Virus record (IMG/VR): IMGVR_UViG_3300013118_000326
Span: 1 to 32,736 of that record
Strand: one strand, 5' to 3'
DNA from: a virus
DNA length: 32,736 nucleotides
The first letter of the stretch is position 1. Each line of letters starts with the position of its first letter. Shown one piece after another: positions 1 to 32,736 of the stretch. Both the position numbers and the translations under genes were made by a program. Below the pieces are notes generated by a model. It had not been told where the DNA came from. It did not search any database and was given only the letters and a program-made list of their open reading frames with translations.

Positions 1-55
1 GTGGACCTCGAGGGCGAGTTCTGTTACTGTCTCGTCTACGGTGTCGGGTATTGCG
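1..55. repeat. Terminal direct repeat, left copy (circle closure)
   Basis: These 55 bases are identical to 32682-32736. An exact 55-base end overlap is what de Bruijn assemblers using k=55 leave on circular or circularly permuted molecules. The overlap lies inside an open reading frame that stays open across the join. I read it as an assembly overlap rather than a biological terminal repeat. Confidence 0.93.
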
Positions 56-63
56 AATACCAC
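1..63 (-). CDS. Mor-like activator, 5' end (continues at 32445-32736)
   Basis: This is the first 21 codons of the gene that crosses the circle junction. The start is GTG at 63-61, preceded on the minus strand by an AAGGTG-type ribosome site (about 66-75), and an in-frame TAG lies at 78-76. Codons run without interruption into 32681 downwards. See the 32445-32736 entry for function. Joined length is 99 residues. Confidence 0.75.
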   Translation of the reverse strand, partial: MVFAIPDTVDETVTELALEVH

Positions 64-174
64 GCCTCCACCTTTCTACCCTTGCCGTCCCATGTGATAG
101 TGCGGGACTTGCTTGCAATTTTGCATTTCTAATGCATATATACAAGTAAACGGGATAAGCTGCTTCCCTCTATC
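64..174 (-). promoter_or_regulatory. AT-rich leader of the Mor-like gene with a 15-base dyad
   Basis: No gene is seen in these 111 bases, which separate the last small early gene (stop 175) from the Mor-like start. The stretch is AT-rich compared with its surroundings. It contains a perfect dyad, TGCATT-TCT-AATGCA (122-136), next to a TATATAT run (about 137-143) that could serve as a -10 on the minus strand. No convincing -35 is visible, so the promoter may be activator dependent or weak. The dyad is a plausible operator; this is inference. Confidence 0.4.
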
Positions 175-429
175 TCAATCATCTTCCCCCCCATGTCTCA
201 GGTTCCACGCCAGCCCCAACACATACCTGTCACTGACAGGCTCGCCGTTCATCAGCCGCCGCAGGGTTTCCGAACACACTTCCGCTAGCGGATTCCCCTC
301 GATGGCGCATGACGAGTACGCCTCTTGCGCTATGCAGAGATTCTCGTAGGATTGCTCTGCGATCCATTGCCTCGCATGGAATGCGGATGGGTGGGGCTTG
401 CCGGGTTCTAGTTCACCGCGTTCAGCCAT
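175..429 (-). CDS. Hypothetical protein, 84 aa
   Basis: I do not recognise the family. The ATG at 429 has GGAGG six bases upstream and overlaps the end of the preceding gene (stop 422) by 8 bases, the usual sign of translational coupling. The protein is soluble, has a few scattered Cys residues without a clear zinc pattern, and ends in an acidic EDD. It is the last of the run of small accessory genes before the Mor-like activator. Confidence 0.7.
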   Translation of the reverse strand: MAERGELEPGKPHPSAFHARQWIAEQSYENLCIAQEAYSSCAIEGNPLAEVCSETLRRLMNGEPVSDRYVLGLAWNLRHGGEDD

Positions 430-715
430 TCTCGGCCTCCAGCCTCTTCTTCGCTTGGGAGGAGTTCCAGTCTTTGTCCAGCCTAGACATCTCTGCCGCT
501 GGGTGTTCAATGTCTGCGACGGCTGTGCCTTGCCTCCGCCACCATCCCTCCCTGTACGCTTCCCCCACCTCAGTGGCTAGGCGGGAGCGGAGGCGGTCAA
601 TCTCGGTTTCTGCTTCTCGGAGGGCATCGACTAATCCCGTGATGTCGCCCATGTGCCAGGAGCCGTCCCGCTCGCGGACGCGGCTCACTATCTCATCTGC
701 TGTTAGTCTCGGCAT
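422..715 (-). CDS. Hypothetical coiled-coil protein, 97 aa
   Basis: ATG at 715 with AAGGA five bases upstream; an earlier in-frame ATG exists but has no ribosome site. The middle of the protein (residues about 25-60, ALREAETEIDRLRSRL) has heptad-like spacing and is probably helical or coiled coil. The C-terminal third is charged. No family recognised. It sits 1 base after the preceding gene and overlaps the next by 8 bases, so it belongs to the same operon of small accessory genes. Confidence 0.7.
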   Translation of the reverse strand: MPRLTADEIVSRVRERDGSWHMGDITGLVDALREAETEIDRLRSRLATEVGEAYREGWWRRQGTAVADIEHPAAEMSRLDKDWNSSQAKKRLEAENG

Positions 716-716
716 G

Positions 717-878
717 TTAGTCCTTGGCCTGCCAGAAGCGGCAGGCGGTAGCATCTGCTGCCTTCTCTATCGGCTGTCGGTCCCAGTGGCACAGGCCGTG
801 ACGGGTATGTGGTGGACGGTCGTATCGCTTGAAGAACCGACACTCCTTGCACATGCGATCTATCAGCCTACTACTCAT
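717..878 (-). CDS. Small Cys-rich protein, 53 aa
   Basis: The coding frame is longer upstream, but the ATG at 878 follows a GGAGG-rich stretch and overlaps the preceding stop (871) by 8 bases, so I choose it. The 53-residue product has CKEC near residue 10, followed by a Cys near 27 and one near 46, ending in a CRFW motif. This spacing (CxxCxF then GxC, then CxFW) fits a small zinc-binding fold common among phage accessory proteins. Function is unknown; it could bind nucleic acid. Confidence 0.6.
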   Translation of the reverse strand: MSSRLIDRMCKECRFFKRYDRPPHTRHGLCHWDRQPIEKAADATACRFWQAKD

Positions 879-1134
879 CCTCCACCTCCGGAAGTGGGAG
901 CCAGCGGCCCGACTCAAAGCACGCTTCGTACTCAGGCCAGCGGATGCAGGACACGGCTTCGCCATCCCGCCATAGCACCCATGTCCCATCCTTCGGCGGC
1001 AGCTCCTCCGATACCTTCCTCCAGCGGGTCTGGTCTAGGAGCCGGATGAGGGATCGCTTCGCCTGCTCGATCTCATCCCGGCCCCAAAGCTGATGGTGCA
1101 GCCCCTTCAGCGCCTCCATCTCCCCCCTAGTCAT
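871..1134 (-). CDS. DUF551-like small protein, 87 aa
   Basis: The C-terminal half follows the pattern of DUF551-type phage proteins: a Trp-rich segment with LPPKDGTWVL, then a strand-rich stretch, then WLPLPEVE near the end. The N-terminal 40 residues are helical and charged. Start is ATG at 1134, which overlaps the preceding gene by 8 bases behind AGGAGG; a second ATG at 1119 behind a G-run is possible. The last 27 bases of the coding region are nearly identical to the end of the gene at 1399-1785 (see the repeat entries). Function of the family is unknown. Confidence 0.65.
   Translation of the reverse strand: MTRGEMEALKGLHHQLWGRDEIEQAKRSLIRLLDQTRWRKVSEELPPKDGTWVLWRDGEAVSCIRWPEYEACFESGRWLPLPEVEDE
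881..907 (-). repeat. Gene-end repeat, copy A (pairs with 1403-1429)
   Basis: Twenty-five of 27 bases match 1403-1429. Both copies are the 3' end of a coding region and give the same tail, LPLPEVE. The repeat suggests that small-gene ends have been exchanged by recombination at a shared sequence. Confidence 0.8.
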
Positions 1135-1342
1135 GGTCCTCCTCGTAGAAGAACCTCGGCAGCAACAGGTCGCCTTCCTCGCAGACGAGGCTAATCCCTG
1201 TCGGCTGCTCGTCGTCCTTCTCGTCCAACGGCACACCATTCTCCTCCGCAATCTGAGTGCGCCACACTGCGAGGGCATGTGCCCAATCCGCCGCCACCAC
1301 ATACATGGGGCGGTCGCAGTCTTGCACATGGAATAGCCTCAT
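1127..1342 (-). CDS. Hypothetical protein, 71 aa
   Basis: The frame is open further upstream, but the ATG at 1342 has GGAGGAAGG directly before it and starts a clean domain (MRLFHVQDCDRPMYVVAAD). This N-terminal strand-turn-strand followed by an amphipathic helix (ALAVWRTQIAEE) is a form I associate with small phage proteins of unknown role. The C-terminus is very acidic (FFYEEDHD). It overlaps the next gene by 8 bases. Confidence 0.7.
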   Translation of the reverse strand: MRLFHVQDCDRPMYVVAADWAHALAVWRTQIAEENGVPLDEKDDEQPTGISLVCEEGDLLLPRFFYEEDHD

Positions 1343-1398
1343 CCTTCCTCCTTCTTTCCTGTTCCCTCGCCGGCGGGGCAATCTTCCGTTGGCGGCTC

Positions 1399-1785
1399 TC
1401 ATTCCACCTCCGGGAGTGGGAGGCAGCGGGCGGCGGTCATTGCTGCCCTGTGTGCGCCGCCAGTGCAATCACAATCGTCGGCATCCCCTGTTTCCCTGTA
1501 CTCGCACCCTGCCTCACAGCCGCCTTGCTCAAAATGGGCGAATTTCGCTCGCTCCAGATTGTGCAGCGCCTCCCTGTACTTGTCACGCTCTGCGCGGAGG
1601 GTGGCGATCAGCTTCATGCACGCCGCGATACCCCTCTTCTCAAGCCCCTGCGGGCTATGAACGCACGCACGCAGCCTCTCTATCTCCCTGTCCTTCTCGG
1701 AGCAGGATGGGCAGGGGGGCAGATTGATGATGCCCTGCACATAGGCCCCGCATGTCGGACAGCGCGGCTCTACTCCTGTTGCCAT
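1399..1785 (-). CDS. Zinc-finger and coiled-coil protein, 128 aa
   Basis: The N-terminus has two CxxC pairs, CPTC (residues 9-12) and CPSC (25-28), which would form a zinc ribbon. A charged helix follows (about 29-80). The C-terminal part has another Cys cluster (CEAGCEY, CDC) and ends in LPLPEVE, like the gene ending at 871. The ATG at 1785 is preceded by GGGAGG at good spacing. Such proteins may bind nucleic acid or a host protein, but no specific function can be assigned. Confidence 0.7.
   Translation of the reverse strand: MATGVEPRCPTCGAYVQGIINLPPCPSCSEKDREIERLRACVHSPQGLEKRGIAACMKLIATLRAERDKYREALHNLERAKFAHFEQGGCEAGCEYRETGDADDCDCTGGAHRAAMTAARCLPLPEVE
1403..1429 (-). repeat. Gene-end repeat, copy B (pairs with 881-907)
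   Basis: Twenty-five of 27 bases match 881-907, 522 bases away in direct orientation. It encodes the C-terminal LPLPEVE of the zinc-finger protein. Confidence 0.8.
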
Positions 1786-1809
1786 CTCAAGCCTCCCTTT
1801 CCTTGAGGG

Positions 1810-2283
1810 CTATAGCAAAACCCCTAGCGGTTTCTCTGCGGGCGGCATCTGCTCTGGCAGTATTTGCAGCGCGACGAGTCCACCCTTAGTCTCTCCCACC
1901 ACGCAGAAGCCTGCCCTGCGGTAACACCTGCCAGGATCACGCTTGCGGCGCACATTGCCTGCATCCACAAATGTCACCATGCCCAACTCGGGCGGGTCGC
2001 CCCACTTCCACCGTGTTGCGGCTATCGCTTCGCAGATTAGTTCGCTTGCTATCGGCCCCGACTCGCGGCGGAAGAGGCTGTTCACCCATGCCCCCGCCCA
2101 AGCGTGCTTCACATACTCCGCAAAGGGCCACGATGTAACCCACAGGGCCGAGTCTGTGAGTAGAACTAGACACCTGCCCGGCGGCACAAACTGCGGCGAA
2201 CCAGGCTTCTGTCGGTTGTAGTGCCGGTCGGCCAATGGCAGGGCCGCAGGGTCGGCGCGATGTGAAAGCTGCCAGTGGATCAC
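1810..2283 (-). CDS. Conserved phage protein of unknown function, 157 aa
   Basis: The sequence (SHRADPAALPLADRHYNRQK near the start, then GRCLVLL, WVTSWPFAEYVKHAW, SELI, GMVTFVDAGNVRRKRDPG, GRCYRRAGF) matches a type of protein I have seen in many actinobacterial and environmental phages, annotated as hypothetical. The strand-helix order and the GRCYRRAGF segment resemble a GNAT-like acyltransferase fold, but I see no firm acetyl-CoA signature. The start is GTG at 2283; the G-rich stretch before it serves as the ribosome site. This region is also covered by a long read-through of the preceding gene in another frame. Confidence 0.8.
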   Translation of the reverse strand: MIHWQLSHRADPAALPLADRHYNRQKPGSPQFVPPGRCLVLLTDSALWVTSWPFAEYVKHAWAGAWVNSLFRRESGPIASELICEAIAATRWKWGDPPELGMVTFVDAGNVRRKRDPGRCYRRAGFCVVGETKGGLVALQILPEQMPPAEKPLGVLL

Positions 2284-2569
2284 TCCCCCCTTTCCTTGAG
2301 GTAGTGGAGAGGGCGGGCTGGATGGCAGCCATTGCGCTGCCCCTGCCGGTGTGCTCGTCTACAACCTCGGCCATTGCCACCGCCGCCTCTGCCAGCGCGT
2401 CCGCAGCGGCGAGGGCTTCTGCTTGAGCGTCCTTGGCGGCCAACCATGCAAGCCACGCGAAGTCGCGGGCACCTTCATCAAGCGATTCCACAACCACAGT
2501 CTTCTCAACCCACACATTGAACAACCTCTTCTCCTTCGCCAACTCCTCATCCGTCAACATCTTCTTCAT
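1937..2569 (-). CDS. Helical protein, 210 aa as read; C-terminal half probably frameshift read-through
   Basis: ATG at 2569 follows GGAGGG at good spacing. The first 85 or so residues look like a real protein: a charged N-terminus, then a long Ala-rich helix (residues 40-75). From about residue 90 the frame runs for 347 bases through the well-conserved gene at 1810-2283, in a different frame and with an unnatural composition. If two bases of the CTCTC at about 2309-2313 are removed, the frame ends in HYLKERGE and a TGA overlapping the next GTG (GTGA), the arrangement expected in this operon. I suspect a small insertion or an assembly error. Only the N-terminal part (about 2285-2569) should be trusted. 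Confidence 0.55.
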   Translation of the reverse strand: MKKMLTDEELAKEKRLFNVWVEKTVVVESLDEGARDFAWLAWLAAKDAQAEALAAADALAEAAVAMAEVVDEHTGRGSAMAAIQPALSTTSRKGGSDPLAAFTSRRPCGPAIGRPALQPTEAWFAAVCAAGQVSSSTHRLGPVGYIVALCGVCEARLGGGMGEQPLPPRVGADSKRTNLRSDSRNTVEVGRPARVGHGDICGCRQCAPQA

Positions 2570-2627
2570 GCTATCCCTCCTCTACTCCGCTATGATGATG
2601 ACCGGGTCGCCCTGTAGTATGGTTTCA

Positions 2628-3095
2628 CTAGCGCACCACCACGATCTTTTCAGGTTCCTTGCCGGGCTCGCGCTTGAAGTACACGCCACTCGTCTTGGGC
2701 GGGTAGCTAACTCTGCGGCCCGCCACGTCGTAGTATCTAACTCCTGTGCCTGTCTCATATTTAGTCGGAGGACTAAGCGGCACTAAAGGTGGCTCCGTGA
2801 TGCAACGCCAGGCGGGGCCGCTAAACTCCGCGCCCATGCTGTCCCGCACCAAGGCTCTCAGCACGGCCAGGAAGTATTCGCAGCGTGTGCGTATCGTCTC
2901 ACCTGTTACCTGGTCGTAAGCCTCTCTGCTACCGTCGCCGCCGCAGTACGGAGTAGGGGGCCATACTACGAGGTCATCAGGGAATAGCATGTCCTCGCAG
3001 CCGCCACCGCCGCCGCCGGGCAAGGCGTGCATGTCGGGATCTCGTGCGTAGGCGGGGCTTGCTAGCAGCATCAGCACAACCGCCAGTCTCCACAT
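2628..3095 (-). CDS. Secreted protein with a T9SS/FlgD-like C-terminal tail, 155 aa
   Basis: Residues 1-17 form a clear Sec signal peptide (MWRLAVVLMLLASPAYA, AYA cleavage site). The mature part contains a Gly run, several Cys residues that could pair outside the cytoplasm, and a C-terminal block with YYDVAGRRV, SGVYFKRE and KIVVVR. That order of motifs is the hallmark of the FlgD-Ig-like or Por-type (type IX secretion) C-terminal domain of FCB-group bacteria. ATG at 3095 follows GGAG. The neighbours are methyltransferases and small accessory genes, so this looks like a moron-type gene affecting the cell surface. The sorting-domain reading is inference from motif order and not certain. Confidence 0.7.
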   Translation of the reverse strand: MWRLAVVLMLLASPAYARDPDMHALPGGGGGGCEDMLFPDDLVVWPPTPYCGGDGSREAYDQVTGETIRTRCEYFLAVLRALVRDSMGAEFSGPAWRCITEPPLVPLSPPTKYETGTGVRYYDVAGRRVSYPPKTSGVYFKREPGKEPEKIVVVR

Positions 3096-3122
3096 TGCTT
3101 TATAGCTCCTTCTCCCTCCTGT

Positions 3123-3308
3123 CTATCCTCTCCACACGCAGGGCCGCACGATCAGGTTTCGCGCCGGGTGTCCGGCGTCAGGCTTGATCGGGCATTCCTC
3201 ATCACGCTTGTCGTGGAACACGGCCCGACTGTCTGCCTTGTCGAACCAAAACGCCTTTGTGCCGCAGCAGGCATCCAGGACCGGCGGGTATTCTCTGTCA
3301 TCGCTCAT
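3123..3308 (-). CDS. Truncated SAM-methyltransferase-like protein, 61 aa
   Basis: The sequence YPPVLDACCGTKAFWFDKAD at residues 7-26, followed by VFHDKRDE, matches the first strands of a phage methyltransferase family whose members run on through a second block (usually ending in DPPH) for about 150 residues. Here the frame stops after IVRPCVWRG, so the catalytic half is absent. The ATG at 3308 overlaps the preceding methyltransferase stop (ATGA, 3305-3308). Its last bases lie in a 14-base repeat shared with 4103-4116, which suggests truncation by recombination. It could still be expressed as a short protein. Confidence 0.55.
   Translation of the reverse strand: MSDDREYPPVLDACCGTKAFWFDKADSRAVFHDKRDEECPIKPDAGHPARNLIVRPCVWRG
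3132..3145. repeat. Direct repeat flanking the methyltransferase cassette, copy A
   Basis: CCACACGCAGGGCC here is identical to 4103-4116, 971 bases apart. The two copies bracket the complete methyltransferase and its truncated companion. Confidence 0.8.
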
Positions 3309-4069
3309 TTGTCACCTCCATTGTTTGCCGAACAAGACGTTCCAGAGGACGGCTTGCAGCCGCCTCTGAACTCATCGTTCTCCTGAAATAAATCCATCTG
3401 CCGCGTTTCCCGCTCGATGCGCTCGCAGGCGGCGTTGAAATAGTCCTCGTCGATCTCCGTTGCGGTCAGATACGCGCCGAAGTAGTGGCAGGCAATGGCG
3501 ATGCTTCCGCTTCCCATGTGTGTATCGAGTATGCGTTGCCCCGGCTTTGCCCAATTCGCAAGTAACCACCTGTAGAGCTTCGTCGGCTTCTGTGTGGGGT
3601 GGATTCTAGGCTCCTCGGCAACGAAGCCAGCGTTTGCGCAGTAAGCAAAAAGGCGAGCACGCCCCTTAAACGACGACCAAGCAAACTCCCATTCAGACGA
3701 GTTTTTTTGATTCGGTCGTACCTTGTCCCAACAAATAGGTTGCTCTGTTGGCGGCAGATCAAAGAAGTTTCCGCCCCAAATTATTTGATTAACTGATACG
3801 CGGTAAACTTCCTCGAAATACTCCTTTGGCGGTGCTACGTCCCACACTTCCGCGCCACTGCCGATCATGCCCGAATATGCCCCGTTTTTTCCGCCGCCCT
3901 TTACGAGTCGATCCCCGATCCCGTAAGGCGGATCAACAATAGCCAGGTCGAAGTGATTGTCGGGCGTATCCCGCATCAAGTCCATGCAATCGCCCAACCT
4001 CAAATCAAGAAAGGGAGAACAAGACGGTGGAGCCAATGCCCGCCCCTGCGCTTCGCTTGTGTCAGTCAT
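3305..4069 (-). CDS. DNA methyltransferase, DPPY type, 254 aa
   Basis: A DNA amino-methyltransferase (N6-adenine or N4-cytosine). The catalytic DPPY (motif IV) is at residues 46-49, HPTQKP at 157-162, and the SAM-binding motif I as DTHMGSGS at 182-189 with E205 as the likely ribose-binding acid. Catalytic motif before SAM motif is the beta-class order. No restriction endonuclease gene is next to it, so it is best read as an orphan phage methylase that protects the genome or affects regulation. ATG at 4069 has GGAGG at good spacing. The C-terminal 35 residues are low in hydrophobics and probably disordered. Confidence 0.9.
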   Translation of the reverse strand: MTDTSEAQGRALAPPSCSPFLDLRLGDCMDLMRDTPDNHFDLAIVDPPYGIGDRLVKGGGKNGAYSGMIGSGAEVWDVAPPKEYFEEVYRVSVNQIIWGGNFFDLPPTEQPICWDKVRPNQKNSSEWEFAWSSFKGRARLFAYCANAGFVAEEPRIHPTQKPTKLYRWLLANWAKPGQRILDTHMGSGSIAIACHYFGAYLTATEIDEDYFNAACERIERETRQMDLFQENDEFRGGCKPSSGTSCSANNGGDK

Positions 4070-4102
4070 GGCTCACCTCCGCGTTCGCAATATCGACCTC
4101 GG

Positions 4103-4116
4103 CCACACGCAGGGCC
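4103..4116. repeat. Direct repeat flanking the methyltransferase cassette, copy B
   Basis: Identical to 3132-3145. This copy overlaps the stop codon of the M15 peptidase gene. Confidence 0.8.
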
Positions 4117-4499
4117 TAGTAGACCCATAGCGCGGGGCGGTTGCGCTCGTAGCACATATCCAAGTGAACGAAGCCCCTGGCTACGCCGATCCCGACGAAA
4201 CCATACCTCCGCGAGAGTGCGACGAGCCTGTCTCTCTTGCCTGCATCCGTGATGCGGATATCAACGGCACGGCCCGTGGTGTGCGGGCCTCCTCCGGGCA
4301 TTGAGGAGGAGCCGACTCTTTCGTCATGGCGGCGACAGCGGAAGCCACTTGTAACGGGCAGCGGGAACCCGCAATCATGCCGCAGCTCGTCCAGCGACCC
4401 CATAAACTCCGCGTCCATGCCGCCTGTTGGGTGGAGGTGTTCGTCGTAGGTGCATCCGCATTTACAGCCGACTTCTTCCCGCGTAAAGTATCTCCACAT
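4116..4499 (-). CDS. M15-family peptidase, probable endolysin, 127 aa
   Basis: The motifs of peptidase family M15 are complete: SGFRCRRH (51-58), then HTTGRAVD with zinc ligands H73 and D80, and GFVHLDM with H112 and D114. Members cut peptide cross-links of peptidoglycan; the length of 127 residues fits the short catalytic-domain-only phage and tail-type enzymes. ATG at 4499 follows AGGAGG by 8 bases. Notably it lies in the early operon between DNA-metabolism genes, 20 kb by the circle from the holin. It may be a displaced endolysin, and I see no other clear muralytic enzyme except the permuted NlpC/P60-like protein at 12443. Confidence 0.88.
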   Translation of the reverse strand: MWRYFTREEVGCKCGCTYDEHLHPTGGMDAEFMGSLDELRHDCGFPLPVTSGFRCRRHDERVGSSSMPGGGPHTTGRAVDIRITDAGKRDRLVALSRRYGFVGIGVARGFVHLDMCYERNRPALWVY

Positions 4500-4542
4500 G
4501 GTCTAGTCCTCCTGGGTCCATTTGCTGAAGGATATCCTTCAT
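4462..4542 (-). CDS. Possible 26-aa leader ORF overlapping the M15 start
   Basis: An ATG at 4542 behind a strong GGAGGGGGAG site opens 26 codons that end in TAA at 4462, overlapping the M15 gene by 38 bases in another frame. The N-terminal codons contain a perfect 14-base palindrome GAAGGATATCCTTC (4527-4540). It could be a coupling or leader peptide, or simply a chance ORF behind a G-rich stretch. Confidence 0.35.
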   Translation of the reverse strand: MKDILQQMDPGGLDHVEILYAGRSRL

Positions 4543-4564
4543 TCTCCCCCTCCTAGTCGTCGCT

Positions 4565-4939
4565 TCAAGACGAAGCGCCTAGTGCTTGGATTAGATCCCT
4601 GAACATCGCCGCGTCCATCGCCACCATGCGCTTCCACGGCCTGCCTCTGCCTTGACGGAGTTGCATCAGTAGCGCGGGTATAACTGGCTTCTCCTCCCGC
4701 TGTCGCTCGGCGTACTTCGCGGGCTGCTCCAGCATGGCCTCATAGGTGCGGCTCCACTTCGCCTTGTCCGTCTTGATTTCCCACACAAGGAAGGCGACGC
4801 CGAGGTCTTGCAGCTCCAGGTCCATGTCGCTGATCCCGTAGTCGGGCCGCTTCACTCGCTTCGTGGGGGCGATCTCCGACAGGAACTCCGCCGCCTTCAA
4901 CTCACCCTCTCGGCCTATGCTTGCTGCACTACGAGGCAC
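4565..4939 (-). CDS. PD-(D/E)XK nuclease-like protein, 124 aa
   Basis: The order of elements fits a small PD-(D/E)XK fold: a helix with GREGELKAAEFL, then GISDMDLEL with the metal-binding Asp, then a strand and WEIKT carrying the E-x-K pair. Such proteins in phages are Holliday-junction or recombination nucleases. It lies beside the replication and recombination genes, which supports that role. I choose GTG at 4939, preceded by GGGAG at seven bases and overlapping the zinc-finger gene stop by 11 bases. ATG at 4993 would add 18 residues but overlaps by 65 bases. Confidence 0.62.
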   Translation of the reverse strand: MPRSAASIGREGELKAAEFLSEIAPTKRVKRPDYGISDMDLELQDLGVAFLVWEIKTDKAKWSRTYEAMLEQPAKYAERQREEKPVIPALLMQLRQGRGRPWKRMVAMDAAMFRDLIQALGASS

Positions 4940-5438
4940 GCCTACGCTCCCTGGCCTTGCGGTTGTACTTGCGTAGCGTCGGAAGGCATTCATCGCAGGT
5001 GCGGGACTCCGTTGCTTCGCCTAGCGACTTCCCGCAGACGTGACAGGTGTACTCGCGCTTCATCTGACAGCACCACAAGGCTTCGGCCTTCTCGGTGTAG
5101 CGGTAGCCGCAGGCCGGGCAGGCGTGCGGGTGGGTTGTCTTCTTCGCCTCTGCCAGTTCCGCAAGTGTCTTCGCCCTCATCGGCCCCCAGGCGTTCGGCG
5201 TCTCGTCGTCATGCTGCCGGATGTCGGGCCAGTCGCCAGGGATGAATAGCCCCGCGAACTGCGCCTGGTAGTCTGTCTTCCTCGGGAGCGTCGGGATGTC
5301 GCGGTTGTTTTTCTTGCGCTCGGCGTACTCGCACTTCTTGCAGCGGTGCGTCCAATACTTCCTGCCGAGGCCTGTCTTCTTGAGCCGGAAGGCATGGAGG
5401 GGAAGATCCTGGCCGCAGTCGCGGCACGTCCTAGTCAT
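4929..5438 (-). CDS. Multi-zinc-finger protein, 169 aa
   Basis: Three pairs of CxxC-type motifs are visible: CRDC and CKKC in the first 40 residues, CPAC with a WCC in the middle, and CHVC with CDEC near the end. Each pair could form a treble-clef or ribbon zinc site. The basic C-terminus (RKARERRR) suggests nucleic-acid binding. The first domain resembles the zinc-binding start of some phage HNH-type proteins, but I find no HNH catalytic motif. ATG at 5438 overlaps the stop of the replication-like gene by 8 bases. Confidence 0.7.
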   Translation of the reverse strand: MTRTCRDCGQDLPLHAFRLKKTGLGRKYWTHRCKKCEYAERKKNNRDIPTLPRKTDYQAQFAGLFIPGDWPDIRQHDDETPNAWGPMRAKTLAELAEAKKTTHPHACPACGYRYTEKAEALWCCQMKREYTCHVCGKSLGEATESRTCDECLPTLRKYNRKARERRRAS

Positions 5439-5970
5439 GGTCGCCCCCGTTCTTCTTCGCCCGCCTGCGGCGGTCCTGTTCGCGGAGTTCGTCCGCACTC
5501 GGGATGGTTTTCTCCCCCGTGCGCTTGCGCCGCCCTTTTACATTCTTAGACATTCTTACTTTGTGGTCGCGTGATGGTCGCGTGATGGTCGTATGGCTGG
5601 TCACGCGCCGGATAAAATGGACGTATGACTCGCCCTTACGGTGCTGGAACCTGTCATAATTCCTGATAGTTACGATTGTGCCCCTGTTGGTCGGCTGCTG
5701 GTCGCATATCCCCATCTCGCGGAGCATTTTCAGGCCAGTGCGGATTTCGCGCTCCGTCTGGTCAAGCGTGGCCGCAAGCGACTTGCGGCCCACAAACACT
5801 TGTCCCCGGCGCAGCCTCACCACGGCGCGAGTGGGCTCCGTCATCACGAAGTCCCCCGCCTCGACTCTTGCCTTGAGAAGTAGGTGGAGGAATAGCGCCA
5901 GCGTCTTGCCATCTTGGAGGAGCCCCGAGTCTTCAATCCGCCTCCAGACGAGCAGAAAGCCTCTATACAT
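5431..5970 (-). CDS. Replication initiator-like winged-helix protein, 179 aa
   Basis: The N-terminal 110 residues follow the pattern of phage replisome-organizer N domains: WRRIEDSGLLQDGKTLALFLHLLLKA, then RGQVFVGRKSLAATL, then EIRTGLKMLREMGI and TIVTIRNYDRFQ. This is a winged-helix DNA-binding unit like DnaD or lambda O N-terminal parts. The last third is basic (KNVKGRRKRTGEK, RRRRAKK) and probably binds DNA too. No helicase gene follows, so host helicase recruitment is likely. Start is ATG at 5970 behind a GC-rich leader; earlier frames upstream are GC-rich, unlike protein. Whether an origin lies nearby cannot be seen. Confidence 0.65.
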   Translation of the reverse strand: MYRGFLLVWRRIEDSGLLQDGKTLALFLHLLLKARVEAGDFVMTEPTRAVVRLRRGQVFVGRKSLAATLDQTEREIRTGLKMLREMGICDQQPTNRGTIVTIRNYDRFQHRKGESYVHFIRRVTSHTTITRPSRDHKVRMSKNVKGRRKRTGEKTIPSADELREQDRRRRAKKNGGDHD

Positions 5971-5994
5971 CGCCCCGCCGCAAGGTTTGAGAAA

Positions 5995-6027
5995 CCCCCG
6001 CCCCAAATCCCACATCCAAGGCGGGGG
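5995..6027 (-). terminator. GC-rich hairpin before the replication gene, possible attenuator
   Basis: CCCCCGCC (5995-6002) pairs with GGCGGGGG (6020-6027) over a 17-base loop. On the minus strand the stem is followed by TTTCTC. The loop is long and the T-tract short, so termination would be weak. It could also be part of an origin. Confidence 0.35.
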
Positions 6028-6095
6028 CACGCAAATACAGGCTGTAGAAGCCAATCTGCGCGCTGACCGTGACTAGCGGCTACGCACGCACATTA

Positions 6096-6114
6096 CTCCC
6101 CGCACTCTGCGGGG
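6096..6114 (-). other. 8-bp hairpin just after the tRNA-like fold
   Basis: TCCCCGCA (6096-6103) and TGCGGGGA (6107-6114) form a perfect stem with a 3-base loop. It lies 6 bases 3' of the tRNA-like acceptor end. There is no T-tract, so it may protect or bound the RNA rather than end it. Confidence 0.5.
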
Positions 6115-6120
6115 ATCGGT

Positions 6121-6197
6121 GCGCGAGGAGAGACTTGCACTCCCCCGCCTCCGCGCTGTAACCGGAGACGCCTGCCCGCCGCGAGCGGGCCTCGCGC
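6121..6197 (-). ncRNA. tRNA-like RNA, 77 nt, noncanonical cloverleaf
   Basis: On the minus strand, 77 bases fold into a cloverleaf-sized shape. The 7-bp acceptor stem is GCGCGAG with CTCGCGC, followed by ACCG in place of ACCA. The T-arm is a 5-bp stem with a 7-base loop TGCAAGT, next to the acceptor as in a real tRNA. The middle arm is a 6-8 bp stem with a 9-base loop GTTACAGCG instead of 7, so no anticodon is certain. The D-arm has a 4-6 bp stem but only a 5-base loop and lacks the GG pair. It is not a normal elongator tRNA; it may be a degenerate tRNA or a mimic. Confidence 0.5.
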
Positions 6198-6257
6198 AGA
6201 AAAGGCGAGCCGCACACCGGCCCGCCTCCAGGTACTAACGAACACGAACCATTGAAT

Positions 6258-6298
6258 GAAAAGACCGGGCCTGTCCCCGCCAGCGAGGGAAACGGCCC
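6258..6298 (-). terminator. Possible terminator after the Gp157-like gene
   Basis: On the minus strand GGGCC (6298-6294) pairs with GGCCC (6271-6267), with an inner TCCC/GGGA pairing, followed by GGTCTTTTC (6266-6258). It lies about 37 bases past the stop of the Gp157-like gene. The T-tract is broken, so I hold this as moderate. Confidence 0.42.
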
Positions 6299-6334
6299 AT
6301 TGTGATTGTCTCCATGCTGGCTAGCTGATGCACC

Positions 6335-6829
6335 TCAGCGTATCCTCACGGACTGCCCCTGCACGAGCTCCGCGCCAGGGACTTTCGCGCCATCCTTGAG
6401 CGCGGCAATGATCGACTTCTTGTCGGGCTCGAACTTCGCTGGGATCTCGCGGATGAAGTCCTCGGGGAGCGCCGACTGGTCGAGGACGTTGCAGCTTGCG
6501 GGGTTGTTCTGAAGGCGCACCTTCAGGATCTCCCCCTCCACGACCTCCCGCTTGGCGCGCATCATCTGATGTTTAATGTATTCCTTGAGCCAGCGGGCTT
6601 GGCCGTCGCAGGCCCGTGCCCGCTTCGCTAGCCTGTCGGCCTCGGCCTTGATTGCGTCCCGCTCCGCCTCTCGAGCGCGTACGAGCTTCGCCACGTTCTC
6701 GACCTTCGCCGCGAAGTCCTCTTGGATCTCGTCCAAAGCCTTCTCGGAATCCTCGTCAAGCACACCCTCGCTGGCCTCCACGGCCAGGAGCAGGGCCTGA
6801 TACTCGTCTGCTAGTTTGTAGAGCTGCAT
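6335..6829 (-). CDS. Siphovirus Gp157-family protein, 164 aa
   Basis: The sequence begins MQLYKLADEYQALL and continues as long charged helices to about residue 95 (EIQEDFAAKVENVAKLVRAREAERDAIKAEADRL), then WLKEYIKHQM, and a C-terminal strand region with LQNNPASCNVLD and PEDFIREIP. This architecture and the usual length near 160 residues are those of the Gp157 family (first linked to phage-resistance in Streptococcus thermophilus). In phage operons it sits beside single-strand annealing genes, as here, and is often called a host-nuclease inhibitor-like protein. ATG at 6829 has GGAGGG at good spacing; the upstream frame is not convincing. Confidence 0.85.
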   Translation of the reverse strand: MQLYKLADEYQALLLAVEASEGVLDEDSEKALDEIQEDFAAKVENVAKLVRAREAERDAIKAEADRLAKRARACDGQARWLKEYIKHQMMRAKREVVEGEILKVRLQNNPASCNVLDQSALPEDFIREIPAKFEPDKKSIIAALKDGAKVPGAELVQGQSVRIR

Positions 6830-6839
6830 GGCTTCCCTC

Positions 6840-7049
6840 CTATTGCCATCTGTCGGTGCGGTCGCCCTCGTCGATGGGCTCCGCCGTGATGAGCATCCAC
6901 ACACCCGACGCGAGGAGGATCCCTATCCACGCGGCGGCGAACTTCGCGCCCCACGTCACGACACCCCAGCGCCATACGAGGACGCAGAAAGCGACGGCGG
7001 CAGTCCAGGCCAGCGCAGTGCCGATGCCGTCAATCATCCTGTCGAACAT
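6840..7049 (-). CDS. Small membrane protein, 69 aa, two TM segments
   Basis: Two hydrophobic segments are clear: about residues 10-28 (TALAWTAAVAFCVLVW) and 33-55 (WGAKFAAAWIGILLASGVWMLI), with a charged C-terminus. ATG at 7049 follows GGAGG at six bases and lies inside the end of the preceding 52-aa gene, overlapping 20 bases. Function is unknown; early two-TM proteins in phages are often exclusion or host-takeover factors, which is inference. Confidence 0.7.
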   Translation of the reverse strand: MFDRMIDGIGTALAWTAAVAFCVLVWRWGVVTWGAKFAAAWIGILLASGVWMLITAEPIDEGDRTDRWQ

Positions 7050-7188
7050 CTCCCGCCTCCTCCCGCGCCTGCTCGTCTCGTGCGTTCGCCAAGGCCTCGT
7101 CGATGAGCTGGAAGCCTCTGTTCATCTGCTCGAGCATGAAAAAGTCTCCCAGGGCCTCGGGGCTGATGACGTGCTTGCGTTCTTTCAT
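7030..7188 (-). CDS. Hypothetical protein, 52 aa
   Basis: ATG at 7188 has one of the best ribosome sites in the region, AGGAGG six bases upstream, and follows the ERF-like stop (7199) by 10 bases. The product begins MKERKHVISPEALG and is helical and acidic (LIDEALANARDEQAREE). No family recognised. Its end overlaps the next membrane-protein gene by 20 bases. Short length is the only reason to doubt it. Confidence 0.65.
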   Translation of the reverse strand: MKERKHVISPEALGDFFMLEQMNRGFQLIDEALANARDEQAREEAGDVRQDD

Positions 7189-7198
7189 CGCTCACCTC

Positions 7199-8023
7199 CT
7201 AGAAGGGTAGGTCGTCCTCTTCGTCGCGGTATGCTGCGGGGTGATCTGCGGGCGGGCCATCCGCCTCGCTAGGACTGGACTCGCGGGAGACTTCCTGCGT
7301 TGCCGCGTTGGCGAGCTTGCCCCTGCGGGCGAGTTCCTGCGTGGCGCAGTTGATGACGTGCTGATTCTCGGCGGCGTACTGCTCGTGATTGGGGTCTACG
7401 TTGTCGATGATCCAGGAGAGGTATCCCTTCTCGATGTCCTTCCAGGGTGTGCCCTTGTGCTTCTTCCCGAAGCGGCACGGCTGCGAGCCGTCCCACGAGG
7501 AAGGAGCCGGAGCGGGGGATGGAGCACTGCTGCTCGGCCCCCCCGCCTCAGCGCCTCGGGGGGGTGAGTCCCCTGCGGTGTGCTGCGCATTCGCGTGTTC
7601 GTTGTCGGGCTCGCTGGATTCCAGCATGAAGGCTTTCAGATTCGCCATCTTGAAGAGATAGCTGGACGCCTTCCCCGGCCCCTTGTCGCCTCCATCATCG
7701 CCAAGCCCGAGGGCGGGGACTTCCACGAAGTCTTTCGGGGAGTCCACGTTGATATAGCGGATTCCGCCGGCGATGAGCGTACGGTTGCCGTTCACGCTGA
7801 ATTCACCGAAGTAGAGCTGCGGGTAGATGCCATGCCTCACCATGAGCGGGTGAAGCAGCGCGGCCACGTCATCATGGCTCACGAAACTGTATGTGAACTC
7901 GCCGCCGGACTTCATCCGCACGCGGGCGGTGTCGGCCTTGGCAACCGACTCCACGTCCGCCATAACGGCGAGCATCCGCTGGTGGATGTTGGGACTCTGG
8001 TGGATGTTGGGACTCTCAGGCAT
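7199..8023 (-). CDS. erf: ERF-family single-strand annealing protein, 274 aa, with SSB-like tail
   Basis: The N-terminal half (MLAVMADVESVAKADTARV, then the SFVSHDDVAALLHPLMVRHGI region, then a strand with RTLIAGGIRYINV and SSYLFKMANLKAFML) matches ERF-type recombinases that bind and anneal single-stranded DNA. A low-complexity Ser/Pro/Ala linker follows, then a short FGKKHKGTPWKDI..GYLSWII module as seen in exonuclease X tails and DUF3820 proteins. The last residues are DEEDDLPF, very like the SSB acidic tip that recruits partner proteins. ATG at 8023 has GGAGG at six bases; ATG at 8038 lacks it. An 18-base tandem repeat near the start duplicates SPNIHQ. Confidence 0.88.
   Translation of the reverse strand: MPESPNIHQSPNIHQRMLAVMADVESVAKADTARVRMKSGGEFTYSFVSHDDVAALLHPLMVRHGIYPQLYFGEFSVNGNRTLIAGGIRYINVDSPKDFVEVPALGLGDDGGDKGPGKASSYLFKMANLKAFMLESSEPDNEHANAQHTAGDSPPRGAEAGGPSSSAPSPAPAPSSWDGSQPCRFGKKHKGTPWKDIEKGYLSWIIDNVDPNHEQYAAENQHVINCATQELARRGKLANAATQEVSRESSPSEADGPPADHPAAYRDEEDDLPF
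7981..8016 (-). repeat. Tandem 18-base repeat in the ERF-like gene
   Basis: Two perfect copies (7981-7998 and 7999-8016) encode a duplicated SPNIHQ at residues 4-15. A recent slippage or an expansion of a flexible N-terminus would explain it. Confidence 0.9.
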
Positions 8024-8036
8024 TGGCAACCTCCTC
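8015..8036 (-). repeat. Ribosome-site repeat, copy A (pairs with 8396-8417)
   Basis: Twenty-one of 22 bases match 8396-8417. On the minus strand both read GAGGAGGTTGCCAATG, that is a strong ribosome site and ATG. Here it starts the ERF-like gene. Confidence 0.85.
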
Positions 8037-8289
8037 AAGCGGACCGGGCAGCAAACTCGTCGATGATGAAATGCTCATATACGTCGCCCCGGCCTTTGGG
8101 GTTAGCGTAGTACCAGGATCCCGAGGACTTGCATGGGCCGGCTGCTGATTCTTGCAGGATCCAGCCGTCGCAGCATTCGCGGCGAACTAGGTCGTGGATG
8201 TTCTCTGCCTCAGCCACCCAGCAGTCATCGCTGCGGGGCGGCGCATCGCTGAGGTGGTGAGACTCGTAGAAAATCCGGTAGCGTTTCAT
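8035..8289 (-). CDS. Hypothetical protein, 84 aa
   Basis: ATG at 8289 has GGGAGG at about seven bases. The product starts MKRYRIFYESHHLS and is Trp/Tyr- and Cys-containing (CWVAEAENIHDLVRRECCDGW, then GSWYYANPKGRGD), with two or three strands and a helix. No family recognised. It lies 11 bases upstream of the ERF-like start, so it is probably cotranscribed and early. Confidence 0.65.
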   Translation of the reverse strand: MKRYRIFYESHHLSDAPPRSDDCWVAEAENIHDLVRRECCDGWILQESAAGPCKSSGSWYYANPKGRGDVYEHFIIDEFAARSA

Positions 8290-8292
8290 GGG

Positions 8293-8373
8293 CTATTCCT
8301 CCCTCTTAGAGTCTGTAGCCTTGGCGATAGCGGTGTATGCGTCGCCTACGATCGCACCTACTATTTCTGCCAT
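8293..8373 (-). CDS. Micro-ORF, 26 aa
   Basis: A 26-codon frame (MAEIVGAIVGDAYT...REE) starts with ATG at 8373 behind AGGGAGGG and ends 3 bases before the ATG of the next gene. Position and ribosome site fit a real small gene, and it would help coupling. Such short frames often are chance, so I give it moderate weight. Confidence 0.45.
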   Translation of the reverse strand: MAEIVGAIVGDAYTAIAKATDSKREE

Positions 8374-8395
8374 TCTATCCCTCCCTGCCGATAGG

Positions 8396-8417
8396 CTCAG
8401 ACATTGGCAACCTCCTC
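8396..8417 (-). repeat. Ribosome-site repeat, copy B (pairs with 8015-8036)
   Basis: This copy lies in the last codons of the excisionase-like gene (EEVANV). It would start only a 9-codon frame, so it looks like a displaced ribosome site left by recombination or duplication. Confidence 0.8.
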
Positions 8418-8606
8418 GCGGTCGCCGCGCGCCCACTCGAAGAAAGCCGCCTCATCAATCAACCACTGCCCGCGCTTCACGGGCTGCGAGCAAACGCGCT
8501 CAAAGCCGTTACGCTTGCGGAGGTCAATCAGCCGCTTAAGGCCCCTGTGCGTGGGCCAGACGTGATAGCGGCTCCATTGTGAGGCAGGGATCATTCGAGT
8601 AGACAC
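8397..8606 (-). CDS. Excisionase-like or other small DNA-binding protein, 69 aa
   Basis: It is the first gene after the leftward promoter and faces the repressor. The sequence has an N-terminal SQW helix, a GLKRLIDLRKRNGF helix, then a strand ending VKRGQWLIDEAAFFEWARGD. This is the pattern of small winged-helix excisionase or AlpA-type proteins, where the last block fixes the wing. Either Xis or a Cro-like regulator is possible. GTG at 8606 follows AAAGGAG by 4 bases; the next ATG (8594) has no ribosome site. Confidence 0.6.
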   Translation of the reverse strand: MSTRMIPASQWSRYHVWPTHRGLKRLIDLRKRNGFERVCSQPVKRGQWLIDEAAFFEWARGDREEVANV

Positions 8607-8630
8607 GCGGCTCCTTTCGTTGTGTGCCCG

Positions 8631-8642
8631 CCACGAGCGTGG
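8631..8642. promoter_or_regulatory. Candidate operator dyad CCACG-AG-CGTGG
   Basis: Perfect 5-base arms over a 2-base centre, extendable to 7 with one wobble. It lies just downstream of the predicted leftward transcription start (about 8648), a usual place for a repressor block. Confidence 0.4.
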
Positions 8643-8654
8643 TGGACATGGAAC

Positions 8655-8682
8655 ACTCTAGCATAGTTTCCGCCACTGTCAA
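8655..8682 (-). promoter_or_regulatory. Early leftward promoter, TTGACA-16-TAGAGT
   Basis: On the minus strand a full consensus -35 TTGACA (8682-8677) is followed after 16 bases by TAGAGT (8660-8655), with an extended TGC before it. The start would be at about 8648, giving a 40-base leader to the excisionase-like GTG. It would drive the whole early operon. Confidence 0.72.
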
Positions 8683-8791
8683 CGCCTATTCGCAATTAAA
8701 GTGAGGCGAACACTATCTTTTGAATACCTCAAGCCACAACGGGTAACAACCAGGAAAAATAAGGGGGAAAAAGAGTGGAAATTTTTTGAAA

Positions 8792-8819
8792 TTGACCCGA
8801 GGGAGACGTACCATATACG
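8792..8819 (+). promoter_or_regulatory. Repressor promoter, TTGACC-16-TATACG
   Basis: On the plus strand TTGACC (8792-8797) and TATACG (8814-8819) are 16 bases apart. Transcription would start at about 8826, where the strong AAGGAGGTGG lies almost at the 5' end of the message. Confidence 0.58.
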
Positions 8820-8869
8820 CTCCCACAAGGAGGTGGAGCCGCCGCCATTCCCCTCGCGGCGCAATCAAT

Positions 8870-9196
8870 ATGGAGCCTTTTGACCGACTTGTGAGGCGAC
8901 TGCTTGCAGAACGCAATTGGAAGCGCAAGGACTTGGCGGAGGCGACGGGGATCCACCCGTCCACGCTCTCGCACATCCTGAGCGGGAAAGTTGCCCCAAG
9001 CTGGCAGTCTGCGAGGAGGATTATGGAAGCACTCGGCATCCAACTGGTTGCTTACCCTCCCGATGGCTCGGGAATGTACGTCGAGCGGGACGAACTCAGG
9101 GCTTACTTGCTTGCCTTGGTGAAGGCCCTGGATGACGGGAAAAGCGGGGGTGTTGTGATGCTCGATGCGAAGAAGCTCAAGGAGCTACTGGAATGA
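8870..9196 (+). CDS. XRE-family repressor or regulator, 108 aa
   Basis: Residues 4-60 form a clear helix-turn-helix of the XRE type: FDRLVRRLLAERN, then RKDLAEATGIHPSTLSHILSGK and SWQSARRIMEALGI. It has no peptidase domain, so it is a short lambda Cro/434-like repressor rather than a LexA-like one. The C-terminal helix (ELRAYLLALVKAL) may dimerise. The ATG at 8870 is 35 bases past the strong AAGGAGGTGG; a 6-bp hairpin between them (CGCCGC with GCGGCG) could bring them close. As the only regulator in the lysogeny block it is the probable prophage repressor. Confidence 0.8.
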   Translation: MEPFDRLVRRLLAERNWKRKDLAEATGIHPSTLSHILSGKVAPSWQSARRIMEALGIQLVAYPPDGSGMYVERDELRAYLLALVKALDDGKSGGVVMLDAKKLKELLE

Positions 9197-9363
9197 TTAG
9201 CTACGTGAAGTGGATAGGGTACATCGTCGCGTACTACGCGCTGGCCCGCCTCATCCTGGAGGCGAGGGCCGCACCGGGGGGCCTCAAGGCGGTGCCCATC
9301 GTGGCGGCGGCGCTTGTGGGGTGGTTCTTGTTATTGCTCCTCACTAGCACCGTCCCGACGTAA
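9193..9363 (+). CDS. Small membrane protein in the lysogeny block, 56 aa
   Basis: ATG at 9193 overlaps the repressor stop by 4 bases (ATGA), so it is translated with the repressor. Two hydrophobic segments span about residues 6-22 (KWIGYIVAYYALARLIL) and 34-51 (VPIVAAALVGWFLLLLLT), with a charged loop between. Being coexpressed with the repressor in the lysogen, it may be a superinfection-exclusion or surface protein. That role is inference. Confidence 0.75.
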   Translation: MISYVKWIGYIVAYYALARLILEARAAPGGLKAVPIVAAALVGWFLLLLLTSTVPT

Positions 9364-9378
9364 CAGGGAAATCATGGT

Positions 9379-9499
9379 CCACTCTTGGGCCACGAAGGAC
9401 TGGTTAAGAGTGGTCGATACCGGGTGCTATGGATTGCAGGGATGTCCTCAAGCTCCTGTCCTCCAGCGCATTCTCGCCCACTCTTAACCTTTCTTAACC
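9379..9499. promoter_or_regulatory. Integrase arm-type repeats of attP
   Basis: GGTTAAGAGTGG (9402-9413) is the exact reverse complement of CCACTCTTAACC (9478-9489). A related CCACTCTT lies at 9379-9386 and a TCTTAACC repeat at 9492-9499, ten bases after the 9482-9489 copy. This pattern of direct and inverted short sites next to the tRNA-like core is that of arm-type binding sites for a tyrosine integrase. Confidence 0.75.
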
Positions 9500-9502
9500 G
9501 TC

Positions 9503-9567
9503 CCGCCAGGGGACTCAAAATCCTCCGGGCTGCGGCCCTTGTGGGTTCGACTCCCACCTCCGGCACC
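9503..9567 (+). other. attP core: 3' half of a tRNA-Leu(CAA)
   Basis: From about 9509 the plus strand holds the 3' part of a tRNA: anticodon stem-loop GGGGA-CTCAAAA-TCCTC (CAA anticodon), a long variable arm with GGGC-TGCG-GCCC (type II, Leu), T-arm GTGGG-TTCGACT-CCCAC, acceptor strand CTCCGGC and ACC. The matching 5' acceptor and D-arm are absent upstream, so it is not a working tRNA gene. On integration it would restore the host gene. Confidence 0.88.
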
Positions 9568-9645
9568 TTTAGATTCAACGACTTACAATCGCGTTAATTC
9601 TGCCTTGAATCTCTCCTTGACAGCCGTGGGCCGCGTGTGGTCCAA

Positions 9646-9673
9646 TTGCAGAAATAGAATCGGGCTTTATAAT
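9646..9673 (+). promoter_or_regulatory. Integrase promoter, TTGCAG-16-TATAAT
   Basis: A perfect TATAAT (9668-9673) with TTGCAG (9646-9651) 16 bases upstream. Transcription would begin near 9680, just before the GTG at 9689. Confidence 0.65.
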
Positions 9674-9688
9674 AGATCGGGGGTAATA

Positions 9689-10714
9689 GTGGGGAGCATA
9701 CAGGAGAGATATAACAGCGATATGAGCCTTAAGTACCGCGCCAGGGTGAGACTTAGAGGACACCCCCACGAGTCCGCGACGTTCGACAGGCTCACCGATG
9801 CGCGGGAGTGGATCAAGGCAACTGAGTCCGCTATTAGGGAGGGCCGCTACTTCCCGTCCCGGAGCTCGATGAAGCACACCCTGGCCGATGCCGTGGAACG
9901 CTACACCCGAGACGTTGCGCCCCGGCGGAAGGGCGCGAAGAAGCGGAGCGCGCAACTGCGATGGTGGGGAGAGAGGCTTGGCCCGCGCCTGCTGGCCGAG
10001 CTCTCCCCCGCCCTCATCGCGGAGGCCCGCGACAGCCTGACGACAGGCCCGGCAACCGCCAACCGCTACCTCGCCGCGATGAGCCATGTCTGCACCGTGG
10101 CCTCGAAGGAGTGGGGATGGATGGAGACGAACCCCGTCCGCAAGGTCGCCCGCCTGCCGGAGCCGCCGGGACGGGTGAGATTCCTGGGCCCCGACGAGCA
10201 GTCGGTCCTCCTGAGTGCTTGTCAGAACCGGAAATCAGGCGCGCTCTACGTAGTCGTATTGCTGGCCCTTTCTACGGGGATGAGGCAAGGGGAAATCCTC
10301 GGCCTCCGCTGGCCGGACGTGGATCTCTCGCGGGGATGGATCTTGCTACATGAGACGAAAAGCGGGGATCGGCGAGGGGTGCCCCTGCGGGGCGCGGCTC
10401 GGGAGAGCTTAGAGAAGTGGGCCAAGGTGCGCCGGCTGGACACGGATAAGGTGTTCCCGCTCAAGAGCATCCGCACGGCCTGGCTTAGATCAGTCGCAGA
10501 GGCGGGCTTACAGGACTTCCGATTCCACGATCTCCGCCATTCAGCAGCCTCTTACATGGCGATGAACGGGGCTTCGGCCACGGAAATCGCAGCCCTGCTT
10601 GGGCACAAGACGTTACAGATGGTCAGGCGCTACGCCCACCTGTCGGATGAGCACCTCGACAAGATCGTGGACGCCATGAATATGGCCTTCATACGGCCCG
10701 GCGGCCCATCCTGA
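9689..10714 (+). CDS. int: Tyrosine-type integrase, 341 aa
   Basis: A site-specific recombinase of the lambda-integrase family. Arm-binding N-domain (YRARVRLRGHPHESATFDR), core-binding helices (about 60-150), and a catalytic domain with R199 (GMRQGEIL), K224, H280 and R283 (FHDLRHS), H306 (LGH) and Y315 (RRYAHLS) from the GTG start. All active residues are present. Start is uncertain: GTG 9689 gives the typical MGSIQER opening and follows GGGGG; ATG 9722 follows AGGAGAG at 13 bases. The longer frame upstream is the tRNA part of attP and not coding. The gene ends convergently with the Cys-rich gene at 10689. Confidence 0.92.
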   Translation: MGSIQERYNSDMSLKYRARVRLRGHPHESATFDRLTDAREWIKATESAIREGRYFPSRSSMKHTLADAVERYTRDVAPRRKGAKKRSAQLRWWGERLGPRLLAELSPALIAEARDSLTTGPATANRYLAAMSHVCTVASKEWGWMETNPVRKVARLPEPPGRVRFLGPDEQSVLLSACQNRKSGALYVVVLLALSTGMRQGEILGLRWPDVDLSRGWILLHETKSGDRRGVPLRGAARESLEKWAKVRRLDTDKVFPLKSIRTAWLRSVAEAGLQDFRFHDLRHSAASYMAMNGASATEIAALLGHKTLQMVRRYAHLSDEHLDKIVDAMNMAFIRPGGPS

Positions 10715-10898
10715 ATCGGTAGAGCGGGCAGGGCGGGCAGCAGCACTCCTTGACATCCGCCAGATTCCCGCCCACGCAGGAAACGCAAAAGGCGCGGATC
10801 GCATCGGCCCGCGCCCCCGTCTTGCGAGCGGCCACCGCCGCCCTCTCAATGTTCCGAACGTGCTGCTTCACGTCACGCTCTGAATAGACCTCCTGCAC
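10689..10898 (-). CDS. Small Cys-rich conserved phage protein, 69 aa
   Basis: The C-terminal part reads CVSCVGGNLADVKECCCPPCPLYRFRMGR. The pattern (C-x2-C-x-GG, then C-x-x-CPLY-x-x-RxG) is typical of a small zinc-binding protein seen at the ends of many phage late operons and usually labelled hypothetical. The N-terminal half is a charged helix. GTG at 10898 follows AAAGGGG. It overlaps the integrase 3' end by 26 bases on the opposite strand. It may be the last gene of the late operon or separately transcribed. Confidence 0.7.
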   Translation of the reverse strand: MQEVYSERDVKQHVRNIERAAVAARKTGARADAIRAFCVSCVGGNLADVKECCCPPCPLYRFRMGRRAV

Positions 10899-10917
10899 CC
10901 TAGCCCCTTTCTAGAGT

Positions 10918-10951
10918 ATGGCGGAGCGGCTCTATGTGCGCTCTCCGCCAT
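10918..10951. other. Inverted repeat between the holin and the Cys-rich gene
   Basis: ATGGCGGAG (10918-10926) pairs with CTCCGCCAT (10943-10951) over 16 bases. There is no T-tract on either strand. It may partly end late transcription or bind a protein. The remainder of 10899-11008 shows no gene. Confidence 0.5.
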
Positions 10952-11008
10952 CTGTATGGCCCGAACGTCACGCAGCAGTATGCGGGCGCCACCCGAGTGG
11001 CTCAAGCC

Positions 11009-11368
11009 CTATTTCTTGCCCTTCTCGTAGGATCTCCCGAGGATCCCCACGCCGAGGATTGCGGCGATCATGTGGAGCAATTCCACGGGGACCGCGATAG
11101 GCGGGGTGTTGGTGAGCGCGGCCTTGCCGAAGATGAACAGCAGTAGGCCGACGAAGGCCAGGCCCGTGATGGGTCGCCAGGTGCGGGTGAGCCAGGATTC
11201 GGATTTCGTCTCCGCCACCATGACGCCGTGCAGACTTTCCATCGCGGAGGCCTTGAGCTTCGCCAGCTCCAGCTCGAAGGCCAGGCGCTCCTCGTCGGAC
11301 GTGAATACCTTGTCTGCCGCCTCACCGACCTTCCCGAAGATCCCGCCGATTGCGTCAAGAACTCCCAT
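11009..11368 (-). CDS. Holin, GTA-type 3-TM family, 119 aa
   Basis: An N-terminal amphipathic part (MGVLDAIGGIFGKVGEAADKVF) and charged helix are followed by ESWLTRTWRPITGLAFVGLLLFIFG, a motif typical of the GTA_holin_3TM family, then a second hydrophobic stretch (LLHMIAAILGVGILGRS). The tail is basic (YEKGKK). Such holins permeabilise the inner membrane to release a muralytic enzyme. ATG at 11368 overlaps the HExxH protein stop by 14 bases. Position at the end of the late operon fits. Confidence 0.82.
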   Translation of the reverse strand: MGVLDAIGGIFGKVGEAADKVFTSDEERLAFELELAKLKASAMESLHGVMVAETKSESWLTRTWRPITGLAFVGLLLFIFGKAALTNTPPIAVPVELLHMIAAILGVGILGRSYEKGKK

Positions 11369-11705
11369 GCCATAGCTCCTTGAAGATAGGATTCGAGCGC
11401 AGCACCTGCACCATTGCAGACTCTAATGCTCGGGTGCCGCGCTCAGAAAGTGAGAGTCCGAGCGTTTCCGCCGCCGCGTGTATCGCCTCATGTGTGAGCA
11501 CCGCCAGCGGGTCAGCCGCGCCGTCTGATATCGTGATCGCCTGCCGGACTGTCTCCACCACGCCGGCGTCGTCGTAGGGGCGCACGCTGACTCTCCAGGG
11601 TGAGCCGAGAACGTCAAGCGTCAGCCCGTCCAGACAACTAAGCAGTTGCTTTCTTTCGTCGGGGCTTAACCTGCGCACCGTAGAGCTTGCCGGTAGTCGG
11701 TCCAA
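11355..11705 (-). CDS. HExxH metallopeptidase-like protein, 116 aa
   Basis: HEAIH at residues 72-76 in a helix (LAVLTHEAIHAAAETLG) is the zinc motif of zincins; a downstream acidic residue (E88 or E94) could be the third ligand. Strands before it (WRVSVRPYD) fit a minimal zincin fold. It starts with TTG at 11705, placed seven bases after GGAGGT; no ATG is suitable. It overlaps the metallophosphoesterase 3' end by 68 bases. Being in the lysis group it may act on cell wall or on a virion protein. The substrate is unknown. Confidence 0.65.
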   Translation of the reverse strand: MDRLPASSTVRRLSPDERKQLLSCLDGLTLDVLGSPWRVSVRPYDDAGVVETVRQAITISDGAADPLAVLTHEAIHAAAETLGLSLSERGTRALESAMVQVLRSNPIFKELWHGSS

Positions 11706-12432
11706 TGAATCGACCTCCGTGGATCTTCACCGTCGTTTCCTGATGTGTCCCGTTGTGGAAGCGAAACACACTCATGGCCCGCTGCCATCTGTCGGGCCTT
11801 CCTCGCGCCCACCGCTGGGGTCCACATAAGCACCCGAGGGATTTCGCCATAACCAGATTGCCGTCCCCCATGAGGGGCTTTGAATGTTCCTGGATGTCGT
11901 GAGTGTGTCCGTAGTAGACGTGTCCGCCGAAGGCCTCCGCGTGCTTGTGGGCGTGGTACTTGTTGGCCCAGAGGCCGTGGATGAAAACGGCATCGGCAAT
12001 GCGGTAGACCTCGCCTGCGGAATGTGAAGGCACCCACCTAACCCGGCGCTTCTTAAGGCCCAGCATCTGGGGCACAGAAAGAAACCCGGCTAGTTCCGGG
12101 TGTTTGTCTACGTAGTCGTTAATCCTGTGTTCATGGTTCCCCTCTAGGAGAACGGCCTTGCACGCGGGATTCTTCTTCCGGGCGCTACCAAGAATCTTGT
12201 CAAGGACGCCAACAGTATGCGCGACTTCCTCCGCCAGCGCGGGATCCGTGACTCTCCCCGTGCCCTCGTTCCACCTTGACACACTCCAACCGTCCAGCAA
12301 GTCTCCGAGGATTATCAGCTCGTCCCACTTCTCAGCCTTGAGGTAGTCGCAAACTGCGACCACCGCCGCCGCGTCCTCAAAAGGGCAATGGATGTCGGGG
12401 AGAACGGCAACGAGTTTGAACGGGCGTTCTAT
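11638..12432 (-). CDS. Metallophosphoesterase, 264 aa, apparent ATA start
   Basis: All calcineurin-like motifs are present: PDIH (residues 12-15), GDLLDGW (43-49), GNHEHR (98-103), IHG (151-153) and GHTH (175-178). The first motif lies upstream of the first usable GTG (12363). The only sensible start in the open frame is an ATA at 12432-12430, giving IERPFKLVAVLPDIH, where an ATG would be expected; a stop lies at 12477-12475 and no ATG, GTG or TTG lies between. Start at ATA, an ATG-to-ATA mutation or an assembly error are all possible. Substrate unknown; such enzymes in phages hydrolyse nucleotides or cut nucleic acids. Confidence 0.8.
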   Translation of the reverse strand: MERPFKLVAVLPDIHCPFEDAAAVVAVCDYLKAEKWDELIILGDLLDGWSVSRWNEGTGRVTDPALAEEVAHTVGVLDKILGSARKKNPACKAVLLEGNHEHRINDYVDKHPELAGFLSVPQMLGLKKRRVRWVPSHSAGEVYRIADAVFIHGLWANKYHAHKHAEAFGGHVYYGHTHDIQEHSKPLMGDGNLVMAKSLGCLCGPQRWARGRPDRWQRAMSVFRFHNGTHQETTVKIHGGRFIGPTTGKLYGAQVKPRRKKATA

Positions 12433-12442
12433 CCGGGCCTGC

Positions 12443-12997
12443 CTAGTTGAGCGGAGGGACGTTGATCTCCATTGCTACAATCCACGGAGCGTCCCGTGTG
12501 TCGAACTCGATATCCCGTGGCCGCACCGCTGCGGGAGGGAGACGTTTCGTGGAATGCCGCTTGCGGAAGCGGTATCCTATCGAGTCGTAAATATCAGCTA
12601 CCAGCTCTGAGCAAATCACATCCTTGCGGTTGAGCCGGGCGAAGAACCTCGCCACTCGCCAGCCGAACAGATGTGCGATGAAAGTACCTTCGGAGTAGGG
12701 TGCGCCCTTGAGCTTCAGGGCTGCGTTGTATAGCATCTCGCGCTCATGCTTGGTAAGATCCGCCTTGCGCCGCACGCTGAAGCGGTGCCCCTTCGTGTAG
12801 AAGGTCGAAAGCACAAGCGAGGCCCCGCCGATCTCGGCGGAGAGTAAAAGAGGAACGCCGTCCTTCTCCCCCACTTCGATCATGACATGGCGCGGCCAGG
12901 TCTTCATGCCGGGGCGGAGGAAGGTCTGTGCCCAGCCGAGAAGCCGGGAATACCACGGACCGCATAGCGCGGCGGTGAGCCATACGTCACCGATCAA
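12443..12997 (-). CDS. Permuted NlpC/P60-like hydrolase, 184 aa
   Basis: The order of motifs is that of circularly permuted papain-like proteins (YiiX/YebB type): W-P-R-H37-VMIEV with the catalytic His early, an SAEIGG turn, KGAPYSEGTF, and then CSELVADIY with C129 as the likely nucleophile, followed by RPRDIEF. Such enzymes act on peptide or lipid amide bonds. Placed with the holin in the late operon it may help break the cell wall, or act on it during entry. ATG at 12997 overlaps the preceding stop by 4 bases. Confidence 0.7.
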   Translation of the reverse strand: MIGDVWLTAALCGPWYSRLLGWAQTFLRPGMKTWPRHVMIEVGEKDGVPLLLSAEIGGASLVLSTFYTKGHRFSVRRKADLTKHEREMLYNAALKLKGAPYSEGTFIAHLFGWRVARFFARLNRKDVICSELVADIYDSIGYRFRKRHSTKRLPPAAVRPRDIEFDTRDAPWIVAMEINVPPLN

Positions 12998-13239
12998 CGG
13001 GAAGTCCTCACAAGCAGCGTGTCCAGCTTCGTGTCCGCAGTGGCCTGCCAGCGGATCACCCTCTCCTGTCCAATCTCGACAACTCGCAGCCTAGCCTCGT
13101 GGTCGCCCACGGTCGCGGCGTCCGCCTTACTCTCGAACTCCGCACCGACCCACAGCAGATGCGCGGCAACTGCCGTAGCAGCGGCGAAGGCCGTGATGAG
13201 GGCGAACCAGTTGACTCTTTGCGCAGCACGTGGGCTCAT
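12994..13239 (-). CDS. Small membrane coiled-coil protein, 81 aa
   Basis: One N-terminal TM segment (about 10-31, NWFALITAFAAATAVAAHLLW) with a basic start, followed by a helical charged part that could be coiled coil (ARLRVVEIGQERVIRWQATADTKLDTLL). This form resembles XhlA-type and spanin-like lysis accessories. It lies 5 bases after the tail gene and before the NlpC/P60-like gene. Role in lysis is inferred from position. Confidence 0.6.
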   Translation of the reverse strand: MSPRAAQRVNWFALITAFAAATAVAAHLLWVGAEFESKADAATVGDHEARLRVVEIGQERVIRWQATADTKLDTLLVRTSR

Positions 13240-13244
13240 AGATT

Positions 13245-16200
13245 CTAAACTCCATAAATAGTGTTAAGCTCGGCCTGAATCTCGTCTTGCTCCTGCGTGG
13301 TCACGGCGCGGTCGTAGACGAGGATGCGGGCGATGTCGCCGCCGAGTGTGGCAGTCATCCCGAACATGCCCTCCTGCGCGCCGATCAGCAGGTGCGCTAC
13401 GGTGCTGTCCACGTCCTTCACTTGCGTTGCTGCGGCAGTTTGCAGCGTACTCCCGATGTACGTTTCAATCCGCGTGGAGGGCTCCCATACACAGGTGACG
13501 CGCCCCCACGTGTTCTGCGCTAGCCCGGTAGCAATAACCGTAGTGGCGTCATAGCCGCTCGCGCTTTCCTGTACAGTGAAACGGCCCGCCTGGGAAAACC
13601 ACTCGCGCTTGTTCACGGAATGGTACTTCCCTATGATCTCATCGTAATAGGTGCCGTTGTTATCCCAGCGGTAGACCGCGAACACGGTGAGGCCGCGATC
13701 ATTGTCATGGACTGCTGTGTCCCCAGCGGTCAGGTAATCATCGGTGCCATCAAAGTGGGCGATATCGTAGCCATTCAGACCGGCCTTAGTGATAGTGGGC
13801 CGCTGTGACGCCACGCCCTGCGTGAATGTGATTGTGTCGGATACGTCTATAGAGTCGATCTCTTGGCCGTCATCATAGCCGAGGGAATGCGGGTCGAAGT
13901 CGATAACCAGCCCGTCGATGCCATCGAAGGAGAAGGCCGTGCGCTGCTGCTGGTCAACGCTTGAATCGCTCAACTCCTCCAGCGTCAAGTCAACCGTGTC
14001 GTCGGGGTTGTAGTGGTGCGCGGTAATTAAACCCTTTAGGGTATAGTTCGTCGCTTCGGGCAAGAGCTTATCGTCATGTACCGCCACAATATCATACGGC
14101 TCTAGTGTGCGGGCGGCGGGATGCGTGACGCCGGACAGCTTGATTACGCTCCGCTTCTCCGCGCCCCTGCGGACTCTCCGCCGCACGTCCATATCGGCAA
14201 GCGCGTGGTCCATGTACCTGTTGGGCTGGATGCGGCGGTCCTTCTTCCGCCCCACGGAGTCAATGGAGGACTGGTCTATGGACGAAATCTTGGAGTTCTG
14301 GTTCTTCTTCGAGATGAGCCCCGGATAGGACAGCTCAATCAAATCCCCCTCGGACGCGGGCTTCTCGGTATCGTCGGAGGCCGTGCCGCCCGCCCCAGCG
14401 ATGCCGAATATGACGCCCGTTTGTCCCACTTGCACAGAGCGCGAATCGGGCGGGACGTTGAGCCAGGTCGTGACGGGATCGCCGTTGTAGACGGCATCGG
14501 TGAGCCCCTCGCTGGGATCATCGAAGCGGTAGAAGTCCACCTCGGGATCCCCGCCAGTCTCGGCAGAGGATCGAGTCCGCTCAACCCTGTACGTGGCGAG
14601 GGAATAGTTGTTCGTCCCGTCTTGGTCGTGGACTTGGAAAAGCGTGTTCGCCGCGAAGCCGTCCAGGGAACTGACTTCGATAGTCCTGTCTGCCGCCGAG
14701 GCGTTGGCGGCGAGCTTCGCTATCGCCTCGAAGTCCGAGTCCCCGTCCCACTTGAGCTCATGCGACCAACGCCCGGACGCCCTCTTGTCAACATAGACCG
14801 GGGAGTTGATTGCGTAGTCTTCGGCAGGGGTTGTGTTGAGCCCGATAGTCCCCGCCGAAGGCGAGACGGTCAGCACTTCCATATCCGCGTCAGCGGCGGA
14901 GAGCGTGACGATATCGCCGATATCTACGCCCTCAGTAGAATACACATGGAGCGTGGAGCCCGTGGTAAGTGCGACCGATAGCGTGGTCTGGATCCGCTTC
15001 TCCGTGAGCCGAAATCCCCACAGCAATGCCCCGGTGGCGGCAATGCCTTCATCCGTGCCGAGCGGCTGGGAGGACACTCTGCCGGACCCGATACACTTCA
15101 GGTGCAGGTCAACCGGGTAAGGCCCAAGCCCTGTGAAGGTGGGAGCGGATTCAAACTCGGACTTGGGCGTCAGCCGCATGGTGATGCGGGTTTCGCCGGG
15201 GATGACATCATTCACGCTGCGCGTTGCGTGATTCACGATGGGCGCGCGATATCGCTCGGCAGCCGCGTAGTCGCTCGGCCAGAGATCCAGGCCCACCGTG
15301 TCGTCGTCGGGATACGGGATGATCTGAGCATCGCCCGCGCGGTCGTAGGTGAATACCGAATCCGACAGGGCGGACGCGAGGCCGCAGGCTTTCCACTTGT
15401 CGAGATCCTTGTTTTCGAGTAGCGGGATTCTCCCGCTGTGACGTTCGCCGAAGTACCAGCCAGAATACTCGCCATCCGGCCAGGCGTCAGACTGCGAGAA
15501 CGGGAACGCGGGCCAACTCAGGCCGCATACGCGGGGCTGGCCTATATCCCCCTGGACGTTCCCGACCGCCAGATTACCCGGCCCCATCCAGGCATCCGCG
15601 TGCGAGACGTGCCCCACGATCTCGGGACGCAATGAGGCGATAGACCCCCACTTATTCATCGAGTAAAGCCCGCTGTCGCCGGGCGAGTAGAAGTACAGTT
15701 TAACGGTGTTATTCAGCGTCGAGTCGTCAGTATGGATCCGTGTTAGGCCCATCGGCGGCAGGGAGAACTTCGCGCCGTTGTCTTCACCGATACCGTAGGA
15801 GTCGGAGTTGTCAACGGTGGCAGTCTGGACTCCCCCCACGTCCTCTATCTTGATTTTCACATAGAGGAAACGATACGGGTAAGCGCCGTTGCGGGCGTCG
15901 CCGTGGTTGTCGTCGCTGCCCGTTACGGCTGGCCCCATCTCCATGCGGTCTAGGCAGACAAGCGGGATGTAATAGTTTGTGTCGGAGGTGTTCTTCCGGT
16001 GATACCCCATTGACACTGGCGTCCAGCGCCCGGAGATGTGTTCGGCTTCCCCGCCCGGCGCGGTTTCGTACCAGCGGCCCTTGCCCACACCCTCGCCAGT
16101 GCCGTCCTCCCCGAACTGGATCATTGTCCCGCCGCCAGCTCCGAACGTGACAGGGCTCTCGCTGGCCGCTGTCTCCACCGGGTAGCACGAGAACCCCGAC

Positions 16201-17831
16201 CGCGCATAGTAGGCGTGGCCAAAGATCGCATCAACGCAATCGTATACATCATCTGAATTGTAGTAGTCGATCCAGCCGAAGAACACCGCGCCCTTGCTGT
16301 TGGGTGTGCCCTGGCTAGGGCGCGTGATGTCGCATATTGTGAAGGTGGGGTGCCGGTGCGACGGGAGATATTCAACGGTCTGCGTGTAGTGAGAAGTGCC
16401 ATTGAAGAAATTGCAACGCACGCAGTAACGGTTAGCCGACCACTCCACGCAGGTATACCAGAAGCTATTATCGTTGTACGAATCGCCGGTATGCTCGAAC
16501 GAAACGTCAATCATCGGCCCCTGGCCGAAGCAATGCCGGAGGCCGGGATAATAGGAACCAGTGCCAGGAAATTCGTTCGTGTTCGAGTCGATCTTCTGAG
16601 TGTAGAGCCCGCGCCCGCTGCGGAGATCCGAGTCTAGCAAGTCCTCATCCGTCAGCGTGCCCGTGAACCTGTGGCCGACATGCCAGGACTCCGCCGCCTT
16701 CTCATATTGAGAGATGAGTGGCGAGATGACGTTATCGTCGCTATCTACAATCTTGTGCATCTCGACCATTTGCCAGTTGGGCGATCCGCGAGAGGACAGC
16801 GTGAACGGGTACTGCTGGAACGGGAAGCAACAGTTCTCCCGCTGGTGATCCGGTCGGAAGGACTCGTGGCCGATGTACAGGATATCGTATCCCGACGACG
16901 ACACGGTATCGCGGAAGATGGCGGGGGCAATGACGACATCGGCGGGGGACTGTGCGAGATAAGACGCAGTGGTGTGCCGCCAGAAGCGGACCCGCGCCTC
17001 GCGGGAAGTCTGCGTTTTCGGGGCGTAGATTTCATCCGCCGCCATGATGAGGTAGTAGCCAGTATCCGCCCCGGTCCTGCGCCACCAAACCCGCATACAC
17101 TCATAGCCAGCCGTGATGCTGGCAGAGTGCGACACGGCGGAATACTCGCCACTGTCGGGGTCGTACTCGTAAAGGAGATTGCCGTCTCCGTCCTCATCGC
17201 GGAGGAGGTAGCAGAACTTGCGCTCCGCTTCGTTATAGCAGACGTCTACGGCGAGTTCGTTGATTTGGTGCAGCCCGTCCGACTGATACGAGCCGGGCCG
17301 CCCGATGCTGCTGACGTGCCGCTCGTCGTCCTGCTCGAACGGAATCGGCACATCGGGCAGCGTCATGGACGCATCGCCCTCGGGGAGCTGGAGCTGCCGG
17401 ATTGCCTCAGTCCACGGGATCTGTTGGTGCCACCCCCTGCCGTGGGAGATGTCCGAGGCATCACCGCGCTTCAATGCCTCGGCAAGAGACTCCAGCTTAA
17501 GCTCCCCCGTGCCGTCGCGTTTCGCCCGGAAGCCCTGCTCGTCCGCTATGCGGAAGATACCTAGAGTCGTCTCGGCTTCGCCCGATGCCTCGCGGGTGAT
17601 CTTGACCTTGCGCCCCTCCCACGCACCTTCAAAATCGCCCCCGCTGACACCGGGGGCCGTGTGCCAGTAGCCGCCCGTGTTGTCTACTATGATCTTCGAC
17701 GGGGGCGACAGCACCGGCTGCCCGCCCTGGCCTCGAGCAGCCCACGATATGCGCGACAACGGGAACTGCACGCGCGAGCTAAAGCGCACGTATACGTCCG
17801 AGTTGTCAGCGATGTAGACGTGGTGCTGCAT
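13245..17831 (-). CDS. Large tail tip or receptor-binding protein, 1528 aa
   Basis: Start is ATG at 17831, just overlapping the preceding stop. The N-terminal part (to about 190) resembles a baseplate hub with strand-rich repeats. The middle has many Tyr, Trp and His and repeated strand patterns. Around 1080-1290 a hub-like segment (ISKKNQNSKISSIDQ, RYMDHALADMDVRRRV, YDIVAVHD, LTLEELSD) is seen. From about 1305 to the end the pattern of LamG/concanavalin-like domains is clear (FDGTDDYLTAGD, TVFAVYRWDN, WGRVTCVWEPS, HLLIGAQ, GDIARILVYDRA). It should form the tail tip and bind the host surface, probably sugar. The size is large for a phage of 33 kb. Confidence 0.85.
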   Translation of the reverse strand: MQHHVYIADNSDVYVRFSSRVQFPLSRISWAARGQGGQPVLSPPSKIIVDNTGGYWHTAPGVSGGDFEGAWEGRKVKITREASGEAETTLGIFRIADEQGFRAKRDGTGELKLESLAEALKRGDASDISHGRGWHQQIPWTEAIRQLQLPEGDASMTLPDVPIPFEQDDERHVSSIGRPGSYQSDGLHQINELAVDVCYNEAERKFCYLLRDEDGDGNLLYEYDPDSGEYSAVSHSASITAGYECMRVWWRRTGADTGYYLIMAADEIYAPKTQTSREARVRFWRHTTASYLAQSPADVVIAPAIFRDTVSSSGYDILYIGHESFRPDHQRENCCFPFQQYPFTLSSRGSPNWQMVEMHKIVDSDDNVISPLISQYEKAAESWHVGHRFTGTLTDEDLLDSDLRSGRGLYTQKIDSNTNEFPGTGSYYPGLRHCFGQGPMIDVSFEHTGDSYNDNSFWYTCVEWSANRYCVRCNFFNGTSHYTQTVEYLPSHRHPTFTICDITRPSQGTPNSKGAVFFGWIDYYNSDDVYDCVDAIFGHAYYARSGFSCYPVETAASESPVTFGAGGGTMIQFGEDGTGEGVGKGRWYETAPGGEAEHISGRWTPVSMGYHRKNTSDTNYYIPLVCLDRMEMGPAVTGSDDNHGDARNGAYPYRFLYVKIKIEDVGGVQTATVDNSDSYGIGEDNGAKFSLPPMGLTRIHTDDSTLNNTVKLYFYSPGDSGLYSMNKWGSIASLRPEIVGHVSHADAWMGPGNLAVGNVQGDIGQPRVCGLSWPAFPFSQSDAWPDGEYSGWYFGERHSGRIPLLENKDLDKWKACGLASALSDSVFTYDRAGDAQIIPYPDDDTVGLDLWPSDYAAAERYRAPIVNHATRSVNDVIPGETRITMRLTPKSEFESAPTFTGLGPYPVDLHLKCIGSGRVSSQPLGTDEGIAATGALLWGFRLTEKRIQTTLSVALTTGSTLHVYSTEGVDIGDIVTLSAADADMEVLTVSPSAGTIGLNTTPAEDYAINSPVYVDKRASGRWSHELKWDGDSDFEAIAKLAANASAADRTIEVSSLDGFAANTLFQVHDQDGTNNYSLATYRVERTRSSAETGGDPEVDFYRFDDPSEGLTDAVYNGDPVTTWLNVPPDSRSVQVGQTGVIFGIAGAGGTASDDTEKPASEGDLIELSYPGLISKKNQNSKISSIDQSSIDSVGRKKDRRIQPNRYMDHALADMDVRRRVRRGAEKRSVIKLSGVTHPAARTLEPYDIVAVHDDKLLPEATNYTLKGLITAHHYNPDDTVDLTLEELSDSSVDQQQRTAFSFDGIDGLVIDFDPHSLGYDDGQEIDSIDVSDTITFTQGVASQRPTITKAGLNGYDIAHFDGTDDYLTAGDTAVHDNDRGLTVFAVYRWDNNGTYYDEIIGKYHSVNKREWFSQAGRFTVQESASGYDATTVIATGLAQNTWGRVTCVWEPSTRIETYIGSTLQTAAATQVKDVDSTVAHLLIGAQEGMFGMTATLGGDIARILVYDRAVTTQEQDEIQAELNTIYGV

Positions 17832-18922
17832 CACACTTCCTCGAAGGTCATGCCGATGTCGTAGCCGTGCCCGTCGCTCGTCCAATATTGGTTGAACGTA
17901 CCGTTGAACGTTGAGGACGTGACATCGTAGTAGGCCCAATGCGGGGACATGCCAAGGCCGAAATCAATGCAGAGAGGTACGGGTTCGGGCACCAGGATCG
18001 ACCCAGCGCCAGTGTTGAGCCGGAAGGCGCGAAACAGTTCGTCGTATGTGTCCTCGTCCTCCTTGAACCACTGCACAGCCATCGAGTGTTTTGGGCCGCC
18101 CTTCATGGTCGCCGACTTCACTGCGTGGCCGTCCAGCATCCGCTGCCGATGCTGGCCTATCGCGTTCCACCCCAGCGCCGGAAGCTGCGTCATGTAGACA
18201 GATCCCAGGTTAACGTGCGTGGAACTCGTTGACGCGCCGTGCGGGTTGAGCATTAGCGACACGTCATCTATCGCCGCCCATACTGTGCCGGACGGGGAGT
18301 AGAGGCCGAAGTGCAGAGAGACGTAGGCGGTGTTCGCGTGAAGCGCGCCTGTGGTGGCGGCTTCAACGCGGGTCCAGGCGGAGGAGCTGATAGAAACGCC
18401 TGAGAGGTTCACTAAGTCGTAGGCGAGGTAATCATAGTCGGAATCGTACTGCGCAACCGCTACGCGGAAGTGCGTGCCCTCTGTGCAAGACGCATGGAGT
18501 ATCGCAGTGAAACAGCACTGGAGGTAGCGGGCATAGTTGTCGGAGCTGTAGAAGCGCGAGAAGGGAATGAACTCCGTGTAGGCCGTGACTGCGCCGACGC
18601 GGTGAGCATGGTCGATGTCGATTGTGCTGGAGGTGCTGTCGGTAGTCATGTAGAGGGCGGCGTTGTCGCTATAGCCCTCCGCGAAACGACTGCCAGTGCC
18701 GCTGAGGTTGTAGTATGTGACTTCCGCGTTGGCGTCGATATCGTACTTGTACCAATCAGCGAACGGAGACAACTCCCACTCGCGGCTTGAACCGCCTTCG
18801 TCAACAGTCTTCGTGCCCGTGTACAGATTCGGGTTGTAGCTGCGGAAGTCCCTGTTGAGGATGTAGAGGCCCGCCGCGTAGCGGAGGCCGTCCACTGCCG
18901 CTATGGTTTCGTTGTAGCTCAT
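17831..18922 (-). CDS. Minor tail protein, 363 aa
   Basis: The frame is open upstream, but the ATG at 18922 overlaps the tape-measure stop by 4 bases (ATGA), and the sequence before it is not protein-like. The N-terminal part (MSYNETIAAVDGLRYAAGLYILNRDFRSYNPNLY) is followed by a strand-rich domain with a carbohydrate-binding look (residues about 60-240: YDIDANAEVTYYNLS, TVWAAIDDVSLMLNP). The C-terminal part resembles a distal tail protein. It lies between tape measure and tail tip, as distal tail proteins do. Confidence 0.7.
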   Translation of the reverse strand: MSYNETIAAVDGLRYAAGLYILNRDFRSYNPNLYTGTKTVDEGGSSREWELSPFADWYKYDIDANAEVTYYNLSGTGSRFAEGYSDNAALYMTTDSTSSTIDIDHAHRVGAVTAYTEFIPFSRFYSSDNYARYLQCCFTAILHASCTEGTHFRVAVAQYDSDYDYLAYDLVNLSGVSISSSAWTRVEAATTGALHANTAYVSLHFGLYSPSGTVWAAIDDVSLMLNPHGASTSSTHVNLGSVYMTQLPALGWNAIGQHRQRMLDGHAVKSATMKGGPKHSMAVQWFKEDEDTYDELFRAFRLNTGAGSILVPEPVPLCIDFGLGMSPHWAYYDVTSSTFNGTFNQYWTSDGHGYDIGMTFEEV

Positions 18923-20781
18923 GCCACTTCTTCGCCTATGTAAATATCGCCGGTTTCGATGACTTCCTGAATCGCCGCTGCATCGCTCACGGCCTGCGAG
19001 CGGTAGTTGACTTCCCCGAAGTAGTTGTGTGTGACGTGTATCGTGGTGGGCGCAGTGCGGGTGACGTGGAGGTTGCGCGTGCGGGAGCCCGGCTCGGCGA
19101 GTCCCGTGGTCTGCTCGCGCTCCGCCTGAGACATATGCGTGCCCTCGGGCGCGTTCTTCGCTGAGACTGCGCCAACGGCGATAGCGGCAGGGGCGGCAGC
19201 GAGGGCAACCAGCCCATACATCTTGGCGGCGGCGAACGCCTCCCCCGAGTTCTTGGCATTCCCGAGAGACATCCACGCCAAGCCCTCGGCGGTATAGAAC
19301 AGCGCCTTACTCGCGGCCTGCACTGCAATGGACTTGAGCGTGTCCGCCGCCCACTTCAACACCACCTTGCCGAGTTCGGCGTATGAAGTCTTGGAGCCAT
19401 GCAGCGCGGCAATCGAGGCATCGAGGAACGTGGACATCCCCTTCGCGCCGAGTTCTCCCGCCGCCTCGGCGGCTTCGCCCATCGCCCATATCCCGCCCGT
19501 TAGCTGGCCAATATCATCTGTCATATCCACGAAGTCGGAGAACGTTTTGACCATCTCCACCGGAGGAGCCTGCAACTCGCCTTCGGGGAGAGCGCCCTGT
19601 ACCGGGATGCCGCCGGACACCGGGGTTTCAACGCCGCCGAAGATGCTCGGCTCCTCCTCGCGCATCCGCATGAGCGTCTTGCGGCGCTGCTCCATTTCCC
19701 ATTCGTATCGACGCCGCTGCGCCTCCTCCCATTCCGCCCGAGTCCCGGCAGGCCCGCCCCGAGGCATCCCGCCGGGGAGGCCCCCGATGCGCACGTCGCC
19801 CACACTGATGCCGGGGACTTCGGGCATACCGGGGAGCTTGGCGGCCAAGCCCGACAGGCGAGTAACGAGCTTGATGAATCCGGCAACGGACGCATCGGCG
19901 TGGAACTCGCGGATGTCCCCGAGGAGCCCTGTGGTTTCGACACTGATATCCGCAATGCCCCCCGCCACGTCAGAGAGTGCGGGGACGAGCATATCCTTGA
20001 GGGCGAGGGCGAGGTCGGTGCTTGAGGCATGGAGGCGGGCAAAGGGATCGGCTGCACCAGTCAGCAGGCCGCCGGACTTCTCAATGTTCTGTAGGCCGAG
20101 GTCCAGGGCTTCGTTGACGAAGGCCTGCTTGCGCTCCAGCTCCGACAGTTCCGAGACGGCCTTGCCGACACTCGCCGCATACTTCGCGTAAGCCGCATCG
20201 CTGTCCACGATGATGCCGAGGTTGTCAAGCCAAAGCCGGGACTGCCGAGCAAGGGCGACGGTCAGCGATTGAACCATGTACTCAGTTTCTTGCCCCGTAG
20301 ACAGCGCGGCGTTGCGGGCGATCCTCATCATATCCCCGAAGCGGTCAACCGGAACGTCGAGCATCATCGCCATGTTGGCGTTTCGCATCAGGCTCACTTC
20401 GGCGACTGTGCCCGCCGTCGCGTCCTTCATCTCGCGCATCATCGTGACGTGCGAAGTGCCGGCGGACGAGGCGAAGCCCTGGAACGCCGACCCCAAGTCC
20501 CGCACCTTGGCGGCTTCCTCGGCCCACTTCATCGCCTGCTGTCCGGCCTTGACGGCCCCGTAGGCGATGGCAAGCGCACCCATCGCTTTCGTCGCCATGC
20601 CGAGGGCTGGCGTGAACTTCTGCTTGAGCGTCTGCGCCTGCGCGGTCGTCGCATTGTCCGCGCCCTTCGCGGACTTCCCTAGCCCGCCCACGGACTTGTT
20701 AAGGCCCTGCACATCACGTGCGGCCTTCTTCGCACCCTTCTGCGAGAACTCCAGAACGCCCTTGCGCTTAAGATCGGCCAT
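18919..20781 (-). CDS. Tape measure protein, 620 aa
   Basis: Typical for the class: an N-terminal helical part (FSQKGAKKAARDVQGLNKS), a hydrophobic region (ALGMATKAMGALAIAYGAV, about 57-77), long helices, a PhageMin-tail-type block (LSTGQETEYMVQSLTVALARQ) and a further hydrophobic stretch (MYGLVALAAAPAAIAVGAVSA, near 530). It is preceded by the G/GT chaperones and follows the usual order. By the ratio of about 0.15 nm per residue it would set a tail near 90 nm. ATG at 20781 overlaps the G-T frame end by 14 bases. Confidence 0.93.
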   Translation of the reverse strand: MADLKRKGVLEFSQKGAKKAARDVQGLNKSVGGLGKSAKGADNATTAQAQTLKQKFTPALGMATKAMGALAIAYGAVKAGQQAMKWAEEAAKVRDLGSAFQGFASSAGTSHVTMMREMKDATAGTVAEVSLMRNANMAMMLDVPVDRFGDMMRIARNAALSTGQETEYMVQSLTVALARQSRLWLDNLGIIVDSDAAYAKYAASVGKAVSELSELERKQAFVNEALDLGLQNIEKSGGLLTGAADPFARLHASSTDLALALKDMLVPALSDVAGGIADISVETTGLLGDIREFHADASVAGFIKLVTRLSGLAAKLPGMPEVPGISVGDVRIGGLPGGMPRGGPAGTRAEWEEAQRRRYEWEMEQRRKTLMRMREEEPSIFGGVETPVSGGIPVQGALPEGELQAPPVEMVKTFSDFVDMTDDIGQLTGGIWAMGEAAEAAGELGAKGMSTFLDASIAALHGSKTSYAELGKVVLKWAADTLKSIAVQAASKALFYTAEGLAWMSLGNAKNSGEAFAAAKMYGLVALAAAPAAIAVGAVSAKNAPEGTHMSQAEREQTTGLAEPGSRTRNLHVTRTAPTTIHVTHNYFGEVNYRSQAVSDAAAIQEVIETGDIYIGEEVA

Positions 20782-21663
20782 GCTGTTCCTTCATCTTCTG
20801 GAACTTCCGCGCCTCGATCTCGTTGCGAGTCGTGCGGATCACTTCAAACGCTTCCAGTAGCCGGGCCGGTGGAGGATCAAAGCCGTATTCTCGAAGGTAA
20901 CTTGCACCGTACTCTCGGACAGATCCCTCCAGGGAGACGGCCAGCCAGTCTTCTTCTTCGATGAGGCCGGCAGGGCATACGCCCAATTGCAGGCATATTC
21001 CGAAGTAGTCTCTGCGAGGCGAAAGACGCTTGAGGCGGGCCAGCTCTCCAAGCATCCGTGTTCGGTCCAGGCCAAGCTCCTCTGAAACTGGCGGGATGCG
21101 ATAGCCCTTCTCCGTTTCTTCTACTGTGGGGATTGCTACAGAGTCGTAGTGCTTGAGGCATTGCTTGCGGCGGCGGTCGTGCTGGAGGCCCTTGACTTCG
21201 CAGTAGTCGCAGGAGTAGGCCCATTCTCGGCGGTTAGGAAGCTCGCTCTCTCTAAACGCTGTCTCTACGAGGAGGGCGAGCCGGACACGTTTCCCAGGCC
21301 AAGGGCGTTAGCCCCCGCGACCTCGTTACTCACCGCGTCGCGCTCCATGATATCAAGGGCGTCTAGAAGTTCCTCGCGCTTGTCTGCCGTGAGTTCCTGG
21401 CCGTCCCTGAATATCTTCTTCACGCACTTCCGGCAGGCGGCGTACTGCTCGGCAAGAGTTTCCGCGATCACCTTATCTTCGTAGTACGCGCCCCAGCTTC
21501 CGCCCTCGTCATGTAGTCTGCCGGCACGGAAGCCCACGGCATTAGCGCGACGGGAGATCATTTCTCGTTCGATCCCCCGCAGTGCGTCGTCTATTTCAAA
21601 GCTGTACTCGCCAAGCGGCCATGACTTCCTGCCCTCGGGGGCTTCGATCTTGACTGTCTTCAA
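20768..21663 (-). CDS. Tail assembly chaperone fusion G-T by -1 frameshift, 298 aa
   Basis: A ribosome that slips back one base at GGGAAAC (21295-21289) leaves G after 125 residues and reads a further 173 codons to the stop at 20768. The -1 frame has no stop from 21307 down, and no proper start of its own with a ribosome site, so the T part can be made mainly through the frameshift. The T domain has a Cys pattern (YSCDYC, then KQCLKH) that could bind zinc, and a helical end rich in charge. In lambda and its relatives G and G-T bind the tape measure and the tube during tail assembly. The gene order here is identical. Confidence 0.85.
21265..21663 (-). CDS. Tail assembly chaperone G, 132 aa
   Basis: The zero-frame product. 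It is helical, with EIDDALRGIEREMISRRA and a CxxC pair (AACRKCVKKIF), and has the size of lambda G. The start is TTG at 21663 behind AAGGAGG; no ATG is close. Near its end, codons CTG-GGA-AAC contain the slip heptamer. The usual position, between tail tube and tape measure, supports the assignment. Confidence 0.83.
   Translation of the reverse strand: MKTVKIEAPEGRKSWPLGEYSFEIDDALRGIEREMISRRANAVGFRAGRLHDEGGSWGAYYEDKVIAETLAEQYAACRKCVKKIFRDGQELTADKREELLDALDIMERDAVSNEVAGANALGLGNVSGSPSS
21289..21295 (-). promoter_or_regulatory. Programmed -1 frameshift site GGGAAAC
   Basis: The heptamer is X-XXY-YYZ in the correct register for the G frame (G-GGA-AAC). It lies 8 codons before the G stop. The following bases are GC-rich and could slow the ribosome. 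The related lambda site is GGGAAAG. Confidence 0.88.
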
Positions 21664-21672
21664 GTGCCCTCC

Positions 21673-22749
21673 TTACGTTACCCAACTTCCATCGTCGGTG
21701 TTGTAGTAGAACTCCCACAGGTTGTCTGAGCCGTCCTGCACGGCCTCGAACTCCACCGTTGTGTAGAGCCGCGCTTCGCCCTCAAGTTGGGGGGGGTTGG
21801 TGATCCGGCAGTTCGGCAGGCTTATCTTCCAGTTCTCCGGGCCGTTGTTGCCGGGGGTCGCGTCCCAATCATTATGGATCGTGAGCGCGTTGAGATCCCC
21901 TGCCTCGAAATCGTCCCAGGCGACGGTGTCGAGGTCGATATCCCCGATCTTCCCGGTGATCTTCCATGTGGGCACGGTTAGATCCTGCGGATTGCGGTAT
22001 CCGTTATGCTCGCCAGAGACGGGGACTTCAAACCGCAGCTCCATGTCAATACCAGATCGCCCGCCGAGTGAGCCGAGCGAGTACGCCGTCAGCCATGACG
22101 GGCCGATGTCGGCGTGCAGGTAAGTCGTGGTCGGAGAGATCGTCATGCCGCTAGTCGTCACGTCGCCATAGAGCCCGCACTGCAACTCGGCAGACATCCT
22201 GACGGGCGAGCCGTCAGCGGGGATCTTGAACGTGAACGCCCGAGGGATCGCGCCGGACATATAGCGACCGGTGCTACCGGACTCCTGGCGGTCCTCCACG
22301 TAGATAAGCCGCTTACTGTCCGTGCCGCTGTTCGTAGTGCTTGAATAGCGGTAGGTGAACGGAACGCTGGGGCAGTCGAGCTGATAGCACGTCCCCGTTG
22401 AGCCCGCGCCGAGGGACGAGCCCTTACTGTTGCCGATCGCCACAAAGAGCCGCTTAAGGATGTCGAGGTTGAAGTTGAACTCAGGCAAAGTAATGCTCGG
22501 GTTGTAGGGCCGCTCCACGCTGCGCGGCACGTCCTGGCCAGTGGCCCCGCTTGTGCTGCTGATCGTGTACGGCTTGCCCAGCATCTTCATGGCCGGAGAT
22601 AGGTCATGCCCCGGATCGTAGGTAGGCGGCGAGTCCACAGGGACAAGCACGAACGCCTGCGCGCTGCCGGGGGCGCCGCCCTCGGTGGCGTTCTCACTGT
22701 CCTTCTGCCAGCCGAGGCCGTGAAGGGTCTGCGGTGTGGTAACGGCCAT
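21673..22749 (-). CDS. Tail tube-like protein 2, 358 aa
   Basis: A strand-rich protein with motifs shared with its upstream neighbour: AFTFKIPADGSPVRM (compare LTLTFPASGGPVKM), a middle block with an EVPVSGEHNGY segment, and NPPQLEGEARLYTTVEFEAVQ (compare LTPPSLEGEGIVQERAEFELL). Both sit between the tail terminator and the chaperones, the place of the major tail protein. They appear to be paralogues. One may be the main tube and the other a minor tube or tail-initiation protein. ATG at 22749, 10 bases after the neighbour's stop. Confidence 0.72.
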   Translation of the reverse strand: MAVTTPQTLHGLGWQKDSENATEGGAPGSAQAFVLVPVDSPPTYDPGHDLSPAMKMLGKPYTISSTSGATGQDVPRSVERPYNPSITLPEFNFNLDILKRLFVAIGNSKGSSLGAGSTGTCYQLDCPSVPFTYRYSSTTNSGTDSKRLIYVEDRQESGSTGRYMSGAIPRAFTFKIPADGSPVRMSAELQCGLYGDVTTSGMTISPTTTYLHADIGPSWLTAYSLGSLGGRSGIDMELRFEVPVSGEHNGYRNPQDLTVPTWKITGKIGDIDLDTVAWDDFEAGDLNALTIHNDWDATPGNNGPENWKISLPNCRITNPPQLEGEARLYTTVEFEAVQDGSDNLWEFYYNTDDGSWVT

Positions 22750-22759
22750 GTCGGGGCTC

Positions 22760-23764
22760 CTAGCTCAGAACGGAGTCGTAGAACTTGATTTCGTAGGGAT
22801 ACTCGGTCGTAGACCCAAGCAGTTCGAACTCGGCCCGCTCCTGCACGATGCCCTCGCCCTCGAGGCTCGGCGGCGTCAGGAGGCGTCCGTGCAGCTTGAT
22901 CGAATACTCCCCGATGGTATCCGGGGAGAGATTGTTGTAGATCAGAAGCTCCGCAAACGTGCCGCCCGTGTAGTCATCGGACAAGGCGTCCACGTCTGCC
23001 GCCGCATCCCACGGCCAGCCGAATGAGAACGAGCCGCCCCAGCGATGCACGATGATCTTGTAGGCGTCTTCCTCGCCCCTGCGGGTGACTACCAGCTCGG
23101 GCCGGAGGTTGATCGTCACATCGCCCTCGGGGTAGAAAAGCGTAGTGGAGTCTGGCGTGCCGTAGGAGAAGGCGAAGTCCGACGCGATAGCATCTGCCCC
23201 GGTTGTCTCAAGCGTGTACGTCCCGGCAGAGGCCACACTGTCTGCGCTAGTCAAGCCCACGAGATCGTAGCCCATCTTCACCGGCCCGCCACTAGCGGGG
23301 AAGGTCAGCGTGAGGTTGGAACACACGCACCCGCCGATGCGGTGGTCCTCGTCCGTCTCGCCGGTCTGGTGCTTGAGGCTGATCGTGTACGGCGTGTCCG
23401 TGGAGCCATTCGTGTAGACTGCGCCCGTGGCAGGGTAGCCGGAAGACGTGTCACCATGCCCGAGAGTGAAGACGTTCGTGGACTCGTCGCCCGGCGTGCC
23501 GTGCATGGAGGCCAAGAGATACTGAAGGAGCTGGGGGCTCAGATTGTGCGAGAAACCTGTTGCCCCCGGCATCTTCCCGATATCCACATACTCGTTGCTC
23601 CGCCCGTAGGGCACGCCCTGCATCTTCGGAGTATTGGCGTACTCCGTACCGAGGTTGAGAGTGATGAGGCCCTCTTGCGGGATCCCTTGGGACGGATCAA
23701 GGGCGGTGCCGTTCGTTTCTTCAAGTGCAATCCCGTATTCAGACTGCGCCACGTAGATAGCCAT
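22760..23764 (-). CDS. Tail tube-like protein 1, 334 aa
   Basis: A strand-rich protein opening MAIYVAQSEYGIALEETNGTA, with a middle block (ISLKHQTGETDEDHRIGGC, VCSNLTLTFPASGGPVKMGYDL) and the end PSLEGEGIVQERAEFELLG. This matches tail-tube proteins that recognise their own repeats. Compared with the usual lambda V size (about 250) it is somewhat long. See the downstream paralogue at 21673. Confidence 0.75.
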   Translation of the reverse strand: MAIYVAQSEYGIALEETNGTALDPSQGIPQEGLITLNLGTEYANTPKMQGVPYGRSNEYVDIGKMPGATGFSHNLSPQLLQYLLASMHGTPGDESTNVFTLGHGDTSSGYPATGAVYTNGSTDTPYTISLKHQTGETDEDHRIGGCVCSNLTLTFPASGGPVKMGYDLVGLTSADSVASAGTYTLETTGADAIASDFAFSYGTPDSTTLFYPEGDVTINLRPELVVTRRGEEDAYKIIVHRWGGSFSFGWPWDAAADVDALSDDYTGGTFAELLIYNNLSPDTIGEYSIKLHGRLLTPPSLEGEGIVQERAEFELLGSTTEYPYEIKFYDSVLS

Positions 23765-23767
23765 GAT

Positions 23768-23980
23768 CTAATCCTCTGAGGTTAGGGCCGTCTCTGACGG
23801 CATGGAATCCCAATGCTCGGTAGCGTCATCGAAGGAAGTTTGGAAGCTCGCGGCGGGGTGCCAGGTCAGCAACGCTTGCATTTCGGCGTCCGTGATTACA
23901 TCCGTTGCGCCTGCGGCAACCGTCGTGTCGCCGATCACGATTGCAATGGAGCCGTTGTTCGTGAACTGCTGCTGTCCCAT
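23768..23980 (-). CDS. Small protein between tail terminator and tube, 70 aa
   Basis: The product MGQQQFTNNGSIAIVIGDTTV... is strand-like at the start and acidic at the end (SFDDATEHWDSMPSETALTSED). It lies 1 base after the preceding gene and 3 bases before the next, so it is cotranslated. No family recognised. It could be a tail-joining or minor virion protein. Confidence 0.65.
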   Translation of the reverse strand: MGQQQFTNNGSIAIVIGDTTVAAGATDVITDAEMQALLTWHPAASFQTSFDDATEHWDSMPSETALTSED

Positions 23981-23981
23981 G

Positions 23982-24842
23982 CTAATACTCCATCTTGTAG
24001 CCGACGTATCTCAGGCTCGCGGCCAGGACGCCGGGGCCTAAGTCGTCGGGATCGCCGGGGGGATTCGCGGGCTCCAACTCTCCGTAGTAGATGTAGCTCG
24101 ACAGCTCGTTCGGCACGCCGGAGGGCCATAGCTCGGTGCGGATGTCCTCCATGAGCGTGTCGAGCGTTGATAGGCCTGGCTCCTCGCCGCTGCTCACTTG
24201 CGCCCGCGTCTTGACGTAGGCGCTGACTTGCACCGAGAGCTGCCTGCCGTTCCGCCCGAAGCCGCCACGGAAACCTTCCTCTGGCTCGATCTCCTCCGGG
24301 GAGTGAACCACCACCAGCTTGTCCCGCAGCTTGTTCTTAATGTAGGTGTTTCGCCGCGCCGGGTCGTCGCTCACGAGTAGCAGCACGTCATCGGGCGCGG
24401 TAGTCCACGAAGCGCCCTCGAGTTCCTGCTTAACATTCTGTGCGAAGTCAAACAGCATGTCGTGCCACCATTCGAGATAGTAAACGCCGGGGTTGTCCGA
24501 GCCGTCCGCGTCCTCCAGTGTGATCGTGCAGACTGCCGGGAGATCCGGGGCGTTCGGGAAGAAGGGCGGGTAGGTGCTCATCGGGTCGGTTGTCGTGTCC
24601 ACTACCAGCTCTACGTCTGTTGGGAAGTTGCCCGTGGTCTTGCCGTAGAAGATTTGATCCGTCAGCGCGCCATCGGTGAAGCCTTGAATGGCGACTTGCT
24701 CTCCGTCCGGGCCTACGGGGGAGACAAACACCTTGAGCCAGAACGGATCCCATCTGCCCGTGCCCTGAGTCAGCCCGTCCTGGCTGAACTCGATGAGGGG
24801 CTGAAAGCCGTACTCGCGGAAGATTTGGAGTTGACCGCTCAT
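23982..24842 (-). CDS. Tail terminator or related minor tail protein, 286 aa
   Basis: The C-terminal half has the order of a tail terminator: TYIKNKLRDKLVVVHSPEEIE, then RQLSVQVSAYVKTRAQ, then STLDTLMEDIRTELW and a final strand LAASLRYVGYKMEY. The N-terminal half (VAIQGFTDGALTDQIF, then PAVCTITLEDADGSDNPGVYYLEWWHDM) is an added domain, so the protein is longer than most terminators (about 130). Position between connector and tube supports it. Confidence 0.6.
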   Translation of the reverse strand: MSGQLQIFREYGFQPLIEFSQDGLTQGTGRWDPFWLKVFVSPVGPDGEQVAIQGFTDGALTDQIFYGKTTGNFPTDVELVVDTTTDPMSTYPPFFPNAPDLPAVCTITLEDADGSDNPGVYYLEWWHDMLFDFAQNVKQELEGASWTTAPDDVLLLVSDDPARRNTYIKNKLRDKLVVVHSPEEIEPEEGFRGGFGRNGRQLSVQVSAYVKTRAQVSSGEEPGLSTLDTLMEDIRTELWPSGVPNELSSYIYYGELEPANPPGDPDDLGPGVLAASLRYVGYKMEY

Positions 24843-24845
24843 CCA

Positions 24846-25292
24846 TCACAGCTTCTTAGGGCTCTTGTCTTTGACGCGCTTCCAGAAGTCCCCGAGGAAG
24901 CCGTCCGCGATCTCCCCGTGGAGCTTGTCATTCCAGCCAATCCGCAGCCTGTCGTCGTGCCTACTGGCCTTCTTCGCCTCCCGGCCCGATGCTCCGGCCC
25001 CGACTTGCACGAGCGTCTTCGTAGTGCGGATGCGCCGCCAGGAGCCGAACATATTGCCCCGCATGAACAGCACTCGGGCGGGGTTCCCGCCCTTGCGCTC
25101 CTTCGCCTTCTCGCTGGCGGGCTCGAGCGACTTGAACTCCACGCCATCCGCAAGGCCCCGCTGCGCGTTGTGGCTCTCGCGGATCTTCGTTGTCATCAAC
25201 TCCCCCGCTTCGGCCATGCTCGGCTTCAAGTCGTCGAGCTGCCTGGACAGGGAATTGAGCCAGGGCGTGATGTCCTCGCGTAGCTTAACCAA
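24846..25292 (-). CDS. Head closure or tail completion protein (gp10/gpG-like), 148 aa
   Basis: A helical N-terminal part (MVKLREDITPWLNSLSRQLDDLKPSMAEAGELM) leading to IRESHNAQRGLADGVEFKSL and SEKAKERKGGNPARVLFMRGNMFGS is like the Mu gpG/virion morphogenesis and HK97 gp10 families, which link head and tail. GTA or Mu proteins have a similar Lys/Arg-rich tail. ATG at 25292 overlaps the preceding stop by 8 bases. Confidence 0.68.
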   Translation of the reverse strand: MVKLREDITPWLNSLSRQLDDLKPSMAEAGELMTTKIRESHNAQRGLADGVEFKSLEPASEKAKERKGGNPARVLFMRGNMFGSWRRIRTTKTLVQVGAGASGREAKKASRHDDRLRIGWNDKLHGEIADGFLGDFWKRVKDKSPKKL

Positions 25293-26031
25293 GCTCGACT
25301 TCCACGGTATGAGGCGAGCCCGTCTTGGGCCGCGCCTCGTGGGATTCGCAGGTCACTGTGAAGTATTCGTTCTGCGTCCACGTCGGCCCGCTGCCGTCTA
25401 CGAAACGCACTTGCAGCCCGTACTCGACGTTCATCCAGTTCGTGCCCACAACCGTGATCGGAGACGAGGAAAGCGGCTCGTCGCCATCGCGCACGATAGA
25501 GAGAGTCAGATCCTCGCTCACCACGTCGCCGCCCGAGCTAGTGATCGTGAACAGGTACACGGCAGGCTCGGGCTTGAGGAAGCGCCCAGCGGTGTAGCGC
25601 ACCGACACGCTGCCGTCCGTGTTCGTGAACGTCTCCACCTTGAGCGGGATACTCATCTCGGGCGGGGTTACTTCGTCCTCGATTGCCGCGTGCGCCTGGC
25701 GCAATGCCTGCACATAGGACATGGCGCGGTGCCCGAACTTCGAGCCCGTGAATGTGAACCCGTCGTACTCGCCCGAGTAGAACTCATCCTCCTGCCCGAT
25801 CTGCTGCATGGCCACCATGTCAGCGGCCAGAAGTGACGTGATGCGGATCACCATCTGCGGCAAGGCTGCGTCGCTCTCGGGCTGTACTGGCGTCCGCATG
25901 ATCGGGGACAGCCAGGCGTCCGCGAGCTCCGTCGCTTCGTCGACCGTAGTGGTCTGATCCGCGCCAGCGGTTACGATGTCCCCCGCCTCGGGGAACACCT
26001 GGAGAACGTCAGCCCAGGCGCAATACGCCAT
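25285..26031 (-). CDS. Head-tail connector protein with added C-terminal domain, 248 aa
   Basis: The N-terminal 125 residues fit a connector of the gp6/DUF1320 type: YCAWADVLQVFPEAGDI, ATELADAWLSPIMRTP, ITSLLAADMVAMQQIG, FGHRAMSYVQALRQA. The C-terminal half is strand-rich and Ig-like (VSVRYTAGRF, VYLFTITSSGGD, VVGTNWMNVEYGLQVRF). The latter may decorate the neck. Position directly after capsid and its 41-aa neighbour fits. Confidence 0.7.
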   Translation of the reverse strand: MAYCAWADVLQVFPEAGDIVTAGADQTTTVDEATELADAWLSPIMRTPVQPESDAALPQMVIRITSLLAADMVAMQQIGQEDEFYSGEYDGFTFTGSKFGHRAMSYVQALRQAHAAIEDEVTPPEMSIPLKVETFTNTDGSVSVRYTAGRFLKPEPAVYLFTITSSGGDVVSEDLTLSIVRDGDEPLSSSPITVVGTNWMNVEYGLQVRFVDGSGPTWTQNEYFTVTCESHEARPKTGSPHTVEVELG

Positions 26032-26038
26032 GACTCAC

Positions 26039-26164
26039 CTACTGCGCGTCAAAGGAGGGGATCAGGATCGTGAACGTCAGCGTTGGTACGTCAAAGCTCG
26101 CATAGTAACTTTCGCATTGTAATCTCCTAAGAACCCCGCCGGCCAGAAGCCTTTTCAAATCCAT
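26039..26164 (-). CDS. Small ORF after the capsid gene, 41 aa
   Basis: ATG at 26164 has AAGGAG seven bases upstream. The product begins MDLKRLLAGG and ends in a hydrophobic strand pattern (VPTLTFTILIPSF). It lies between the capsid hairpin and the connector. Too short to place in a family; the frame upstream (to 26338) is capsid shadow. The strong ribosome site is the main support. Confidence 0.6.
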   Translation of the reverse strand: MDLKRLLAGGVLRRLQCESYYASFDVPTLTFTILIPSFDAQ

Positions 26165-26180
26165 GCTAGGGCTCCTTAAG

Positions 26181-26203
26181 CGGGGGGCGAAAGCCGCCCC
26201 CCG
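26181..26203 (-). terminator. GC hairpin after the capsid gene
   Basis: CGGGGGGCG (26181-26189) pairs with CGCCCCCCG (26195-26203), 9 bp, over a 5-base loop. It follows the capsid stop by 17 bases. There is no T-tract, so it may only lower transcription of the genes that follow or protect the capsid message. Confidence 0.55.
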
Positions 26204-26220
26204 TCTCAGGTTGAAGTCGC

Positions 26221-27087
26221 CTACTCGGCGTTGTAGATGGTGCCGACCCACGCGCCAGCGGTGCCGTTGATGCTGCGCGCAACGGCGACGCCGTAGAACG
26301 TGGAGTAGAGGTTGATGCCCCGGTACTCGGGTCGCCACTCGACGCCGACGTTCAGCTCAGTCCCAGAGCTATCACCGGGGAGGTTGACGGGCTTCCAGAT
26401 CCACTCAGCGCCGCGCTTCGCGTAGAAGTGCGTCTTTGTGGAGTAGGGAGCTACGTAGGTCTGGAATCCCGCGATGTTGCCGACGAAGTGTCCGCCAGTC
26501 GGGCCGGCCATGAGCGGCGATTCGTTACCAGCCGACACGAGCACGCCGCTGCTGGCGTACATGCTCGACCAGTCAGACGGGGCCAAACACATGAAGTACG
26601 GGCCAGGAGCCCCATCGGCTACGAGGTTCGCATACGCCTCGGCGGCGTGGTCAATGGTCATGGTGCCTTCGTGATCCACATCGTTGCCGGTGGCCGCTTC
26701 AATGGCAGTCTCTATGAGGGAGTCCACCTGCTTGGCGTAGGCGGTGGAGAACTCGTCGATGACGGCCCGCGTCGCGTCGGCGGCAGAGAACTGAATCACG
26801 CGATCCGACAGCGTGTAGTCGGATACGTAGGCGAGGACGGTCGCGCTCTGCGCGTCGATGTCCACAGTGCCGGGCGTAACCGCGTCGCCCTCGGTGTGAG
26901 CCGCGAAGGTAAGCGCGTCGATGGAGGGAAGCTCGATAGTCATGCCGGCGGCAGAGTGCTGCCGGTTGGTAGCGAGCGCCTTGTGAGTCGTCTTGAGTGA
27001 AGCCGACTCAATGATTTCGTTGGCAATCACGGTCGGGTTGAGTGCTACAGACCCGTCTCCGAAAGTGCCTAGCATGTCAAAAGCCAT
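26221..27087 (-). CDS. Major capsid protein, HK97 fold, 288 aa
   Basis: An HK97-like capsid. The N-terminal arm (ALNPTVIANEIIESASLKTTHKALATN) leads to an E-loop region (GMTIELPSIDALTFAAHTEGDAV), then a spine helix (ATRAVIDEFSTAYAKQVDSLIETAIEAATG), A-domain strands (PYFMCLAPSDWSSM) and a final strand block (GINLYSTFYGVAVARS). Length is typical. It follows the scaffold and precedes connectors. Confidence 0.92.
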   Translation of the reverse strand: MAFDMLGTFGDGSVALNPTVIANEIIESASLKTTHKALATNRQHSAAGMTIELPSIDALTFAAHTEGDAVTPGTVDIDAQSATVLAYVSDYTLSDRVIQFSAADATRAVIDEFSTAYAKQVDSLIETAIEAATGNDVDHEGTMTIDHAAEAYANLVADGAPGPYFMCLAPSDWSSMYASSGVLVSAGNESPLMAGPTGGHFVGNIAGFQTYVAPYSTKTHFYAKRGAEWIWKPVNLPGDSSGTELNVGVEWRPEYRGINLYSTFYGVAVARSINGTAGAWVGTIYNAE

Positions 27088-27107
27088 TACTGCTCCTTAC
27101 GGGCGGG

Positions 27108-27653
27108 CTAGCTATCGACAATCCTGCCGTCAAACATGGCCTTCATGATCTCCTCCCGGTGCTCTCGGTAGAACTCGGGGTCGGCGACCTGAGCCTGCGT
27201 GAATGTCTTGGGACTGCCGGGCTTGGGGGTTGACCCGCCGCCCATCTTCTCAGTCTTCTGCGCCTCAAGCACGCCAGCGTTGTAGGCATCCTGTGAAGCC
27301 TTCGCCTTCTGTAGGATCTCCTCCACGGGAGAAGCACTGTCGTCCTTGAGGAACACGTCGTTGATGCCCTGCTGCGCGGCGTCGCGCTGGATGGTCAAGG
27401 ACCGTCGCTCTGCTTCGAGTTCGGCCTTGTACTTCTCTTGCAGGGCGGTGAGTTCGTCCGCCGTCTTGGCTTCGGCCACTTCCTTCTGGCGCGCGGCTTC
27501 GGCCTGCCCCTCCTTCATCGTGGCGAGTTCCGCTTCTGCGGTCTTGCGCCGGTCACGTTCTTTGATGAGGTCGGGATACAGCGGGTTCTTGCTGGCCTCG
27601 CCGCCTTCAGCCTTCTGGCTCTCCGGCTGCGCGCTCGCTTTGTCTTCTGACAT
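27108..27653 (-). CDS. Scaffolding protein, 181 aa
   Basis: Acidic and Ala/Glu/Lys-rich with a long helix or coiled coil (residues about 30-100, LIKERDRRKTAEAELATMKEGQ... LTALQEKYKAELEAERR), ending in a hooked C-terminal helix (FYREHREEIMKAMFDGRIV). This is the standard scaffold form before the major capsid gene. ATG at 27653 has AGGAG at seven bases; the upstream extension lacks support. It begins 2 bases after the MuF-like stop. Confidence 0.82.
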   Translation of the reverse strand: MSEDKASAQPESQKAEGGEASKNPLYPDLIKERDRRKTAEAELATMKEGQAEAARQKEVAEAKTADELTALQEKYKAELEAERRSLTIQRDAAQQGINDVFLKDDSASPVEEILQKAKASQDAYNAGVLEAQKTEKMGGGSTPKPGSPKTFTQAQVADPEFYREHREEIMKAMFDGRIVDS

Positions 27654-27655
27654 CG

Positions 27656-28597
27656 CTAGGCTCCTAGTAGTTTCTGACGTTCCGACTCCTCGGCCTTCTG
27701 GACGACTCGCCGCTCGTCGGTTCCTGGCTTGGCCTTCATCGCCTGCTTCTGCTGCGCGTCTAGCCAAACTTCTCGCATGAAGATCACACTGCACTGGTCG
27801 TTCGGCCTCAGCGGGGGGAACCCCTGAAAGCCGTCACCGAAGTTATGCGTATTCCATTCGTCCTCAGACATCACAAGCCCATGACGGGCGAGGGAATCTT
27901 CTCCGCTGTTCAGCCCGAGGACAGATATCCACTTGTAGAGCCGCTTCGCCTCGTCCGGCTCTACCTCTTGTGTCGCTTCTCGATACGTCGCCTCTGTGAT
28001 CCTGCGGGGCTCAGTGCGCGCCATCATGCGCGCGCGCGTCTCGGCCTTGAGCGTCCTCGTGGGGAGTGACAGGTCTTCGATGTGGCCGGACTTCATGAGC
28101 TTGGCGCGGAGGGCGTCTTCGCCTGAGCCCTGGAGGATCTCCTGCGTAACCAGCTTGCGGAGTTCCATCACGCCGTCTGCGCCGAGGTTCTTAGCCGCGA
28201 GGTCGTAATGGTCCGTGGCCGCGCGCATCATGCTTGCCACGTCGCGGGACGTTGCCTTCAACACAGCCTGTTTGCCTGTCGCTTCGGCTACAGACTTAGC
28301 AAGCCGTAAGCGCCCCAGCTTCGCGGCCTGCGCGAAGTGCCGCCGCGCCTCGCGGGAGTAGGCGGACTCCGGGCCGAAGTGCTTGTCCGCGATCTTGAGT
28401 AGATCCACCTCTAGCCTGTCGGCTGCGCGCTTGAACTTCGTCTTGTCTCCGGTGGCGAGCAGTCTCAGGAATCGCTTTAGGCGCTTCTCCGTGGCGGCAT
28501 CCATGAGCTTGCCAGCCTTGGCCGCTATCTCCTCGAACTTGCCTTCAAGCTCCGCAAACCGGCGCATCTCGCCCTTATGCACGCTGTCTAAACTCAT
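27656..28597 (-). CDS. MuF-type head morphogenesis protein, 313 aa
   Basis: The N-terminal half is helical (FAELEGKFEEIAAKAGKLMDAATEKRL). From about residue 150 the MuF pattern appears: LSLPTRTLKAETRARMMARTE, EATYREATQEV, KWISVLGLN, RHGLVMSEDEWN, FQGFPPLRPNDQCSVIFM. These proteins sit in the head near the portal. The gene follows the portal by a 4-base ATGA overlap. Confidence 0.85.
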   Translation of the reverse strand: MSLDSVHKGEMRRFAELEGKFEEIAAKAGKLMDAATEKRLKRFLRLLATGDKTKFKRAADRLEVDLLKIADKHFGPESAYSREARRHFAQAAKLGRLRLAKSVAEATGKQAVLKATSRDVASMMRAATDHYDLAAKNLGADGVMELRKLVTQEILQGSGEDALRAKLMKSGHIEDLSLPTRTLKAETRARMMARTEPRRITEATYREATQEVEPDEAKRLYKWISVLGLNSGEDSLARHGLVMSEDEWNTHNFGDGFQGFPPLRPNDQCSVIFMREVWLDAQQKQAMKAKPGTDERRVVQKAEESERQKLLGA

Positions 28598-30075
28598 TGG
28601 GCTAGCTCGTCCTCAAGCTCTTGGTCGAAGCGGTCAACTGTCTGCACGCGGCCCTTCTGCTTACCGATGTCGTCAACGATCTTCTGCGCCTCGTCCGGGT
28701 TCTCGATCCCTCGGCGCTTCATGACGGCCTCAAGGTGGGAGAGGAGCCCCGCCTGCATCTCGGCTATGATCGTCTCAAGGGCTTCTTCATCGGAGACAGG
28801 CACGATAGGGCTGGCCCACTCGACCGCTACACCCGCGTCCTCCTGGAGCTTCGCGCCGCGCCACATAGGGCTCGCGCTCATCTGCGCTAGCGCGCGGTAC
28901 TTGTCCTTAACGTGCTTCTCGAAGTTCTTCCGCTTCTTCTTCACGTAACCAGCAAGGCGGTTGAACTCGTAGAACTTCGCCCGACCCGACTCGGCGGCCT
29001 TGGCCTCACCGAACACAGCCCCAAGCCCGTGGGAACTTGCGGGCGTGTGCGCCTGCGAGAAGAACAGGTTGAGCTGCACCTTGAGCGGGTCGAGTAACAC
29101 GTTGACATCAAAGGTGGGCGTGATGTAGTGAACGCCGTCCGCGAAGTCCTTGTCTGCCGCGATGCCGCGACCAATGCCGCGCGTGATCGGACTATCAACG
29201 CCCGCCTCACCGGGGAGCACGAGCGTGGGGAAGTAGTGGTCGATGTTGTAGAGGATCTGCGAGTAGTTGCGGTTTACCTGTTCCGCGCGCTTATAGGCCG
29301 GGTCGATATCAGACTTGCCCTCAAAGGCCCCGAGTTGGTTCACATTCCACAGCGGCACTACTGGCACTACGCCGAAGGGGTTGTCCCCATCATCGGTGGG
29401 CATCCAGCGATCCCCCGTCATGGGGTCTACCGGCGTGAGCGTCGTCCCGAGGTAGACGTGCCATATCTCATCCGTGATGATCTCGGTGCGGATGTCGCGG
29501 TTAGGCTGGTCCGTCCGCGTGTCCCTCGGGAGGATGGCCCCCGCCTCCATGTCGTAGACGGTCACGAACGTGACGCCCCGGAGAACCTTCTTGCTCCGCC
29601 CTAGCGCGGCCTCGTTGTAGAACGGGATGAATGTGCCGGGGTTGACGGCCTCGAACTCCACGAGGTCGGGGCTGACAGGGATCTCCGTGGGCACGATGCG
29701 GTCAACGCACCATCCGAACGCCCCCGCCATCGTGGATAGCGTGAGTGAGTGCGCTCCGTGCAGATCGTTGCTTGTGGCGATCTCCTGGTATGTAGAATTA
29801 CTCCCCCCGTGTTCAATCGTCACTTCCACGCCATCGCCCACCGTTGCCCCGGCCAGCACCTCGAGGGCGGAGGGGCAGAGCCCTAGCGATTCCTTGGGGC
29901 GCTTGTCGTAGCGTTCCTGGGATTCCGCGTAGCCTTTGGGGAAGTACGTCTCGCTGGCCAGCGTGTCGTGGTAGTGGTCGCTGAGGCGCTGGTAGAGATC
30001 CTGCCTGGCGTCGTCGTCTTGCCGCCTTGCGCGCTCGAGGCTGATCTGGATAAGCTGGTCGCCTGTAAACGGCAT
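28594..30075 (-). CDS. Portal protein, SPP1 gp6-like, 493 aa
   Basis: Length and order agree with the SPP1/phage_prot_Gp6 portal family: SLGLCPSALEVLAGATVGDGVEV, LHGAHSLTLSTMAGAFGWC, VEFEAVNPGTFIPFYNE, PVVPLWNVNQLGAFEGKSDIDPAY (the typical domain switch), then NYSQILYNIDHYFPTLVLPGE, SSHGLGAVFGEAKAAESGRAKFYEF and a final long helix. Portals form the 12-mer gate for DNA. ATG at 30075 lies 2 bases after the large terminase stop. Confidence 0.92.
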   Translation of the reverse strand: MPFTGDQLIQISLERARRQDDDARQDLYQRLSDHYHDTLASETYFPKGYAESQERYDKRPKESLGLCPSALEVLAGATVGDGVEVTIEHGGSNSTYQEIATSNDLHGAHSLTLSTMAGAFGWCVDRIVPTEIPVSPDLVEFEAVNPGTFIPFYNEAALGRSKKVLRGVTFVTVYDMEAGAILPRDTRTDQPNRDIRTEIITDEIWHVYLGTTLTPVDPMTGDRWMPTDDGDNPFGVVPVVPLWNVNQLGAFEGKSDIDPAYKRAEQVNRNYSQILYNIDHYFPTLVLPGEAGVDSPITRGIGRGIAADKDFADGVHYITPTFDVNVLLDPLKVQLNLFFSQAHTPASSHGLGAVFGEAKAAESGRAKFYEFNRLAGYVKKKRKNFEKHVKDKYRALAQMSASPMWRGAKLQEDAGVAVEWASPIVPVSDEEALETIIAEMQAGLLSHLEAVMKRRGIENPDEAQKIVDDIGKQKGRVQTVDRFDQELEDELAQ

Positions 30076-30077
30076 GT

Positions 30078-31502
30078 CTACCCCACGCTCTTTACGCCGA
30101 GATAGCCCTTACGCATCTGCCAGGCGATGCTCAGGGCAATTACGCAATCATCGTGATATCCCTCCGGCGCGCCCGAGTGCTCCGACGCTGAGTCCTTCCA
30201 CTCGTACACAAGCAGCTCGTCCGCCGTGGCCTTGTCGCTTAAGCGGATGTCGCCGTTACGCAGGGCGATCTCTAGCTCCTCGATCATGACGGGCTTGGAC
30301 TTAGTGCTCGTTACCCAGCCGAAGCGGACGCGCTTCCTGCCGCGCTCGTCCCACTCCCTGTGCCGGTAGAGGCGGTCGGCAATGCCGAGGCGCTCCAGCT
30401 CGAGGATCACCGTGCCGCCTGGCCCGGCCTTCTCAACGCCCACATGGCCAGGGTACTTGTCGGCCAGCTCCTTGAGCTTGCGGGCGAACACGTCCGGCCT
30501 CCACTGGCCCCTCAGCGTCTCGCACTGCCTGCCTGTGGCCTTCTCAAGCACGGAAGCAACGGAGAAGTCGCCGTCTTCCGAGCCCTCTGCGACATCTACA
30601 CCGATGAGGAAGGGCGAGTCCACGCGCTGCTTGTAGGCGGTCTTGATCGCCTGCGTGCGCTGCTCGTCCGTCATGCGTGCAGCACTCAGCGAAAGATGCT
30701 TCGCCTCGAACACTACTGCGCCTGACTGGAGGAAGTCGCAGTCGTACTCCTGCGCGGCCTTGCGCTTGCCCAGCGGCTTCACGGCCTTCTCGTACCACTC
30801 ACTGTCTCTGTGGGGGTGCTCGTTCCAGTTGAGCCGCACGGGCAGGAAGTCCCGCTCCTCGGCGTGGCTCCATAGCTCATGGAACAACCCCCCGACTCCG
30901 TTAGGGGTCGAGAGGGCTATGCACTGTCCGCCGCCGGCTAGTGTCGGCTGTAGGCTCGTGAACATCTCGTCCGCGTGGGGGTGAAAGGCCAGCTCGTCAA
31001 GGATCACTACCGTTGCGGTGTAGGTGCGCCCGATGCTCGGGGACGCGGGGAGGAAATGGAGGGCGGATCCGCCAGTGAACTCTATCGTTCCCTTGTTATC
31101 TTCCGTTCTGGTGTCTAGGACATCGGAGATCGCAGGGGCGAGGTTCGCAAGTATGGCGTCCGCCCGTTGCTTGAGGTGCCAAGCGTCTTTCTCCCGCTTG
31201 GAGACGACAAGGATCCGCTCGCCTGGATTGAACAGTGCCCGGTGGACTGCGTAGGCCGTGACGAGCCAGGAGGCGAACATCTGGCGGGGCTTGAGCACGA
31301 TGACGTTGCGGCCCGAAGTGAGCGCCGCAGCGATCTGCCGCAAGTAGTCGTATCTCGGGAAGGGCTTGCAGAGCCGCTTCCGCCTGTCGGCCTCGTTCTC
31401 GTCCACCGTGTTGACGCAGGCAGTGGCCCATAGCCAGAAGTCGTCACGGAATGCCCTGAGTGCGGCGAGGTCTGCTTCACTGTGCTGTAGGCTCGCTTCC
31501 AC
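30078..31502 (-). CDS. terL: Large terminase subunit, 474 aa
   Basis: ATPase: a Walker-A-like KPRQMFASW (71-79), Walker B VVILDE (165-170), coupling STPNG (198-202). Nuclease: VDVAEGSEDGD (302-312) with D303, E357 and D451/D452 (YHDD). It packages DNA into the prohead with the small subunit. GTG at 31502 overlaps the small subunit stop by 26 bases. No intein or odd insert is seen. Confidence 0.95.
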   Translation of the reverse strand: MEASLQHSEADLAALRAFRDDFWLWATACVNTVDENEADRRKRLCKPFPRYDYLRQIAAALTSGRNVIVLKPRQMFASWLVTAYAVHRALFNPGERILVVSKREKDAWHLKQRADAILANLAPAISDVLDTRTEDNKGTIEFTGGSALHFLPASPSIGRTYTATVVILDELAFHPHADEMFTSLQPTLAGGGQCIALSTPNGVGGLFHELWSHAEERDFLPVRLNWNEHPHRDSEWYEKAVKPLGKRKAAQEYDCDFLQSGAVVFEAKHLSLSAARMTDEQRTQAIKTAYKQRVDSPFLIGVDVAEGSEDGDFSVASVLEKATGRQCETLRGQWRPDVFARKLKELADKYPGHVGVEKAGPGGTVILELERLGIADRLYRHREWDERGRKRVRFGWVTSTKSKPVMIEELEIALRNGDIRLSDKATADELLVYEWKDSASEHSGAPEGYHDDCVIALSIAWQMRKGYLGVKSVG

Positions 31503-31872
31503 TTTCGCCGTTCTTGAGGAGTTCGTTTAGCGTGAGCGTGCGGACATCCAGGGAGCCGGTCACGTGGTGATCCTGCACGTCGCGCCAGCCAGCCATGTTC
31601 TTGAGCCAGAAGATGAGCGACGGCACGCAGCCCTTGTGGTCGTCATTCATGCCGCGCTCGTAGAGCTTGTGGCTGGCGTTGCGGATGGCAGATGCTTCCG
31701 CGAGCTCGACGTTCTGCTTGAACTCAGGATCTTTCTCAAGCCATAGGTAGAAAGTCCCCTTGGGTGTATGCGCCGCCGAGTACGCCGCCAGCCGCGAACA
31801 ACCGCCCGTCTCAAGTGACTCGATGATGGCGGCTTTCTTTCGGTCCATTAGGTCAGGCTTCTTCGCGTTCAT
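31477..31872 (-). CDS. terS: Small terminase subunit, 131 aa
   Basis: The N-terminus is a helix-turn-helix (KKAAIIESLETGGCSRLAAYSAAHTPKGTFYLWLEKDPEFKQ), followed by an oligomerisation part (VELAEASAIRNASHKLYERGM, LIFWLKNMAGW). This matches the DNA-recognising subunit of phage terminases. It is directly upstream of terL. The ATG at 31872 overlaps the coiled-coil protein stop by 4 bases. Confidence 0.85.
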   Translation of the reverse strand: MNAKKPDLMDRKKAAIIESLETGGCSRLAAYSAAHTPKGTFYLWLEKDPEFKQNVELAEASAIRNASHKLYERGMNDDHKGCVPSLIFWLKNMAGWRDVQDHHVTGSLDVRTLTLNELLKNGESGSEPTAQ

Positions 31873-32192
31873 CTCGGTTCCAGCGGGATGCTCGGTACGT
31901 CCTCAGCCGGTGGGCCGCCTTGCTGCCACTCTTCCCACTGGAGGACTTCTGCCTCGAGTTCAGCGATGCGCTCTGCTTGCGCCGCTATCAGCTCGTCCTT
32001 CTGTGCAATGGTTTCGTTGAGCTGTTCGATCTGCTCAAGTAGTTGGTCGATCTGCTCCGCATCGCCTGCTGCGACGAGCGTTAGGAGTTCGCCGATATCT
32101 GCGTGCGCTAGCTGCTGTTGCGCCCTTACGTCGTCAGCACCTTCTACTTCGCTTGCTCTAGTGTGTCGCTGCTGGATTTCTTCGAGGGGCAT
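31869..32192 (-). CDS. Coiled-coil protein upstream of terS, 107 aa
   Basis: Acidic, and about half of it is a perfect-looking coiled coil (residues about 40-82, IDQLLEQIEQLNETIAQKDELIAAQAERIAELEAEVLQ). ATG at 32192 is the first start after the 250-base control region. It may help the terminase or packaging, judged by position only. Confidence 0.75.
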   Translation of the reverse strand: MPLEEIQQRHTRASEVEGADDVRAQQQLAHADIGELLTLVAAGDAEQIDQLLEQIEQLNETIAQKDELIAAQAERIAELEAEVLQWEEWQQGGPPAEDVPSIPLEPR

Positions 32193-32210
32193 TAGTGGCC
32201 TTTAGAAAGT

Positions 32211-32276
32211 GCGGGGCGGGCTTGGATGTGTGGCAGAAGGTGGGCCGGAGGGGAGCCGGTCTGCCGCCCGCCCCGC
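32211..32276. repeat. Long GC inverted repeat in the packaging-region leader
   Basis: GCGGGGCGGGC (32211-32221) is the exact reverse complement of 32266-32276, and an inner GGCAGA (32232-32237) pairs with TCTGCC (32260-32265). On the minus strand the structure ends 18 bases before the first late ATG. It lacks a T-tract, so it is not a classical terminator. Candidates are a leader structure, a pac/cos element or a protein-binding site. Confidence 0.75.
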
Positions 32277-32378
32277 TAAATGAGGAGACGCCCGCCGCCT
32301 TGTGGCTCCCTTTGTTCAAGTATGAGCTGTAGCGCCCTGTAGACAGTGGAGTGTTCCCGCGTTACGAGCGTCACATGC

Positions 32379-32415
32379 CCTATAGCACAGAAACCTGCTG
32401 ATATCCACGAAGCAG
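32379..32415 (-). promoter_or_regulatory. Candidate activator-dependent late promoter
   Basis: On the minus strand TGC-TATAGG (32387-32379) is an extended -10 without any -35. Centred at about 32405, that is near -33, is the dyad CTGCT-N11-AGCAG (32395-32415). Mor-type activators bind such dyads at -35-less promoters. The link to the Mor-like protein encoded just upstream is inference. Confidence 0.4.
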
Positions 32416-32444
32416 TGTAGGCGAAACATTTCTAAGGGATAATT

Positions 32445-32736
32445 TCAGATGGTATGCGCGTACTGGATGATCTGCTGGATGCGGCGCTCTGTGCGGTGTT
32501 CTTCGTTGGCGATGGTGCGGAGGGCGTCCATAGGCTTCGCGCCTCGGGACGTGTAGAGCTTCCACTTGTTGATGATGCGGCGGTAGAACTCGTTATAGTG
32601 GTCGGGGTCGGTGCGGATGTAGTGGGATTTGCCGCCGTGGACGGAGCGGAAGTCTTTCATGTACTGCTTGCTGGCCCCCTTGTGGACCTCGAGGGCGAGT
32701 TCTGTTACTGTCTCGTCTACGGTGTCGGGTATTGCG
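32445..32736 (-). CDS. Mor-like transcription activator (main part; 5' end at 1-63), 99 aa
   Basis: Joined across the circle the product is 99 residues from the GTG at 63. It has an acidic helical N-terminus (TVDETVTELALEVH, about 8-21), then GGKSHYIRTD (37-46), a helix (NEFYRRIINKWKLYTSRG), and the C-terminal helix-turn-helix with ALRTIANEEHRTERRIQQII (74-93). This order, with GG-x-x-x-YI and a final TERRIQQII, is that of the Mor/C family of Mu-like phages, which activate middle or late promoters as dimers. It is the last gene of the early operon, the right place for a late switch. It could also be a remote relative with another role. Positions 32682-32736 repeat 1-55. Confidence 0.6.
   Translation of the reverse strand, partial: AIPDTVDETVTELALEVHKGASKQYMKDFRSVHGGKSHYIRTDPDHYNEFYRRIINKWKLYTSRGAKPMDALRTIANEEHRTERRIQQIIQYAHTI
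32682..32736. repeat. Terminal direct repeat, right copy (circle closure)
   Basis: Identical over 55 bases to 1-55. See that entry. Confidence 0.93.

Follow-up and report, generated by a model that had tools for sequence, protein, structure and literature searches.

The window, by which we mean the whole 32,736-nt stretch of viral DNA analysed here (IMG/VR record IMGVR_UViG_3300013118_000326), carries 55-nt terminal repeats at its ends and is therefore probably a complete genome. Its early block includes an ERF single-strand annealing protein (7199–8038, minus strand; PF04404), downstream of which lie a gene of the Sipho_Gp157/Mu Gam-like family (6335–6904, minus strand; PF05565, 5e-43; phrog_253, 2e-40) and a DnaD-like helicase loader (5431–5970, minus strand; phrog_2514, 1e-14). 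The reading frames were used to delimit the loader, and the ATG at 5970 was preferred over the TTG at 6054 with which the longest ORF begins. A tRNA-like element (6121–6197) is located in the gap between the latter two genes on the minus strand, running from 6197 to 6121 like the coding strand of both neighbours, and is followed on its 3' side by ACCG (6117–6120).

The element consists of a 5' acceptor strand, a 'D' arm, the trinucleotide AGG, a middle arm, a T-arm and the 3' acceptor strand, in this order. The acceptor stem has 7 bp, with GCGCGAG (6197–6191) exactly paired with CTCGCGC (6127–6121), and the T-arm (GGGAG-TGCAAGT-CTCTC) has 5 bp including one G-U pair. The 'D' arm (GCCCGC-TCGCG-GCGGGC) is a 6-bp stem with a 5-nt loop without GG, and the middle arm (CGTCTCCG-GTTACAGCG-CGGAGGCG) is an 8-bp stem with a 9-nt loop that ends 0–1 nt from the T-arm. 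The original prediction, a 77-base fold with exact acceptor and T-arms at tRNA spacing, a 5-base D-loop lacking GG, a 9-base middle loop and an ACCG end, was thus borne out in its geometry and could be assigned to the minus strand, which it had left unstated. The minimum-energy fold of the isolated minus-strand element was a four-way junction of −46.5 kcal/mol (z −2.6; equalled by 4 of 200 shuffles), and the acceptor, D and middle arms had pairing probabilities of ∼0.98–0.99. The plus strand folded no better than its own shuffles (z +0.28).

At the level of known RNA families, neither ARAGORN, a check proposed with the original prediction, nor Rfam called a tRNA at the site, and neither the tRNA nor the tRNA-Sec model matched the element at E<10. 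The likeness to tRNA (RF00005) lies in a 7-bp acceptor stem and a 5-bp T-arm at tRNA spacing, with a 7-nt loop carrying T54, C56, R57, A58 and Y60, together with G53-C61 and A73; the loop TGCAAGT fits the consensus T54-T55-C56-R57-A58-N-Y60 at all positions except 55, which is G. It differs from tRNA in its altered D-arm, which lacks A14 and G18G19, in G55, in the missing CCA and in having no usable anticodon arm, since the 5-bp stem and 7-nt loop with U33 are replaced by the 8-bp stem and 9-nt loop. As RNA, the element thus has the shape of a tRNA top half, yet it cannot decode. A hit to the Burkholderia sRNA ncS037 (RF02868; E 0.007, 27.3 bits against a curated threshold of 112) was rejected as a composition effect. 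Within the collection of papers searched, none describing such elements came up.

To estimate how often such a fold arises by coincidence, composition-matched Markov sequences were searched. Cloverleaf topology alone (the acceptor, D, middle and T arms spaced as in a tRNA) is expected ∼0.5 times per window and is for this reason weak as sole evidence, whereas an acceptor stem and T-arm with a TNCRANY loop are expected only 0.023 times. A descriptor requiring an arm of at least 7 bp within 1 nt of a TNCRANY T-arm, which was designed after the window element had been compared with that of a distant relative (G001, see below), had no match in 150 simulated genomes and matched only these two sites across 908 kb of loci. 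A GC-rich, hairpin-rich gap that resembles a tRNA by chance, picked out because many windows had been read, is very unlikely given the rate with the T-loop consensus and a comparable element at the corresponding early site of the one near-complete relative. The judgement that the fold is something other than a normal tRNA or a chance stem was correct.

The element is flanked by strong hairpins. On its 5' side, a 12-bp hairpin with a 5-nt loop (6229–6201, minus strand; z −3.8), which the original prediction did not mention, runs into U's and ends 3 nt (TCT) before the element; an equally long hairpin occurred at only 3 of 4,668 sampled positions, and a terminator scan did not flag it. Directly downstream lies the predicted 8-bp hairpin (TCCCCGCA-GAG-TGCGGGGA; 6115–6097, minus strand; z −4.6), which has no U-run. 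A 15-bp GC-rich hairpin (6028–5994, minus strand; z −3.9) is followed by a UUUCUC-like tract just before the start codon of the loader. Over 16 nt, the 5' arm of this last hairpin and the T-arm side of the element are 81% complementary (6135–6150 with 6019–6034).

When the fold was extended into the downstream leader, the probability of the acceptor helix fell from 0.99 to 0.01–0.25 while the middle and T arms remained, and the acceptor strand paired alternatively (6203–6196 with 6062–6055), which leaves room for a regulatory switch. This long-range pairing, together with strong hairpins on both sides, one of which has a U-rich tail and immediately precedes the start codon, would suit transcriptional control of the replication genes by a leader, acting either as an attenuator or through processive antitermination like that of HK022 put, in which the tRNA-like fold competes with the downstream hairpins. 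We consider this improbable: alternative pairings are nearly always available in GC-rich RNA, the downstream hairpins are unlike in other phages, and such control has no need of a tRNA T-loop. An element acting as DNA, such as the hairpins of a replication origin beside the initiator gene, would explain the location directly before the replication gene in both the window and G001. The G-U pairs on the coding strand and the TNCRANY loop favour an RNA of one strand, and in the unrelated phage L111 and the Bacteroides phages described below the element lies away from the initiator, so that a role in the DNA appears highly improbable.

The element was also considered as a phage attachment site and rejected. 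A tyrosine integrase is encoded at 9539–10714 (plus strand), and the adjoining 3' half of a tRNA-Leu(CAA) gene at ∼9510–9567 (plus strand) is the likely attP. Attachment-site 3' halves of tRNA genes resemble the element in the T-arm and the 3' acceptor strand. An attP is expected beside the integrase and to comprise only the 3' half of a host tRNA, whereas the element includes a 5' acceptor strand and is 3.3 kb away from the integrase. G001 has no tyrosine integrase, yet it carries a tRNA-like element.

Relatives were sought by several routes. Alignments of the large terminase subunit (TerL) and the portal protein yielded three closer relatives (L002, L003 and G001). G001 (IMGVR_UViG_3300005077_000059; TerL 52%, portal 42% and tape measure 31% relative to the window) is the only near-complete one and the only member of the window's phage group checked for the element. 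It carries a tRNA-like element between RecT and the replication initiator (L083, 3790–3854, minus strand), that is, at the same early position and on the same strand as in the window. This element has a fully paired acceptor stem (7/7), the T-arm GCTGG-TTCGAGT-CCAGC, no D-arm, a middle arm of 8 bp that abuts the T-arm on its 5' side, and a 9-bp hairpin that ends 3 nt upstream. A MAFFT alignment of the two elements put the 5' acceptor strand in the wrong place. Scans of viral contigs with single proteins (Gp157, the DnaD-like loader and the RecT of G001) returned no relatives, an exact 22-mer of the window T-arm/acceptor had no match, and no element was present on the early side of a Peptococcaceae prophage (TerL 42%). 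L003 (IMGVR_UViG_3300028895_000683, positions 1–11807) is an 11.8-kb circular element with a 144-nt terminal repeat that encodes an integrase, a primase, a tape-measure-like fragment and a TerL 62% identical to that of the window, and its attP is the 3' half of a tRNA-Ala gene. It is possibly a satellite or a deleted relative of the window's phage group.

A third element was found with a DNA pattern that fixed part of the shared T-arm/acceptor 3' half. It lies in an unrelated phage (L111, 688–774), has the same T-loop as the window element (TGCAAGT) and a D-stem like that of a tRNA but with no GG in its loop, and is preceded by a hairpin ending 4 nt upstream; neither its acceptor pairing nor this hairpin was selected for by the search pattern. 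It lies between an SbcC-like gene and further genes, after which come a metal hydrolase, HU and a DnaD-like loader. The same contig contains a long near-perfect palindrome within a replication-initiator-like gene (5388–5446). Two Bacillota genomes (L115 and L116) contain tRNA-Ser(GCT)-like genes with C33 and with GTGC in place of GTTC in the T-loop, the one in L116 having a D-loop without GG. These are chromosomal and were set aside as unrelated to the window case.

Relatives of SbcC led to the cultured Bacteroides phage BS-TP4, which carries an unannotated element (L119, 1387–1472) that scores 50.5 bits with RF00005 and has its anticodon region replaced. In BKO1-TP3, a 59-nt element without an anticodon arm follows a homologous gene; the two genes are 81% identical in nucleotide sequence up to the gene end, and the elements are equivalent in structure but differ in sequence. 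The acceptors are GATCCGA/TCGGATC in BKO1-TP3 and GGGAGGA/TCCTCCC in BS-TP4, and 7 of the 12 acceptor and T pairs (counted by eye) have changed on both sides with pairing kept. Compensatory change in homologues, on which the original prediction was to be judged, is thus seen in part, across this pair; for the window element itself only one distant relative was found. The difference between the two could reflect a deeply diverged or a replaced element.

Further elements occur in BS-TP3 (27702–27810; RF00005, 53.9 bits) and in BS-TP2 (L131), where at least two (13732–13812 and 19550–19656) were found. The three Bacteroides elements that match the Rfam tRNA model with the anticodon region replaced are those of BS-TP4, BS-TP3 and one of BS-TP2, and in matching this model they differ from the window element. 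The hankyphage-type records BKO1-TP4, BKO1-TP1 and p00 share one identical element. ARAGORN calls some of the BS-TP2 and hankyphage elements tRNAs, and these could be functional tRNAs. Up to four tRNA-like or tRNA elements may lie in gene gaps of BS-TP2, if 13340–13453, which has one acceptor mismatch, and 30195–30265, which may be an ordinary tRNA-Val, are counted; this phage also has a DUF2693-FD RNA (RF02926; L131, 12753–12801) after a DUF2693 gene. Of eight Bacteroides records chosen before any element was known in them, five carried one, three of these five sharing the identical one, at a chance rate of ∼0.02 per 50 kb; BKR1 and BS-TP1 (both read in part) and B40-8 had none. No element was found in ∼92 kb of early regions from 13 other phage records with relatives of RecT, Gp157 or SbcC (L100–L107, L117, L118, L120, L121 and L123).

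The Bacteroides phage elements sit in gaps of early operons, and all elements lie in sense orientation between genes on the same strand. Across seven elements compared, G1-C72, A73 and C74 are present in all and CCA is encoded in none; C75 is found in the window only, and U at position −1 in three (window, G001 and L111). The hairpin ending 3–4 nt before G1 is confined to these three GC-rich elements and is absent from the Bacteroides ones. The window element may share common descent with the Bacteroides elements, or the two may be independent recruits of tRNA genes.

The original prediction had listed a tRNA mimic, a degenerate tRNA and an RNA that engages tRNA enzymes as options. A mimic of an intact tRNA is unlikely, as it is the anticodon arm that has gone or been substituted. 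Alternatively, a phage tRNA gene may have become non-functional and be drifting, with its shape persisting through recent or slow decay. This would account for the Bacteroides elements that still score as tRNA (40–54 bits), for the series from nearly normal (BKO1-TP4 and BS-TP2, called by ARAGORN) to strongly altered elements, and for the G at position 55 and the missing GG in the window, by which the D/T elbow contacts were lost together. Decay should, however, break the acceptor and T stems as easily as the anticodon arm. Instead, these stems are perfect in elements of unrelated sequence, both at matching early positions (window and G001) and downstream of one shared gene in two Bacteroides phages, although the pairing is partly ascertained, as the other elements were found with a descriptor that demands it. 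In addition, the middle arm of the window element, with 8 bp and at most 1 nt between it and the T-arm, is not a broken 5-bp arm. Pure decay is thus unlikely, and of the listed options an RNA that engages tRNA enzymes comes close to the reading that we favour.

What the window element has kept is the top half of a tRNA, namely the 12-bp acceptor/T helix, the T-loop and A73-C74; the half that decodes has disappeared or given way to something else. Substrate recognition by bacterial RNase P involves the T stem-loop, to which the enzyme binds, the 12-bp T/acceptor helix, which it measures, and R73-C74-C75, with which its RNA pairs; model RNAs consisting only of the acceptor and T-arm are cleaved (PMC11143913). 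Natural non-tRNA substrates include the phage C4 antisense RNA, pre-4.5S RNA and the tRNA-like ends of plant viruses (PMC11143913). The window element shares with these the 12-bp helix, the T-loop and a 3' RC, and it has G1-C72 and the full RCC in its ACCG end. It is thus best read, with slightly less than even confidence, as a tRNA-derived, non-decoding element in the early-gene transcript, placed between recombination-type genes and the replication loader, that would most likely be cut by RNase P.

Under this proposal, the early transcript would read through the gap and the element would fold; host RNase P would recognise the top half and cut at U−1/G+1, so that a stem-loop and U-rich tail would close the upstream messenger, and that of the loader would start with a folded 5' end. 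Cutting between the two messengers would allow the upstream and loader genes to be expressed separately. We infer transcription, cleavage and an effect on expression for the window element from these features. As every element is in sense between same-strand genes, a cut at G+1 would split early messengers in the other phages as well, and the elements are probably RNase P sites through which polycistronic early RNA is cut or regulated. Since U−1 and the hairpin are missing from the Bacteroides elements, the hairpin-tailed upstream messenger may hold for the window, G001 and L111 only.

An RNA that acts in trans was weighed as a rival, namely a small RNA released from the early transcript, such as an immunity RNA like C4 of P1 or a decoy for a host enzyme that handles tRNA, with the tRNA shape serving processing and stability. 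C4, an RNA of phage origin, is known to be cut by RNase P (PMC11143913), most of the phages whose early operons harbour the elements have an integrase, repressor or transposase, and the insert separating the D and T arms varies greatly, as expected of a part that confers specificity. No antisense target of the kind expected for a C4-type RNA emerged: in none of seven elements was the insert more complementary than shuffles to the adjoining 600 nt, the window insert had no long matches elsewhere in the window, and Rfam gave no C4 match. Duplex energies were uninformative in such GC-rich sequence. The several elements in BS-TP2 fit markers better than a single immunity RNA. We therefore regard a trans-acting role as unlikely.

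The arrangement resembles, by analogy, the tRNA punctuation of mitochondrial transcripts, in which folds between same-strand genes serve as cutting marks, the differences being that it occurs in phage early operons and that the elements are non-decoding. The recurrence of similar unannotated pieces between early genes of unrelated phages suggests that tRNA shapes have been turned by phages into marks for cutting or controlling their messages. We tentatively propose, as a possibility held at less than even odds, that tRNA-derived elements lacking a decoding arm lie between early genes in many temperate phages of varied hosts and lineages and act as RNase P punctuation or control marks of their polycistronic messages, a phage counterpart of mitochondrial punctuation largely missed by tRNA finders. 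The usual explanations for phage tRNA genes are codon supply and escape from tRNA-cutting defences. Elements that retain the top half without the anticodon arm can serve neither directly. The cultured phages BS-TP3, BS-TP4, BKO1-TP3 and hankyphage p00 carry the same kind of element, which opens the question to experiment. If the proposal is true, part of the 'phage tRNA' inventory would gain another role, in the processing or control of early transcripts.
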